Of a stretch of DNA of 54,036 bases, positions 1 to 54,036 are shown piece by piece. Numbering within the stretch: the stretch's first letter is position 1; the number at the start of each line of letters is the position of its first letter. The position numbers and the translations under genes are program-made. This DNA is from Acidobacteriaceae bacterium (GTDB lineage: Bacteria; Acidobacteriota; Terriglobia; Terriglobales; Acidobacteriaceae), in assembly GCA_027452245.1 (NCBI GenBank), contig DAIDGW010000247.1, positions 1 to 54,036 on the forward strand, in the 5' to 3' direction. The notes under the pieces were generated by a model. The model was not told where the DNA came from. It made no database searches and saw nothing but the letters and a program-made list of their open reading frames with translations.

Positions 1-33
1 TGGAACCGCTGGAAAATCCCTTCGGCCCAAAAG

Positions 34-70
34 TGTTACCCATGTAGCCGGTACATTCTGTTACCCATGT
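34..70. repeat. Direct repeat resembling an IS481-type element end
   Basis: The 12-mer TGTTACCCATGT occurs at 34-45 and again at 59-70, each followed by a similar CCGG-containing tail. Repeated motifs of this kind are, from memory, common at the ends of IS481-like elements in soil bacteria. A short open frame at 3-47 (ending ...FGPKVLPM) could be the last residues of a transposase lying to the left of the window. Only the repeat is directly seen; the element assignment is a guess that the flanking sequence would settle. Confidence 0.35.
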
Positions 71-93
71 CTCCGGGCTGGACATCGAAAACA

Positions 94-169
94 TGGTGGC
101 CAGGGACGGAGTTGAACCGCCGACGCCAGCCTTTTCAGGGCTGCGCTCTACCACCTGAGCTACCTGGCC
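94..169 (-). tRNA. tRNA-Phe (anticodon GAA), CCA encoded
   Basis: The minus strand folds as a full cloverleaf. Acceptor GGCCAGG pairs with CCTGGCC, followed by discriminator A and an encoded CCA (94-96). The anticodon stem CAGCC/GGCTG encloses the loop CTGAAAA, giving anticodon GAA. The T arm GGCGG-TTCAACT-CCGTC contains one G-U pair. All loops have normal sizes. It delivers phenylalanine to UUC/UUU codons. A good promoter lies about 100 bases upstream, so the primary transcript should carry a 5' leader removed by RNase P. Confidence 0.97.
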
Positions 170-272
170 ACATTTCCCGCCCACTCATCGTCTCTCTCGG
201 GCGCAAGGAACGCTTGTGGTGTGTGGGATGCCGATTGGCAAAGCCACTACAGTGAAGAGTGGAACGCACTTG

Positions 273-301
273 ATTATAGCAACCACCCCCGATTCCCTCA
301 A
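273..301 (-). promoter_or_regulatory. Promoter for tRNA-Phe
   Basis: On the minus strand TTGAGG (296-301) is separated by exactly 17 bases from a perfect TATAAT (273-278), which is preceded by TG one base further upstream (extended -10). Transcription would start near 266 and run into tRNA-Phe at 169. The gene-free stretch 170-499 otherwise holds only the leader and the hairpin at 425-467. Confidence 0.65.
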
Positions 302-424
302 TGTGTGAGGTTACTGTCCGAGGCTTCTACGGCAACAATTGCCCATGGAGAGTCGCGATCGTTTTCAGCGAAAGACAGATCTCGGAGAGAGTGGTTTGTG
401 GTCAACACCGGGGATTACGCTGCT

Positions 425-467
425 GTTCCAGCATCTGGATCAGAATATGCGATCCAGATGCTGGAAC
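425..467 (-). terminator. Perfect 17-bp hairpin downstream of the porin gene
   Basis: GTTCCAGCATCTGGATC (425-441) is the exact reverse complement of 451-467, with a 9-base loop. It lies 33 bases past the porin stop codon, so in the minus-strand mRNA it would form a very stable 3' structure. No T-tract follows on either strand, so it is not a textbook intrinsic terminator; a 3'-end stabiliser or Rho-assisted stop is possible. A 100-codon open frame at 221-523 spans it but has no family features or ribosome-binding site, and I do not call it a gene. Confidence 0.45.
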
Positions 468-499
468 TGTTGGAAGCGATTGCACTGCGTTCCAGATCG

Positions 500-2338
500 T
501 TATGGAAGATAGTAACGGAATGAACTGAAGATCATGTTGTCAATTCCGTGCGGATCCCCACCTTTCCCGGACCAGGCGTTTCGGGTTACGTAGGAATACT
601 GCATACCGAACTGGAAACGCCCTTTTGGTCCACTGTAGAAGCGATACCAGAATCCAGCCGTGCCCTCGATGATGGCGCGGGTGTCCGCGGTGCATTTAGA
701 CAATGAACCTGGAGTGAAGCCGGCGGCGCTTGTTCCGGGAACCGTTTCCGTTCCGCATCCAGTATTGTCAAAGCTGGACGCTCCGTAGCCAACGTTCGTC
801 AGATAGGCGGTGCTGTTCGGGTTCAGGTCAAACCCGGAGGTTCTAGCGGCATACTCTGCGCCAGTGTTGAGATATACATCGAGCTTGGGGTCATGCCATT
901 CCAGGGTGGTTAGACCTTGCAGGTCTTTTACGAGGTGCACCGTTCCGTCGGGACGAATCGAGATATCGGGTAGTCCTGCGGAGCCATAACGGCCGATGCC
1001 GCTCCCCCCCATCCCGTGCAGTCCGAAGTCGATATGTTTGTTATAGAACGACCAGCGCGCGTTGGCTCCTACGCCGCCGCCATTGGTGGAACTGTTGAAT
1101 GCACCGTCCGCGCTCGGCCCTGCGGCCGCGGCAGCACCTGTGGCAGTGGGAATCGGGCAGACCGCAGTTTTTGTGTAATCGCCGCAAGGGAACACGCGAT
1201 CTCGGAATCGGCTATAGACTCCGAAAACCTCGTAATGTCCGAAACCAGGCTCGAACACCGCTTTACCAACGATATCGGGCGATGGGTTGAAAGAGTAGTT
1301 AGCCTGATTGTTGTACAAGCCTCCCAGAGTTCCTACTGAACCAAGCAGATAGTTGGTTCCATTTCCGTGCGTAGTCAGTGTGGCCTGAGCGTTTTCCACC
1401 GAAGCGGCCAGCCATACCTTGTTCGCGAAATTCTTTGACACTCTGAGACCATATTGACGGGTCCAACTGAAGCCAACATGGTACTGAGCATCAATGGTCA
1501 TCGGCAGAGCTTCCGTGCGATTCTCGACGCCCTGTTTGGTCTCGGTGACCAGGCTCCACTGCTGGCCTCCTGTGAACGTAAATCCATTATTGAATGCGGC
1601 CTGCCCCCACAGTTGCCGTTGACGCAAGGTATAGCTATTGCTTTCGTTGTTGTTGGAAGTGACTCCAGATGAGAGGAAGTCAGTTTCGACGTAGCCAGTA
1701 AGCTTCGCCGATTTCAGGCGTCCTTCCGCCAGCAGGGAGATACGAGACTGGCGGCCAGACCCGAAAAACTCTGACATCGAAGCCGTTGAAGACCCTGGCA
1801 TAGGAACGCTATTAAAGGGAGAGTTCACGTCAGACCCAAGAGCGCGTGAGCGGCGTACAGATTCAGCCGCCAGAAAGCCACCAGGTGTGATCGTGATGCC
1901 TTTATAGTGCAAGGCCAGAGGACTTTCTACCGCGTCTTTCACGTTTTTCTGGGTTTCCTGGACAGCCGCCGACGAACTGCTCACGCTTTGCTTCAGGTCG
2001 GCCATATCGGACTTAATCTTTGTTACGGCCTGTTGTTGCTCAGCAGTTTGCGATTGGGCTGCATCAGCCTTACTCGCGGCGTCGCTCGCTGTACTCTGAG
2101 CATCCTTCACCGCTTGATCTTTATTCTTCAATTGCTGCTGCAAGGTCTGAATCTGCTGTTGCTGGGCAGCGATGGCAGCCTGCTGGGCGGCAACGGCATC
2201 TTTTAATGACTGAATTTCGCCCGCCGTCGCCGGCGCATCCTTCTTCTTCTTTTTCGGTTGTTGTGTAGTGCTGGTCTGTGCTGCCAGCGTAATCGTCGCA
2301 AGACAGACAACTGCACATACCTTCCACGCAGACTTCAT
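500..2338 (-). CDS. Outer-membrane porin with N-terminal coiled coil (DcaP/OprP-like)
   Basis: This 612-residue protein starts at ATG 2338, chosen because AAGGAGAG lies just upstream; the open frame extends further but without a site. It has a Sec signal peptide ending near AAQTS, a lysine-rich stretch, then a Gln/Ala-rich coiled coil (about residues 45-140). The remainder alternates aromatic-rich strands typical of a 16-stranded beta barrel and ends ...FSSFRYYLP, a C-terminal aromatic signature for outer-membrane insertion. The coiled coil followed by barrel resembles DcaP-type trimeric porins, where the coil helps trimerise and contact peptidoglycan. The substrate is unknown. A Pho-box-like repeat array upstream suggests phosphate-starvation control and therefore possibly anion uptake. 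The gene is monocistronic by layout. Confidence 0.8.
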   Translation of the reverse strand: MKSAWKVCAVVCLATITLAAQTSTTQQPKKKKKDAPATAGEIQSLKDAVAAQQAAIAAQQQQIQTLQQQLKNKDQAVKDAQSTASDAASKADAAQSQTAEQQQAVTKIKSDMADLKQSVSSSSAAVQETQKNVKDAVESPLALHYKGITITPGGFLAAESVRRSRALGSDVNSPFNSVPMPGSSTASMSEFFGSGRQSRISLLAEGRLKSAKLTGYVETDFLSSGVTSNNNESNSYTLRQRQLWGQAAFNNGFTFTGGQQWSLVTETKQGVENRTEALPMTIDAQYHVGFSWTRQYGLRVSKNFANKVWLAASVENAQATLTTHGNGTNYLLGSVGTLGGLYNNQANYSFNPSPDIVGKAVFEPGFGHYEVFGVYSRFRDRVFPCGDYTKTAVCPIPTATGAAAAAGPSADGAFNSSTNGGGVGANARWSFYNKHIDFGLHGMGGSGIGRYGSAGLPDISIRPDGTVHLVKDLQGLTTLEWHDPKLDVYLNTGAEYAARTSGFDLNPNSTAYLTNVGYGASSFDNTGCGTETVPGTSAAGFTPGSLSKCTADTRAIIEGTAGFWYRFYSGPKGRFQFGMQYSYVTRNAWSGKGGDPHGIDNMIFSSFRYYLP

Positions 2339-2431
2339 CGTCACTCTCCTTGTAGATTTAAGACAACAGCACAATTCGTATTTCGTCGGGAGGTACTCGC
2401 AGACAAGCTACTGGCGTTGTGTTACAAACGC

Positions 2432-2460
2432 GTGAACATTTAGTGAATGTCGTGTGAATC
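2432..2460 (-). promoter_or_regulatory. Candidate Pho box: three TTCAC repeats at 11-bp spacing
   Basis: Read on the minus strand, GATTCAC, CATTCAC and TGTTCAC begin at 2460, 2449 and 2438, separated by 4-base spacers (ACGA, TAAA). The 7+4 periodicity is that of PhoB/PhoP direct-repeat boxes, and GTTCACC-like units are known in actinobacterial PHO boxes. The array lies about 95-120 bases upstream of the porin start codon, oriented towards it. A weak -10 such as TAACAC lies just downstream. PhoB binding here is inferred. Confidence 0.45.
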
Positions 2461-2526
2461 GCTGGAGCGTTCACTTCAGCGGTTAAAGGTAAATGTCAGG
2501 GGCGCGGCGTAAATGTAAGGTCTGCC

Positions 2527-3054
2527 TCAGGGTGCAATTAAATTGCGAATATCACTCTCAAATACAGATCGACTGGTGGCCCCAATGTGCTTGGCAAAAA
2601 TGCGGCCTCGACGGTCGATAACGAAGGCTATCGGCAATCCGAGAACTCCGCCATAACGTTCGCCGATTTCTGCATTGCCCATCACCACGGGATAGTTCAT
2701 TCGGAACTGCTGATAAAACTTGCGTACCGGATCGATCGTGTCGTCCATCGAAATACCAATAATCTGCAAGCCTGCCGGACCGTATTTGTTCTGCAGATCG
2801 ACGAACTGGGGTGTCTCTTCACGGCAGGGATCGCACCAGGTTGCCCAAAAATCAACTAAGACCACTTTGCCCCGAAAAGAGGAGAGACGAACCGTTTGCC
2901 CCTGTAAATCTTGCAGAGCAAAGTCTGGAGCCACGCTAGCCATCTCTGGCGCGCCCATCCCTCGAATGCCGCGACCCTTAGGAGCACGTGCCAGATAAAT
3001 CGCTGCGCAGACGGTGGCAACCGCGACTACTATCAACAAGACTCTGCGAATCAA
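2527..3054 (-). CDS. Membrane-anchored TlpA/ResA-type thioredoxin
   Basis: Thiol-disulfide oxidoreductase of the TlpA/ResA family. A hydrophobic anchor (LIRRVLLIVV...) starts the protein, followed by a linker and a thioredoxin fold. The redox motif WCDPC (Cys 74 and 77 from the start used here) sits in the usual FWATWC context, and a cis-Pro region (LGLPIAFVID) follows. It should face the periplasm and reduce or transfer disulfides, for example in cytochrome c maturation. Start choice: the frame can extend to a TTG at 3108 with a 50-bp overlap, but TTG 3054 lies only 4 nt past the preceding gene's stop and directly before the anchor. It is co-transcribed with the rhodanese gene. Confidence 0.82.
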   Translation of the reverse strand: MIRRVLLIVVAVATVCAAIYLARAPKGRGIRGMGAPEMASVAPDFALQDLQGQTVRLSSFRGKVVLVDFWATWCDPCREETPQFVDLQNKYGPAGLQIIGISMDDTIDPVRKFYQQFRMNYPVVMGNAEIGERYGGVLGLPIAFVIDRRGRIFAKHIGATSRSVFESDIRNLIAP

Positions 3055-3058
3055 GGGG

Positions 3059-3523
3059 CTATTCGCCTTTCGCCACCGGATAGCCCCTATCGACCCAGTC
3101 CGCGCCAAAATTACTGGGGACGAACATGACTTTCACATTCGTAAAGCCTGCGTTCGTGACCGCATCGTAAGCTGGCTTAACGTTCGGACAGTGGTTCCAG
3201 GGGCAGCATCCGCAATAGAGCACGATGAATCTATTCTTCGGTACAGATTTGAGGCGGTTCTGCAATTGCACAACGCCAGCTTGGCTGGCAGCTGGCCCAA
3301 TGTATTCCGACCCAGGAATATGCGCCTGTTGAAAAAGGACGCGTGAGCCAACTTGAATAATCAGTGGCTTTTGACCATGAGCAGATCCAAGAATCTTGGC
3401 GACGTCTTCGACCGTGATCAGGTGGGATTGCGGTATCAAGCTAGCCTGAAACGCACCTGCCAAGGCACAAAGAAGCAACACAAAGCTTCCAGCAATTAGG
3501 GCGAATCCGAATTTGGCTTTCAT
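3059..3523 (-). CDS. Exported rhodanese-like protein with Cys-rich active loop
   Basis: A 154-residue protein with a signal peptide or anchor (residues 5-25) and a single rhodanese domain: VEDVAKIL at the start, HIPGSEYIGP in the middle, and a final GYPVAKG. The active-site loop is unusual. Instead of a CxxGxR loop it reads YCGCCPWNHCPN, with Cys 104, 106, 107 and 112. Rhodaneses carry sulfane sulfur on the loop Cys. Here the extra cysteines could bind metal or form a redox pair, which fits its neighbour, a TlpA-type thiol oxidoreductase starting 4 nt downstream. The pair probably forms a small periplasmic sulfur or thiol relay. The ATG at 3523 has no strong ribosome-binding site. Confidence 0.75.
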   Translation of the reverse strand: MKAKFGFALIAGSFVLLLCALAGAFQASLIPQSHLITVEDVAKILGSAHGQKPLIIQVGSRVLFQQAHIPGSEYIGPAASQAGVVQLQNRLKSVPKNRFIVLYCGCCPWNHCPNVKPAYDAVTNAGFTNVKVMFVPSNFGADWVDRGYPVAKGE

Positions 3524-3710
3524 AAGATTGTGGGAGCATTATGAATGTTTTGCATGCCTACTCACAAGTCCATTCGCCATGCGAGAAGCTGATCAAGTTC
3601 TTGAGCTTTCACCGGATAATCTTGGAACCAGGAGTTTCCGAAGGTACAACAGTCCGACGGTAACCTTGGTAATTTGCCGTTCTCGCCGGGATGGAGAATC
3701 ATCAGCAGGA

Positions 3711-3989
3711 ATGACACCTCCTTCTAAAACGCGCCGCTGGCCGCGCGTCGAAGTTGACTTTCCCGTGAAAGTGGTCGCGGGTAAAGGCTATTCCGCCACC
3801 ATAGTGCAGGGGCGAGGTACGGAATTGAGCGAAGGGGGAATGTTGATCTACGCTGGCCTTCTGCTGAATCCCGGAGACACTCTGGAAGTAGAGTTCGACA
3901 ACCCGGTTCACACGCGCATGTCGGCAATTGTGCGTTCCAAGAACGGGTTCTGTTTCGGACTCGAGTTTGTGGCGCCTCTTCCTGCCTAG
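3711..3989 (+). CDS. PilZ domain protein (c-di-GMP binding)
   Basis: A 92-residue single PilZ domain. The RxxxR arginine motif is seen as RRWPR at residues 8-12, then the beta-strand motif appears as ELSEGGMLIY (the family's D/NxSxxG), and it closes with GLEFV. PilZ domains bind cyclic di-GMP and pass the signal by contact with partner proteins, often in motility, polysaccharide export or adhesion. The open frame extends upstream to 3513, overlapping the start of the rhodanese gene, but homology begins only near 3711. The upstream GGAG is 14 bases away, so the exact start is uncertain. No obvious partner lies beside it. Confidence 0.75.
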   Translation: MTPPSKTRRWPRVEVDFPVKVVAGKGYSATIVQGRGTELSEGGMLIYAGLLLNPGDTLEVEFDNPVHTRMSAIVRSKNGFCFGLEFVAPLPA

Positions 3990-4008
3990 TCCAGCCGGTA
4001 GTCTCCCA

Positions 4009-5661
4009 TCAGACCTTGATTGAAGCGGGTAGCGTTGGTGCTTGTCGCGCCTTGGTCGTTTGCTCAAAGGCGTATGCAATTTTCAGGAGTGTGGGTTCGC
4101 TCCACGCCCGTCCGAAAAACGAGATTCCTATGGGCAACCCGTGAACGAACCCAGCGGTTACGTTGATGTTCGGACAGCGCGCTACAGCCGCCGCATTTGA
4201 ACTTCCGCCCGCAACGTGATCTCCATTGATAAGATCTGTCAGCCATGCCGGGCCACCGGTCGGAGCCACGATTGCGTCGAGTTGATGTTGATCCATCAGG
4301 GCATCAATGCCTTCGACGCGCGCGAGTTGTCGATTATCTTGCACCGCCTCCAGATAAACTTTGTCCGTTAGCGGGCCTTTTTCCTCAGCTTTAAGAAATA
4401 AATCCTGACCGAAAAAACGCATCTCCTCTTGGCGGTGGCGATCATTGAACTCAATCACTTCTTTCAGAGTCTTTACCGGGGCGTCAGGCCCGATCCGAGC
4501 CAGATATGAATTGAGATCCGCTTTCAGCTCATACATGAGTACGGTCATTTCAGAATGATCAAACTTCCCAAGCGTAGAGATATCAGCCGGATCTACCAAT
4601 TCAGCACCTTCTTCTGTCATTACTTCGAGGCAATGTTGCATCAGTGCATCTACGGCGTCATTGAACCCGAAATATTTGCGCGCTACACCGATGCGCGCTC
4701 CCTTGAGCCCAGCTGGATCGAGAAACCGGGTGTAGTCCGTGTAAGACTTACCTTGGCTTTCCACAGTCGCCGAATCCTCCAGATCGACACCGGTCAAGGC
4801 GCCTAGCATGATGGCGGCATCCCGCAGGGTCCGGCACATCGGGCCAGCACTGTCTTGACTGTGGGAGATTGGGATGATTCCGGCCCGGCTGATCAGGCCG
4901 ACCGTCGGCTTGATTCCTGCCACTCCGTTGGCTGAAGATGGGCAGACAATGGAGCCGTCGGTTTCTGTTCCGATCGCGCCGGCACACAGGTTGGCAGAAA
5001 CTCCCGCACCAGATCCCGAACTCGATCCGCAAGGGTTGCGGTCTAAAGCATATGGATTCTTGGTCAATCCGCCACGTCCACTCCAGCCACTGGTGGAATG
5101 GTTCGAGCGAATATTGGCCCATTCGCTCAAATTTGTTTTGCCCAGAATCACCGCGCCCGCGGCTCGCAACTTCTGTGCGACAAAGGAATCTTTCGGTGGC
5201 TTGGATCCGACCAACGCCAGCGACCCTGCCGTAGTCATCATTCTGTCGGCTGTATCGATATTGTCTTTGATCAGGGCTGGAATTCCGTGCAGCGGCCCAC
5301 GCACTTTGCCGGCCCTTCGCTCATTATCCATGGACTCCGCAATTTGCTCGGCGTCAGGGTTAATTTCGATGACACTGTTAAGTCCGGGACCAGATTTGTC
5401 CACGGTGTGAATCCGTTCTAGATACTTTTCGGTGACGGATCGAGCTGTAAACTTTCCCGATTTCATCCCTTCTTGGAGTTCGAAAATAGTAATTTCTTCC
5501 AGTTCAAAACCGGGCACGTCCGCGGAACTCTTCGATTTTGCTGGCGAGATTTCACGCGCGGCGGAGAGAGCGGGGTGCAAAGACATCGAGGCGGCAGATC
5601 CTGCAATTACGGCAGACCTGAAAAACGAGCGGCGGTTCATTTCTATTTTGTTCAGAGGCAT
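4009..5661 (-). CDS. Exported amidase-signature hydrolase
   Basis: A 550-residue member of the amidase signature family (GatA, fatty-acid amide hydrolase and peptide amidase relatives). The Ser-cisSer-Lys triad is visible: Lys in LIKDNID, and the Gly/Ser-rich stretch CGSSSGSGAG with the nucleophile in the following GTETDGSI segment. A twin-arginine signal (NRRSFFRSAVIAG, residues 9-21) predicts folded export to the periplasm, so this is not the GatCAB tRNA subunit. The start could also be the second ATG at 5640; the first has an AGG 8 bases upstream. The length matches secreted acidobacterial and bacteroidetal amidases. The substrate is unknown. It lies at the end of the sugar locus with a 120-base gap and may be independent. 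Confidence 0.85.
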   Translation of the reverse strand: MPLNKIEMNRRSFFRSAVIAGSAASMSLHPALSAAREISPAKSKSSADVPGFELEEITIFELQEGMKSGKFTARSVTEKYLERIHTVDKSGPGLNSVIEINPDAEQIAESMDNERRAGKVRGPLHGIPALIKDNIDTADRMMTTAGSLALVGSKPPKDSFVAQKLRAAGAVILGKTNLSEWANIRSNHSTSGWSGRGGLTKNPYALDRNPCGSSSGSGAGVSANLCAGAIGTETDGSIVCPSSANGVAGIKPTVGLISRAGIIPISHSQDSAGPMCRTLRDAAIMLGALTGVDLEDSATVESQGKSYTDYTRFLDPAGLKGARIGVARKYFGFNDAVDALMQHCLEVMTEEGAELVDPADISTLGKFDHSEMTVLMYELKADLNSYLARIGPDAPVKTLKEVIEFNDRHRQEEMRFFGQDLFLKAEEKGPLTDKVYLEAVQDNRQLARVEGIDALMDQHQLDAIVAPTGGPAWLTDLINGDHVAGGSSNAAAVARCPNINVTAGFVHGLPIGISFFGRAWSEPTLLKIAYAFEQTTKARQAPTLPASIKV

Positions 5662-5780
5662 AGGTACCTGGCAGCAAATGTGTGGTCGAAAACAACGATA
5701 TTACGCGAGTTGATTGAGGAGGTGAACCAGGAATTCGCGAATACGCCACGGAACGCGTAGGCCAAGCGAAAACACCTTCA

Positions 5781-7049
5781 TTACTGAACTTCCATCGCGA
5801 GAGAGGACTTTTTTGAGCTCAGCGTCGCATTCGTAATGATAGGCTTCGCCCAGAATCCCACACTCAGCACGCAACCGAAAGTCAGGTATAGGAACGAGAT
5901 GCCTGCGCGCAGGCCGAAGTGATCGGCGATGCGCCCGATGATGACGGGAACCACTGCGCCTCCCATAATGCCAGTGCTCAGGATTCCCGCGAACGAACCG
6001 TGGTGCTCAGAAACTGAATTGAGCCCAAGCGAAACCAGGATGGGCCACATCACGGAAGCAAATAGTCCGATTGTTGGAAATGCAATTACTGAAATTCTTG
6101 CCGGGCCGAACAAAGCCGCCGACAGGCAAAGCAAAGCGCCCAGCGATGTGCCGATGAGAACATAGCGGCTGTCGAATAACTTCAACAATCCCATGCCAAT
6201 GAAGCATCCCGCCGTGAGCAGCCCCCAAAACCACGAAACTGCTACTGCTCCAGTCGTATGGGGATCGTACCCGTGATAGCTCGATAGGAATTTCGAAATC
6301 CAATCCGCAGTTCCTTGCTCACACCCAACGTATGCAAAAACAGCAAGGAAGGAGGCCCATACGAGCGGTTTGCGAAAAAGCGCACCGTACATAGACCATG
6401 ACCCGGCAGATTCGTCTGCAGTGCGCTCGACCCGGGGAAACGTGCTCCAAAACAAAACTGCAATCATCAGCAGCGTGAATACCGCGAAAATCCAATACAT
6501 GGAAGCCCAGGGAAGTGCGGCGGGTGTAAGCTTCTCCAGAATCAATAGAAAAGGATTACCGCTTGCCCTTGCAGTGTTCAGGTTCAGAACCAGATAGGAA
6601 TAAATGTAAGGACTGATAAATGACGCAATGCCGAATATGAGCTGCGCGAATGCCGAATTGAACGCGAAATGTTCTTCACCGCCAGCCACACGGAGCAATG
6701 GATTAATCGCGGTTTGCAGTGTCGCCATTCCCGAGCCCATTACGAATAAAGAAATGATCGCAACCTCATAGTTGGGGTGAAACGCAAAGCTGAGCGATCC
6801 GGCAGTGCCAGCCAGAAACGCCGCAATCATCACGGGCTTTTCCGTATAACGCTCCACAAGAAATCCCGCCGGGATCGACATGACTCCATAGGCGATGAAA
6901 AAAGAGAATGGTAGCAATGCCGCAGCCGCCAGACTCACTTTGAAGCTGTTGATGATGTCCGGAACAATCGGCCCGAGAATATTAGTCAACAGCGACATCA
7001 CGAAGAACGTGAGAAACACAATACTGACCATGTAGCGGTTTCGTGGCAT
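5781..7049 (-). CDS. FucP/NagP-type sugar permease (MFS, FHS family)
   Basis: A 422-residue transporter with about 12 hydrophobic segments, related to the fucose-galactose-glucose-hexosamine:H+ symporter family. Visible traits are the N-terminal half SLLTNILGPIVPDI, the loop GFLVERYTEKP, and the central CEQGTADWISKF segment matching the family's E-x-x-x-x-x-W-I motif. It is the last gene of a run after the ROK kinase and SIS protein (14-base gap to the SIS gene), so it probably imports the monosaccharide that those two enzymes process. NagP-like N-acetylglucosamine uptake is plausible, but fucose or another hexose cannot be excluded. Confidence 0.85.
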   Translation of the reverse strand: MPRNRYMVSIVFLTFFVMSLLTNILGPIVPDIINSFKVSLAAAALLPFSFFIAYGVMSIPAGFLVERYTEKPVMIAAFLAGTAGSLSFAFHPNYEVAIISLFVMGSGMATLQTAINPLLRVAGGEEHFAFNSAFAQLIFGIASFISPYIYSYLVLNLNTARASGNPFLLILEKLTPAALPWASMYWIFAVFTLLMIAVLFWSTFPRVERTADESAGSWSMYGALFRKPLVWASFLAVFAYVGCEQGTADWISKFLSSYHGYDPHTTGAVAVSWFWGLLTAGCFIGMGLLKLFDSRYVLIGTSLGALLCLSAALFGPARISVIAFPTIGLFASVMWPILVSLGLNSVSEHHGSFAGILSTGIMGGAVVPVIIGRIADHFGLRAGISFLYLTFGCVLSVGFWAKPIITNATLSSKKSSLAMEVQ

Positions 7050-7063
7050 GCTGGCGGATGCTC

Positions 7064-8110
7064 CTACTCGGAAGATGTAACTTTAGTTGCAAATTCAAAA
7101 CGTCCTGGCTCGCGCCTCATCCGGGCAGCCAAGGCCAATGTCAGCATTTGTACAGGCAGGATTTCCATGATCGGCCGCGTGCTGGGATGAGTAGACTCCA
7201 GTGTGCATGGCGAGAATCGCGCATCTTCCTCAACCAATTCTCCCCGTCCGCCGCGATCGTAAATATCCCGTAGGAGTCGCCGATTCAGATCTCGGGTTGG
7301 CTCGTCACCGGCAAATACAAGTACAAACGTCTCATCGCTTATCATCTCAAACGGTCCGTGCCGAAAGGACGCGCTGCTCATACCTTCGGCAGGGAAGTGA
7401 GCGGATTCTTTGATGATAAGAGCTCCGGTACATACTGCGGCCAATGAACTACCCCGCCCAACCAGGAACAAATTACGAATTCCATCCAGCGTCTGCGCAA
7501 AGGTTGCCGTGTAGCTTTTCCAGTGTTGCAGGTAGGCGTGCACGCGGTCAGAGATCTGATTGAATTGGTCAAGGCTTCGCTCGATGTCCGCATGGCAAAT
7601 GACCTCTGTTAGCCATTGAAGTGCCAGCAACGCACTCACGTATGTCTTGCACGAAACGGAAAATTCCTGGCCAGCTTCGGTAACAATCGCTGCGCTCGCA
7701 TCAGTTGCCAGAGGACTATTCGCGGTGTTGGTTACGGCGATGATCTCTGACCGTCGTTGATTCAAATCCACCAGTCGCAGCATCTCTGCGCTCTGGCCTG
7801 ATTGGGAAACCGCAATAATCAGCGTCCTCGGATCGAATAATCGCTGGTGGTAATGGATCAACTCCGATGTTTCCACCATGATTGATGCATATCCCTGCTG
7901 GATCAGTTGAATCTGCGTGGGATGCAGGGCGTGGAAAGACGATCCCATGCCTGTGAGAACAACTTTGCAAAAGCTGCCGTCTCGCAGCTTCCGAATAATT
8001 GACTCGAGCTCGTCGCTACACTTCAGGTTTTCGAATGTGGCCTGCAAAGCTCGCGGCTGGTCGAGGATGTCCCTCAAGTAGGGCCCGTCAACAACCGAGA
8101 GATCAAGCAT
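7064..8110 (-). CDS. SIS-domain sugar-phosphate isomerase/deaminase (GlmS-C/AgaS-like)
   Basis: A 348-residue protein with two SIS domains like the isomerase half of GlmS. The first shows LTGMGSSFHAL and SQSGQSAEM; the second shows LVGRGSSLA and SFRHGPFEMI, the substrate-loop motif of GlmS/AgaS. There is no glutaminase domain, so it should act as an amino-sugar-phosphate deaminase or isomerase rather than a synthase. ATG 8110 is chosen because GGAGGT lies 7 bases upstream; the start overlaps the ROK kinase stop by 8 nt, indicating translational coupling. Together with kinase and permease it suggests catabolism of an amino sugar such as GlcNAc. Exact chemistry is unproven. Confidence 0.85.
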   Translation of the reverse strand: MLDLSVVDGPYLRDILDQPRALQATFENLKCSDELESIIRKLRDGSFCKVVLTGMGSSFHALHPTQIQLIQQGYASIMVETSELIHYHQRLFDPRTLIIAVSQSGQSAEMLRLVDLNQRRSEIIAVTNTANSPLATDASAAIVTEAGQEFSVSCKTYVSALLALQWLTEVICHADIERSLDQFNQISDRVHAYLQHWKSYTATFAQTLDGIRNLFLVGRGSSLAAVCTGALIIKESAHFPAEGMSSASFRHGPFEMISDETFVLVFAGDEPTRDLNRRLLRDIYDRGGRGELVEEDARFSPCTLESTHPSTRPIMEILPVQMLTLALAARMRREPGRFEFATKVTSSE

Positions 8111-9041
8111 TCGGGTGACCTCCCGCGAATCTGCAGTACCAAACCCTGGCCGCGCCGATGAGATTGGCGTCCTCGCCCAGCGAAGCAAGTGAAATCTCAA
8201 CCTTCTGCCAGGGAACAAACGCGCAGCTTTCTGCGATCCGATTGCGAATTCCGTCCAGAAATAAGTCAGCACTCTTCATGACACTTCCGCTCAATACGAT
8301 CGCGTCAGGAGTGAATAAAGTGACCAGATTTGCCAACCCAAGGCCCAGATAGTAGGTTTCGCGTTCCACGGCCTTGCGTGCGATCGGATCTCCGCTGCGC
8401 GCCAGTTCGCAAACGCGCTTGCCCGTGAGATCGCGTAAATGTGGATAGTCGCTCGGAGCTGCGCTCTTGATCCAGTTCGCCATCGCGGGACCGGCGGCCA
8501 GCGATTCCCAACAACCACGAAACCCGCAAAGACATGGAGGCCCGGAAGGATCAATCACGTGATGGCCAATCTCTGGATGCGAATGCGCCACACCGCGATA
8601 AATCTGGCCATCAATGACCAGTGCGGCGCCGATACCAGTGCCGACCGTCACGTACATCAATCGAGTCTTGTTCTTTCCGGCGCCCCAGCCGGCTTCGCCC
8701 AGGGCCGCAGCGTCAGCATCATTTTCCATGGCCACACTGACTTTGAAGCGCGATTCCAGATCGTGTACAGGATTCCGGCCCTGCCACTTGGGGAAATGAT
8801 TTACATTCCCGATCTCGCCGGTGATGGGATCGACCGGTCCGGTGGAACCTATCCCAATTCCGGTGATCTTTTGGCCAGCTTTGTCAGACACTTGCCGCAA
8901 GATCTCCGTCGTCCGGTCAATTGCTTCGGCATAGCCGCGATCAGCAAGAGTAGGAGTCTCTGCGCGGGACAGCACACGCCCAGTCTCGTCTACGAGTCCA
9001 ACTGCAATTTTTGTGCCTCCGATGTCGACCCCAGCGATCAA
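8103..9041 (-). CDS. ROK-family sugar kinase
   Basis: A 312-residue ROK kinase. It begins with the phosphate-binding loop IAGVDIGGTKIAVG, has the catalytic region MENDADAAALGE (Asp base), the second phosphate motif VGTGIGAAL, and the ROK zinc site with His in EIGHH and Cys in CLCGFRGCWE. These are the marks of glucokinase, GlcNAc kinase and ManNAc kinase. It overlaps the SIS gene, so the substrate is probably the sugar or amino sugar imported by the downstream permease, phosphorylated in the cytoplasm before the SIS step. Which hexose is used cannot be read from the motifs. Confidence 0.9.
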   Translation of the reverse strand: MIAGVDIGGTKIAVGLVDETGRVLSRAETPTLADRGYAEAIDRTTEILRQVSDKAGQKITGIGIGSTGPVDPITGEIGNVNHFPKWQGRNPVHDLESRFKVSVAMENDADAAALGEAGWGAGKNKTRLMYVTVGTGIGAALVIDGQIYRGVAHSHPEIGHHVIDPSGPPCLCGFRGCWESLAAGPAMANWIKSAAPSDYPHLRDLTGKRVCELARSGDPIARKAVERETYYLGLGLANLVTLFTPDAIVLSGSVMKSADLFLDGIRNRIAESCAFVPWQKVEISLASLGEDANLIGAARVWYCRFAGGHPNA

Positions 9042-9062
9042 TTCTTTCTCCCTTAGTTCAGG

Positions 9063-11288
9063 TTATTGCTGCCACTCGACAACTGCGGCATTGTAAGGAT
9101 CAATCTGCATCTGCCACCTCGAGTGTGCCAGCGGAATGCTCTTGGCTCCCGTCGGATCAATTTCCCGTATCGAATGGAGAGGCAGGCTGCTCAATACGTT
9201 TATGTTCTGCACTTCGGAGCTGTGGTTCACCAGAATGGCGTAGCCACGGTGATCCCCGCGGAGCGCCGAGATTTCAACCGCAGGTTGGTCGCTGCTGAAT
9301 AGCGGTCTAATCCGAGCCCAGTCGCGAAAAGCGGCGTAGATTCGATGAGTATTTTCTGGTTTGTCGAACACCGAGGGAACGTTGGCGAGATAGTGCTCGA
9401 TTGGATATGCACACAATAGCGTCTTGCCCGATCCCACAGTGTTTGTAACCAGAGCGGGATGATTATCCTGATCTACCGCGACAATCTTGCCACTCGTCAC
9501 TTCGAGTAGCGCACCCCAAGACTTCGTCGAGGCACTCGGGACCGTGTAGTGCAGCGTATCTCCCGGCTTAAAGTCTCCGAAAGGTGCCACAAACTTCAAG
9601 GTAACCTCGGAACTGGTAATTCGATCCACCAGGCGCGCTCCAAACAGGGAACTCATCTCCGGAATGGCTCCGTCAGAAGCTACGGACGCGTAGAGAAACC
9701 CGCCGCCCCCTACATACTTTTCCGCTTTTTCATAAAAGTCCGAGTGCACATGCGCGAGGAAGACGTCTCCCGTGCTGGTAATCGGAGATGGCAAAAAAAT
9801 CATCGGGCGGCCTGTCCAATCATCGTACTCGCGAGGAAAGTCGGCCTTAAGGCTGGCCTGACGGGCAAGAATAAACGACGTCAAAGCCGACCCCATTAGC
9901 CACTCGTTCGCTGCTGCATCACCCTCGGTTCGCTGTGTTCCTCCTGGTATTGCATCCCCATCGTTGGTCGACACATAAGGAATTGAAGCCGGACCGCTTA
10001 GTCCGAAATGCGAGAAATCGCCATGCGGTTTAGCCCATTCATCGGGGATGATGATGCCGATATCCGCTGGCGCGGGTGCAACCCCCGACAGATCAAGTTG
10101 ACGAGTGACCGCCGCAAACTTCTTGAATTCGCGCGCCAGAGGCTTATCTTGCCGGTCCCACGTTGTCATGCCCCAGCCGGTTTCTTGCGGAGTGCGCAGA
10201 TAAGGAGCTTTGCGAAACTGCTCAGGAGACGCATCGGTGTAGCACCATAGATCGACTCCAATCGCCCCCGCACCGATTCCGGAATACATCTGCGCCCGAT
10301 CATAGGCTGCCACTCGTTCCGGAGAAAACTGCGCCGTCGACGCTCCCATCTCATGAATCATGACGGGGCGTCCTGCGCCATGTGATAAGGCGATTTCGAA
10401 TGCTGCGCCATAGGTACCTCGACCCGATAGCAGAGGATCGGGAAACAATTCCGGAGCATAAAGCGTGAAGGGATGCACACTGAAGAAATCCACGAATGGC
10501 GCGATATCATCCGCGCGAAAAGGACCGTGGTCGATCTCCTGCCCACTGGTACCCACTACAATCGGATGGAGTTTGTCGTATTTTCGAATGCCGTCGACGA
10601 TCAGATGAGTCCAATTGATGGCGATTGAATCCGTCGTTTGATTGTCAACGATCCAGAACGGCGGTTCATCGGTTAGATCCCACGCAATGATTGCGGTTTC
10701 GTTTGCATAATGTTTTCCAAACTCCGCGGCCAGATTGCTTTCCAAGCGCAGCATGTCGGGATTGGACTGTGGGTTCCGTCCCAAACGCCAGGGCACATCC
10801 CAAAATGCTTCGCCCACTTCGCCGCCGATGAAGAGGCTGGGATGAAGGTAAATCTTGTACTTGTGCGCAAGCGAAACCAAGTAGTCGAGTTGCTGGAATG
10901 CTGTTGGATTGTAGTCGTCCGGCCGCGGCTCAAACCAGGCCCATAGCATGTCGAAGCGGACGATGCTGTAACCAAGTTCGTGCATCTTTGCGAAATCCGC
11001 GTCGATGTCCTTCGGGTCCCATTCTGTCGGCCACTCCATCGCGGTCTTTGCCGGAACCCAATGAGCGCCCACCGGCAAGAATCGCTTCCCGTCGTGAACG
11101 AAATATGTTCCATCGAGATGTACCGCGGGAAGTCGATTTGCGGACTGCTCTTCGGAAGATTGATGTGCCGAATGCGGAAGCGCGGATGTTACCGCCGATT
11201 CTTGGCTCTCAACTTTCAACGCTAACTGCACCAGCAGTCCGATGAGTAGCGCCACGTTTATTAGTTTTGAGCTCCATCCGATTCGCAT
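9063..11288 (-). CDS. Secreted (beta/alpha)8 glycoside hydrolase with C-terminal GH42-like region
   Basis: A 741-residue protein starting at ATG 11288, 7 bases after AAGGAGC. A signal peptide (LINVALLIGLLVQLAL) precedes a TIM-barrel hydrolase. Expected clan GH-A carboxylates are the acid/base Glu in WDLTDEPPFW and the nucleophile Glu in MIHEMGAS. The N-terminal phrase FVHDGKRFLPVGAHWVP is typical of GH5-like or related cellulase/mannanase folds. After about residue 400 come Rossmann-like and beta-sandwich segments reminiscent of the trimerisation and C-terminal domains of GH42 beta-galactosidases. It should work in the periplasm or outside, feeding oligosaccharide products to the TonB receptor system. 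Its linkage specificity is unknown. Confidence 0.75.
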   Translation of the reverse strand: MRIGWSSKLINVALLIGLLVQLALKVESQESAVTSALPHSAHQSSEEQSANRLPAVHLDGTYFVHDGKRFLPVGAHWVPAKTAMEWPTEWDPKDIDADFAKMHELGYSIVRFDMLWAWFEPRPDDYNPTAFQQLDYLVSLAHKYKIYLHPSLFIGGEVGEAFWDVPWRLGRNPQSNPDMLRLESNLAAEFGKHYANETAIIAWDLTDEPPFWIVDNQTTDSIAINWTHLIVDGIRKYDKLHPIVVGTSGQEIDHGPFRADDIAPFVDFFSVHPFTLYAPELFPDPLLSGRGTYGAAFEIALSHGAGRPVMIHEMGASTAQFSPERVAAYDRAQMYSGIGAGAIGVDLWCYTDASPEQFRKAPYLRTPQETGWGMTTWDRQDKPLAREFKKFAAVTRQLDLSGVAPAPADIGIIIPDEWAKPHGDFSHFGLSGPASIPYVSTNDGDAIPGGTQRTEGDAAANEWLMGSALTSFILARQASLKADFPREYDDWTGRPMIFLPSPITSTGDVFLAHVHSDFYEKAEKYVGGGGFLYASVASDGAIPEMSSLFGARLVDRITSSEVTLKFVAPFGDFKPGDTLHYTVPSASTKSWGALLEVTSGKIVAVDQDNHPALVTNTVGSGKTLLCAYPIEHYLANVPSVFDKPENTHRIYAAFRDWARIRPLFSSDQPAVEISALRGDHRGYAILVNHSSEVQNINVLSSLPLHSIREIDPTGAKSIPLAHSRWQMQIDPYNAAVVEWQQ

Positions 11289-11340
11289 CAACGCTCCTTG
11301 GTTGTCTTCTCTTTTCCTGCGATAGCCCCTGAACTTCTGT

Positions 11341-14300
11341 CTAAAACGCAAACTTCAGGGCGAGTTGAATCTGTCTCGAACTGTGCACGGTGTTGGTGAT
11401 GGATCCTGCCTGTGTGGTATCGACCGCAAAATTGGGATCACCAAATTGCGGGGTGTTGAACAGATTAAAGAGCTCAGCCCGGAATTGCAGTAGTTTGCTC
11501 TCCGTAATCTGGAAGTCTTTAAACACCGAGAAGTCTACGTTGTATTGCGACGGTCCGCGCAAGGTTCCGCGATGGGCATCACCGTACTGGGTCGCAAAAG
11601 TCTGTCCCGGAGCTAACCGGGGAAGTGCATAAGCCGACGGGTTAAACCAGCAGAAGATCGATTGCTTGTTGGTGGGACACGGGCTGGGATTCGCGGCCGT
11701 ATACGGCGTCCCATTAAACCCAATCGTCGTGGCATTGGAAAAATTGTAGGGATTGCCGACCTGATCCGGTCTCGGTCCTCCAGATCCGGTATTGGTCGGA
11801 TCATAAGACAAGTAGGGAGTGAAGGCGCGTCCGGAGTAAAGCGCGATGATACCGTTCAGCTGCCACCCGGCGGCAAGCCAGCGCGACGGCCCCCCGCTGT
11901 TGAACAAACGATGACTCGGCCCGAACGGCAGATTGTAAGACCATGCAGACGTGAACTGGTTGCGATAATCAGGTTCGACATCGCCACGTTCAGCAGCCAT
12001 ATTGTGAGTGTTCTGCGGTTCGAGCGACGTCCCGGCTGATTCGTTTTCGGAAGAATAACCAATTGTATGTTGCCAGGTGTACGAGTTCAGCATGCTCCAG
12101 TTCGCCGAAAAGCGCTTTTCAAATCTCACCTGCATGCCATGGGTAATCGAAGTGATGTCATTGCCCTGAGTTCGGATTGCGGCGATGTTCGGTACCGTTC
12201 CATAGTAGGGCCGTCCGTAATTGCTGGGAAGTCCGGCAGTGCAATATGGGTCGGCGGGAATTACGGGCGGGCAGACTTCAAAGTTTGCATCCGACGGTAG
12301 TACCGGCTGGTTCAAGTTCCTCAGATACGCAAGATGCACGGCATGGGTTCCAACGTAAGCTACCTGTAGAACGGTGTCCTTCATCAATTGCCGCTCGACA
12401 TTGAAGTTCCACTCCTCAATGTACGTCGTTGCATTGTTCATGACGTAAGCGCTTGCGCGTCCCGTGGGATCCGCTAGCGTGGGGTAAGGCAGCGGAGTTG
12501 GGAACCCGCCTGACAGAGTCATGGCAGGGGTAGTGGAAGAAGTGGGTACCAATAAAGACTGGCTTCCAAATAAGCCGGTCGGGTTGAACGCCAGTTCAGC
12601 ATCGTTCTGGTTCGCTTGCAAATCATAAAAAATACCGAACGCACCGCGGACCACGGTCCTGTTATCCCATGGGGTATAGGCGAATCCGAAACGAGGAGCT
12701 AAGTTGTGCAGGTTGAGTTCCACATTGCCCGATCGACTGACCCCCGGCATTCCCGGCATCACAAATCGGCCAGTCGCAAAGTCGAAGTTGGCCAGGTGGT
12801 TATGATCCTCGACCATGGGCGTGAAAATGTCATAGCGTAGTCCCATATTCAGAGTGAGCCGGGGAGTTGCGCGCCAGTCATCCATGCCATAGCCGCTGAT
12901 TTCCCACCAACTCATGCCGAACGGGGACTGCTGTCCATCCCGAAATGCACTCTGAACGTCTCCGAGCGCCAGGTCTGCGGTCGCGTTGCCTGTGAACTGT
13001 CCGGTGAAGTAAAGATCGCCTCGCGGATTTTGCGTCTGAAAAAATCCATGGCGGCGCAGCCGCATATCGGCCCCGAATTTGAAGTTATGACTGCCATGGA
13101 TGATGTTGACTGAGTCGGTGAGTTGGAAATTATTCTCCCGCAAATTCTCCGGAAACCAATCCTGGTTCCCCACTGCACTGAGACTGCTGACGCTGATGTT
13201 GGGCAAGCCGCCCGTGGCCGCATTCCCCGGAAGGTTGATTCCAGGAATCCCGAGGTGCTGCGCAATTGGTTGTCCGTAGAAGAAGGGAATAGCTTTGACC
13301 ACATACCGCGTGTATCCCAAACGGAATTCGTTGACAATATTGTTCGAGATTGTGAACGCGTCACTAATTCCTGCAGCCAAGGCCTTGTCATTGATGTTTC
13401 CGGAGAACGATCCCCCGCCCGCTAGGCCGGGAAATGGATCGGGATTGATCGCATCAACATTTCCATAGCTGAAGGTGGCAAACATATTGTTCCGTGTGTT
13501 CAATTGATGATCGACGCGGATATCAAAAGAGTCCTGATTGTTTGCCAGAACTGGATTTGAAAGATAGTTATTCGCGAGCCCGGCCCCGGGAATATTGGGC
13601 GCAGGGAAAATATTCAGAATATTCACCCCCGCCGGATCCAGGCAGGCGCCCCCCGTAGGACTTGGACACTTCGGAATGCGATTATTGGGGAATGGAGTGC
13701 CGGTTACAGGATCAATAATCGGAGCACCGGCATCCGAGAAATTTCCCGTTCGTTCCTGCAGGGAAGGTACTGTCGAAATATCCGTTTGTGACTGCCGGAT
13801 GCGGGTGCCTTGGTAATCGACGAAGAAGAACGTCTTGTTTCGAATGATCGGACCGCCAAATGTTCCCCCGAATTGATTCTGTTTGTACGGTGGGATTGGT
13901 GAAGTAGCGCTATCGAAATAGTTCTTGGCATCGAATGCGGAATTCCGCAGGAACTCGAACAAGCTTCCATGAAAACTGTTCGTTCCAGACTTCAGGACAA
14001 CGTTCACCACTGCACCGCCTCGGCCAATGTCGGCGCCGAAGCTGTTGGTCTGGACTTTGAATTCCTGAATGGCATCGACCGACGGCTGGATTACCTCAAA
14101 CCCGATCTGCTGCTCGTTATTGTCGAATCCGTTCAGTAGGAAGTTGTTGTTGGTTGCCATCAGGCCGTTGGCCTGAATGGATCCGTTGCCGCGCTCATTT
14201 TCAGGAATGTTCCCCGATTGCACCGTGCCTTGCGGGCCTTGATTCACTCCCGGGCTCAAATACGCAAGCTGAATAAAATCGCGCCCGTTCAGCGGAAGAT

Positions 14301-14763
14301 CGTTCACCCGGTTTTGTTCAATGACTTGGCCAAGCGATGACGTTTCAGACTCTACCAGCGGTTCAGCCGCCGTCACATTCATCGTTTCCGTAGTTGATCC
14401 AACGGGGAGACTCAGATCCACTCGCACTACCTGGTTGACATCGAGTTTGAATGGGGTTTGCACGGCTTTTTTGAAACCTTCGTGCTCAGCAGACACGGTG
14501 TAGGTTCCGGGTTGCAGATCCGGCACGACATATTCGCCGCTGTCGTTGGTGGTGATGGCATGCGCAACGTTCGTCTCCACATTACTGACGGTGATCTTCG
14601 CGCCACCCAGCACGGCGCCAGTGGAATCGCGCACGGTTCCGACTACTTTGCCCGATTCCACCTGCGCCATTGCGCAATTCGCCGCGAGGGCCAGTACGAG
14701 AACAAGGACAATGCGCATCACACTCTTCGTCCAGACCTCAATTTCGCTTATCAGAAAATTCAT
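11341..14763 (-). CDS. Oar-like TonB-dependent receptor with carboxypeptidase-regulatory N domain
   Basis: A 1,140-residue outer-membrane protein. ATG 14763 has GGGGGAG at the right distance; the longer frame does not. After the signal peptide comes a CarboxypepD_reg-like beta-sandwich (GTVRDSTGAVLGGAKITV), then the plug (LPLNGRDFIQLAYLSPGV, GGAVVNVVLKSGTNSFHG), then a roughly 22-strand barrel ending ...IQLALKFAF. This architecture is expanded in Acidobacteriota, where such receptors import or bind oligosaccharides and other large ligands. Placement between two glycosidases in a co-directional run predicts carbohydrate uptake. No SusD partner is present, which is usual for this phylum. Confidence 0.92.
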   Translation of the reverse strand: MNFLISEIEVWTKSVMRIVLVLVLALAANCAMAQVESGKVVGTVRDSTGAVLGGAKITVSNVETNVAHAITTNDSGEYVVPDLQPGTYTVSAEHEGFKKAVQTPFKLDVNQVVRVDLSLPVGSTTETMNVTAAEPLVESETSSLGQVIEQNRVNDLPLNGRDFIQLAYLSPGVNQGPQGTVQSGNIPENERGNGSIQANGLMATNNNFLLNGFDNNEQQIGFEVIQPSVDAIQEFKVQTNSFGADIGRGGAVVNVVLKSGTNSFHGSLFEFLRNSAFDAKNYFDSATSPIPPYKQNQFGGTFGGPIIRNKTFFFVDYQGTRIRQSQTDISTVPSLQERTGNFSDAGAPIIDPVTGTPFPNNRIPKCPSPTGGACLDPAGVNILNIFPAPNIPGAGLANNYLSNPVLANNQDSFDIRVDHQLNTRNNMFATFSYGNVDAINPDPFPGLAGGGSFSGNINDKALAAGISDAFTISNNIVNEFRLGYTRYVVKAIPFFYGQPIAQHLGIPGINLPGNAATGGLPNISVSSLSAVGNQDWFPENLRENNFQLTDSVNIIHGSHNFKFGADMRLRRHGFFQTQNPRGDLYFTGQFTGNATADLALGDVQSAFRDGQQSPFGMSWWEISGYGMDDWRATPRLTLNMGLRYDIFTPMVEDHNHLANFDFATGRFVMPGMPGVSRSGNVELNLHNLAPRFGFAYTPWDNRTVVRGAFGIFYDLQANQNDAELAFNPTGLFGSQSLLVPTSSTTPAMTLSGGFPTPLPYPTLADPTGRASAYVMNNATTYIEEWNFNVERQLMKDTVLQVAYVGTHAVHLAYLRNLNQPVLPSDANFEVCPPVIPADPYCTAGLPSNYGRPYYGTVPNIAAIRTQGNDITSITHGMQVRFEKRFSANWSMLNSYTWQHTIGYSSENESAGTSLEPQNTHNMAAERGDVEPDYRNQFTSAWSYNLPFGPSHRLFNSGGPSRWLAAGWQLNGIIALYSGRAFTPYLSYDPTNTGSGGPRPDQVGNPYNFSNATTIGFNGTPYTAANPSPCPTNKQSIFCWFNPSAYALPRLAPGQTFATQYGDAHRGTLRGPSQYNVDFSVFKDFQITESKLLQFRAELFNLFNTPQFGDPNFAVDTTQAGSITNTVHSSRQIQLALKFAF

Positions 14764-14853
14764 GACGATCTCCCCCTGACTGATACGCCCGGTGGCAGAA
14801 GTCTCAAGAAGCAGACTTTGCCTTGTACTCTCCACCTCTACGCCACTAAAGCT

Positions 14854-15840
14854 CTACGGCAACGAAGCTTCGGTTTCTTCCAGAACCCAATGGTCCGGAC
14901 TGTCCAGATGACAATCAAATCCGTAGAAACGATCGTTGAAAACGTGCTGGAACAGGCACGCGCGCTGTCCTCGCATGACGGGATTGCCGGCCACCGGCTG
15001 GAAATTCCCATCTGGCGACGCGCTAGCAAAGACCTTCACCTGCCACTCGCCCTCAGGATTGTCGGTGTATCGATGCGGATAAATCTCGGTCGCGAGGTAA
15101 TAAATCCCTGTCTTTGAGCTGGGTGCGCGCTTCAGATACATCAAAGTCGGTGCGGCAATTGTTTCTTCGCTTTCCAACAGAGTCTTCTCGGGCGCGGCGT
15201 CAAGATCCTGCAAACGAGACGCGTTCCGGCTCACGATCTCAAAATGGTCGCGATCATTTCCGCGATAGAACGTCAGGAAGTAGCGGCCCGACCTCGGATC
15301 GCGAAATAGATTGGGGTTCTGATTCCGTTGATTCGCCACCGCTCGTACCAGCACCTTCTCTTCTTTCAAATGAATGCCGTCTTCCGACGATGCCAGCACG
15401 ATGTAACTGCTGGGGGTGTCGTAGTCACGCGTAATCGCGAAGTACAACTTCTTCTTGTTATGGGCATCGGCATGGGACATAACTGACGGCCAGCGCGCGT
15501 TCGTCCACAACGGATTGTGTTCGTATTTGCTCCAGTTCACCAGATCGTTGCTGCGAGCCAACCCAATCCCCCCGCCCTCATTCAGTCCGTACCAGCCCCA
15601 ATATCGAAATCCACCACGCTTGAGCTCAAGTACGTTCAAGGTATGGGGAAATTCCTTGCCTTCCCAGGACTGAGCCTCGGGAAGCATGCGGCGCGGAGTT
15701 CCTAACGAGAGGTATGCCATCTCATGGCTAGTGGCCTGTGAGTCTTGCTTGACCTGCCCGTAGGCCGCAGCGGCAAACGCCGCCCCAAAAAGGCATGTGA
15801 GGAGGATTCGAATATGTAACGCATAAGGCCTCAGCTTCAT
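14854..15840 (-). CDS. Secreted beta-propeller glycosidase-like protein (GH43/GH32 clan type)
   Basis: A 328-residue protein with a signal peptide ending near AAAAYGQ and a repeated five-bladed-propeller pattern: GWYGLNEGGGIGLARSNDLVNW, AITRDYDTPSSYIVLASSEDG, NLFRDPRSGRYFLTFYRG. The 'is-the-record-of-this-seller' spacing of SxDLxxW and RDP..G.Y.L.Y blades is shared by GH43, GH32/68 and GH130 folds. I cannot assign the family or confirm the carboxylate triad. It is the first gene of the minus-strand sugar run and faces the divergent GntR regulator. ATG 15840 is used because the extended frame (to 15879) runs into the probable promoter. Confidence 0.65.
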   Translation of the reverse strand: MKLRPYALHIRILLTCLFGAAFAAAAYGQVKQDSQATSHEMAYLSLGTPRRMLPEAQSWEGKEFPHTLNVLELKRGGFRYWGWYGLNEGGGIGLARSNDLVNWSKYEHNPLWTNARWPSVMSHADAHNKKKLYFAITRDYDTPSSYIVLASSEDGIHLKEEKVLVRAVANQRNQNPNLFRDPRSGRYFLTFYRGNDRDHFEIVSRNASRLQDLDAAPEKTLLESEETIAAPTLMYLKRAPSSKTGIYYLATEIYPHRYTDNPEGEWQVKVFASASPDGNFQPVAGNPVMRGQRACLFQHVFNDRFYGFDCHLDSPDHWVLEETEASLP

Positions 15841-15892
15841 ATGGAAGCCTGTAGACTGCATAACATGGTATGGTGTCAAGAAAAAAGTGTGA

Positions 15893-15910
15893 ACGGTTCA
15901 TTCATAACCG
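15893..15910. promoter_or_regulatory. Candidate operator in the glycosidase/gntR divergent region
   Basis: An inverted repeat CGGTT(15894-15898)-7 nt-AACCG(15906-15910) lies in the 222-base region between the divergent genes. A -35-like TTGACA reads on the minus strand at 15874-15879, so this repeat sits just upstream of the probable glycosidase promoter. A second small palindrome, GTATGATAC, lies at 16027-16035, close before gntR. Either could be bound by the adjacent GntR/UTRA protein; neither matches a known operator that I can name. Confidence 0.3.
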
Positions 15911-16062
15911 CGGTAGCCATAGTGCAAAACTTATCTAGTACATTGAAAATAATGTTGTTATATGGATTACAAAGAACGATCTTTCATTCGAGACGATTTA
16001 GGATTCGGCGGATTCATAGGTACATTGTATGATACGTGTATATGTATTCATTAGGAGCTCCG

Positions 16063-16836
16063 ATGAGTGACACTTCATCCTCCCCGGTGAACGCACTGGG
16101 TCTGGTACTCGATACCAATAGCTTCGTTCCTTACTACCAGCAGATCGTCGATCATGTGCGATCGCTCGTGGAAAAGAAGGTTCTGCGCGAAGGGGATGAT
16201 TTTTTCTCCGAGGGAGACATCGCGAATTTCCTCGGGATCAGCAAAATGCCGGTTCGGCAAGCCTTCCAAAAACTCCGGGCCGAGGGATTGCTCATCATTG
16301 CAAAAGGAAAACGTCCCGCCATTGGATCCGGACGAGTTCCTTGGAATTTTCAGCAGTTGCGCGGATTCAGCGAAGAGATGCGACGGCGCGGACTCGTGCC
16401 CTCCGCGCGTGTACTGAGCATGGATACCGTCGAGCCATCATTGGAAGTCGCTCAGGCCCTCAAGCTTGCCGTCGGAGAAAAAGTGTACGCACTTCGTCGC
16501 CTCCGTTATGTAAACGGTGAGCCTGTCGCCCTGGTAACCAGTCATCTCCCGGTCAGAATTTTCACCGGCATCGAGAAGCAGGACCTCGAGAAACAATCGC
16601 TCTACCTGATCTTTGAGCAAACCTACAAGAGAAAATTACGGTGGGCCGAGGAAACCATCGGATCCGCCATCGCGGCCGAAAATGACGCTCGAATTCTCGA
16701 TACCTCCGCCGGTAGCCCTGTGTTGACCATTAGAGAAACAACTTACGATGTTCAAAATATCGCGATTGAATACAGCGTCTCTCTTTTGCGGGGTGATCGT
16801 TATACCGCTTCTGTGATCTCGGTGCGCAAGAACTAA
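16063..16836 (+). CDS. GntR/HutC-family transcriptional regulator with UTRA domain
   Basis: A 257-residue regulator. The winged helix (residues about 20-85) shows VPYYQQIVDHVRSLV, then SEGDIANFLGISKMPVRQAFQKL. The C-terminal UTRA ligand domain shows the RLRYVNGEPVALVTSHLP core and ends IEYSVSLLRGDRYTASV. HutC-type GntR proteins usually bind sugar phosphates, amino sugars or related effectors and repress neighbouring catabolic genes. ATG 16063 is preceded by AGGAGC at 6 bases. Divergent placement from the sugar locus strongly suggests that it controls that locus, with the ligand probably a phosphorylated sugar made by the ROK kinase (compare NagR/YvoA, which sense GlcN6P or GlcNAc6P). Confidence 0.9.
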   Translation: MSDTSSSPVNALGLVLDTNSFVPYYQQIVDHVRSLVEKKVLREGDDFFSEGDIANFLGISKMPVRQAFQKLRAEGLLIIAKGKRPAIGSGRVPWNFQQLRGFSEEMRRRGLVPSARVLSMDTVEPSLEVAQALKLAVGEKVYALRRLRYVNGEPVALVTSHLPVRIFTGIEKQDLEKQSLYLIFEQTYKRKLRWAEETIGSAIAAENDARILDTSAGSPVLTIRETTYDVQNIAIEYSVSLLRGDRYTASVISVRKN

Positions 16837-16926
16837 CACTTGATTCCTGAATTCTCAGCCGTGACGTTAATCGGCGTTTGCATCTTCTCTGTTCGTCGTT
16901 CTAAATGGATTCAGAAAGACAAACGT

Positions 16927-16979
16927 AAGCCCTGAATCGCTGCTCGTTGACAGCTGATGAACGCGATTCAGGGCTTTTT
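16927..16979 (+). terminator. Intrinsic terminator after gntR
   Basis: AAGCCCTGAATCGC (16927-16940) pairs perfectly with 16963-16976, followed by five T residues ending at 16979. The loop is 22 bases. It ends the gntR transcript. The gap 16837-17184 contains only this hairpin and the leader of the next gene; I see nothing else in it. Confidence 0.85.
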
Positions 16980-17184
16980 CGTCTCTCTTGGGTGTGCGAT
17001 CCTCATTCAGCTACCGCCGGCAGCAACTGCCTTGATATCCCGCCCAAGAACCTTTCGAGAAGAGGGTTCGTCGAGCAGCAATTAAAATCAACTCAGGATG
17101 CTATTAAATTTCCGCTGCGATACAAATCCAATCTGAGACGGATATTTCCACCCTCATATGCCCGAAAAACGAGAAGGGATGACG

Positions 17185-18507
17185 ATGCGACGACGCAGCG
17201 GAATGAACTGGCGGTTGATCGTCCGTGCGTTGCGCCACAGGAATTACCGTCTTTTCTTCGGCGGGCAAGGCATTTCTCTGATTGGCACGTGGATGACCCG
17301 AGTTGCTACCGGGTGGCTCGTTTATCGCCTTACCGATTCTGCATTCCTCCTCGGCCTTGTCAGCTTCGCCGGACAGATTCCAATTCTCATTCTCGGCCCA
17401 TTTGCTGGTGTCTGGATCGACCGCCTGAACCGGCATCGCGTATTGGTCGTTACTCAGGTGTTGTCGATGCTGGAGTCCTTTGCTCTCGCTGCACTGGCGC
17501 TGGGTCACGTAATTACCGTCAACGAGATCATCCTGCTCAACCTGTTTCAGGGCGCGGTCAATTCCTTCGATATGCCCGCGCGCCAGGCATTCGTGATCGA
17601 GATGGTTGAAGAACCGGAAGATCTGGGCAATGCCATTGCGCTGAATTCGTCCCTCGTGAACGCGGCACGGCTCGTCGGACCTTCGGTCGCCGGTTTGCTG
17701 ATTGCGGGCTTTGGGGAAGGCTATTGCTTCCTGATTGACGGCATCAGCTATGTGGCTGTCATTGCCTCGTTGCTGATGATGGTGATTCATGCCCGGCCCC
17801 GAGCGCACCTGCAAAGAAGCGTGCTCACCGAACTCCGCGAAGGTTGGGATTACGTCCGTGGTTTCCGTCCCATCAGTTCGATATTGTGTCTGCTCGCCCT
17901 CATTAGCCTGGTGGGCATGCCATACACGGCACTGATGCCGATCTTCGCGAGGAATATTCTTCACGGCGGAGCTCACACGCTCGGATTCCTGATGGCGGCC
18001 ACTGGAGTCGGTGCTCTCATCGGAGCCGTGAGGCTGGCGGCAAGGCCCAGCGTCTTGGGATTAGGGCGCGTCATTCCGGTGACGGCCGCCGGTTTCGGAG
18101 CCACATTGATCGCCTTTTCCTTTTCTCACTGGCTGTGGCTCTCGCTTTTGCTGCTTGTGGGAACCGGCTTTAACTTCATGCAGCAGATGGCTTCGAGCAA
18201 CACAATTCTGCAGACCATCTCGGAAGACAAAAAGCGCGGACGCGTGATGAGCTTTTACGCCATGGCTTTCCAGGGAGTTGCGCCATTCGGCAGTTTGATT
18301 GCCGGTGCCGCAGCAACCCGGATTGGCGCTCCCTATACGCTTGCCATCGGAGGCGGCTTCTGCATTCTGGGTGCGGCCGCGTTCGCCTCGCAGTTGCCCA
18401 GCCTAAGAACGCTGATCCGCCCCATTTACGTTGAGCGGGGCATTATTCCCGAAATTGCGGTTGGCGTGCAGAGCGCCTCCTACCTGCAGCAGCCTCCGGA
18501 AGAATAG
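17185..18507 (+). CDS. MFS exporter (MFS_3/EntS-like)
   Basis: A major-facilitator protein of about 440 residues with 10-12 hydrophobic segments. The opening LRHRNYRLFFGGQGISLIGTWM is the signature of the MFS_3/EntS group (RNYRLF, then S-x-x-G-x-W), followed by the motif-A loop FAGVWIDRLNRHR and the second-half motif NTILQTISEDKKRGRVMS. Members export siderophores, drugs or other small molecules. No siderophore genes are nearby, so the substrate is unknown. Several in-frame ATGs exist; 17185 has AGAAGGG upstream, while 17158 and 17179 have poorer sites. It stands alone after the gntR terminator and before the sigma-54 promoter. Confidence 0.85.
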   Translation: MRRRSGMNWRLIVRALRHRNYRLFFGGQGISLIGTWMTRVATGWLVYRLTDSAFLLGLVSFAGQIPILILGPFAGVWIDRLNRHRVLVVTQVLSMLESFALAALALGHVITVNEIILLNLFQGAVNSFDMPARQAFVIEMVEEPEDLGNAIALNSSLVNAARLVGPSVAGLLIAGFGEGYCFLIDGISYVAVIASLLMMVIHARPRAHLQRSVLTELREGWDYVRGFRPISSILCLLALISLVGMPYTALMPIFARNILHGGAHTLGFLMAATGVGALIGAVRLAARPSVLGLGRVIPVTAAGFGATLIAFSFSHWLWLSLLLLVGTGFNFMQQMASSNTILQTISEDKKRGRVMSFYAMAFQGVAPFGSLIAGAAATRIGAPYTLAIGGGFCILGAAAFASQLPSLRTLIRPIYVERGIIPEIAVGVQSASYLQQPPEE

Positions 18508-18573
18508 TTCCGCGCTGACCGCTCGTCGGTCCCCTCACGTCCTCGCCTGGGTTATTCGTAGACCTGCCTTTTG

Positions 18574-18601
18574 TCGGGAATCCCGATTCTCATGTCGGAA
18601 G
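18574..18601 (+). promoter_or_regulatory. Candidate activator site (UAS) upstream of the sigma-54 promoter
   Basis: TCGGGA-A-TCCCGA is a perfect inverted repeat at 18574-18586. A related but imperfect half-pattern, TCGGA, recurs at 18595 followed by GATCC. They lie about 60-80 bases upstream of the -24 element, the range where NtrC-type activators bind as dimers. The adjacent sigma-54 activator (24974-26329) is the natural candidate. Binding is inferred. Confidence 0.35.
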
Positions 18602-18651
18602 ATCCAACACCGCGCCCGTTGGGTTCTCTGCAAGCTGTTGAATCCATGTAT

Positions 18652-18667
18652 TGGCACAGCAAATGCA
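18652..18667 (+). promoter_or_regulatory. Sigma-54 (-24/-12) promoter of the redox operon
   Basis: TGGCACAGCAAATGCA matches the RpoN consensus TGGCACGNNNNTTGCW. The invariant GG and GC dinucleotides are separated by exactly 10 bases, and TGGCAC is complete. The predicted start, about 12 bases further on (near 18678), is about 40 bases ahead of the first operon gene. An NtrC-type activator gene is part of the same region, which makes a chance match less likely. Confidence 0.75.
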
Positions 18668-18716
18668 AATACATGAACAGCCATCGTTGCCCAGATGGCC
18701 GAAAGAGGCACCAATC

Positions 18717-19010
18717 ATGGCTGGAGAGAATTGGACATTCTGGTTCAACATGACCAACCTTGCACTCGGCATGATCACCGTGCTTGCTGTGCTTGTGGTC
18801 ATGGGCGCCGTGGGATGGGATGTCATCGCGGCGTGGCTGCGCAAACCTCAAGTGAACAATTTCGATATTGAAGCAGTTAAAGCGGACCTGCGTTCCATGT
18901 GGCAAAACGAGCCGCACACGCTGGCCGTGCCGGAGTTTGGCCTGACCATGGCAGACGGCGGCGAGAAGATCGCGCCTGCCAAGTCAAAAAAGAAATCCCC
19001 TCGGAAGTGA
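18717..19010 (+). CDS. Small single-span membrane protein, first gene of redox operon
   Basis: A 97-residue protein with one membrane helix (about residues 13-35, NLALGMITVLAVLVVMGAVGW) and a polar tail ending in a lysine-rich stretch (AKSKKKSPRK). ATG 18717 follows AGAGG at 8 bases; the longer frame would start before the predicted transcript is well under way. I recognise no family. Position as the first gene behind the sigma-54 promoter, with a 3-nt gap to the next gene, suggests a small accessory or assembly subunit of the membrane complex. The basic tail is probably cytoplasmic or binds a partner. Confidence 0.75.
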   Translation: MAGENWTFWFNMTNLALGMITVLAVLVVMGAVGWDVIAAWLRKPQVNNFDIEAVKADLRSMWQNEPHTLAVPEFGLTMADGGEKIAPAKSKKKSPRK

Positions 19011-19013
19011 CTT

Positions 19014-19859
19014 ATGGCTTGCCCGTTCTTGAAGGAAGGTCGAGCGCGATACTGCCATGCCGCTCCCATCCGAAAGCTGATTCTCGATGGGCCGGGGGCG
19101 ACCGACGGCGGCCGTTGTGCTTCCCCCGAGTACCGTACCTGTGACTTGGTCGCGAAGGATGCGGTGCAACCGGACCGTTGCCCGCACCTCGAGGAGATCC
19201 GGGTGCAATACTGCGGTGTCTCGCCAGTCACAAAGCTGGTTCCGTTTAGCGATTCGGAACTCTCAAGCTGCACCAGCAACAGCTACCGCTATTGTGATTC
19301 CTACCTGTTGTTGGCACGCCCGCACGCGATGAGCCCGGCAGCAAATCTCCTCTATGCGGCAAACCATTTCTGGCTCGATGCGGAGGCTTCTGGATTCTGC
19401 CACATTGGACTCGATGGATTCCTGGCAGACGTCGCAGGAGACGTGAGCGGCATCACCTTCGTCACGCTACACGGTACCCACTGCCCGGCGTTGGCGATCA
19501 CCGTCAATGGAGTGGAGTGGCCGATGAGCTTCCCTAATCCGCTCATGATTCAAAAAGTGAACAGCCGTGTCCGGCGCGATCCGGCCCGGCTCACGGCCGA
19601 TCCTTATGGATCAGGCTGGCTCTTCGAAGGATGGGAGATTCCCGGACAAACCAGAAACGGATTAATGACCGGACCGCAAGCAGCTGCATGGCAGGCCGAA
19701 GAGCGGGAGCGGCTCTCACGTGAGATCCACGAAGCTCACGCCCCAGCTTGCGATGGTGGCAGTCCCGTTCGAGGAGTGGCTCAGTTGTTGCCACGTGAAC
19801 ATCTCGTATGTGTGTTGCAGAAATTCTTTGCACAACGCGGCTGGTCGGTGGAGGCATGA
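19014..19859 (+). CDS. Protein with two 4-Cys modules and a degenerate GcvH-like domain
   Basis: A 281-residue soluble protein. Residues 3-43 and 56-94 are tandem copies of one module: CP[FH]LxExRxxYC...P[IV]xKL...CxSxxYRxCD, each with four Cys (3, 14, 35, 43 and 56, 67, 86, 94). Residues about 113-215 match the H-protein (GcvH) fold: NHFWLDAEASGFCHIGLDGF, DVSGITFVTLHG, and a closing DPYGSGWLFEGWEI. The lysine that carries lipoate in GcvH is not conserved; Glu 168 falls at that position and no nearby Lys replaces it. It is therefore probably not lipoylated and may be structural or regulatory. The Cys modules could bind zinc or iron-sulfur. It has no signal peptide and so is cytoplasmic. Confidence 0.75.
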   Translation: MACPFLKEGRARYCHAAPIRKLILDGPGATDGGRCASPEYRTCDLVAKDAVQPDRCPHLEEIRVQYCGVSPVTKLVPFSDSELSSCTSNSYRYCDSYLLLARPHAMSPAANLLYAANHFWLDAEASGFCHIGLDGFLADVAGDVSGITFVTLHGTHCPALAITVNGVEWPMSFPNPLMIQKVNSRVRRDPARLTADPYGSGWLFEGWEIPGQTRNGLMTGPQAAAWQAEERERLSREIHEAHAPACDGGSPVRGVAQLLPREHLVCVLQKFFAQRGWSVEA

Positions 19860-19861
19860 GT

Positions 19862-20446
19862 ATGAAACGAACCTTGCTCGGTTTCGCCATTGGCTTTGCG
19901 TTTACCCTCATGCTCGGCTGGATCGCGTTCCCACGCGCGCTTTACACCCACAAGCAGCAGCCATTCACGTTTCTGCACAAGGCGCATGCCGAAAAATCCG
20001 GCATTAGCGATTGCGGCGAATGCCATGCCTTCAAGGACGACGGCGAGTTTGCCGGCATTCCTGCCACTGAAAAATGTGCTTCATGCCATTCCGAACAATT
20101 AGGAGACACAAAAGCGGAAGCCATCTTGGTTTCCAACTACGTGAAGCCCGGGCATGAAACCCACTGGCTGGTGTATGCCCAGCAGCCGGCAAACGTCTGG
20201 TTCTCCCATGCAATTCACCTGAAACGCGCTGGCCTGAGCTGTCAACAATGTCATGGTTCTTACGGCGAAACAGATCAGGTGAAGGTTTATCAACTAAACC
20301 GAATCAGTGGATATAGCCGGGATATCTGGGGGCACTCGATGTCGCGATTCCGTCGCGCACCCGGCGATGGCATGAAGATGAGCGACTGTGAAACTTGCCA
20401 CAGCCGCCGTCACGTGGAAGTCGGTTGTCTTGGTTGCCACAAGTAG
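19862..20446 (+). CDS. Membrane-anchored pentahaem cytochrome c
   Basis: A 194-residue protein with an N-terminal membrane anchor (residues 4-24) followed by a periplasmic domain with five CXXCH motifs: 51-55, 72-76, 127-131, 176-180 and 189-193. Extra histidines (FLHKAHAEK, FSHAIHLK, GHETHW, GHSM) can supply distal ligands, as in cytochrome c3/c7-type proteins. ATG 19862 has GGAGG 7 bases upstream, and that site overlaps the end of the preceding gene. A five-haem, membrane-anchored cytochrome next to molybdopterin-like, FeS and NrfD subunits mirrors ActA of alternative complex III and, loosely, QrcA. It probably exchanges electrons between the complex and soluble periplasmic cytochromes. Confidence 0.92.
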   Translation: MKRTLLGFAIGFAFTLMLGWIAFPRALYTHKQQPFTFLHKAHAEKSGISDCGECHAFKDDGEFAGIPATEKCASCHSEQLGDTKAEAILVSNYVKPGHETHWLVYAQQPANVWFSHAIHLKRAGLSCQQCHGSYGETDQVKVYQLNRISGYSRDIWGHSMSRFRRAPGDGMKMSDCETCHSRRHVEVGCLGCHK

Positions 20447-20455
20447 AGGCGAACA

Positions 20456-22126
20456 ATGAAGTTCACACGAAGAGATCTATTGGCATGGAGCGCGGGCGCC
20501 GCCGCCGGTCTCATAGTCACTCCCATCCCATGGAAACTGCTGGACGACACTTCGATCTGGAGCCAGAACTGGCCATGGATCCCGCAACCCCCCCGAGGCC
20601 CGGTCGAGACCAAACGATCTTTCTGTACGCTCTGTCCGAAAGGATGCGCATTGCGCGTACGAATGGCGGCAGGATGGCCGGTGGGTATTTCCGGCGCCCC
20701 CGACAATCCCGCAACTCGCGGAGCGCTGTGCCCACTTGCTTACGGAGCCCACCAACTCAACTGGCATCCCGCCAGGCTGAAAGCCGTACGCCATCGCGGA
20801 AATACTTCGAGTTGGTTTGAGGCGAGCACGGCTTTCGCGAAAGCCTCCACAGAGGGTCCAGTTGTCATCATTGATGGATTTCCCGGGCGTTCGACTTCGC
20901 AACTGTTTCAGGATTTTGCAAGCAAGCGGGCCGCACAATATCGCGTCGTCTTGAGCCCAGAAATCCGTTCGTTACGGGCGTATGAGGCATGGGCTGGAGT
21001 TCCAGCCACAGCACTTGGATACGATCTGGAAAATGTCCGCACAATCGTGAGCTTTGGCGCACGAATGCTCGATGGCTGGGGATCCCCCGGTCGATTTTCG
21101 CATTTGTGGGCCGAGCAAGCCTCGGGCAAGACTGATCCCCAATTGCGGCTGATTCAAATCGAACCACAGCTTTCGCGTACTGCCTCGCGAGCCTGGAAGT
21201 GGATTTCGATTCGTCCTGAAACCGATTCCGCATTGGCAGCCGGCATCGCTCGTGTGCTTCTGGAACAACGTCTGGTAAGGGCTACAGGTCCGATGCCGCG
21301 ATTGAGCCTGACAGAAGCATCCAGCCTGACAGGGCTCGGCCCGGACGCAATTCATGATCTCGCGCAAGTATTAGTTGCGGAGAAACCCACGCTTGCGATT
21401 GCGGACGGCGACAACCCCGCAGTCGCTGCCTTGAACTTCGTCCTCGGCTCAATTGGAACTCCGGGCGGAATTATCCAAACAACCAAGAGTGCAATGCCAT
21501 ACCTTCCAGCCGAGAGCAACATCGACGCGGCGCGAGCAGTCTTGATTGACTCCAGCGTTCCCTGGGATTTCGATGTCCAAACTGAAGCTGAGGTCTTCCG
21601 CTTCGCCGCCTGGGATGGAGGATCGAGCAAAGCAGACTGGCTGCTGCCCGCTCCGGGATTTCTCGAAGAACTGACCGACATTCCTTCTGCTCCGGGTTCG
21701 TCCGTCCAGACCTATTCACTCACTGCCGCGCTAACCAGGCCGGCATTTGAGGTCCACACTGCCGCGCAATTCCTGCAAAATGTCGAACCTCAAATTGGTA
21801 AGCCAGAAGAAATCATTCACCAGCGCTGCGCACAGATATTCAAAGCGAGAACAGGATCGATCTACGCCGCAGACGTGGCCGCTGTTTCGAACTGTTCATC
21901 CCCGCAGAAACTCGAAGAGGCAATGTGGGCCGGCGCCATTTGGATGAACGAACCACTGTACAACTCCCGCCTCCTTCGCAGTCTGCGCGAGTGGCCAACG
22001 GAAGCTGGTTCTGCAACTCCCCAAAATAGCGAGAACACATGGTCGCCGGGGATTCTGCCGCCGCTCTCTTCAAAGCTTTATTGCGAATCGAATTTGTGTG
22101 AAAGCTCAGAAAGGAGAAACGCATGA
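20456..22126 (+). CDS. Short molybdopterin-oxidoreductase-like subunit (QrcB/ActB-N type)
   Basis: A 556-residue protein with a twin-arginine signal (FTRRDLLAWSAGAAAG) and the [4Fe-4S] binding pattern of the DMSO-reductase family: Cys 57, 60, 64 and 92 (FCTLCPKGC ... GALC). It then follows the family weakly (HPARLKAVRHRG, SWFEASTAFAKA, SIGTPGG). It is shorter than true formate dehydrogenases or nitrate reductases (700-1,000 residues), and I see no convincing Mo-ligating Cys/Sec/Ser context. QrcB and the N-terminal part of ActB are homologous catalytic-subunit folds that lack molybdenum, and this subunit fits that type best. Export with the FeS partner through the Tat pathway is expected. It sits 9 nt after the cytochrome and overlaps the next gene by 4 nt. 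Confidence 0.8.
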   Translation: MKFTRRDLLAWSAGAAAGLIVTPIPWKLLDDTSIWSQNWPWIPQPPRGPVETKRSFCTLCPKGCALRVRMAAGWPVGISGAPDNPATRGALCPLAYGAHQLNWHPARLKAVRHRGNTSSWFEASTAFAKASTEGPVVIIDGFPGRSTSQLFQDFASKRAAQYRVVLSPEIRSLRAYEAWAGVPATALGYDLENVRTIVSFGARMLDGWGSPGRFSHLWAEQASGKTDPQLRLIQIEPQLSRTASRAWKWISIRPETDSALAAGIARVLLEQRLVRATGPMPRLSLTEASSLTGLGPDAIHDLAQVLVAEKPTLAIADGDNPAVAALNFVLGSIGTPGGIIQTTKSAMPYLPAESNIDAARAVLIDSSVPWDFDVQTEAEVFRFAAWDGGSSKADWLLPAPGFLEELTDIPSAPGSSVQTYSLTAALTRPAFEVHTAAQFLQNVEPQIGKPEEIIHQRCAQIFKARTGSIYAADVAAVSNCSSPQKLEEAMWAGAIWMNEPLYNSRLLRSLREWPTEAGSATPQNSENTWSPGILPPLSSKLYCESNLCESSERRNA

Positions 22127-22866
22127 GCGCCCGCTACGGCATGGTGATCGATCTGGATCGCTGCACCGGTTGTGGCGCTTGCATGATGGCATGCGCCGCC
22201 GAGAACAACGTTCCCGCATTGCCGAAGGCGACGAATCGCACCGGCCTTACCCCAATGTTGGTTCGCAAGGTGTCGAACGGAAGGAACGGAGTGGCACAAC
22301 GCGAGGTGTTCATTCCGATCCTGTGCATGCACTGTGAACAGCACACGCCCTGTGTGAGCGTCTGCCCGCAGCAGGCGGTCGAAGTCGATCGCGCTACCGG
22401 GATCGTGATGCAGATGCCGCAGCGCTGCCTCGGTTGCCGCTACTGCATGACCGCATGCCCCTACCATGCCCGTTACTTCAACTGGTGGGACCCTGCGTGG
22501 CCGGCGGGAACGGAAAAAAGTCTCAATCCCGGGGTGGCTGTGCGCATGCGAGGCGTCGTCGAGAAGTGCAATATGTGTCATGCTCGCTTGCACGCGGCGC
22601 AAGAAAAAGCTGCCGCGGCAGGGAAGCGCGAAATCGATCCTGCCGACTATGTTCCCGCTTGCGTCGAAGCTTGCCCCACCGGCGCTATTCGCTTCGGCAA
22701 CCTCGCGGACCCAAACGACCCCGTAACTCAAGAGTCGCATTCGCCGGAGGCATTTCGCTTCCTGGCCCGGCTGGGCACCGAACCCAAGGTTTACTACAAA
22801 TCGAAGGAAGCATGGGTTAGAGCGTTGGCCGAAGCCGCATCCAGCACGGAGGTGCAACATGGCTAG
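22123..22866 (+). CDS. Four-cluster ferredoxin-like electron-transfer subunit
   Basis: A 247-residue protein of the HybA/NrfC/QrcC/PhsB type. Four Cys groups are visible: CTGCGACMMAC, CMHCEQHTPCVSVCP, CLGCRYCMTACP and CNMCHARL...CVEACP. These give 16 Cys, enough for four cubane clusters. It has no own signal and probably travels with the Tat-exported partner. It would wire the molybdopterin-like subunit to the NrfD quinone subunit. The start overlaps the upstream stop (ATGA), with AAGGAGA at 8 bases; its end overlaps the NrfD gene by 8 nt, so expression is tightly coupled. Confidence 0.93.
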   Translation: MSARYGMVIDLDRCTGCGACMMACAAENNVPALPKATNRTGLTPMLVRKVSNGRNGVAQREVFIPILCMHCEQHTPCVSVCPQQAVEVDRATGIVMQMPQRCLGCRYCMTACPYHARYFNWWDPAWPAGTEKSLNPGVAVRMRGVVEKCNMCHARLHAAQEKAAAAGKREIDPADYVPACVEACPTGAIRFGNLADPNDPVTQESHSPEAFRFLARLGTEPKVYYKSKEAWVRALAEAASSTEVQHG

Positions 22867-24136
22867 CCTGACCATGACCGAGACCCATGTGACCGACAGC
22901 CGCTGGATTGCGCGAGGAGTCGAGCGGATTTCACTGTCGCGCTTTCTCCTTTGCCTGGCTCCCTGGTTTGTACTTCTGGTGATCGGTGTCTACGCCGCAG
23001 GCCTATGTCTCTTCTATGGCTTGAACCAGACCAACATGGATAACCGGTTCGCTTTCGGCCTGTGGATCTTCCTCGATCTTGGCATCATTGCTCTGGGCGC
23101 AGGAGCGTTCTTCACCGGATTCCTGGTTTACATCCTGAAGCGTAGTGAACTGAAGCCTATTCTGAACACGGCTGTTGTTGTGGGCTTCATCTGCTACAGC
23201 GGCGCGGTCTCAATCCTCATGATCGACGTTGGCCAGCCGCTCCGCGCCTGGTTTACGTTCTGGCATCCCAACACGCATTCGATGCTCACGGAAGTTACGT
23301 TCTGCATTTCATGCTACCTGCTGGTGTTGAGCCTTGAGTACATTCCAATTCTGCTGCGCAACCGGCAACTCCGAAAGCTGCCGTCATTCCTGATTTTTGA
23401 GCATCAACTTCATAAACTTGTTCCCGTCCTGGCCGCAGTCGGCACCTTGCTCTCATTCTTCCATCAGGGATCGCTTGGCGGGCTCTACGGAGTTCTGCGC
23501 GGGCGTCCATTTGCCTTCCGCGACGGGATCTTCATCTGGCCTTCTACGTTCTTCCTATTTATCTTGTCGGCGATCGCCTCCGGGCCCAGCTTCCTGATGC
23601 TGGTGACTGCGACGGTAGAAAAGGTCACCGGCAAGCGGCTCGTACCACCGGACCTCTTCCGCCGTCTGGGTTTGATTTCCGGGGTGCTGCTCGCCGTCTA
23701 CATTGCGGCCAAGTCCATCGACACCCTGATCTGGATGGATTTCACCTCTCCAGCCATGGGATTTGCTCCCTGGCTGTCCTACATGCACAAGCCGTTCGGC
23801 ACGCCGATTCTGTTCGCTGAGATTGTGCTCTTTGGATTAATTCCAGCTTTCCTGCTGACCTACCGCCGCACGGCCGCAAAGCGCGGCTGGCTGCTTAGCG
23901 CCGCAGCAATGGCTTGCATGGGAATTCTGCTGAATCGGTTCGTCCTGACTGTGCAGACCTTGGCCTTGCCGACGCTGTCATTTGACGAGTTTCTGACCTA
24001 CACGCCGAGCTGGCAGGAAGTAGCGAGCTTCGCTGGAGTCATCGCGTACGGTGTAATCGTGTATTCCTTGTCCTACCGCTATCTGCCTCTCTTTCCAGCG
24101 CAGAAAGGAGACGAAACCCATGTTTCCGGGCGTTGA
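22859..24136 (+). CDS. NrfD/PsrC-family quinone-interacting membrane subunit
   Basis: A 425-residue polytopic protein with about ten hydrophobic segments. The NrfD character is seen in GLNQTNMDNRFAFGLWIFLDLGI, the repeated small-residue helices, and the family pattern LEYIPILLRNRQLRK. The start has GGAGGT 7 bases upstream. NrfD/QrcD/ActC proteins bind menaquinone near the periplasmic side and, in some complexes, move protons. Here it would be the membrane anchor of the complex encoded by the preceding genes. It overlaps the next gene by 17 nt. Confidence 0.93.
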   Translation: MASLTMTETHVTDSRWIARGVERISLSRFLLCLAPWFVLLVIGVYAAGLCLFYGLNQTNMDNRFAFGLWIFLDLGIIALGAGAFFTGFLVYILKRSELKPILNTAVVVGFICYSGAVSILMIDVGQPLRAWFTFWHPNTHSMLTEVTFCISCYLLVLSLEYIPILLRNRQLRKLPSFLIFEHQLHKLVPVLAAVGTLLSFFHQGSLGGLYGVLRGRPFAFRDGIFIWPSTFFLFILSAIASGPSFLMLVTATVEKVTGKRLVPPDLFRRLGLISGVLLAVYIAAKSIDTLIWMDFTSPAMGFAPWLSYMHKPFGTPILFAEIVLFGLIPAFLLTYRRTAAKRGWLLSAAAMACMGILLNRFVLTVQTLALPTLSFDEFLTYTPSWQEVASFAGVIAYGVIVYSLSYRYLPLFPAQKGDETHVSGR

Positions 24137-24944
24137 TGGATTTCATTGGACTGCTGGCCACATTATCTTCCTAGGTCTTTTCTTTGCCGTGGCCGCAACC
24201 ATTCTTACAACAGTTGCTTCTGCCGCATGGCGGAGCGCACGCGACATACGGGAAGATCGAGCGGCAGGCCTATGCTGGAAATCTGATTTCGCTGAATTGC
24301 CAGTTCACGACCGTCGCTGCCGTCACGAACTCGCCGGCCGCGTCATCTCGCGAACCTGCGACAATGCATTTAATTGCGGAAGTTGCGGCAAGTACGCCCA
24401 GTTTGCCGTATTGCCTGCCCGGGGCGATAGCAACCCATCTGGCCTGAATTATCCTGACGATCGTCTGTATTCCCGCGACCACACTTGGGTAAAAGTTGAG
24501 CCCGGCGGCACAGTCTCCATCGGGTTGGATGATTTTGCGCAGCACGTGCTCGGAACTCCAGATTCAATCACCTTGCCCGAAATTGGCAGCGAAATTGAAC
24601 TCAACGGCACGGCCTGGCAGATGAAAAAGCACAAACAGAAAATCAGGGTCCGAGCCCCTATCGAAGGAACTGTCATTGCCAAGGGAACCCAACAGGACGA
24701 TTGGATCCTGAAAATTCAACCGCGCCGTGATGTCAAGGATCCTCTCACCACCCGTCATCTGTTGCGCGGCCCTGAAGTGAGAGGCTGGATCGTGCGCGAG
24801 ATGGAGCGGCTGCAACTGCAATTACAGCCACTCAACACTGCCCCCACTTTGGCGGACGGCGGCACTCTCATGCCAAATTTAATGGATTCTCTACCGCATG
24901 CGGATTGGGAAACAGTACTGGCCGACACATTTCTTGAGGCCTGA
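24120..24944 (+). CDS. Membrane-anchored GcvH-like protein with Cys motif
   Basis: A 274-residue protein. One membrane helix (residues 12-36) is followed by a Cys motif, C67-x12-C80-x5-C86-x2-C89 (RRCRHELAGRVISRTCDNAF onward), then a GcvH-like domain (about 110-205): LYSRDHTWVKVEPGGTVSIG, DSITLPEIGSEIE, APIEGTVIAKG. Counting back from the conserved Pro, Lys 172 falls exactly where GcvH carries lipoate, so lipoylation is possible, although the surrounding QMKKHKQK is far more basic than the usual ESVK. The classical glycine-cleavage genes are absent. A role as swinging-arm carrier or sulfur/thiol carrier for the complex, as proposed for LbpA proteins of the sHdr pathway, is conceivable but unproven. 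Start has AGGAG 11 bases upstream. Confidence 0.8.
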   Translation: MFPGVDGFHWTAGHIIFLGLFFAVAATILTTVASAAWRSARDIREDRAAGLCWKSDFAELPVHDRRCRHELAGRVISRTCDNAFNCGSCGKYAQFAVLPARGDSNPSGLNYPDDRLYSRDHTWVKVEPGGTVSIGLDDFAQHVLGTPDSITLPEIGSEIELNGTAWQMKKHKQKIRVRAPIEGTVIAKGTQQDDWILKIQPRRDVKDPLTTRHLLRGPEVRGWIVREMERLQLQLQPLNTAPTLADGGTLMPNLMDSLPHADWETVLADTFLEA

Positions 24945-24973
24945 AACGAGACCCGCTGCTCCGACCAAACCGA

Positions 24974-26329
24974 TTAGTGCGAGATCTCATACCGCTTCAG
25001 CTTGTCGTAAAGTGTTGATCGGTCGATACCCAGTGCCGCCGAGGCTTCTTTCACATTTCCGTGCTTGCGCTCCAATGCAGTGACGATGGCACGGCGCTCC
25101 AATTCTTCAAGCGGCACATCGGGAACCTGCCAATCCTGCTGCGTACTTTCGCTTCTCTGTAACCACGAAAAGTCCTGCTCCTCGAGCATCCCATTTCGGC
25201 AGGTCACGATGGCCCGCTCGATTACATTCTCCAGTTCACGAACATTGCCCGGCCACTCGTAAGCAATTAGCAATTTCAATGCCGCCGCCGTAATCCCGGA
25301 GATTTCCTTCCCCAACTCCGAAGATATACGTTGCACGAAGTGCTCGGCCAGGAGCGGAATGTCTTCTCGGCGTTCCCGAAGCGCCGGCAGCCGAATCTCA
25401 ATGACATTCAGCCGGTAATAGAGGTCTTCGCGGAATCTCCCCTGTTTGACCTCCTCGCCAAGGTCCTTATTCGTTGCGGCGATCACGCGAACGTCCACCT
25501 CGACTTCTTGCGTTCCTCCAACTCGATAAAATCGCCGCTCCTGCAGCACTCGCAGCAGATCGGCTTGCAGCTTGGCCGAGATATCGCCAATTTCGTCGAG
25601 AAAGATCGTGCCTCCGTCGGCCACTTCGAACTTGCCTTTCGTTTGCCCGCCCGCTCCAGTGAATGCGCCCTTTTCGTAGCCGAACAATTCACTTTCCAGC
25701 AGCGTTTCAGTGAGTGCCGCGCAATTCATCACCACGAACGGCTTGCCGGCACGGCTTCCGGAGAAGTGAACCGCCCGCGCCACCAATTCTTTACCCGTCC
25801 CGCTCTCGCCGCGAATCAGTACCGTGCTGCGCAGGCTGGCAACATCCTGCGTGAGCGCCAGGATCTCTTCCATTCGCGGATTCTTCGTGATGATGTCGTG
25901 GTGGCGATACTGCCGTGTCAATTTCTTTCGCAAAATAGCATTTTCGCTCTGCAGTTTCTTAAGCTTCAGAATCCGCGCCACCAGCATGGAAATCTCCTGA
26001 GGATTGCAGGGCTTCACGATGTATTCCTGTGCGCCTTCCTTCATGGCTTGAATGGCAGTATCGACGGTGGCATAGGCCGTGATGATAATGACCGAGGCCT
26101 CTGGTCGAACGCGGTGAATCTCCATCATGGTCTCGATACCGTCCATCCCTCCGGGCATTTTTAAATCCACGAAACAGATTGCGTAGTCAGAAGATTTCGC
26201 CAGTTCGACGGCCTTCTGGCCGCTGGGAGCAGTATCGACTCTATATCCATCTTCCCTCAGCCACGCGGCCATCGACTCGCACATCACGTCTTCATCATCC
26301 ACCACCAAAATCGGCCAATTCTTCTTCAT
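24974..26329 (-). CDS. NtrC-type sigma-54-dependent response regulator
   Basis: A 451-residue activator. The receiver domain has acidic pocket D11/D12 (VVDDEDV), phospho-acceptor D55 (CFVDLKMPG) and the conserved Lys (YIVKPC). The AAA+ domain has Walker A GESGTGKE, the sigma-54 contact loop GAFTGA, Walker B GGTIFLDEIGD, and the arginine-finger region REDLYYRLNV. A Fis-type helix-turn-helix (KEASAALGIDRSTLYDKLKR) ends it. ATG 26329 follows GGAGGAG; the longer frame is spurious. It overlaps the archaemetzincin gene by 4 nt and is third in an operon headed by its likely cognate kinase. Its probable target is the sigma-54 promoter at 18652. Confidence 0.95.
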   Translation of the reverse strand: MKKNWPILVVDDEDVMCESMAAWLREDGYRVDTAPSGQKAVELAKSSDYAICFVDLKMPGGMDGIETMMEIHRVRPEASVIIITAYATVDTAIQAMKEGAQEYIVKPCNPQEISMLVARILKLKKLQSENAILRKKLTRQYRHHDIITKNPRMEEILALTQDVASLRSTVLIRGESGTGKELVARAVHFSGSRAGKPFVVMNCAALTETLLESELFGYEKGAFTGAGGQTKGKFEVADGGTIFLDEIGDISAKLQADLLRVLQERRFYRVGGTQEVEVDVRVIAATNKDLGEEVKQGRFREDLYYRLNVIEIRLPALRERREDIPLLAEHFVQRISSELGKEISGITAAALKLLIAYEWPGNVRELENVIERAIVTCRNGMLEEQDFSWLQRSESTQQDWQVPDVPLEELERRAIVTALERKHGNVKEASAALGIDRSTLYDKLKRYEISH

Positions 26330-26877
26330 ACTCCTCCCACCAGCGACGCAACTTGCTCCGCCAACTGCAATCCACACGGGGAACAGTATTGCTGTGATTT
26401 GCTGTCCACTAGCCCAATGTGCGTGGCCAGGCTCATGACACACTTCTGATCCCGACAATGAACCAGTCCGAAGGTATGCCCCATCTCATGAAGCACTTCT
26501 TTCACGATGCGCTCTCGCAACAGGTCGTCCTCGGCTGGAAGTCCATAGAACTCCTGATGCAGCCTGCACAGCGACACCACGGCGATCCGGCCATTGAGTT
26601 GCGCCTGGCCAAACAGGAAACTGAGCATTGGGATTGCCAGGTCAACGTCCGTCACCCCCAGGATCCTCGTCGCATCGCCGGGAGTATCTTGTGCCAGCGT
26701 CTTCATGATCTCCACCGATTGATACTGCCCGCGTCTCGCATCGTAGGCCCGCTCCGGTATTGCTACTGGGGCCAAGCGGCGGATCGGCAGCGGAAACCAC
26801 TCGCTCACTGCATTTTCGATCCATGCCCATGTGTTTTCCGGCACACTCCCGACCGGCACCAGATACAGGGCACTCAC
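26326..26877 (-). CDS. Archaemetzincin-type zinc metalloprotease
   Basis: A 183-residue protein with the complete archaemetzincin signature: zinc site HEMGHTFGLVH (His 130, Glu 131, His 134, His 140), then C141-x4-C146-x-M, and a distal C165-x2-C168 (YCSPC) forming the second structural zinc site. There is no signal peptide, so it is cytoplasmic. AmzA proteins are compact metzincins of largely unknown physiological role. The gene is translationally coupled on both sides (4-nt overlaps), between a sensor kinase and its response regulator. That placement suggests a regulatory proteolysis step or a partner in the same signalling pathway. Confidence 0.92.
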   Translation of the reverse strand: MSALYLVPVGSVPENTWAWIENAVSEWFPLPIRRLAPVAIPERAYDARRGQYQSVEIMKTLAQDTPGDATRILGVTDVDLAIPMLSFLFGQAQLNGRIAVVSLCRLHQEFYGLPAEDDLLRERIVKEVLHEMGHTFGLVHCRDQKCVMSLATHIGLVDSKSQQYCSPCGLQLAEQVASLVGGV

Positions 26878-28514
26878 ACCGCCCCTACCTGCACTTCCTT
26901 GATCCCCGCTTCATTCTTGCTGGACTTCAAAGGAAGCGTCACGATGAACTTCGTTCCCTGGTTGCGGACGCTCGTCACTTCGACCTCTCCTTCGTGCGCT
27001 TTGACGATTCCGTAGAGCACCGCCAGCCCCAGGCCAACACCTTTGCCGTCGGCCTTGGTCGTGAAGAACGGATCAAATATCTTCGACAAGTTTTCCGGCG
27101 CGATGCCTTCTCCCGTGTCTTCAACGATGAGTTCGACTTCATCGCCGCCAGGAAGCAACCCAGTTTGAATAGTCAGATTCCCTCCGCCGCGCGACTGCAT
27201 CGCCTGCGCGCCATTCAGCACCAGGTTCAGGATGACCTGCTGAATCTGCGACGCATCGCACTCTAATGGGGGCAGGTTCTCCTGCAGCTTCAACGCCACC
27301 TGCGCATTAATCATCTTCAGCTTGTGATCCGCCAGCCCCAACGTCGTTTGAACCAACTTGTTGAGGTCCGCCGGTGCGCGCTGTGGTTTGGAACGCCGCG
27401 AAAATGCCAGCAGATCTGAGACGATCCGCCCAACCCGTGCTGTTTCCGTCGAGATCAGTCCCAGATACTTGCGGAACTCGGCTTCGCGCCCGGGAGGGAA
27501 TTCCCCGCTGGCCATCAGCCGTTCCAGCAGCATGGAGAGATTTAACACTCCCGATATAGGATTGTTGATCTCATGCGCCACGCTCGCCGCTAATTGACCC
27601 AGAGAGGCTAATCGATCGGATTGAACCAGCTTCTTTTGCGCCGCCTGCAGCTGCTGCGTACGTTCCTCCACTTTGCTTTCCAGGCTCTCCTGCATGCCGT
27701 TTAATTCGTCGATGGCAAGCTTCAGGCGCTCGCGCATCCGGTTGAAAGAATCAACTAATTCGTCCAATTCGTAACTGCTGCGAGGGACTTCGATACGCCG
27801 GTCTAACTCCATCGCACTGACGGCTTTCGTCCCTTTGATCAGTTGTTGAATGGGCGTGGCAACAAACCGGCGGGTGAAAAGGATGACGAAGGCCGCCCCG
27901 ATAAAAACTTCAAATGCCGTCCAGACAATAGTCTGAAGTGTGATCGTTCGGGTTTGTTTCTGAACCGGATCAAGACTGAGTGCAACATCCACAATCCCGA
28001 GAACTTTTGTCTTTGCGTTATGCGCATGGCAACTGGCGTTGCTGCACGAAGGCTCGTTATATATCGGCGTCACGATGCTGATGGTTTTCGTTCCGCTTGG
28101 CGAAGTGGCATAGCGAACGCGCGATGCTTGCGCCGGCTTATCGCGGATCGGTCCCTCGCTGTGGCAACTGATACACACCTTGTTCGACAGGCTGAGAGCA
28201 TTGCCGATCGGTTGTTCGCGCGAGTCCGTCGAAAACACCAGATGCCCTTCGCGATTAAACATGCGAATCCGGTCGATGCCTTGCTTGTCGGCGATGGTCT
28301 GCATGATCTGCGACGCTGCCTTCCGGTCGTCATCCAGCATGGCATGCCACGTCGCCGCCGTGATGCTCCGGGACAGTTGATCTGCCCCCAGAATCATGGT
28401 TTCCAACAATTGCTTTTGTTCGATTCGGAAATTCAGATATCCACTGATCGTGCTGATCGCAACGATCAGAACAGTGAGAGAAAGGATCAGTTTGGGGCCA
28501 AGTTTTCGAGGCAT
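26874..28514 (-). CDS. Sensor histidine kinase with haem-binding periplasmic domain
   Basis: A 546-residue kinase. The order is: TM1 (about 8-25); a periplasmic sensor of roughly 170 residues; TM2 (about 195-215); a HAMP linker ([11 protein letters not shown]...); a coiled coil ([24 protein letters not shown]); the phospho-acceptor H box ([12 protein letters not shown]); N box ([13 protein letters not shown]); G boxes ([19 protein letters not shown]). The sensor carries CISCH (114-118) and a CSNASCH element (157-163, a CX4CH), so one and perhaps two c-type haems are expected. It probably reads redox state or a small gas. ATG 28514 has AGGG at 7 bases. It heads the kinase-archaemetzincin-activator operon. 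Confidence 0.93.
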
Positions 28515-28807
28515 GTGGACCCTGAATGCCTGTGCGCGCACTCGCAACTCTTAGGCGCGCTAGAAAACTCCTCAAATTAAAGCTACTTGGCTCTTCTCCT
28601 TCCCTCTGTGATTCTCAGTCCTTCACCGAGTGATCTTGGTCACGTAAGAAGTTGGTGCCGCATCAATAGCTTAAGTGCCTTCTCAGTAGCTATGTCGTCG
28701 CTTTCAAAATAACTTGGTGTCATTGCCAATTCCTAAGGTGTTCGCATTAGCAACCGCCGATTTGTCATCATCAGTCTTCGGGAATAGCCTATCGAGAGGA
28801 GTGACTT

Positions 28808-31246
28808 ATGAGCATGATCGAAACGCCTGCCCCAGCCGCAACCCTCGACCTTAGCCCCTACGCTCCAACCCATTCCAGCATCAACGAGACGCTTCTCAGT
28901 TCCGACGAACTGCGCAAAACCCAGATCTATTGGCATGCCTGCAATTACCTGAGCCTGGGAATGATTTATCTGCAAGACAATCCCTTGCTTACCCAGCCCC
29001 TGCGGCCCGAGCACATCAAGAATCGATTGCTCGGCCACTGGGGAACCAGTCCCGGACTCTCGTTCATCTACGTTCACCTCAATCGGCTTATTAAAAAATA
29101 TGACCTCGACATGATCTTCCTCGCGGGACCGGGGCACGGGGCACCCGGCGTCCTCGGCCCGACCTATCTCGAAGGCACCTACTCCGAGATCTATCCGGAA
29201 AAGAGCCTCGATCCCGAAGGCCTCCGCGAATTTTTCAAGCAGTTTTCTTTCCCCGGTGGAATTGGCAGTCACTGTACGCCCGAAACTCCTGGTTCAATTC
29301 ACGAAGGCGGGGAGCTGGGATACGTGCTCTCGCACGCTTGCGGCGCGGCCTTCGATAATCCTGAACTGATTGTTGCTGCCGTTGTGGGCGATGGCGAGTC
29401 CGAAACCGGTCCGCTGGCCACATCCTGGAACATCAATAAATTTCTCAATCCGGCTCGCGATGGCGCCGTCCTGCCCATCCTCCATTTGAACGGCTATAAG
29501 ATCAACAATCCCACAATTCCGGCGCGCATCTCCCATGAAGAGCTCGAACAATTATTCCGCGGCTACGGATGGACGCCCTACTTCGTTGAGGGCTCCGACA
29601 CCAATTCGATGCATCAGGCCATGGCGGCTACAGTCGAGCATTGCGTTCTGGAAATCCGCGCCCATCAGGATTCCGCGCGCAAGCACGGATCGCGTGAACG
29701 TCCCCGCTGGCCCATGATCGTCCTGCGATCCCCCAAGGGTTGGACCGCTCCCCGCAAAATCGAAGGCCATTTCCTCGAGGGATTCTGGCGTGCCCACCAG
29801 GTTCCTCTGCCAAACGTCAAAAGTGATCCCGAGCAATTCCGCATTCTGGAAGACTGGATGCGCTCACAAAAGCCGGACGCTCTATTCGACGGAGAAGGGC
29901 GGCCGGCACCCATTTTCCGGGAACTTGCGCCCACCGGCACTCGGCGCATGAGCGCCAATCCTCACGCCAATGGCGGACGCCTGAAGAAGGCATTACGTCT
30001 CTCCGATTTTCGCAACTTCGCTTATGCCTTCGATAAGCCTGGCAAGAACATGACCGAAAACACGGTTCCGCTGGGCCAGTTCCTCGCAGATGTGATGAAA
30101 CTCAATCCCCACAATTTCAGAGTTTTCGGTCCTGACGAAACCGCTTCCAACAAACTGGACGCCGTCTACAAAGTAAGTAAGAAAATTTGGATGGAGGAGT
30201 TTTTCCCTGAAGATGCGGACGGCAGCGAGATCGCCACCGATGGCCGTGTCATCGAAATGCTCAGCGAACACACCCTTGAGGGAATGCTCGAAGGCTATCT
30301 TCTGACCGGACGCCACGGGTTTCTGTCTACCTACGAAGCCTTCGTGCACATCATTGATTCCATGTTCAACCAATTCGCCAAGTGGCTGGAAATCAGCCGC
30401 CATCTCTCATGGCGAAACTCCATTGCCTCGCTGAATCTCTTAATCACTTCCACCGTGTGGCGGCAGGATCACAACGGCTTCACTCATCAGGATCCGGGCT
30501 TCCTCGACGTGGTGCTGAACAAGAGCGCCAGCGTCACCCGCATCTATCTTCCGCCCGATGTGAATTGTCTCTTGTCCGTGGCCGATCACTGCCTGCGCAG
30601 CCAGAACTATGTGAACGTGATCGTCTGTGACAAGCAAAAACATCTGCAATATCTCACCATGGATAAAGCCATCGTCCATTGCACCAAGGGGATTGGTATC
30701 TGGGATTGGGCCAGCAACGACGAATCAGGTGAACCGGATGTCGTTATGGCTTCGGCTGGAGATATACCCACACAAGAGGCCTTAGCCGCAGTAGCGCTTC
30801 TTCGAAAGGAATTTCCGGATCTGAAGATTCGCTTCATCAACGTTGTGGATCTTTTCAAGCTGCAGCCGAGTACGGAACATCCGCACGGCCTGCCGGACCG
30901 TGACTTCGACTCCTTGTTCACGGTCGACAAGCCCGTGATGTTTAACTTTCACGGCTATCCGCAACTCATTCACCGCCTGGCCTATCGCCGCACGAATCAC
31001 AGCAATATCCACGTTCGTGGCTACAAGGAGCAAGGCAACATCAACACGCCTCTGGAACTTGCCATCAACAACAATACCGACCGCTTCAGCCTGGCGATGG
31101 ACGTCGTGGACCGCGTCCCGCGCTTGCAGAAAATCGGCGGCCATGCGAAAGAACGATTCCTGAACCAGCAGATCGAGTGCAAGGATTACGCCCATCAGTT
31201 CGGCATCGACAAGCCTGATGCCGCCAACTGGGTTTGGCCGTATTAA
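28808..31246 (+). CDS. xfp: Phosphoketolase (Xu5P/F6P)
   Basis: An 812-residue thiamine-diphosphate enzyme splitting xylulose-5-phosphate (and often fructose-6-phosphate) to acetyl phosphate plus glyceraldehyde-3-phosphate or erythrose-4-phosphate. Family marks are [47 protein letters not shown], the ThDP/Mg motif [14 protein letters not shown], and later [22 protein letters not shown] and [13 protein letters not shown]. The length is typical. ATG 28808 follows GAGGAG. Acetyl phosphate made here can be turned into acetate and ATP by the convergent acetate kinase gene. The preceding gap (28515-28807) shows no clear promoter to me. Confidence 0.97.
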
Positions 31247-31264
31247 CCGTTCGAACTTCCCCGG

Positions 31265-31288
31265 GGGACAGCCGCTTGCGGCTGTCCC
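31265..31288. terminator. Hairpin between xfp and ackA
   Basis: GGGACAGCCG pairs perfectly with CGGCTGTCCC around a CTTG loop. It sits between two convergent genes, 18 bases after the xfp stop codon, so it can serve xfp and perhaps ackA. Only two T residues follow, so termination strength is uncertain; it may be a REP-like intergenic palindrome. The rest of 31247-31489 shows nothing I can name. Confidence 0.5.
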
Positions 31289-31489
31289 TTCAGATGCCTT
31301 AAACATTTCCGTCATCCCGGCGCGCACGCTTTTACCCCAGCGCGGACGCATTTCCATGCGATCGGTTCTATGGATAAAGATTTTCAGGCGAACTCGACAT
31401 CGCAGCGCGTAATAATCTGACGCTCGCCGGGACTAGTACGAAATCCCGAGATCGGCTTGTTGGATCGCTCTCCTGCCAGCGCCGTCGAG

Positions 31490-32734
31490 TCACGACGGAT
31501 GTGGCACGCCCATAATCACCCGCACCGTATCGCGCGCGATCAGGAGTTCTTCGTCCGTCGGAATTGCATAGGCAAGCAGCTTTGAATCTTCTGTCGAGAT
31601 GACCGACTCCCGCCCGATTGCTTCCCGATTCCTCTTTTCATCAACCCGCAAACCCGCCCACTCCATTCCTTCGCAGATTCGCGTCCGAATATCCGGCGAA
31701 TTCTCTCCGATGCCGCCGGTGAAAACCACAGCATCGGCGCCGCCCATCGCGGCCAGATATGCGCCAACATATTTCTTTGCGCGATAGCAGAAGATCTCCA
31801 CCGCCAGCCGCACGCGTCGATCGTCATGTTCCTTCATTTCGGCTTGCAGTTCGCGCATGTCGTTCGTCAGTCCAGAAACTCCCAGCAATCCGGATTGCGT
31901 GTTCAGCAGGGAATCGACCTCCGACGCAGACAGCCCCTCTTTCCGTGCAATGAATCCGACGATAGCCGGATCGAGGTCGCCCGATCGAGTTCCCATGACC
32001 AGCCCTTCCAGCGGAGTCATTCCCATCGACGTATCCACAGGCGATCCTGCCTGGATCGCCGCCGCCGAACAGCCATTTCCCAGATGCAAGGTGATGATAT
32101 TGGTCTGTTCCCGTGACAGTCCCCGAATCGCCCGGTAACGAAACGCCACATAACGATGCGAGGTGCCATGAAACCCATAGCGCCGGATGCGATAACGGCG
32201 ATAAAGATGATACGGAATCGCGTACAAATAGGCCTGTGCCGGAATGGAGTGATGGAAAGATGTATCAAAAACCGCGACCTGCGGCACATCCTTGCCAAGC
32301 AATTCCTGTGCCGCAACAATTCCCTTGACATTGTTTGGATTGTGCAGCGGCGCGAGGTCAATGCAATCTTCGATACCCTTGAGCACTCGATCATCAATGC
32401 GCGCCGACTCGCTGAACAACTCTCCGCCGTGAACTACGCGATGTCCTACCGCATGCAGATCGGCGGTGCTCCTGATCTCCGTAACTCCTGAGCGATCCGA
32501 AACGATGTAGCGAACCAGGTAATCCAATGCCGCGGTCACATCCCGCACCGGAGCTGTAAATGTCTGGATTGCATCGTCGCGCCGCCGGAAATGAATAATA
32601 GCCTCTCCGCCAATGCCCTCCACTTCGCCGCGGCAGATGCGATCGTCAGTATCCCGCTTGATCTTCTCCAGATCGGTGGCAATGATCTGAAACTTGAAGC
32701 TCGAGCTTCCGGAGTTCAACACCAGCACGTTCAT
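31490..32734 (-). CDS. ackA: Acetate kinase
   Basis: A 414-residue ASKHA-fold enzyme interconverting acetyl phosphate + ADP and acetate + ATP. The adenosine/phosphate motif [14 protein letters not shown] opens the protein. Both acetokinase signatures are present: [11 protein letters not shown] region with HGTSHRYV, and the nucleotide loops [15 protein letters not shown] and [13 protein letters not shown]. It is slightly longer than the E. coli enzyme (400). Together with phosphoketolase it forms a short ATP-yielding sugar-phosphate route. It is convergent with xfp, so the two are not co-transcribed. No phosphotransacetylase gene is in the window. Confidence 0.96.
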
Positions 32735-32812
32735 CGGATGCTTTCTCTTTCGGCAGGCGCAACTTCACCCGCATGTCTGCCTATTGTGGCAGAAACCGGG
32801 ACTGACGCGAGA

Positions 32813-34261
32813 TTAATAGCTTTGCAGCGGTTTCGAGATCGACTCCAGACTTCTCCCCGCGGCCTCTACTCCGATGAGCCGCTCGCATATCGCTCCGCCA
32901 ATCATCAAGGCGGCACCGAGTGCATACCCGAGCCCGACGTTGAACTTCGAGTTGGTGGCGATAAGATAACCAAACAGCAACGGCGCTCCTACTCCGCCAA
33001 TCGACGTCCCAAGCGAATAAAAGATTGCGATGGCGAAGGCGCGAATTTCCAATGGAAAAATTTCGCTCACCGTCAGATACGCCGCGCTCGCGGCCGACGA
33101 CGCGATGAAGAAGATGATGCTGAACCAGATCTCCAGCCCGCGTGCGCCGATGTATCCTCGGGCGAACGGGATGACAACCGCCGCCAGCAGAAGGCCGGCC
33201 GCTCCATAGCACGCCGTAATCATCGGCTTGCGGCCGATCTTGTCGAATAGGCGCCCCAGCATTAATGGCCCCAAAAAGCTGGCAATCGCAAAGGGCAGCA
33301 GGTGGACAGGCAAGTCACGATTGTTTACATGAAAAAACGTCTTCACGATCAGGGCATACGAAAAGAACACGGCGTTGAAGAAGAACGCCTGCGCCACCAT
33401 CAACACCAGTCCCAGGATGGAACGTTGCCGGTTGTCTCCTGCCATATTGCGGAAGATCTCTTTCATCGGCGTATGGTCCCGCACTGTGATCTTCAGGCTG
33501 TCACCGTCCGGCGGCGCTAGCTTTTCCGGATGTCCCTTGCTGACCCGATTCTCAATCTCCGCGACTACATCTCCCGCCTTGGCCTCATAGCCGCGCAGCA
33601 TGAGCCACCGCGGACTCTCCGGCACAAATAGCCGCAGGATCAGCACCACGATCCCGAGGGTTCCGCCGACTCCGAACGAGTAGCGCCATCCCGTATGCCG
33701 CGGCAGATATCCCGATAGCAGGAACATGGCAACGAACGAGCCAATCGTTGCTCCCAGCCAGAATGTTCCATTCACAATCAGGTCGACCGTCCCGCGCAGC
33801 CTTCCGGGAATCAGTTCATCCACCGCGGAGTTAATGGCCGCATATTCTCCGCCAATTCCGAATCCGGTAAAGAAGCGGAAGATGGAAAACGCAAACAGGT
33901 TCCACGAGAATGCCGTTCCAATCGTCGCCAGCGAGTATGTCGCCAGCGTGACCAGAAACAGTTTGCGTCGCCCCAGTCGGTCTGTCAGATACCCGAACGT
34001 CAGCGCTCCCAGCACAGCGCCAGCCAGGTATGTCGTCGCCGCACCGGTGACCTGCGTATCAGTCAGTGAAAGTCCGCCTTTGCTCTCCAATACTCCGGAA
34101 AGCGAGCCAACCAGCGTAACTTCAAGTCCATCGAGCAGCCACGACGTTCCCAGCGCCGTAATGATGCGCGTGTGCCAACGCGACCACGGCAGCCGATCCA
34201 GCCGTGCCGGAATATTCGTCTCAACCCGTTGCTTCTGCGCAGGCGTGGCTCGCGGCATCAT
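32813..34261 (-). CDS. MFS transporter, sugar-porter/MHS-like
   Basis: A 482-residue transporter with 12 predicted helices. Motifs are the first-loop GYLTDRLGRRKLF, the RFFTGFGIGGEYAA segment typical of the metabolite:H+ symporter and sugar-porter groups, and PESPRWLMLRG after helix 6. The second half repeats GRLFDKIGRKPMI. It is probably an importer of an organic acid or sugar driven by the proton gradient; the substrate is not deducible. It lies 78 bases upstream of ackA on the same strand and 6 bases downstream of the YetF gene, so it may share their transcript. Confidence 0.88.
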   Translation of the reverse strand: MMPRATPAQKQRVETNIPARLDRLPWSRWHTRIITALGTSWLLDGLEVTLVGSLSGVLESKGGLSLTDTQVTGAATTYLAGAVLGALTFGYLTDRLGRRKLFLVTLATYSLATIGTAFSWNLFAFSIFRFFTGFGIGGEYAAINSAVDELIPGRLRGTVDLIVNGTFWLGATIGSFVAMFLLSGYLPRHTGWRYSFGVGGTLGIVVLILRLFVPESPRWLMLRGYEAKAGDVVAEIENRVSKGHPEKLAPPDGDSLKITVRDHTPMKEIFRNMAGDNRQRSILGLVLMVAQAFFFNAVFFSYALIVKTFFHVNNRDLPVHLLPFAIASFLGPLMLGRLFDKIGRKPMITACYGAAGLLLAAVVIPFARGYIGARGLEIWFSIIFFIASSAASAAYLTVSEIFPLEIRAFAIAIFYSLGTSIGGVGAPLLFGYLIATNSKFNVGLGYALGAALMIGGAICERLIGVEAAGRSLESISKPLQSY

Positions 34262-34267
34262 CTACGT

Positions 34268-34711
34268 TCACTTTTCCTTCGGAAATATGCTGATGCCGCC
34301 GTTTCGTTCCAGAATGGCGTAGTCCACATCGTCAATTGATTTCACTCCCGATGCCCGCGCCGCCGCCTCCACATCCTCCCGCCGCAATTTCATGCCGTGC
34401 ACCACTTCCTTTTGCCACTCGCCATTTTTGATAATCACCAGCGGAACGCCATCGAGAACAGCGCCAATCTTCGGCGATCTGCTTTTGGCCCACGAAAGCG
34501 CTCGATGCATGAATCCCACCGCAATCACCGCGCACGTGCAGTTGGTTACTGAGCGATCTTTGCCTACGGTCGAAGGGATAATGACTCCGCCCATCAGGAA
34601 GATGAATACGAATTCGAACATCGTCATCTGTGAACCCGCCCGCCGCTTGAGCACGCGCACGACAATCAGCAAAATGAGATAGCCCCCGAATGCACGAAGT
34701 ATGGTTCCCAT
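34268..34711 (-). CDS. YetF-like DUF421 membrane protein (copy 1)
   Basis: A 147-residue DUF421 protein. Two or three N-terminal helices (FGGYLILLIVVRVLKRR; MTMFEFVFIFLMGGVIIP) are followed by the cytoplasmic YetF domain (VLDGVPLVIIKNGEWQ, LRREDVEAAARASGV, DVDYAILERNGGISIFP). The TPFEFV/MTMFEFV and LERNGGISI motifs define the family. The function of DUF421 proteins is poorly known. It is third in a small operon whose first gene is a second DUF421 protein. Its sequence is only moderately similar to that copy, so this is an old duplication. Confidence 0.88.
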   Translation of the reverse strand: MGTILRAFGGYLILLIVVRVLKRRAGSQMTMFEFVFIFLMGGVIIPSTVGKDRSVTNCTCAVIAVGFMHRALSWAKSRSPKIGAVLDGVPLVIIKNGEWQKEVVHGMKLRREDVEAAARASGVKSIDDVDYAILERNGGISIFPKEK

Positions 34712-34716
34712 ATGGA

Positions 34717-35256
34717 TTAAGGAACCACCAGCACTGTTCGTCGAATCGGTGCGTTGCCCGCCGTCTGAATCCTGAACGCGTATTCCCCCGGCATTTGGGG
34801 TTGCAATCTGATCTCGACGATTGTGGGAGCAGAACGAACGTCGAACGTGTAAGTGACTCCGCCCTCCGACAATGCAGAAATTGCCGGTTGCGGCGATATG
34901 CGCCGCGCTCCGAGAGATTTGATCAGTCCGTTGCTGACGAACACCACAATGTGGCGGTCTTGTACCGACGACGGGTCGAAGTGCAGCGTGAGCGTCGACG
35001 GCGTGCTGGCTCGCTCAATTCGTTGGTAATCTACCGTAAGGGCATGATCCGGCGTCGAACACTTTGCCTTCGAGAACCATCCTCGTCCAAACAGCCCCAG
35101 CAGGTCACAAACCAGGATAACGACAAACAACAACCAGATTATCCGTTCGAATCTCCACCACTTTCGCTGGAAAGCAAGGTCCTCACCGACCGCGATCTCA
35201 TTCACTTTGGGAACGGAATCGACTACCGGATTGGTCTCAGGGTCGGGCATGCTCAC
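34717..35256 (-). CDS. Hypothetical single-span protein between two YetF genes
   Basis: A 179-residue protein with a short acidic cytoplasmic N-terminus, one membrane helix (about residues 38-58, RIIWLLFVVILVCDLLGLFG) and a periplasmic domain of about 115 residues with a beta-rich pattern (LTLHFDPSSVQDRHIVVFVS; APTIVEIRLQPQMPGEYAFRI), possibly Ig-like. I do not recognise a family. It overlaps the upstream YetF gene by 4 nt and precedes the other by 5 nt, so it almost certainly works with the two DUF421 proteins. Confidence 0.75.
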   Translation of the reverse strand: MSMPDPETNPVVDSVPKVNEIAVGEDLAFQRKWWRFERIIWLLFVVILVCDLLGLFGRGWFSKAKCSTPDHALTVDYQRIERASTPSTLTLHFDPSSVQDRHIVVFVSNGLIKSLGARRISPQPAISALSEGGVTYTFDVRSAPTIVEIRLQPQMPGEYAFRIQTAGNAPIRRTVLVVP

Positions 35257-35741
35257 TGGCTTGAGGATGGAGGATCCGATTTCTCTTCCTCATCCACGCG
35301 GCTCGGCACGATCGTGATTTCTCCGAAACTCTCGAGAACCGCGGTTTTGATTCCGGAGAGATCCTTAATCCCTTGTTGACGCGCCACATGCATCACATCG
35401 TCATCCTGAATGTTCACGCGCTTGAGGGTTTCCGTCCGCCACGTACTCTTTTCCATCAGCACCAGAGGCGTGCCATCAAGAATTTTCGCGAACGTCGTGA
35501 ACCGGAATCGAAGATAAGAGAGCACGTAGTGGCACAAGGCCACGGTAATGATTTGCGTAATGGCATTGGTCAGGGAACCCTCGCTGCCCACCATGCCAGT
35601 TAGCGTCAGGCCGCCAAGATAAAAAATCAGGACAAATTCAAAGGGGGTAAGTTGTTTGCCCGGTCGCCTTCCCACCACACGAACCATCAGGACCAGAAAC
35701 ATATATCCGAAGGCAGCACGTGCAATGATGAAAATAGCCAA
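35253..35741 (-). CDS. YetF-like DUF421 membrane protein (copy 2)
   Basis: A 162-residue DUF421 protein with N-terminal helices (MFLVLMVRVVGRRPGKQ; LTPFEFVLIFYLGGLTL), then the cytoplasmic domain (ILDGTPLVLMEKSTWR, IQDDDVMHVARQQGI, IKTAVLESFGEITIV). It ends in an acidic/Ser tail (EEEKSDPPSSSQ) that the other copy lacks. It is first gene of the YetF-TM-YetF operon. The family may act in envelope homeostasis; no catalytic motif is visible. Confidence 0.88.
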   Translation of the reverse strand: MAIFIIARAAFGYMFLVLMVRVVGRRPGKQLTPFEFVLIFYLGGLTLTGMVGSEGSLTNAITQIITVALCHYVLSYLRFRFTTFAKILDGTPLVLMEKSTWRTETLKRVNIQDDDVMHVARQQGIKDLSGIKTAVLESFGEITIVPSRVDEEEKSDPPSSSQ

Positions 35742-35897
35742 GCCTTCATCTCCAACCCCTATTAGAAGAAGAGCCTGATGGGAAGGTTGTTACTTTTGCC
35801 GGCAGTGCCTCGTTCTGCTCTCGCACTTCCGGCAGGCAGAGCGGCAAGGTTACGTGGCTACCGTTGGCGAGTGGTTCGCATCGAACATAGTTCTTCA

Positions 35898-37019
35898 ATG
35901 ACTCCGCTGAGTCTTATGCAAAGATCGTCAGATTCCGTTCCGATTGAAAGAATTGAAGTCGCGAGCTACATCGTCCCCACGGATTTTCCCGAATCCGACG
36001 GCACCGCCGAATGGGACCGTACGACCCTTGTCATTGTGCGCACTCGCGCCGGTGGTCAGGAAGGTCTCGGCTATACCTACGCCGACGAACCCACCGCCCG
36101 CCTGATTCACGGCCTCCTCCGCACCGTTATCCAGGAGATGGATGCCATGTCTCCCCCGGCTGCCTACATGGCTATGTGGCGTAGGGTCCGCAATCTCGGC
36201 CGTCCGGGAATTTGCTCCATGGCAATTTCTGCCGTGGACTGTTCTCTGTGGGACCTCAAGGCGCGCCTTCTCGCAGTACCCCTGGTCACTCTGTTGGGCC
36301 AGGTCCGAACCGGAGCACCCATTTACGGCAGCGGAGGATTCACCTCGTACTCTGACGAACAACTCGCCAAACAACTCTCTGGCTGGATCGAGCAGGGAAT
36401 TGGCAGTGTGAAGATGAAGATTGGCCGCGATCCTGATGCCGACGTGCATCGCGTCCAGATTGCTCGGGAAGCCATCGGCCCCGATGCTGGCCTGTTCGTC
36501 GATGCCAATGGCGCCTATTCGCAGAAGCAGGCTTTGCAGCAGGCGAACCGATTCGCAGATTTCAACCTCTCCTGGTTTGAAGAGCCTGTTTCCTCCGACG
36601 ATCTCGAGGGCTTGCACCTGATCCGCAATCGAGCCCCGGTGAATATGGACATCGCCGCCGGCGAATATGGCTACGAAATTTTCTACTTCAGGCGTATGCT
36701 CTCCGCCGGAGCAGTCGACGTCCAGCAAGCCGACGTCACGCGCTGCGGAGGCATTTCGGCCTTCCTGCAAGTTGCCGCCCTGTGCCAGGCGCACAACATT
36801 CCGCTTTCGGGCCATACTGCTCCGGCTCAGCACACGCATGTAGCCTGCGCCGTCACCCCATTCAAGAATCTGGAATATTTTCACGACCACGTTCGTATCG
36901 AACGTATGTTCTTCGAGGGCTTTCCGAAGTTGGTCAACGGAGAGTTGCGCCCCGACCTGTCCCGCCCCGGCATGGGTCTCGAACTGAAGCAGGCGGATGC
37001 AGAAAAGTTTGCAGCGTAG
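35898..37019 (+). CDS. Enolase-superfamily (mandelate racemase-like) enzyme
   Basis: A 373-residue member of the mandelate racemase/muconate lactonising subgroup. Seen are the N-terminal capping domain, the KxK motif (VKMKIGRD), the three metal ligands in DANGAY, FEEPVSSDD and AGEYGY, and the catalytic-side stretch PLSGHTAPAQHTH. These enzymes abstract an alpha-proton from a carboxylate; acid-sugar dehydratase or epimerase is most likely. The His in GHTAPAQH suggests acid-sugar chemistry but does not fix the substrate. The open frame runs upstream to 35778; ATG 35898 or 35916 better fits the family, and neither has a strong ribosome-binding site. The next gene, an ASRT homologue, follows 36 bases later. 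Confidence 0.85.
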   Translation: MTPLSLMQRSSDSVPIERIEVASYIVPTDFPESDGTAEWDRTTLVIVRTRAGGQEGLGYTYADEPTARLIHGLLRTVIQEMDAMSPPAAYMAMWRRVRNLGRPGICSMAISAVDCSLWDLKARLLAVPLVTLLGQVRTGAPIYGSGGFTSYSDEQLAKQLSGWIEQGIGSVKMKIGRDPDADVHRVQIAREAIGPDAGLFVDANGAYSQKQALQQANRFADFNLSWFEEPVSSDDLEGLHLIRNRAPVNMDIAAGEYGYEIFYFRRMLSAGAVDVQQADVTRCGGISAFLQVAALCQAHNIPLSGHTAPAQHTHVACAVTPFKNLEYFHDHVRIERMFFEGFPKLVNGELRPDLSRPGMGLELKQADAEKFAA

Positions 37020-37055
37020 AACACCTTTACCACAAATGAAGTTGGAGGAAATGCA

Positions 37056-37436
37056 ATGGCAGACGCAGTTGGAGTAACCGAGTGGGTCATCGCAGAAGGT
37101 TATATTCCGCCGGAAAGTCACGGCCCCGAACCACAAATGACCAGTCACGAAACCGTGTGCATGTTGAATACCTCCGATCAGGAGGCCCATGTTGAAATCA
37201 TGATCTACTACAAAGACCGCGAGCCTGTCGGCCCCTACAAAGTCAAAGTTCCCGCGCGCCGCACGCTTCACCTTCGCTTCAACTCACTGCGCGATCCCGA
37301 GATGATTCCTCGCGACACAGAATACTCCAGCGTGATCCGCTCCGACGTTCCGATCGTCGCCCAGCATACTCGTCTCGACTCGCGACAGTCCGAGAACGCA
37401 CTGCTGACAACCATCGCTTATCCCAACGCAGCCTAG
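37056..37436 (+). CDS. Anabaena sensory rhodopsin transducer (ASRT) homologue
   Basis: A 126-residue single-domain protein very close to the ASRT family: IAEGYIPP, GPEPQMTSHETVC, AHVEIMIYY, EPVGPYKVKVPARRT, PIVAQHTRLDSRQSENALL. ASRT from Anabaena is a soluble tetrameric beta protein that interacts with sensory rhodopsin and DNA; comparative work has proposed that the wider family binds small molecules, probably sugars. No rhodopsin gene is in the window. The neighbour upstream is an acid-sugar-type enolase-superfamily enzyme, which supports a metabolic ligand-binding role here. The start has GGAGG upstream. Confidence 0.9.
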   Translation: MADAVGVTEWVIAEGYIPPESHGPEPQMTSHETVCMLNTSDQEAHVEIMIYYKDREPVGPYKVKVPARRTLHLRFNSLRDPEMIPRDTEYSSVIRSDVPIVAQHTRLDSRQSENALLTTIAYPNAA

Positions 37437-37456
37437 GAGGGAAGCCCAATCGCTAA

Positions 37457-39211
37457 GTGACCGCAGTCACAGACCCGCCCATTCGCCGCGATGGAAGATC
37501 ACAGAGGAAGTGTGACGCATTTTTTGCGTTAACTGACTCGCTTCACATCTCGACTCGGCGGGTATCTGTGCGTTTTCCCAAGGTCACTACACTGCGTAGC
37601 TTTTTACAGCTCGTTTTCTTTCTCCTGTTTCTTTTCCTCCTGCTTCGCACCGAGTTTCGCGGTACTTTTGCCGCTGCTGCCGGCGATCTCCGCCTTCGCT
37701 ATCCCGTCTCCTTCTTTTTCCAGCTCGATCCCCTGATCGCACTCTCGAACGCCCTGGCGACGCGCGCCCTCTATCGTGGACTTCTCTGGACTCTCGTCAT
37801 CCTGATCCCGACCTTCCTTCTCGGACGATTCTTCTGTGGCTGGATATGTCCGCTCGGATCCCTGAATCATTTCTTCGGCAGCCTCAACTCCGAAGAGAAG
37901 CGCGGTAAGCAACTGATCGAGTCCAACCGCTACAAACGCTGGCAGACCACCAAGTACTACCTGCTGATCATCGGGGCCTGCGCCGCATTGTTTGGCGCAG
38001 GCATCGCCGGATGGCTCGATCCATTCTCCTTGTTAGTGCGCTCCCTCAGCCTCTCCATCCTCCCCGCCACCAGTTACGGCTTGCGCGCGTTCCTGGGCGT
38101 ACTCGCCCACAGCCCCTTCGCCTGGCTTCAGATCGCCGGCAATCTGCTCCACTACGTTCTCGGTTCACTGTTTCTCAGCCTCAAACAGCCCTACTTCCGC
38201 GAAGGAGTCTGGCTCGGACTGATTTTCATCGCGGTCCTCTCTGTGAACCTCCGCATCACCCGCTTCTGGTGCCGCGCCCTGTGTCCCTTGGGAGCATTGC
38301 TCGGAATGGCCTCCCGCTGGTCGCTGATTGGCCTGGTCAGAAATAAAGAACATTGCAACGACTGCAATCAGTGCCTCTTGCGATGCCAGGGTGGAGACGA
38401 TCCGGTAGGCGGCCGCGGCTGGCGTCAGCCCGAATGTCACCTGTGCATGAATTGTGTCGATCAATGCCCGGAGCATGCTCTGACCTTTAAATTCTTTCCC
38501 CGTCAGCCGCCGGCATCGGCCAATCTGCAACGGCGAAAAGTGCTCACCGCTGTCGCCACCGGCGCCGCCTGCATTCCCCTGTTTCGCAGCACTCCCGGTT
38601 TCGCCGCCGAGCGCAACGAGCGGCTGCTCCGTCCTCCCGGAGCACTCGCTGAAGACGAATTCCTGGCGCGCTGCATTCATTGTGGCGAGTGCATGAAGGT
38701 ATGCCCCAACAATGCCCTGCATCCCAGTTGGACGGAGGCCGGGCTCGAAGGCTTGTGGACGCCCGTCATGGTTCCGCGCATCGGTTACTGCGAGCCCAGC
38801 TGCGTGCTTTGTTCACAGGTATGTCCAACCGGTGCAATCTGGGAGATCAATGCCTCCCAAAAAGGCTGGACCGTCGACATCTCCAGGTCCGCCAAGCCCG
38901 TTCGCTTGGGCACTGCATTCTATGATCGCGGTCGCTGCCTGCCCTGGGCTATGGCCACCGACTGTATCGTGTGTGAAGAGTGGTGCCCGACATCCCCTAA
39001 AGCCGTCTTCCTCACCCCTGCCTCTGTGCTCGATGCTGCGGGAAACGTCAAGCAGGTCAAGCAGCCCAACATCGATCCCTCTCGCTGCGTCGGCTGCGGC
39101 GCCTGCGAATATGCCTGCCCGGTGCAGGATCGTCCCGCCGTCTACATCACCAGCGTCGGCGAGAGCCGGTCTCCAACCAACCAGATCCTCCTGAGCCGGA
39201 AAAAAGCATGA
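37457..39211 (+). CDS. Fused NapH-like membrane / NapG-like polyferredoxin
   Basis: A 584-residue fusion. The first half is NapH/YccM-like: about five membrane helices with the paired CGWICPLGSL (residue 127 onward) and CRALCPLGALLG motifs, then two [4Fe-4S] motifs (CNDCNQCLLRC, CHLCMNCVDQCP). At residue 359 an internal twin-arginine-like signal (QRRKVLTAVATGAACIP) begins, followed by a NapG/MauM-like part with four more Cys groups (CIHCGECMKVCP, CVLCSQVCP, CIVCEEWCP, CVGCGACEYACP). It should pass electrons from quinol or the cytoplasm to a periplasmic acceptor. The GTG start at 37457 is uncertain; GTG 37568, just before the first helix, is an alternative. A DUF362 gene follows. Confidence 0.88.
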   Translation: MTAVTDPPIRRDGRSQRKCDAFFALTDSLHISTRRVSVRFPKVTTLRSFLQLVFFLLFLFLLLRTEFRGTFAAAAGDLRLRYPVSFFFQLDPLIALSNALATRALYRGLLWTLVILIPTFLLGRFFCGWICPLGSLNHFFGSLNSEEKRGKQLIESNRYKRWQTTKYYLLIIGACAALFGAGIAGWLDPFSLLVRSLSLSILPATSYGLRAFLGVLAHSPFAWLQIAGNLLHYVLGSLFLSLKQPYFREGVWLGLIFIAVLSVNLRITRFWCRALCPLGALLGMASRWSLIGLVRNKEHCNDCNQCLLRCQGGDDPVGGRGWRQPECHLCMNCVDQCPEHALTFKFFPRQPPASANLQRRKVLTAVATGAACIPLFRSTPGFAAERNERLLRPPGALAEDEFLARCIHCGECMKVCPNNALHPSWTEAGLEGLWTPVMVPRIGYCEPSCVLCSQVCPTGAIWEINASQKGWTVDISRSAKPVRLGTAFYDRGRCLPWAMATDCIVCEEWCPTSPKAVFLTPASVLDAAGNVKQVKQPNIDPSRCVGCGACEYACPVQDRPAVYITSVGESRSPTNQILLSRKKA

Positions 39212-39302
39212 GCCAAAAATCTGAGCGAAACTGTGCGACGGATCACTGCAACCATTGGCGAATCGCGTTAGACATTTATTTCGCCATGAACGGGAGCTCG
39301 CA

Positions 39303-40295
39303 ATGACTACGACAGGCAACGATTCCACGATGACTCGTCGGGAAGCGCTCCTCCACTTACTACGCGTAACCGGCGCCAGTGCCTCGGTGGCCGGACTGGG
39401 ATTCTGGCTTAGTGAACGCAGCTTTCGTCCTGAACCCGCACTTGCGCTGGAGCTCAAGCATTCTCACACGGTAGCCCCTGACCCCAAGCTGCCCGAGATG
39501 GCGATCATTCAGGGCGACGACCCTGCGCAGTTGACCCGAAAAGCCGTGGAAGGCCTCGGAGGCATCAGGCGTTTCGTCTCTCGCGGAGACATCGTTGTGA
39601 TCAAGCCCAATATCGGATGGGATCGCACCCCAGAACAAGCAGCCAACACTAACCCTCAAGTCGTCGTCGAGACCGTGCGCCTCTGCCTCGACGCTGGAGC
39701 GAAACGCGTCATCGTGACCGACGTCAGCTGCAATGAGCCGCGCCGCTGTTTCCAGCGATCCGGCATCGCGGACGCCGCGCAACGCGCCGGAGGCGAAGTT
39801 ATTCTGCCCGACCCCTCCCGGTTCAAGGAAGTGGATCTGCATGGCGATGTCCTGCATGCCTGGCCGGTATTCGACGCCTTCCTGAACGCCGACAAGATCA
39901 TCAACATTCCGATCGCCAAGCACCACGGCCTGACCGGAACCACTCTCGGTATGAAAAATTGGTATGGAATTCTAGGTGGCCAACGCAATCAATTGCATCA
40001 GAGAATTCACGAAAGCCTCGTGGACCTTGCTGACTTTATGCGCCCGTCGCTCACCATCCTCGACTGCTACCGCATTCTTATCCGCAACGGGCCAACCGGC
40101 GGCAATCTCGAAGATGTTCTGCTCAAAAAGACTCTGGTCGCGGGAACCGATCCCGTGGCCCTCGACGCCTACGTCGCGAAGGCTTACTGGAACCTCGACG
40201 TCTCCGCTCTGCCCTATTTGCGCTTGGCAGCCAAACGCGGATTAGGTACTTATGATTTTGAGAAGGTTCGCACAGTTACCACGGAACTATCGTAG
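39303..40295 (+). CDS. Exported DUF362 protein
   Basis: A 330-residue DUF362 protein with a twin-arginine signal (MTRREALLHLLRVTG, about residues 10-24). Family traits: VVIKPNIGWDRTP, VIVTDVSC, the segment NADKIINIPIAKHHGLTGTTLGMKNWYGIL, and AGTDPVALDAYVAKAYW. DUF362 proteins are often associated with iron-sulfur proteins; this one lacks its own ferredoxin domain and sits directly behind the NapH/NapG fusion, which probably supplies it. Its function is unknown. ATG 39303 has GGGAGC at 9 bases. A terminator follows. Confidence 0.85.
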   Translation: MTTTGNDSTMTRREALLHLLRVTGASASVAGLGFWLSERSFRPEPALALELKHSHTVAPDPKLPEMAIIQGDDPAQLTRKAVEGLGGIRRFVSRGDIVVIKPNIGWDRTPEQAANTNPQVVVETVRLCLDAGAKRVIVTDVSCNEPRRCFQRSGIADAAQRAGGEVILPDPSRFKEVDLHGDVLHAWPVFDAFLNADKIINIPIAKHHGLTGTTLGMKNWYGILGGQRNQLHQRIHESLVDLADFMRPSLTILDCYRILIRNGPTGGNLEDVLLKKTLVAGTDPVALDAYVAKAYWNLDVSALPYLRLAAKRGLGTYDFEKVRTVTTELS

Positions 40296-40313
40296 GATCT
40301 GGATAATCCGTAA

Positions 40314-40345
40314 GCACTATCGCCGTATAGGCGGTGCGGGCTTTT
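40314..40345 (+). terminator. Intrinsic terminator after the DUF362 gene
   Basis: GCAC-TAT-CGCC pairs with GGCG-GTGC (40330-40337) around a GTATA loop, with the TAT bulged, and TTTT follows at 40342-40345. It lies 19 bases after the stop codon. It also argues that the next gene starts at 40430 rather than at an upstream ATG inside the hairpin. Confidence 0.5.
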
Positions 40346-40429
40346 CGAGGGTTTACCTTTCTTTACTCGCCATTCTCATTTCACTTAGCATCTTTTCAAA
40401 GTAACTCTCGGGGACGAGGACACCTGGGA

Positions 40430-42247
40430 ATGCCCATTTTTCGTAAATTTCAGCTGCCGGGCGCGACGCTCGCTGTTCTTGCTCTCGTCACCTCTGTCGC
40501 CTGTGGGCGGAAAGCAAAAAGCACCGCTCCCGACGCCCCCGCCCTATTTGCCAAAAACTGCTCGTCTTGTCATTTCGAAGGAAATGACATGCGTGCGCCC
40601 GAACCGGAAGCTCTCCGCGATATGTCGAGTCGCGTGATCTTGAGTGCACTTGAGTCCGGTCCTATGAAGTGGGAAGCGCGCTCGCTATCGCAAACTGAAA
40701 AAGCCGCTGTAGCCGGGTATCTTGGCAAGCCCATGCTCTCCGCTCCCGCGAAGGTCGTCGGCACGTGTGGGAGGGACGTCGATCCTCCGCCTACCTCGCC
40801 TTCCTGGTCAGGCTGGGGAGTCGATCCTCATAACACTCGCTTTCAGCCCAGTTCGGCCGCACAGCTGAGTCGTGAACAAGTAAAGAATCTGAAATTCAAA
40901 TGGGCTTTTGCATTTGTAGGTGCCGCCGCAACTTTCGGCCAGCCCACAGTCTTCGCTGGCAGGTTATTTGTCGGAAGTGAGGATGGAACTGTCTATTCTT
41001 TAGACGCGGCCACCGGCTGTACTTGGTGGACCTTCCACGCATCCACAACGGTTAAAACCGCAGTCTCTGTCGATCCTCACGGCCAAAACGTCTTCTTTGG
41101 CGATACCAACGGCTTCGTTTATGGCCTGAGAATCAAAGACGGCTCTCAGGTTTGGAGAGTCCGTCCTGAGTCCCACCCCGCTGCCAGGATTACCGGCTCA
41201 CCGTTGCTTGTCGGGTCGCGGCTCTATGTCCCCATTTCCTCCGGGGAAGAGGGAGCTGCCGCCGATCCTAGTTACCCCTGCTGCACGTTCCGCGGAGCTA
41301 TCGTCGCCCTCGACATCACTTCCGGTAAAACAATCTGGAAGGCCTACACCATCGATCAGGTCGCCAAACCTACGCACAAGAGTTCTCAGGGAGTTCAGTA
41401 TTACGGTCCCTCGGGAGCTGCCGTCTGGTCCCCGCCCACTGTCGATCTGCGTCGTAATGTGATTTACGTTGCCACTGGCAACAACTATTCGCCGCCGGGA
41501 AGCGATACCTCTGACGCCGTCATTGCTTTTGATCTCAATACCGGCAAGAAGCTCTGGAGCCGTCAGCTCGAGCCAAAAGACACATGGAACAGCGGATGTG
41601 TTGCCGAGCAGAAAGACAGCTGCCCACCCCAGCACGGCTCCGATTTCGATTTCGGAGCGCCACCTATTCTGCAGCACCTCGCAAACGGGCGCGAGATTCT
41701 CTTGCTCGGCCAAAAGTCCGGTGTGGTTTACGCGCTCGATCCCGACCGGCGGGGCACAAGTCTTTGGACCCGCCGCATCGGTCATGGCGGCCCGCTCGGC
41801 GGCATTCAGTGGGGCGGCGCCAGCGACGGCCACTACGCCTACTACCCACTTTCCGATCTGGATGACACGAATCCTCTCCTGGGCGGCGGCTTATTCGCCA
41901 TTCGCATTCGCGACGGAAAAAAGGTCTGGTCTGTGCCACCGCCCAAACCCGCTTGCGCGCGAATTTTCGGGTGCAGTGCCGCCCAGATGGCGCCGGCAAC
42001 GGCGATACCAGGCGTCGTATTCACCGGGTCTTTAGACGGACACCTGCGCGCCTATGACACGCACAATGGCACGTTGCTCTGGAATTTCGATACCGCGCAG
42101 GAATTTCCCACCACCAACGGCGTCAGCGGTGCCCACGGTGGATCGATGAATGGTTCCGGCCCGACCATCGCCGGCGGCATGGTCTACGTCAACAGCGGTT
42201 ACACCAACGGACGCGATGGAAATGTGCTGCTTGCCTTCTCCCCCTGA
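40430..42247 (+). CDS. PQQ-type beta-propeller dehydrogenase with cytochrome c domain (PVA dehydrogenase-like)
   Basis: A 605-residue probable lipoprotein (lipobox SVAC near residue 25). A short cytochrome c domain with CSSCH comes first, then an eight-bladed quinoprotein propeller with repeated GxVYxLDAATG, GxVYGLRIKDG, IVALDITSGKTIW, AFDLNTGKKLW and AYDTHNGTLLW blades. The cytochrome-then-propeller order and the PYPCCTFRG-like and CVAEQKDSCP segments resemble polyvinyl-alcohol dehydrogenases, which oxidise secondary alcohols with PQQ and pass electrons to the haem. The true substrate is unknown, and PQQ biosynthesis genes are not in the window. ATG 40430 is chosen to follow the preceding terminator. 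Confidence 0.82.
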   Translation: MPIFRKFQLPGATLAVLALVTSVACGRKAKSTAPDAPALFAKNCSSCHFEGNDMRAPEPEALRDMSSRVILSALESGPMKWEARSLSQTEKAAVAGYLGKPMLSAPAKVVGTCGRDVDPPPTSPSWSGWGVDPHNTRFQPSSAAQLSREQVKNLKFKWAFAFVGAAATFGQPTVFAGRLFVGSEDGTVYSLDAATGCTWWTFHASTTVKTAVSVDPHGQNVFFGDTNGFVYGLRIKDGSQVWRVRPESHPAARITGSPLLVGSRLYVPISSGEEGAAADPSYPCCTFRGAIVALDITSGKTIWKAYTIDQVAKPTHKSSQGVQYYGPSGAAVWSPPTVDLRRNVIYVATGNNYSPPGSDTSDAVIAFDLNTGKKLWSRQLEPKDTWNSGCVAEQKDSCPPQHGSDFDFGAPPILQHLANGREILLLGQKSGVVYALDPDRRGTSLWTRRIGHGGPLGGIQWGGASDGHYAYYPLSDLDDTNPLLGGGLFAIRIRDGKKVWSVPPPKPACARIFGCSAAQMAPATAIPGVVFTGSLDGHLRAYDTHNGTLLWNFDTAQEFPTTNGVSGAHGGSMNGSGPTIAGGMVYVNSGYTNGRDGNVLLAFSP

Positions 42248-42266
42248 TTATCAATAGGTTGCTTGA

Positions 42267-43520
42267 TCATTCTTTTCGGAGCGCTTCCACCGGCTCCAGC
42301 AGGGCAGCCCGGCGCGCCGGATACAGTCCCGCGGCAACTCCTGCCAGCGCCAGAGAAAAAACTGCCAATGCCGCAGTCGTGGGAACCAGCGTGGGAGGAT
42401 CGAATCCCTCTCCCAGACTGAATTGCGACAGGATCGCCATCAACCCGGCCGCTCCGCCAATCCCAATTCCGCCGCTCAGCAGCGTCAGGAACGCGCCTTC
42501 CACGAAAAACTGGAACATGATATTCGCATTGGTCGCGCCGATCGCCTTCCGCAGTCCGATTTCTCGCGTTCGGTCGGCCACCGCCACCAGCATGATATTG
42601 ATAATGCCGATCGCGCCCAGCGCGAGGGTCACCAGGCCGACGCTCCCCAAAAACACGTTCATCGCATCGAAAATCTTGCTGACCTGGTCCACGGTTTGCA
42701 CCGTGTCCCATTCATCGAAGGAATCAGGGTTGTTGGGATCGAACCCCCCGTGATTCCGCGCGATCACCTGGTGCACTTCCTTCTGCGCCACCGCATGCAA
42801 GGCCCGGGTCTTCGGCTGATACTGAATCAGCGAAATCGTATCCGGATCTTCCCCCGCTTTGGTCGGCGGAAAGTATTCATGCATGGTGCTGAATGGCACA
42901 TAACTCCTCAGGTTGTCGCTCGTGTTGTCCCCATGCCCGATGCGCTTCAGTGTGCCTATGACCTCGAACTCAACCCCATTCAGCAGGATCGTCGCACCCA
43001 CCGAAGGCCTGCCCAGAAACAACGTCTTTCTGGTTTCATCTCCCAGTACGATCACCCGCCGTCTTTGTTGCTCGTCCATCTGATTCAGCCATCGACCCTG
43101 ATTCATTGGCAAATAGCGGATCTGGTCCAGTTCCGGCAGTGTCCCGTTAACCTGCCCGTTGGCTTGATAGAAATCGCTTACCGCGCGCAGGTCGCTTCGC
43201 TGAATCAGCGGCACCGCCAGTCGCACGCTGTGGCAGTCGCGCATGATGTCCTGGTAATCGCGGTAGTTCAGGTAATACTGCCGCAGGGCGGTAAAGCTCC
43301 CTTGCAGCGCCGGCGCGCGCCCCGACCAGATGAACATCACGTTTTCGCCGATCTGCGCGAATTCCTTGCGATTGCCCGAGCGGAATCCTTCCCCCAGCCC
43401 CACCAGCAGCAGCAGGGAACCCACTCCCCAGGCGATTCCAAACATCGTCAGGAAGGAACGTAGCTTGTGCGCCCAAAGGGTGCGGAGGGTTTGCGCAAAG
43501 ATGTCGAAAATTACGCGCAC
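42267..43520 (-). CDS. MacB/FtsX-type ABC transporter permease
   Basis: A 417-residue permease: one N-terminal helix (RSFLTMFGIAWGVGSLLLLVGLGEG), a large periplasmic MacB_PCD domain, and three C-terminal helices ending with the YPARRAALLEPVEALR motif. It has the type VII mechanotransmission layout of MacB/LolC-like proteins. No ATPase gene adjoins it within the window, so it must pair with one elsewhere, or its partner was lost. The start is GTG 43520, supported by similarity of the MRVI...AHKLRSFLT opening to the family. Confidence 0.9.
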   Translation of the reverse strand: MRVIFDIFAQTLRTLWAHKLRSFLTMFGIAWGVGSLLLLVGLGEGFRSGNRKEFAQIGENVMFIWSGRAPALQGSFTALRQYYLNYRDYQDIMRDCHSVRLAVPLIQRSDLRAVSDFYQANGQVNGTLPELDQIRYLPMNQGRWLNQMDEQQRRRVIVLGDETRKTLFLGRPSVGATILLNGVEFEVIGTLKRIGHGDNTSDNLRSYVPFSTMHEYFPPTKAGEDPDTISLIQYQPKTRALHAVAQKEVHQVIARNHGGFDPNNPDSFDEWDTVQTVDQVSKIFDAMNVFLGSVGLVTLALGAIGIINIMLVAVADRTREIGLRKAIGATNANIMFQFFVEGAFLTLLSGGIGIGGAAGLMAILSQFSLGEGFDPPTLVPTTAALAVFSLALAGVAAGLYPARRAALLEPVEALRKE

Positions 43521-43526
43521 TCCATC

Positions 43527-43532
43527 ATTATA
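43527..43532 (-). promoter_or_regulatory. -10 element very close to the permease start
   Basis: A perfect TATAAT reads on the minus strand at 43532-43527. Transcription would begin about 7 bases later, essentially at the GTG start codon (43520), which would make a leaderless mRNA. The -35 region is poor. Confidence 0.35.
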
Positions 43533-43668
43533 GAGTCCAACGAGGCGTCGAACTTTCCACTCTGAGCCGGGGTCACACCCAGACCACCGCCTTCAAACAA
43601 CCAACTCTCCCTTCCACCGAATCAAAAACTATTCTTGATTCTCCGCTTACGGAGTATTCTCTAGCTTC

Positions 43669-44925
43669 ATGACACTGGTGGCCTTAAGCGATATTCTCGG
43701 CGCGACGGTTTACGACACGTCCGGTGCGGCCGCCGGACGGGTCCGCGAGGTCGCCTTGGCCCCGCAGGAAGACCGCTCTCGCGTCACCTCCCTGATCGTA
43801 AAAACAAAAGAAGGACGTCGCGTCCTTCCCCTGAGCGCCGTATCAGCCATCAATGGCGGAATCCGTGCCGTTAGCCTCCAGGCCGATTGGCCCATCGTCA
43901 ATGGCACCGAAGGGTTGTTCCTGCTGGAGCGTGACCTGCTCGATCAGCAAGTCATCGATGTCAATGGCCGCAAGGTCGTCCGCGTCAACGATGTCGAAAT
44001 GCAACTGGAAGCCTCGAAAGATAATGGAAATACGATTCTTGCATTGCGCGTCCAGTCGGTCGATGTTGGTGTCCGCGGTGCGGTACGCCGCCTGCTTCGG
44101 GGGGTCGCGCCTAAAGCCGCCGTTCAGCGGCTTGTAACCCACATCCCGCCGCGGTCGATTCCCTGGAACTTTGTCGATGTCATCGAAACCGATCCGGCTC
44201 GCCGCGTAAAGCTCCGGATTTCCAACGACAAGTTGGCCAAGCTCCATCCCGCCGACATCGCCGACATCATCGAAGACCTGGCTCCCGATGAGCGCCAGGC
44301 CGTCTTCCAAACTCTCGATGAGGAAACCGCCGCCGAGGCCTTGGAAGAAGTCGAACCCAAGGTTCAAAAGGCGATCGTCGAGTCGCTGGACTCCGAGCGC
44401 GCCGCCGACATCGTCGAAGAGATGGATCCCGACGCGGCCGCCGACCTCCTGGGCGACCTGCCCGAAGAGCGCACCGAGCAGATTCTGGTCAAGATGGAAC
44501 CCGAGGAGCGCCAGGAAGTCGTCGAACTGCTCGAGCACAAAGAGGAAACCGCTGCCGGCCTCATGACGACCGAGTTCCTCTGCGTTCCCGTCACCTCAAA
44601 GGTTCAGGACGCGATCGAACTCATGCGCCGTTTCGAAGGTGGGATCGAATCGGTCAGCACGATCTACCTCATCGATTCCCATGGGACCCTCTCCGGTGCC
44701 GTTCCCCTGGCCAATATCGTGATGGCCGACACCGGCACGCCCATGCTCGGTCTCGCCCTGGAACCGCTCATTTCAGCGCAGGAAGCGACGCACGAGAATG
44801 AGGTTGCCGAGCTTTTCGACAAATACAACCTGCTTACCCTGCCCGTCGTCGACGATCAGCGCCGTCTGGCCGGCGTCATCACCTCCGATGACGTTATCAG
44901 CATGCTGCGCTCGAAGTTAGAATAG
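43669..44925 (+). CDS. PRC-barrel + MgtE-N + CBS-pair regulatory protein
   Basis: A 418-residue cytoplasmic protein with no membrane segments. Residues about 1-115 hold two PRC-barrel-like units (LGATVYDTSGAAAGRVREVAL; QVIDVNGRKVVRVNDVEM). Residues about 185-290 form an acidic helical MgtE N domain (LAKLHPADIADIIEDL, SERAADIVEEMDPDAAADLL), and two CBS domains follow (LMTTEFLCVPVTSKVQDAI; LISAQEATHENEVAELF). The MgtE channel pore is missing. In MgtE these domains sense intracellular Mg2+. Here the sensor is free and lies upstream of an Nramp-related transporter, which it probably controls. A small hairpin CTCCG-CTTA-CGGAG (43641-43654) overlaps the upstream GGAG. Confidence 0.85.
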   Translation: MTLVALSDILGATVYDTSGAAAGRVREVALAPQEDRSRVTSLIVKTKEGRRVLPLSAVSAINGGIRAVSLQADWPIVNGTEGLFLLERDLLDQQVIDVNGRKVVRVNDVEMQLEASKDNGNTILALRVQSVDVGVRGAVRRLLRGVAPKAAVQRLVTHIPPRSIPWNFVDVIETDPARRVKLRISNDKLAKLHPADIADIIEDLAPDERQAVFQTLDEETAAEALEEVEPKVQKAIVESLDSERAADIVEEMDPDAAADLLGDLPEERTEQILVKMEPEERQEVVELLEHKEETAAGLMTTEFLCVPVTSKVQDAIELMRRFEGGIESVSTIYLIDSHGTLSGAVPLANIVMADTGTPMLGLALEPLISAQEATHENEVAELFDKYNLLTLPVVDDQRRLAGVITSDDVISMLRSKLE

Positions 44926-45093
44926 CCCGTCTCAACTGTTCCCATCCTTTCGTGTTACTTTTCTCGCGCGTCCGAGCACTTTTCTTTTGCTCGAATTCGC
45001 GGCCTGCATTTATTCTGTTCGGTCGACGGCCCATTTTTCGCTCACGCGGAGAACCGGGCGGCAAAGTTTCTACCATGTTTGCGATGACCGTGC

Positions 45094-46344
45094 ATGAGAC
45101 CTCTGAGACGTTGGAAGAGCCGGATCCTTCTATTCTTCGCCGTAGTCGGTCCGGGATTCATTACCGCGAACGTCGACAATGATGCCGGCGGCATCCTGAC
45201 CTACTCCCAGGCCGGCGCCCAATTTGGACATCTTCTCCTCTGGACCATGATTCCCATCACGGTCGCCCTGATCGTGGTGCAGGAAATGTGCGCCCGCATG
45301 GGCGCCGTCACCGGTAAAGGCCTCAGCGATCTCATCCGCGAAGAATTCGGCCTGCGCATCACCTTTCTAATGATGTTGGGGATTCTCGTCACCAACTTCG
45401 GCAATGTGGTCACCGAGTTCATTGGCATCGCCACCAGCCTGGAACTTTTTGGCCTCTCCCGATTCATCACCGTCCCCGTCTGTGCGGTCATTGTCTGGCT
45501 GATCGTGGTGAAAGGCCAGTACAAGAGCGTCGAAAAGGTCTTCCTTGGCGCCTCTTTCTTCTACATCACCTACATTTTCGCCGGAGTCCTCGCGCATCCC
45601 GCCTGGAAACAAGCAACCCTCGCCACCTTCAAGCCCCCCGCGATCCACGCCTTTCGCGACCAGGCGTACCTGTATATGGTCATCGGCGTTGTCGGGACCA
45701 CGATCGCTCCCTGGATGCAGTTCTATCTGCAATCTTCCATCGTCGAAAAGGGTGTCTCCCGCCGACAGTACAAAGCTTCCAAGCTCGACGTTGTGACCGG
45801 ATGCATTTTCACCGACATCGTCGCCTGGTTCATCATCGTCGCCTGCGCCGCCACGCTCTACATTCATGGCTATCGCGATATCAAATATGCCGCCGACGCC
45901 GCCCAGGCTCTCCGTCCGCTCGCCGGCGACTACGCCTACATTCTCTTCGCCGTAGGATTGTTCAACGCCTCGCTGTTCGCGGCCTCCATTCTGCCCCTGT
46001 CCACCGCCTACACTGTTTGCGAAGGGCTCGGCTTCGAATCAGGCGTGGGCATGAAGTTCAGCGAAGCGCCATTCTTCTACTGGCTTTATACCTTCCTGAT
46101 CGTCGCCGGCGGCGCGGTCATCCTCATCCCCGGCCTGCCGCTCGTAAAAATTGCAGTCTTGTCCCAGGTCGTGAATGGAGTGGTTCTTCCCTTCGTTCTG
46201 ATCTTTATGCTGTTGCTTATCAACCGGAAGGAACTGATGGGCACCTACGTTAACGGACATTTATTCAACGTCGTCGCCTGGGCCACAACCGTAGTCATGA
46301 TCGGACTGACCATCGCCTGGTTCTGGACCCTCCGCGCCGGCTAA
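45094..46344 (+). CDS. Nramp-related divalent metal transporter (non-canonical metal site)
   Basis: A 416-residue, 11-helix transporter of the SLC11/Nramp superfamily (AVVGPGFITANVDND at the start). The canonical metal motifs are changed: helix 1 has DAGG (30-33) instead of DPGN, and helix 6 has APW (205-207) instead of MPH, so the Met that selects soft transition metals is Ala. Similar loss is known in Nramp-related magnesium transporters. With an MgtE-N/CBS protein immediately upstream, Mg2+ (or Mg2+/Mn2+) uptake is a reasonable inference. ATG 45094 is the first in-frame start after a stop at 45085 and lacks a clear ribosome-binding site. Confidence 0.88.
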   Translation: MRPLRRWKSRILLFFAVVGPGFITANVDNDAGGILTYSQAGAQFGHLLLWTMIPITVALIVVQEMCARMGAVTGKGLSDLIREEFGLRITFLMMLGILVTNFGNVVTEFIGIATSLELFGLSRFITVPVCAVIVWLIVVKGQYKSVEKVFLGASFFYITYIFAGVLAHPAWKQATLATFKPPAIHAFRDQAYLYMVIGVVGTTIAPWMQFYLQSSIVEKGVSRRQYKASKLDVVTGCIFTDIVAWFIIVACAATLYIHGYRDIKYAADAAQALRPLAGDYAYILFAVGLFNASLFAASILPLSTAYTVCEGLGFESGVGMKFSEAPFFYWLYTFLIVAGGAVILIPGLPLVKIAVLSQVVNGVVLPFVLIFMLLLINRKELMGTYVNGHLFNVVAWATTVVMIGLTIAWFWTLRAG

Positions 46345-46499
46345 GAAGTTGGCACAGCGCAATCGCAAGCCCGTGTCTCCCGCACATCCGCACAACTGAC
46401 CACCCAAAATAGAAACGATTGCGTCATCCCCAACGACCGCGCTCTTCCCAGCGCCCGAGAGATCTCCCTGCTACCGGCTCGATGGGAAAAGAGGCGTCC

Positions 46500-46895
46500 C
46501 TACCCAAGATATCTTCCAGCTACCAGATCCCGCACCAGTGTCAGATCCGCCTCAAGAAAATCGTACGAAAGAAGGTCCTTCGGATCCGCCCACTGCATGT
46601 CCCGGAAGATGCGGTTCTCCAGTTCACCGCGATACTCGCGCACGATATAGAACCGTAACTCGACCATCGCCCGGTTCGGATATTCGTGTTTTATGCGGGC
46701 TACCTCGTCTCCAATCGTAGCCTCGATGCCGAGTTCCTCCGTGAGTTCCCGCCGCAGCGCGTCCCGCGCCTGCTCGCCTTCTTCAATCTTTCCCCCGGGG
46801 AACTCCCATTTCAGCGGCATCGTCTGATGCCGCGTGCGCTGGCACACCAGCAGCTTGCCGCCCTTCACAATCAGCGCTGCCACCACGTGTTTCAT
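46500..46895 (-). CDS. Nudix hydrolase (MutT-like)
   Basis: A 131-residue Nudix protein. The box GGKIEEGEQARDALRREL-TEELGI matches Gx5Ex7REUxEExGU exactly, and the N-terminal VAALIVKGGKLLVCQR plus KWEFPGG is typical of MutT/NudG-type nucleotide pyrophosphatases that clean oxidised or odd (d)NTPs. ATG 46895 overlaps the preceding thioredoxin-like gene by 4 nt. It is the last gene of a three-gene oxidative-damage-flavoured operon. Confidence 0.92.
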   Translation of the reverse strand: MKHVVAALIVKGGKLLVCQRTRHQTMPLKWEFPGGKIEEGEQARDALRRELTEELGIEATIGDEVARIKHEYPNRAMVELRFYIVREYRGELENRIFRDMQWADPKDLLSYDFLEADLTLVRDLVAGRYLG

Positions 46896-47935
46896 GGCAC
46901 TGGACTCGTGCTCTCTGCTAATACGCTTGCCACCGGGTCCACGCAACTGGTAAACGTGAACGCAAATGCTGCCACGCCCGCCGAGCAGCGCAGTTCCAGT
47001 TGATGTTTGCCGAATTCCTGATTATCCACCAGAAAATACATGCGCGCCCGATCGACGCTGATATAGCTCTCTTCTCCCGATGAGCAATTGGACGAACGAA
47101 ACCGCGTATCCTTCGTGGCCTGATTCCGCGTGAGCGGCTTCCCATCCTGTAGAATGACAACCTCGGCTGACGGGCTATGCGGCGCCGCCATCACCAGATT
47201 CACTGCCGAAGCTTCATACTGAAGCAACAGCTTGTGTTCTCCCGACTCCACCGCCTCGAAATATTCCGCCGTCGCAGCCCAGCGCCCGTTGGCATAAAAG
47301 AAATTCTCCGCGGGATCGCCATCGAAGGCATAATCCGCAATCGCGTCTTCCTTGAACCCAGTTTGATTCCCAATGCGTCCGCGCCGGTGCCCCAGGTAAA
47401 GTTCTCCCGTCGGCCGATAACAGACATTCCCCGGATGATCTTCCTCGCGCACCGGATCCATCAACTCCGGAAGCTTCATGTTGGGATTGATCTCCCGCAG
47501 TAATTCCTGAATGACCTGCTCGCATTCAGCGTATGCGCCCTCGCCGAAGTGGCCATAGCGCAGATATCCGTCTTTGTCGATCAGGTACTTGGTCGGCCAG
47601 TAGCGGTTAGCGAACGATTTCCAGATTTCACGGTTGCTGTCGATGACCACCGGGTAGGTCAACCCAAACTCGCGGATTCCGCGCTCCACATTCGATTCAT
47701 ATTGCGCAAACGTGAACTCGGGAGTGTGTACTCCGATCACCACCAGGCCATCGCCGTGATACTTTTCATGCCAGCGCTGGACGTAGGGCAGGGTACGAAT
47801 GCAGTTCACGCAGGTGTAATCCCAGAAATCCACCAGAACGGCCCGTCCACGTAGCTGCCGGAAACTCAACGGCGGCGAGTTTAGCCATGTGTGACCGATC
47901 TCCGGCGCCCGAACCTTGCCTTTTTCTACTTTCAT
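46892..47935 (-). CDS. Thioredoxin-like protein with C-terminal carbohydrate-binding-like region
   Basis: A 347-residue cytoplasmic protein. A redoxin/AhpC-TSA domain carries the CVNC motif (FWDYTCVNCIRTLPY), then FANRYWPTKYLIDKDG with the cis-Pro. After about residue 170 a second beta-rich domain follows (GRWAATAEYFEAVESGEHKL, LQYEASAVNLVM), as in the C-terminal part of DipZ-type proteins, where it forms a CBM-like module. There is no membrane DsbD-like part and no signal peptide, so the role is unclear; a thiol reductase or peroxidase-like function is likely. It is translationally coupled to the methionine-sulfoxide reductase-like gene before it (4-nt overlap) and the Nudix gene after it. 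Confidence 0.8.
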   Translation of the reverse strand: MKVEKGKVRAPEIGHTWLNSPPLSFRQLRGRAVLVDFWDYTCVNCIRTLPYVQRWHEKYHGDGLVVIGVHTPEFTFAQYESNVERGIREFGLTYPVVIDSNREIWKSFANRYWPTKYLIDKDGYLRYGHFGEGAYAECEQVIQELLREINPNMKLPELMDPVREEDHPGNVCYRPTGELYLGHRRGRIGNQTGFKEDAIADYAFDGDPAENFFYANGRWAATAEYFEAVESGEHKLLLQYEASAVNLVMAAPHSPSAEVVILQDGKPLTRNQATKDTRFRSSNCSSGEESYISVDRARMYFLVDNQEFGKHQLELRCSAGVAAFAFTFTSCVDPVASVLAESTSPVP

Positions 47936-48420
47936 CGCGCGGCCGGCTTTTCCAGCTTTTTCCCCACCACTTCGGCGCAATGTTGTACGAACCTTTTGTC
48001 TTCGCCGGAAAAAGCGGCAGGGAAATGGCTGTCGATATCGATCTCGCCCACGACCTTGCCATGCACGAAAATTGGAACCACGATCTCCGATTTGGTTTCG
48101 AGCGAGCAGGCCAGATAGCGCGAATCTTTGCTGACGTCATCGACTACCACGGTGTGCCCGCTGGCCGCCGCAGCTCCGCAAATTCCCTGATCCACGGGAA
48201 TACGCGTGTGCGGGGTCATGGCGCCCACAAATGTCCCGAGCACGAGCATCGGCGGATTGCTGCCGGGTTCGAGCATGTAAAACCCGACCCAGTTGTACTT
48301 GAGCATGCGATCGTGCAACAGCTTGCACATCTGCTCCATGAGTTCGTGTGCGGTTTGCGTCGTAATGGATAGCGCATCTACCTGCTGGCGCACTTCGTCG
48401 ATTCGCGTTTCGACTGGCAT
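47932..48420 (-). CDS. msrC: GAF-fold free methionine-R-sulfoxide reductase
   Basis: A 162-residue GAF-domain protein matching the fRMsr family: WVGFYML, TRIPVDQGICGAA, DVSKDSRYLACS, SEIVVPIF, GEIDIDS. The two active-site cysteines aligned to Cys94 and Cys118 of the E. coli enzyme are Cys 81 and Cys 105, with identical 24-residue spacing; the auxiliary third Cys is not seen. It reduces free L-methionine-(R)-sulfoxide in the cytoplasm. ATG 48420 is preferred to a TTG two codons earlier. First gene of the operon with thioredoxin-like and Nudix genes, a coherent oxidative-damage repair set. Confidence 0.85.
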   Translation of the reverse strand: MPVETRIDEVRQQVDALSITTQTAHELMEQMCKLLHDRMLKYNWVGFYMLEPGSNPPMLVLGTFVGAMTPHTRIPVDQGICGAAAASGHTVVVDDVSKDSRYLACSLETKSEIVVPIFVHGKVVGEIDIDSHFPAAFSGEDKRFVQHCAEVVGKKLEKPAAR

Positions 48421-48582
48421 ACACAAATCTTAACTCACCCCGCTTGCCTTGGGGCCTGCCGCCCCCATCCGGTGCTTTGTGGGGAAGGGCTGGATTACAC
48501 TTCCGATCGCTTCAAATTGACACCGCTTTCTCCCACGGTCACTGATCTTCTACCCGCGTCCCCCGCAGGGGATGCCCCGCAA

Positions 48583-48600
48583 CCAGCGTTTCAACGCTGG
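48583..48600. repeat. Intergenic palindrome (REP-like)
   Basis: CCAGCGTT-TC-AACGCTGG is a perfect 8-bp inverted repeat in the 250-base gap between the two minus-strand operons. It is preceded by GC-rich inverted pairs (CCCC-GCA-GGGG). It could end the BtuF-like operon transcript or be a dispersed REP-type element; no T-tract follows. The rest of 48421-48671 shows nothing I can name. Confidence 0.4.
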
Positions 48601-48671
48601 GTGAGGGTCACGACGAAGGAAGCCGCGTGCCCGAGCCACGCCTGAACCGCTTATTGGCGCGAGAATGTGAA

Positions 48672-49484
48672 TCACCCTCGTATCCCGCGCACACCTGCCG
48701 GGCAAGGGAACAACTCCGGATGAATCGCAAATGCCAGGGCATCCAATCCCGCCAGCAAGGTCGGCGCCGGAGTATTCAGATATTCATCGCGAACGCAATA
48801 CACGCGTCCATTTCGCGCTGCTGGCGTCGCTCCCCACTCACGGCTCTCAACCATCTTTTCCAGCGGAACCCGGTCGCCTGCTCCGCACCATGCCGCAACC
48901 ATTACATCCGGATTCAATCGCGCAACCTCAGACGGCGCAATTTGCTTTCCCGCCACGCCCAGAAACTCCCCGCCCGCCGCCTCCACCAGCTCTTGCACCC
49001 ACGGCTGCGATGCGATCAGCGGCTTGCCCCATTCCTCGCAGAAAACTTTCGGACGCCTCGTCGCCTCAGAAACACTCCGCCGGACCTCTTCGATTCGTCC
49101 TTGCATTTCAGCGATCAACTGCTCTCCTCGCTCACTCCGCCCGACAACTCCACTGATGCTGCCAATATCACCGTAAATGTCCGACAAGAACCTCGGGGCA
49201 AAACCGAGAAAACGCACCCCCGACTTCAGGATCTCAATCACGGCTTTTTCCTGATACGGAACCGAGGCGATCACCAGGTCCGGGTCCGCCGCCGTAATCT
49301 GACTTGCACTCGCCGTCCACGAATCTTCGACGATGGTCCGGCCCGAGCCCGCGATTTCCGGAACCACGTCCACGCAGTACTTCGTGCACCCAACCACCCG
49401 GTCCAGTTCTCCAATGGCATGCAGGATGACAGTCGCGCTGGGTTGCAGGCAGACAATTCGGCGGGGCGTGTGCGACGAAGTCAC
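48672..49484 (-). CDS. BtuF-like cobalamin/metal-chelate binding protein lacking a signal peptide
   Basis: A 270-residue protein of the periplasmic-binding-protein helical-backbone class (BtuF/FhuD type): RIVCLQPSATVILHAIG, the LxPDLVI core (AADPDLVIASVPYQEKAV), FCEEWGKPLIASQPWVQELVEAAGG, and a closing VYCVRDEYLNTP. No signal peptide precedes RIVCLQP; the sequence begins only 8 residues before it from a GTG start at 49484. No ABC permease or ATPase genes adjoin. It may be a cytoplasmic sensor or carrier, or the true start may be missed. Last gene of the XdhC-MocA-HAD-IscU-like run. Confidence 0.8.
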   Translation of the reverse strand: MTSSHTPRRIVCLQPSATVILHAIGELDRVVGCTKYCVDVVPEIAGSGRTIVEDSWTASASQITAADPDLVIASVPYQEKAVIEILKSGVRFLGFAPRFLSDIYGDIGSISGVVGRSERGEQLIAEMQGRIEEVRRSVSEATRRPKVFCEEWGKPLIASQPWVQELVEAAGGEFLGVAGKQIAPSEVARLNPDVMVAAWCGAGDRVPLEKMVESREWGATPAARNGRVYCVRDEYLNTPAPTLLAGLDALAFAIHPELFPCPAGVRGIRG

Positions 49485-49505
49485 CAGACGATTGTAAGAC
49501 GTAAG

Positions 49506-49865
49506 CTACGGCTTGATCTGTTTCAACGTGGCCGCAAGCGTTTCCAGAGCGAGTTGCGTCGCATGACTCGAAGCTTCCGGCAATTCCCCCAGCGCCCTCG
49601 TAAGATCTTCCCGCCGCAGCGCCCGCGCTTCCTCGACGGTTTTTCCCAGGATCAATTCCGCTATGGCCGAACCACAGGCCATGCTTGGCACGCATCCTTT
49701 GGCTTTGAAACCTGCCTCAACCACCCGCCCGCAAGCCACTTTGACGCTCAGTCGCAGAACATCGCCGCATGCCGGATTTTCCATCTCCCCAGTGGCGTCA
49801 GGCTGCTCCAGGTCACCGGCGTTCCTCGGATGCTCGAAATGATCCAGAAGCTGCGCTGAATACAA
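49506..49865 (-). CDS. IscU/SufU-like Fe-S scaffold with third ligand Cys missing
   Basis: A 119-residue IscU-fold protein: LLDHFEHPRNAG, NPACGDVLRLSV, FKAKGCVPSMACGSA. Cys 33 and Cys 58 match the first two cluster ligands. The third (usually in an HC pair) is replaced: His 101 is kept but Ala 102 stands where Cys is expected. Extra Cys 45 and 64 exist. It may be a non-scaffold paralogue or may use another ligand. A TTG start at 49865, 9 bases after GGAG, fits the family's MYS opening. The gap to the HAD gene is 18 nt and to the BtuF-like gene 21 nt. Confidence 0.82.
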   Translation of the reverse strand: MYSAQLLDHFEHPRNAGDLEQPDATGEMENPACGDVLRLSVKVACGRVVEAGFKAKGCVPSMACGSAIAELILGKTVEEARALRREDLTRALGELPEASSHATQLALETLAATLKQIKP

Positions 49866-49883
49866 GGAAATGATCTCCCGCCT

Positions 49884-50600
49884 TCACAAGTGCCGCGAAG
49901 CCGTCCCGTCGGGAAAATACACGTTCCATCGGCGCTCCCGGGCTGTGCCTTCCAGGTCCGGATTCGGGTTGATGGCAAATGCATGCTTCGCCATCGCCAG
50001 CATCTCCGTATCCCAGCGCGAGTTGCCAAACGCTGCGTCCAGCGTTGCCTCGGTAACCGAGGCAATCGCCTTCGGCTTTCCCGGCCCCGACGGAACTTGG
50101 ATCAGCTGATCCGTCACGATTCCATTCTCGATTCTCACCGCTGCCGCCAGGATCCTGTTGTCCGGAATCTCCACATGCTTCATCGCCACCCGAATCAGCC
50201 AGTCATTGGAAGAAGAAACCGCCCACACATCGCAGCCCGCCGCCCGTAATCGGACAATCAACTCCCGCATCTCTGCAAAGATCTTGCCGGGAAACACGTT
50301 CTCAAAATAATGTTTCGCTGCCGCAACCACCAGCTCTTCCCGCATGCCCTTGTGCATGGTGACCATCTCGCCGCACATCTGTTCTTCCGGCACGCCGCCC
50401 GCTTTGTAATCGGTATAGCGTTCTCGCATCAGGCGCCCGATTTCGGACGGAACGATTTGCTCGGCGATTTCCCACGAAAAAAATCCTTCGCCCACATCTC
50501 CCGACCACAACGTGCCGTCGCAATCGAATGCGGCGACTTTGGGCCGAAGCGTCAGCACCGACTCCATGAATTTTTGAGGAGATCCTGGCGAACAGTTCAT
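49884..50600 (-). CDS. HAD-superfamily phosphatase (SerB-like)
   Basis: A 238-residue HAD hydrolase. Motif I is FDCDGTLWSGD (nucleophile and general acid Asp), motif II is SSSNDW, and motif III/IV is FGNSRWDTEML. The SSSNDWLIRVAM region and helical cap resemble phosphoserine phosphatase-type enzymes, but the substrate is not deducible. It overlaps the MocA-like gene by 4 nt. An internal ATG at 50567 is an alternative start. Confidence 0.85.
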   Translation of the reverse strand: MNCSPGSPQKFMESVLTLRPKVAAFDCDGTLWSGDVGEGFFSWEIAEQIVPSEIGRLMRERYTDYKAGGVPEEQMCGEMVTMHKGMREELVVAAAKHYFENVFPGKIFAEMRELIVRLRAAGCDVWAVSSSNDWLIRVAMKHVEIPDNRILAAAVRIENGIVTDQLIQVPSGPGKPKAIASVTEATLDAAFGNSRWDTEMLAMAKHAFAINPNPDLEGTARERRWNVYFPDGTASRHL

Positions 50601-51235
50601 CGGCTCATCGCGGCAAGGTTCGCATATTCTTCGGGAGTGTTGATGTTCAAGGTGATCATCGGATCGTTTACCGCGACATATTTGATATGCGCCTGATGCT
50701 CATGCTCAACCTCGCGTGCCGTCGATGTCGCGGGTGCCTGCAGGAACGCCGAAATCAATTCACGCCCCGCAATAAATGGATGTCCATGCTTTCCTGAACA
50801 CTCCGGAACCACGCCCCACACATCCGGCGGCGACCACTCGAAAGCTTCTCGCAACGCGTCCAGGGTTTCCAAACTCGCCGGAGGACGATCCACCAGCGTG
50901 ATCAAAGCCGCATCCCGGCCGCGATTCAGCGTCTCCTGCAATCCCACCTGCAGGGAACTGAACTGTCCCCGGCTGGGATCCCGATTCACCACCACCGACG
51001 CGCCGTTGGCATAGGCCACTGCCGTCAGGCTCGTCTCATTCTTTCCCGCCACGACCAAAACAAAATCCGCCGTATGCGAGAGCGAGCGGATCGCGGCCGA
51101 AAGCAGCGTGTCTTGCACCGACACTCGCCCTGCCGCCGCCGGCGGCCAGGGCAGCAGCGCCTTGTCCGTTCCCATGCGCGACGACTCGCCCGCCGCCAGA
51201 ATCACGCCACCGATGCTGGGAGCCCGAAATCCCAA
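50597..51235 (-). CDS. MocA/MobA-like molybdopterin nucleotidyltransferase
   Basis: A 212-residue NTP_transf_3 protein: IGGVILAAGESSRMGTDKALLPW is the nucleotide-binding loop, followed by VNRDPSRGQFSSLQVGL and ALITLVDRPPAS. MocA adds CMP to the molybdenum cofactor for xanthine dehydrogenase-type enzymes; MobA adds GMP. Linkage to an XdhC gene 105 bases upstream favours MocA. The start is TTG 51235 with AGGAGG 7 bases upstream. No molybdenum hydroxylase structural genes are in the window. Confidence 0.85.
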   Translation of the reverse strand: MGFRAPSIGGVILAAGESSRMGTDKALLPWPPAAAGRVSVQDTLLSAAIRSLSHTADFVLVVAGKNETSLTAVAYANGASVVVNRDPSRGQFSSLQVGLQETLNRGRDAALITLVDRPPASLETLDALREAFEWSPPDVWGVVPECSGKHGHPFIAGRELISAFLQAPATSTAREVEHEHQAHIKYVAVNDPMITLNINTPEEYANLAAMSR

Positions 51236-51340
51236 GCCTCATCCTCCTGCGCAGAGCGCGCGCGGCTCTACGCCGCTCCGCGATCGTTTCTGCGCAACAT
51301 CAGATTGGAAATCAGCGTCGCCGAATTGGCAACCGAAAAT

Positions 51341-52210
51341 TCAGGCTTTCTCTTTCTCGGATTCGACCGCCTGGGATTGAGCAACCTGCGATTCATTCGG
51401 ATGCTCTTGCCGGAACCAGCTCATGTGCGGCAGGCTGGCCGTTGCATGCCGTCGGAACGCAATCAATTCCGCCGTGATCGCCACCGCAATCTCTTCGGGC
51501 GTGACCGCCCCAATGTCGAGCCCGATCGGGGCGTGCACCCGCTCAAACAGATGCGGCGCCAATCCTTCCTGTTTCAACGCCTTGAAGATCTCGATCACCT
51601 TCCGCTTCGATCCAATCATGCCGATATAGCGCGCGCGTGTCTGTACCGCCCAGCGCAGGATCTTCATATCGTCGCGGTGGCCGCGCGTCACGATCACCAC
51701 ATGCGATGACTCGCTCGCATCAATCTCTTTCATCGCGACATCGAAGTCGATCGCGCGTATGTCGCGCGCGGCAGGGAAGCGATCACGAGTCGCATACGAA
51801 CTACGGTCATCTACCACCACAATTTCGAATCCTGCCGTGGTCGCGACCGCACAAAGGCTTCGGGATACGTGACCTGCCCCAAATACATAAAGTAGTGCTG
51901 GAGGCAATACCGGTTCCACGAAGACTTCCAAGGTACCTCCGCAGACCAGACCAGTGTCATACTTCGGATCCTGGTTCAAATCGAACTTCAATGTGCGTGG
52001 TTTTTCCGATTCCATCACCTCGCGCGCGGCTTGCCAGACGTCTGCCTCGACGCAGCCGCCGCCGATAGTTCCCACAATCGATCCATCGTCGCGCACTAGC
52101 ATTTTCGCGGTCTGAAACGATGGTATCGATCCGCGGACATTCACGATGGTCGCGACCGCGCCCCGCCGCCCCTCGCGGCGAAGTTGCACGATTTGTTCGT
52201 AGATATCCAT
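51341..52210 (-). CDS. XdhC/CoxI-family Mo-hydroxylase maturation protein
   Basis: A 289-residue protein. The N-terminal XdhC/CoxI domain shows GSIPSFQTAKMLV, GTIGGGCVEADVW and YDTGLVCGGTLEVFVEP; the C-terminal Rossmann domain shows LYVFGAGHVSRSL and IGMIGSKRKV. XdhC binds the molybdenum cofactor, helps its sulfuration and delivers it to xanthine dehydrogenase-type enzymes. It begins a five-gene minus-strand run including MocA-like and IscU-like genes, which suggests a cofactor-assembly theme. Confidence 0.92.
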   Translation of the reverse strand: MDIYEQIVQLRREGRRGAVATIVNVRGSIPSFQTAKMLVRDDGSIVGTIGGGCVEADVWQAAREVMESEKPRTLKFDLNQDPKYDTGLVCGGTLEVFVEPVLPPALLYVFGAGHVSRSLCAVATTAGFEIVVVDDRSSYATRDRFPAARDIRAIDFDVAMKEIDASESSHVVIVTRGHRDDMKILRWAVQTRARYIGMIGSKRKVIEIFKALKQEGLAPHLFERVHAPIGLDIGAVTPEEIAVAITAELIAFRRHATASLPHMSWFRQEHPNESQVAQSQAVESEKEKA

Positions 52211-52419
52211 GCCCTGATTTGATTATCGGGCGCTAAGCCACGCAGAGTCAACGCAATCAGCGAAACTGAGATGCGTCCCGCAGCAGCGCAAACGGTGCGA
52301 TTCCCGATCGCAGCGCGGTTTCTTGGACGGCATCCGCCTTTCAATTGTTATATACTTGCCGCCCCGGAGTCCCTCCCCTCCTGGTCTGGGTCCTGCATTT
52401 CCTTTTTTAGGAGTCGGCA

Positions 52420-53874
52420 ATGAGGGGTTATTGCGTACATCGAAGCGCCAGGTTCTTGTTCGCATTGACTACAGCAGCCATTCTCGCGGCCTTCTCCAGC
52501 TCTGCCGCCGCGCAGCTTTTGACGCGGTCAGTTTATTCAGCTGGCCATGCCACCTGCTGTGTCGTCACTGCCGACTTTAACCGCGACGGGATCATGGATA
52601 TGGCCGTGGGCTCATTCGAGGGTACCTCGGCTCTGCAGGTGTTTCTGGGAAAGGGGGATGGCACATTTCAGTCGCCGGTAGCCTATGACGCGGGCACGGG
52701 CGCCAATGCTCTGGCCACGGCCGATCTCAACCACGATGGCATCCCCGACTTGGTGGTGGCGAACGATGTGGGCGAAAGCGTCACGGTGCTGTTGGGCAAA
52801 GGCGACGGCACCTTTCAAGCTCGCGTAACCTATCCCATACCCTCGGTGGCGGCATCGGTAGTCTTGGGAGATTTCAACGGCGACGGCAACCTCGACATTG
52901 CAACGACGGATCAGTCTGACTTATACAGCTTCTGCGCATGCGTCAGCGTGCTGCTGGGAAATGGCGACGGCACCTTCCGGGAGCCGGCCATTATCACATA
53001 CCCGCCCTACAGCCTGCCGCAGGGTCTGGCGGCTGGTTACTTCAACGGTGGCAAGAATCGAGACCTGGCCGTAACTCTGGGATTCATCAGCTCCGACACA
53101 GTGCAAATCCTGCTGGGAAACGGCGACGGCACGTTCACCCTAGGCGCGAGCTATGCGATTGGACCAAGCTCAACGTCGATCGTAGCGGCCGACCTGCGCA
53201 AGAATGGTAAAACGGATCTTGCGGTGGCCGAGTCCGAGGGGGTTGGAATTGCCGTTCTACTCGGCAACGGCGACGGCACGTTTAAGCAACCGGTTGAATA
53301 TAGTACTGACTTTCCTTTGGCCGTTGCTGTCGGGGACATGAACGGCGACGGCATACCGGACCTGGTGGCTGCCGGCAATTTTAATAAAGGGTGGGTGTAC
53401 GTCTTCTCTGGCAATGGCGATGGTACGTTCCGCAACCCAGGAATTTTTCGCCAAGTTGGCTTGTTCATAAGGGACTTGGCGCTGGCCGACTTCAACGGCG
53501 ACCACCAGCTTGACGTAACTGTGGCTGACCAAGACGGCTCCGGCGAGTACGTGCTCCTGAACACGGGATATGTTTCCTTTTCGCCGGTTACGCCATTAAG
53601 TTTCGGGAATCAGCAGGTCGGCACGACCAGCCCGCCCCAAACGGTCACCATGACTAACAAAGGCAAAACGGCACTGGCAATCCATTCCGTCAAAACGACC
53701 GGCCAGTTCAGCGCGACTTCAAACTGCCGCATGACCTTGGGGCCGAGTGCCAGTTGCACGATCAGCGTGACATTTTCGCCAATGAGTGCAGGGCTGAAAT
53801 CCGGCACGGTGCAAATCAACGACAGCGAATCCACGCAACGTCAGGTCATCTCGCTCAGCGGCACGGGATACTAG
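52420..53874 (+). CDS. Secreted FG-GAP/VCBS repeat protein with ASH-type C-terminal domain
   Basis: A 484-residue exported protein. The signal peptide (FLFALTTAAILAAFSSSAAAQ) is followed by six to seven FG-GAP/VCBS repeats, each with DFNxDGxxD calcium-binding-like loops and [KN]GDGTF: at least six GDGTF copies. A C-terminal beta-sandwich (LSFGNQQVGTTSPPQTVTMTNKG ... SISLSGTG type) is of the choice-of-anchor/ASH class. It probably forms a seven-bladed integrin-like propeller in the periplasm or outside the cell. Such genes are greatly expanded in Acidobacteriota; the function is unknown. AGGAG lies 9 bases upstream of the ATG. Confidence 0.9.
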   Translation: MRGYCVHRSARFLFALTTAAILAAFSSSAAAQLLTRSVYSAGHATCCVVTADFNRDGIMDMAVGSFEGTSALQVFLGKGDGTFQSPVAYDAGTGANALATADLNHDGIPDLVVANDVGESVTVLLGKGDGTFQARVTYPIPSVAASVVLGDFNGDGNLDIATTDQSDLYSFCACVSVLLGNGDGTFREPAIITYPPYSLPQGLAAGYFNGGKNRDLAVTLGFISSDTVQILLGNGDGTFTLGASYAIGPSSTSIVAADLRKNGKTDLAVAESEGVGIAVLLGNGDGTFKQPVEYSTDFPLAVAVGDMNGDGIPDLVAAGNFNKGWVYVFSGNGDGTFRNPGIFRQVGLFIRDLALADFNGDHQLDVTVADQDGSGEYVLLNTGYVSFSPVTPLSFGNQQVGTTSPPQTVTMTNKGKTALAIHSVKTTGQFSATSNCRMTLGPSASCTISVTFSPMSAGLKSGTVQINDSESTQRQVISLSGTGY

Positions 53875-53922
53875 ACGGTTCGTTTATATGCCGATATTCA
53901 GGAAACGAATTGCGGGGTGTCT

Positions 53923-54036
53923 GTGAAACGAATGGCTGGATCGATTCTCACAATAGCACTGGCGACCGGTCTCCTCTTCTGCGCCAATCCATCGGAGGCT
54001 CAGCTGGAATCGCGCTTAAACGTTCCCATTACTACC
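53923..54036 (+). CDS. Start of a secreted protein, cut by the window edge
   Basis: An open frame from GTG 53923 (or ATG 53932) runs to the end of the window: 38 codons giving a basic start (KR), a hydrophobic stretch SILTIALATGLLFCA and a cleavage-like SEAQ. It looks like a signal peptide of another exported protein following the FG-GAP gene by 48 bases. Nothing can be said of its function. Confidence 0.5.
   Translation, partial: MKRMAGSILTIALATGLLFCANPSEAQLESRLNVPITT

Follow-up and report, generated by a model that had tools for sequence, protein, structure and literature searches.

Seven tightly packed genes in a soil acidobacterium probably encode an electrogenic cytochrome c:menaquinone oxidoreductase that carries an added cytoplasmic module and is of the Qrc type, a respiratory membrane complex known chiefly from sulfate reducers. 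What is new relative to the known Qrc is the near-constant presence of three additional genes (orf1, orf2 and orf7) and a frequent regulatory module, not the core.

Gene content and layout of the locus

In the window (the whole stretch of 54,036 nucleotides analysed here), the seven ORFs follow one another on the + strand with spacings of +3, -4, +9, -4, -8 and -17 nt, as described in an earlier note on this DNA, in which neighbouring genes overlap or lie no more than 9 nt apart. The unit is larger than the span considered there and extends to 28547, through a regulatory module on the - strand, and upstream to a palindrome at 18573. It comprises the following features.

18573..18587, +, palindrome GTCGGGAATCCCGAT, putative binding site for the sigma-54 regulator encoded nearby
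18652..18667, +, sigma-54-type -24/-12 site TGGCACAGCAAATGCA, score 14.5 of 16 on our own scale
18717..19010, +, orf1, small protein with one TM helix and a TMADGG tail predicted to be cytoplasmic
19014..19859, +, orf2, two four-Cys repeats, H-protein fold and DGG
19856..20446, +, orf3, QrcA-like membrane-anchored pentahaem cytochrome c (NF041781; five CXXCH motifs)
20456..22126, +, orf4, QrcB-like relative of molybdopterin enzymes, 556 aa, twin-arginine start (NF041783; Molybdop_Fe4S4)
22123..22866, +, orf5, QrcC-like protein with 16 conserved Cys (NF041782)
22859..24136, +, orf6, QrcD-like membrane subunit of the NrfD family (NF041784; NrfD)
24120..24944, +, orf7, one TM helix, then a Cys4 motif, H-protein fold and LADGG, predicted to be cytoplasmic
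24974..26329, -, NtrC-type sigma-54 response regulator (ORF to 26458; conserved part from near ATG 26329)
26326..26877, -, archaemetzincin-family metalloprotease (NF033823, 159 bits, cut-off 145; HExxHxxGLxHC kept)
26874..28547, -, sensor histidine kinase bearing haem-type motifs (CXXCH and CX4CH)

The start of orf1 is placed at ATG 18717 because TTG 18651 sits at the sigma-54-type site, and the ORF-finder start of orf3 (19808) is replaced by ATG 19856, which overlaps the orf2 stop. The gene identities proposed in the earlier note agree with the Pfam matches of orf4 (Molybdop_Fe4S4), orf6 (NrfD) and both orf2 and orf7 (GCV_H), with the five CXXCH motifs of orf3 and with the 16 Cys of orf5.

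The Qrc-like core

The orf3 protein matches the curated NCBIfam model of QrcA with 209 bits, above the cut-off of 180, as do its counterparts in all three other loci checked, and all 57 aligned sequences, that of the window among them, retain the five CXXCH motifs. QrcD (orf6) scores 561.9 bits, 8 bits short of its cut-off of 570, with relatives on either side of that value (582 and 589 above, 561 below); the next best NrfD-family models for the window protein are HmcC (119 bits) and HybB (110 bits). QrcC (orf5) reaches 328 bits, well under the cut-off of 400, and the one other locus checked is also under it; QrcB (orf4), with 229 bits, is far under its cut-off of 440, as it is in all three other loci. 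In the window, only QrcA exceeds its curated NCBIfam cut-off. A sequence search of the PDB for Qrc yields no match at E <= 1.

QrcB starts with a twin-arginine motif (R5 in 64 and R6 in 63 of 65 aligned sequences; the Pfam TAT_signal match of the window protein is under its cut-off) and keeps the Fe-S cysteines 57, 60, 64 and 92 in 63-64 of 65 sequences. Around position 167, the presumed place of the Mo ligand, the alignment contains no conserved Mo-ligand residue (S 20, G 11, T 6, A 6 and Q 5 of 65). Since this residue is not conserved, a functional Mo enzyme was rejected as a candidate; a functional Mo active site was one of two findings that the earlier note had named as contrary to its reading, and the alignment points away from it. 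The 16 conserved cysteines of QrcC leave room for four Fe-S clusters.

Of the quinone-pocket and proton-path residues of QrcD, 17 of the 18 checked, a subset of those listed in PMC8076601, are identical to those of D. vulgaris as given in literature descriptions rather than by direct sequence comparison, including D70, Y110, S138 and Y150, variants of which are described in PMC13059093 as having no significant electron transfer. The D. vulgaris channel residue E164 is replaced by K or R in 77 of 78 sequences here. Judging from the NCBIfam matches, and given that Qrc has already been published in one acidobacterium, the four-gene core appears to be Qrc-like, not a new type. The earlier reading of a periplasm-facing menaquinone oxidoreductase of a new type thus stands as to a menaquinone module with a periplasmic head and is not supported as to its novelty, in view of the QrcA and QrcD scores (209 against 180 and 562 against 570 bits) and the retained residues.

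The additional proteins

The orf1 protein has no match in Pfam and NCBIfam, and neither a TM helix nor a signal is seen in orf2. A near-invariant DGG motif is common to orf1, orf2 and orf7, in orf1 as TMADGG in 53 of 53 sequences. There are more K/R after the TM helix of orf1 than before it in all 53 sequences, and the corresponding bias after the TM helix of orf7 is found in all 76. All three proteins, the two GcvH-like ones included, are predicted to be cytoplasmic, not periplasmic. Fold comparison detects the H-protein fold in orf2 and orf7, a statement that covers their H-protein domains, the Cys-rich parts being barely covered. The lipoyl lysine is not conserved: column 172 of orf7 has G 30, E 12, D 9, R 7, N 7 and K 7 of 76, and orf2 has E at this place by hand count. 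The window orf7 itself has K at column 172. Pairwise distances of the other six proteins track those of QrcD (r 0.74-0.83), a co-variation equally expected from shared descent.

Distribution and co-occurrence

Of the 51 named loci with room, 48 contain the full set of seven in the same order, far above chance; the seven-gene observation is confirmed across genomes, and a chance neighbourhood was rejected on this count. Where a named locus has room for the gene in question, orf7 is found in all 77 and orf2 in 54 of 55, and the GcvH-like genes, whose absence from orthologous loci was the other contrary finding named in the earlier note, thus belong with the menaquinone module. The 80 loci span Acidobacteriota, Bacteroidota/Ignavibacteria, Kryptoniota, KSB1 and Eisenbacteria; they are the best 80 of 117 relatives, were found with two peptide patterns from our own alignment, which distant Qrc may escape, and their counts include near-identical loci. 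Among 396 genomes of the phylum, the five that have QrcD at >=59% identity are the same five that have orf7 at >220 bits, and the two genes are adjacent in them; the two co-occurrence tests overlap, as loci L129, L139 and L143 share hits with genomes G242, G230 and G029 of this sample. Together with the distance tracking, the charge bias and the shared DGG, the seven-gene loci and the same-genome co-occurrence suggest that the added module belongs to the Qrc-like core.

One genome (G262) has orf2 with the kinase and the regulator, without a qrc gene in the 18 kb examined and without a strong QrcD in the genome, and hence orf2 need not serve Qrc alone. Plasmid-borne relatives were rejected: 17 plasmid records match QrcD at just 22.9-32.3% identity, the annotated ones being hybB or nrfD, and QrcC matches are at most 41% identical among the 60 of 317 records listed. 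No relative was confirmed in the viral collection.

Regulatory module and promoter-like sites

The kinase, archaemetzincin and regulator genes lie mostly downstream of the operon and convergent with it. Among 50 loci with >=4.2 kb after orf7, the regulator is found anywhere in the locus in 37, the kinase in 35 and the archaemetzincin in 34, with 13-16 loci in which these genes were not found; each other recurrent neighbour cluster reported occurs in 5 of 80 loci, and only the regulatory trio is frequent.

Dyad enumeration in the regions upstream of 54 loci and of the operon in the window identified the palindrome. Allowing up to two mismatches, its consensus, GTCGGGANTCCCGAC, recurs in 14 of these 55 regions, the same ones in which it was discovered, versus 17 of 2200 random stretches; GTCGGGANTCCCGAY has two exact copies in the 6.2 Mb genome. 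Sigma-54-type sites, scored against the -24/-12 consensus, reach at least 14 in 23 of 55 upstream regions, compared with 2 of 323 controls from within genes and 10 of 1080 random stretches. In an initial scan, with 400-nt intervals, poorer starts and a score of 13, after which the scanned interval was redefined, the respective values were 22 of 53, 6 of 156 and 94 of 1040.

Host genomes and possible electron donors

The dsrA gene is above the cut-off in 8 of 41 host genomes, leaving 33 without such a match, and the window's own genome yields just a 30-bit match, under the cut-off. An FdhN-type formate dehydrogenase is encoded in 12 and a strong [NiFe] hydrogenase (>300 bits, our threshold) in 18 of the 41, and 16 have neither. 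Among dsrA, FdhN and [NiFe] hydrogenase, no universal donor gene is found in these genomes.

Proposed function and alternatives

In the proposed mechanism, electrons would pass from a periplasmic c-type cytochrome to the pentahaem QrcA and on through QrcB, where cysteines for a single [4Fe-4S] cluster but no Mo ligand are conserved, and the QrcC clusters to menaquinone, which would be reduced at a periplasmic-side pocket of QrcD with protons taken from the cytoplasm via QrcD. The orf1, orf2 and orf7 proteins may assemble against QrcD on its cytoplasmic side, with the TM helices in orf1 and orf7 as anchors; the H-protein-like domains, in which no lipoyl site is conserved, probably serve there as a scaffold, a gate or a help in assembly. 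The haem-binding kinase might sense the redox state outside, and the sigma-54 regulator, acting at the palindrome near 18580, would turn the operon on. Besides the evidence given above for the added module, this explanation is favoured by the NCBIfam Qrc matches, the retained QrcD residues and the enrichment of sigma-54-type sites and palindromes. Counted against it are the QrcB and QrcC scores under the cut-offs, the lack of a universal donor, the E164 change, G262, and the regulators missing from part of the loci.

Reversed electron flow, with menaquinol oxidation feeding a periplasmic cytochrome as in alternative complex III, e.g., toward terminal or extracellular acceptors, appears unlikely: it is compatible with the donor survey, with the K or R in place of E164 and with the reversibility of Qrc in syntrophy described in PMC6303296, but the QrcD model scores 562 bits against at most 119 for other NrfD families, the checked quinone-reduction residues are retained and an ActB-like fusion is absent. 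That orf1, orf2 and orf7, rather than being subunits, serve in assembly or in quality control of export, for instance in Fe-S or Tat proofreading of QrcB and QrcC, is a real if less favoured possibility, in line with their predicted cytoplasmic location, the Cys-rich nature of two of the three, the twin-arginine motif of QrcB and the occurrence of orf2 without qrc genes. However, orf1 and orf7 are predicted to be membrane-anchored, a GcvH-like companion also accompanies a HybA/HybB-like operon in which no QrcB match was seen (L066-L077), and an H-protein fold is not known among Tat chaperones. An ordinary four-gene Qrc with unrelated neighbours is extremely improbable; four subunits suffice for the D. 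vulgaris Qrc (PMC13059093), but the conserved seven-gene loci in several phyla refute this explanation for those loci, and QrcD and orf7 coincide in the 396-genome sample.

More tentatively, and with considerable doubt, the Qrc-type oxidoreductase with its added module could be extended to a membrane-spanning, regulated Qrc branch outside sulfate respiration, in which the cytoplasmic pseudo-H-protein assembly would be an integral gate or redox/thiol sensor on the side where protons enter QrcD. This branch and the HybA/HybB-like sister operons might then belong to one general class, in which NrfD-type quinone modules are accompanied by H-proteins lacking the lipoyl site and share a haem-kinase/sigma-54/archaemetzincin cassette.

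QrcD has been described as confined to Deltaproteobacteria (PMC6303296, PMC8076601). With a Qrc-like core present in several phyla and most of its hosts lacking dsrA, other uses of a Qrc-type redox loop become testable, and H-protein folds without a conserved lipoyl site gain a concrete context on the cytoplasmic side of a respiratory complex of the NrfD type. Because the proposed channel residue E164 is altered in nearly the whole clade, these proteins also provide a natural comparison for the QrcD proton path.

Comparison with known systems

QrcABCD of Nitratidesulfovibrio (Desulfovibrio) vulgaris, as described in PMC6303296 and PMC13059093, likewise combines a multihaem QrcA, a QrcB without a Mo ligand, a QrcC with Cys for four clusters, and separate B and C genes. 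The separate FeS and Mo-like genes, which the earlier note listed among the departures from known complexes, are thus the Qrc arrangement and make no case against it. Unlike in D. vulgaris, there are three extra genes, the sigma-54/haem-kinase module and the E164 substitution, and the window QrcB is shorter and has four Fe-S Cys, although descriptions of QrcB give it no redox cofactors. Qrc as defined has just four subunits and cytochrome c3:menaquinone activity; in this clade the three further genes are nearly always there as well. The absence of GcvH-like genes from classical qrc operons is taken from published four-gene operon descriptions rather than from a comparison of Desulfobacterota genomes. 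The qrcABCD genes have been published for the acidobacterium MAG CO124 (Ca. Sulfopaludibacter; PMC10564751), which corresponds to our locus L118, with all seven genes in the same order and the kinase, archaemetzincin and regulator; for this MAG, that paper names qrcABCD, and its main text has 0 hits to 'GcvH' and 'lipoate'.

Alternative complex III (ActA-F) also has a multihaem cytochrome, Mo-like and Fe-S parts and an NrfD-family subunit, but the operon described here has a single NrfD-type gene, with no second one, and lacks the ActB fusion, orf4 and orf5 being distinct genes as the earlier note had observed. The H-protein fold is shared with GcvH and the lipoate-binding protein LbpA (PMC6067878), but orf2 and orf7 have no conserved lipoyl lysine and possess Cys-rich domains and DGG, together with a TM helix in orf7. 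Finally, an acidobacterial HybA/HybB-like operon (contig C236 of the window's own genome) has no QrcA or QrcB match (L066) and an NrfD part that is only ~30% identical, but resembles the present locus in having a haem kinase, sigma-54 regulator, archaemetzincin and GcvH-like gene nearby.

Operon layout and identity of the core proteins

The seven genes (orf1–orf7) are co-directional and tightly packed, as the earlier note had it, with successive gaps or overlaps of +3, -4, +9, -4, -8 and -17 nt when orf3 is counted from ATG 19856. The ORF-finder start for orf1, TTG 18651, coincides with a sigma-54-type site (18652-18667), so that this start is better placed at ATG 18717.

An NCBIfam comparison identifies orf3 as QrcA (209 bits, above the cut-off of 180) and best names orf4 QrcB (229 bits, below 440), orf5 QrcC (328 bits, below 400) and orf6 QrcD (562 bits, cut-off 570), with HmcC (119) and HybB (110) scoring far lower for the latter protein. 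Among the proteins tested from other loci, QrcA exceeds its cut-off in three of three cases and QrcD in two of three (L118, from the acidobacterial MAG CO124, and L110; L122 is short by 9); QrcB is under its cut-off in all three and QrcC in the single case. The oxidoreductase of a "new type" that had been proposed from the sequence is not supported: the four core proteins are Qrc-like by NCBIfam, although the curated cut-offs are not all reached.

Conserved residues of the core

The Desulfovibrio vulgaris QrcD positions map to the window protein at a constant offset of +3, and 17 of the 18 residues checked, part of the list in PMC8076601, are identical. The printed columns are conserved in 76–78 of 78 sequences (window included), with the exception of the E164 position, where 58 sequences have K, 19 have R and one has Q. 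Residues D70, Y110, S138 and Y150, variants of which show no significant electron transfer to menaquinone according to PMC13059093, are all present in the window. QrcC retains 16 cysteines in 71–72 of 72 sequences, and its tyrosines Y107 (72/72) and Y114 (68/72) are candidate equivalents of Y113 in that paper.

All 57 QrcA sequences contain five CXXCH motifs. In QrcB, which varies in length from 556 aa in the window to as many as 764 aa in other loci, C57, C60, C64 and C92 are conserved in 63–64 of 65 sequences and align with the cysteines that thiosulfate reductase and formate dehydrogenase have in their N-terminal Fe-S domain; in the same alignment, the region matching what we take to be the Mo-ligand stretch of these enzymes is unconserved. 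Should the cluster be retained, QrcB would differ here from its D. vulgaris counterpart, which is reported to lack redox cofactors.

Co-occurrence and distribution

A scan of named genomes with the QrcD alignment yielded 117 relatives, the best 80 of which were kept. Co-occurrence, which the earlier note had left to be checked, is borne out: all seven genes are found together in 48 of the 51 loci with room for them. Corrected for contig ends, orf7 is present in 77/77 loci, QrcC in 75/75, QrcB in 62/62, QrcA in 60/61, orf2 in 54/55 and orf1 in 49/52. The acidobacterial titles include Sulfotelmatobacter, Bryobacterales/Solibacter, Thermoanaerobaculia and Holophagales; beyond this phylum, record titles name Bacteroidota, Ignavibacteria, Kryptoniota, KSB1 and Eisenbacteria.

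The second test covered 396 genomes of the same phylum picked independently of QrcD and shares three contigs with the first (L129, L139, L143). QrcD at 59% identity or higher occurs in five genomes (own included), and the same five encode orf7 at more than 220 bits, adjacent each time; the next matches reach 131 and 83 bits. Both halves of orf2 are found in these five and in one more, G262; in G242, orf2 lies on a separate contig (L198) together with orf1, QrcA and QrcB. G262 is an exception to the association of orf2 with qrc: at L196:9361-13727 (G262:C199), its orf2 relative is tail to tail with the kinase and regulator genes, the archaemetzincin is a weak match of 41 residues, and neither qrc genes nor orf7 were detected in the 18 kb fetched. 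This locus could represent either a deletion or orf2 acting alone. No strong QrcD was found in other own-family genomes of the sample, so the distribution is patchy. A quick tree places the window QrcD among Sulfotelmatobacter and Acidobacteriaceae sequences, and pairwise distances of the other six proteins correlate with those of QrcD (r 0.74–0.83).

Regulatory genes and promoter sites

Beside orf7, the opposite strand encodes an NtrC-type response regulator, an archaemetzincin and a histidine kinase. Fifty loci extend 4.2 kb or more past orf7; of these, 37, 34 and 35 contain the regulator, archaemetzincin and kinase genes, respectively, at some position. Of the 61 that extend 1.6 kb or more, 41 have the regulator. 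The three genes are oriented against the operon in 44/45, 39/39 and 39/39 cases, and lie within 6 kb past orf7 in 39/45, 33/39 and 34/39, the rest being mostly upstream. The regulator is 61–86% identical among the printed sequences, other phyla included. Across 38 kinase sequences, every residue of CX4CH is conserved at 95% or more and every residue of CXXCH at 70% or more. The window archaemetzincin (26326-26877), the companion of the kinase and regulator, has an intact metal-binding motif.

A -24/-12 site scoring at least 14 is found upstream of orf1 in 23 of 55 regions, compared with 2/323 internal-gene and 10/1080 random controls; at 13 or more, the counts are 34/55, 17/323 and 44/1080. 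An earlier sigma-54 scan over wider search regions gave 22/53 regions against 6/156 and 94/1040 controls. Dyad enumeration returned a sole motif, GTCGG-N5-CCGAC (7/54 upstream regions, no control stretches). The extended palindrome GTCGGGANTCCCGAC occurs with up to two mismatches in 14/55 upstream regions and 17/2200 random stretches, and with up to three in 33/55 and 87/2200, an enrichment that is no independent test because discovery and counting used the same regions. The window copy is:

18573-18587, palindrome upstream of orf1

The genome has just one more exact match to GTCGGGANTCCCGAY, at L194 (G000:C109:44551-44565).

Related operons and other neighbors

By our reading of match coordinates, 26 genomes (own included) pair a GcvH-like gene with a more distant NrfD-family gene, about 30% identical, the two being no more than about 5 kb apart. 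The own genome has such a sister operon:

G000:C236 (L066:3093-8638), successive genes for an Fe-S protein, HybB-like NrfD, haem kinase, sigma-54 regulator and archaemetzincin

A GcvH-like gene is located upstream on the other strand. Loci L067 and L074 contain all six gene kinds; L069 has a similar set, with no archaemetzincin match seen. The cassette of kinase, regulator and archaemetzincin genes thus appears to accompany NrfD-type modules of more than one kind.

At L197:7037-9113 (G330:C508), a lone copy of the orf2 Cys-rich domain is followed by two Hdr-like ORFs, presumably, judging by their motifs, related to heterodisulfide reductase subunits C and B. In the window, the kinase gene is adjoined by phosphoketolase (28808-31246, +) and acetate kinase (31490-32734, -) genes; among the rows shown for relatives, the QrcD strand gave no match to phosphoketolase. 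The protein encoded at 37457-39211, with Fer4_5 and several Fer4 domains, is perhaps a membrane polyferredoxin.

Potential electron donors

The host sample comprises 41 drafts, representing 40 of the 80 loci and the own genome. Eight of the 41 have a dsrA match above its cut-off; PF00374 has some match in 39, with only 18 above 300 bits, a threshold set by us; FdhN-type formate dehydrogenase is found in 12 (own included). Sixteen lack both the latter enzyme and a PF00374 match over 300 bits. There is thus no single obvious donor. On G000:C215, a formate dehydrogenase gene (36274-39264) with one in-frame TGA, possibly encoding selenocysteine, adjoins an NrfD_2 match (40265-40987).

Comparison with published Qrc complexes

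PMC6303296 and PMC8076601 place QrcD in Deltaproteobacteria only, PMC13059093 describes the Desulfobacterota complex as four-subunit, and PMC10564751 names QrcABCD in one acidobacterium and reports transcription of qrcABCD under anoxia in MAG CO124, whose locus (L118) contains the full gene set, as in the window. A search of literature with few subscription journals and no preprints found no pairing of GcvH with NrfD, of archaemetzincin with histidine kinase, or of "Qrc complex" with Acidobacteriota, and the matches listed include no report of qrcABCD in Ignavibacteri/Bacteroidota. The conserved, predicted cytoplasmic module (orf1, orf2 and orf7, the latter two GcvH-like) and the frequent regulator are the parts for which no published description was found in the literature searched. 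The system is a variant of Qrc, with a Qrc-like core that does not reach every curated cut-off.
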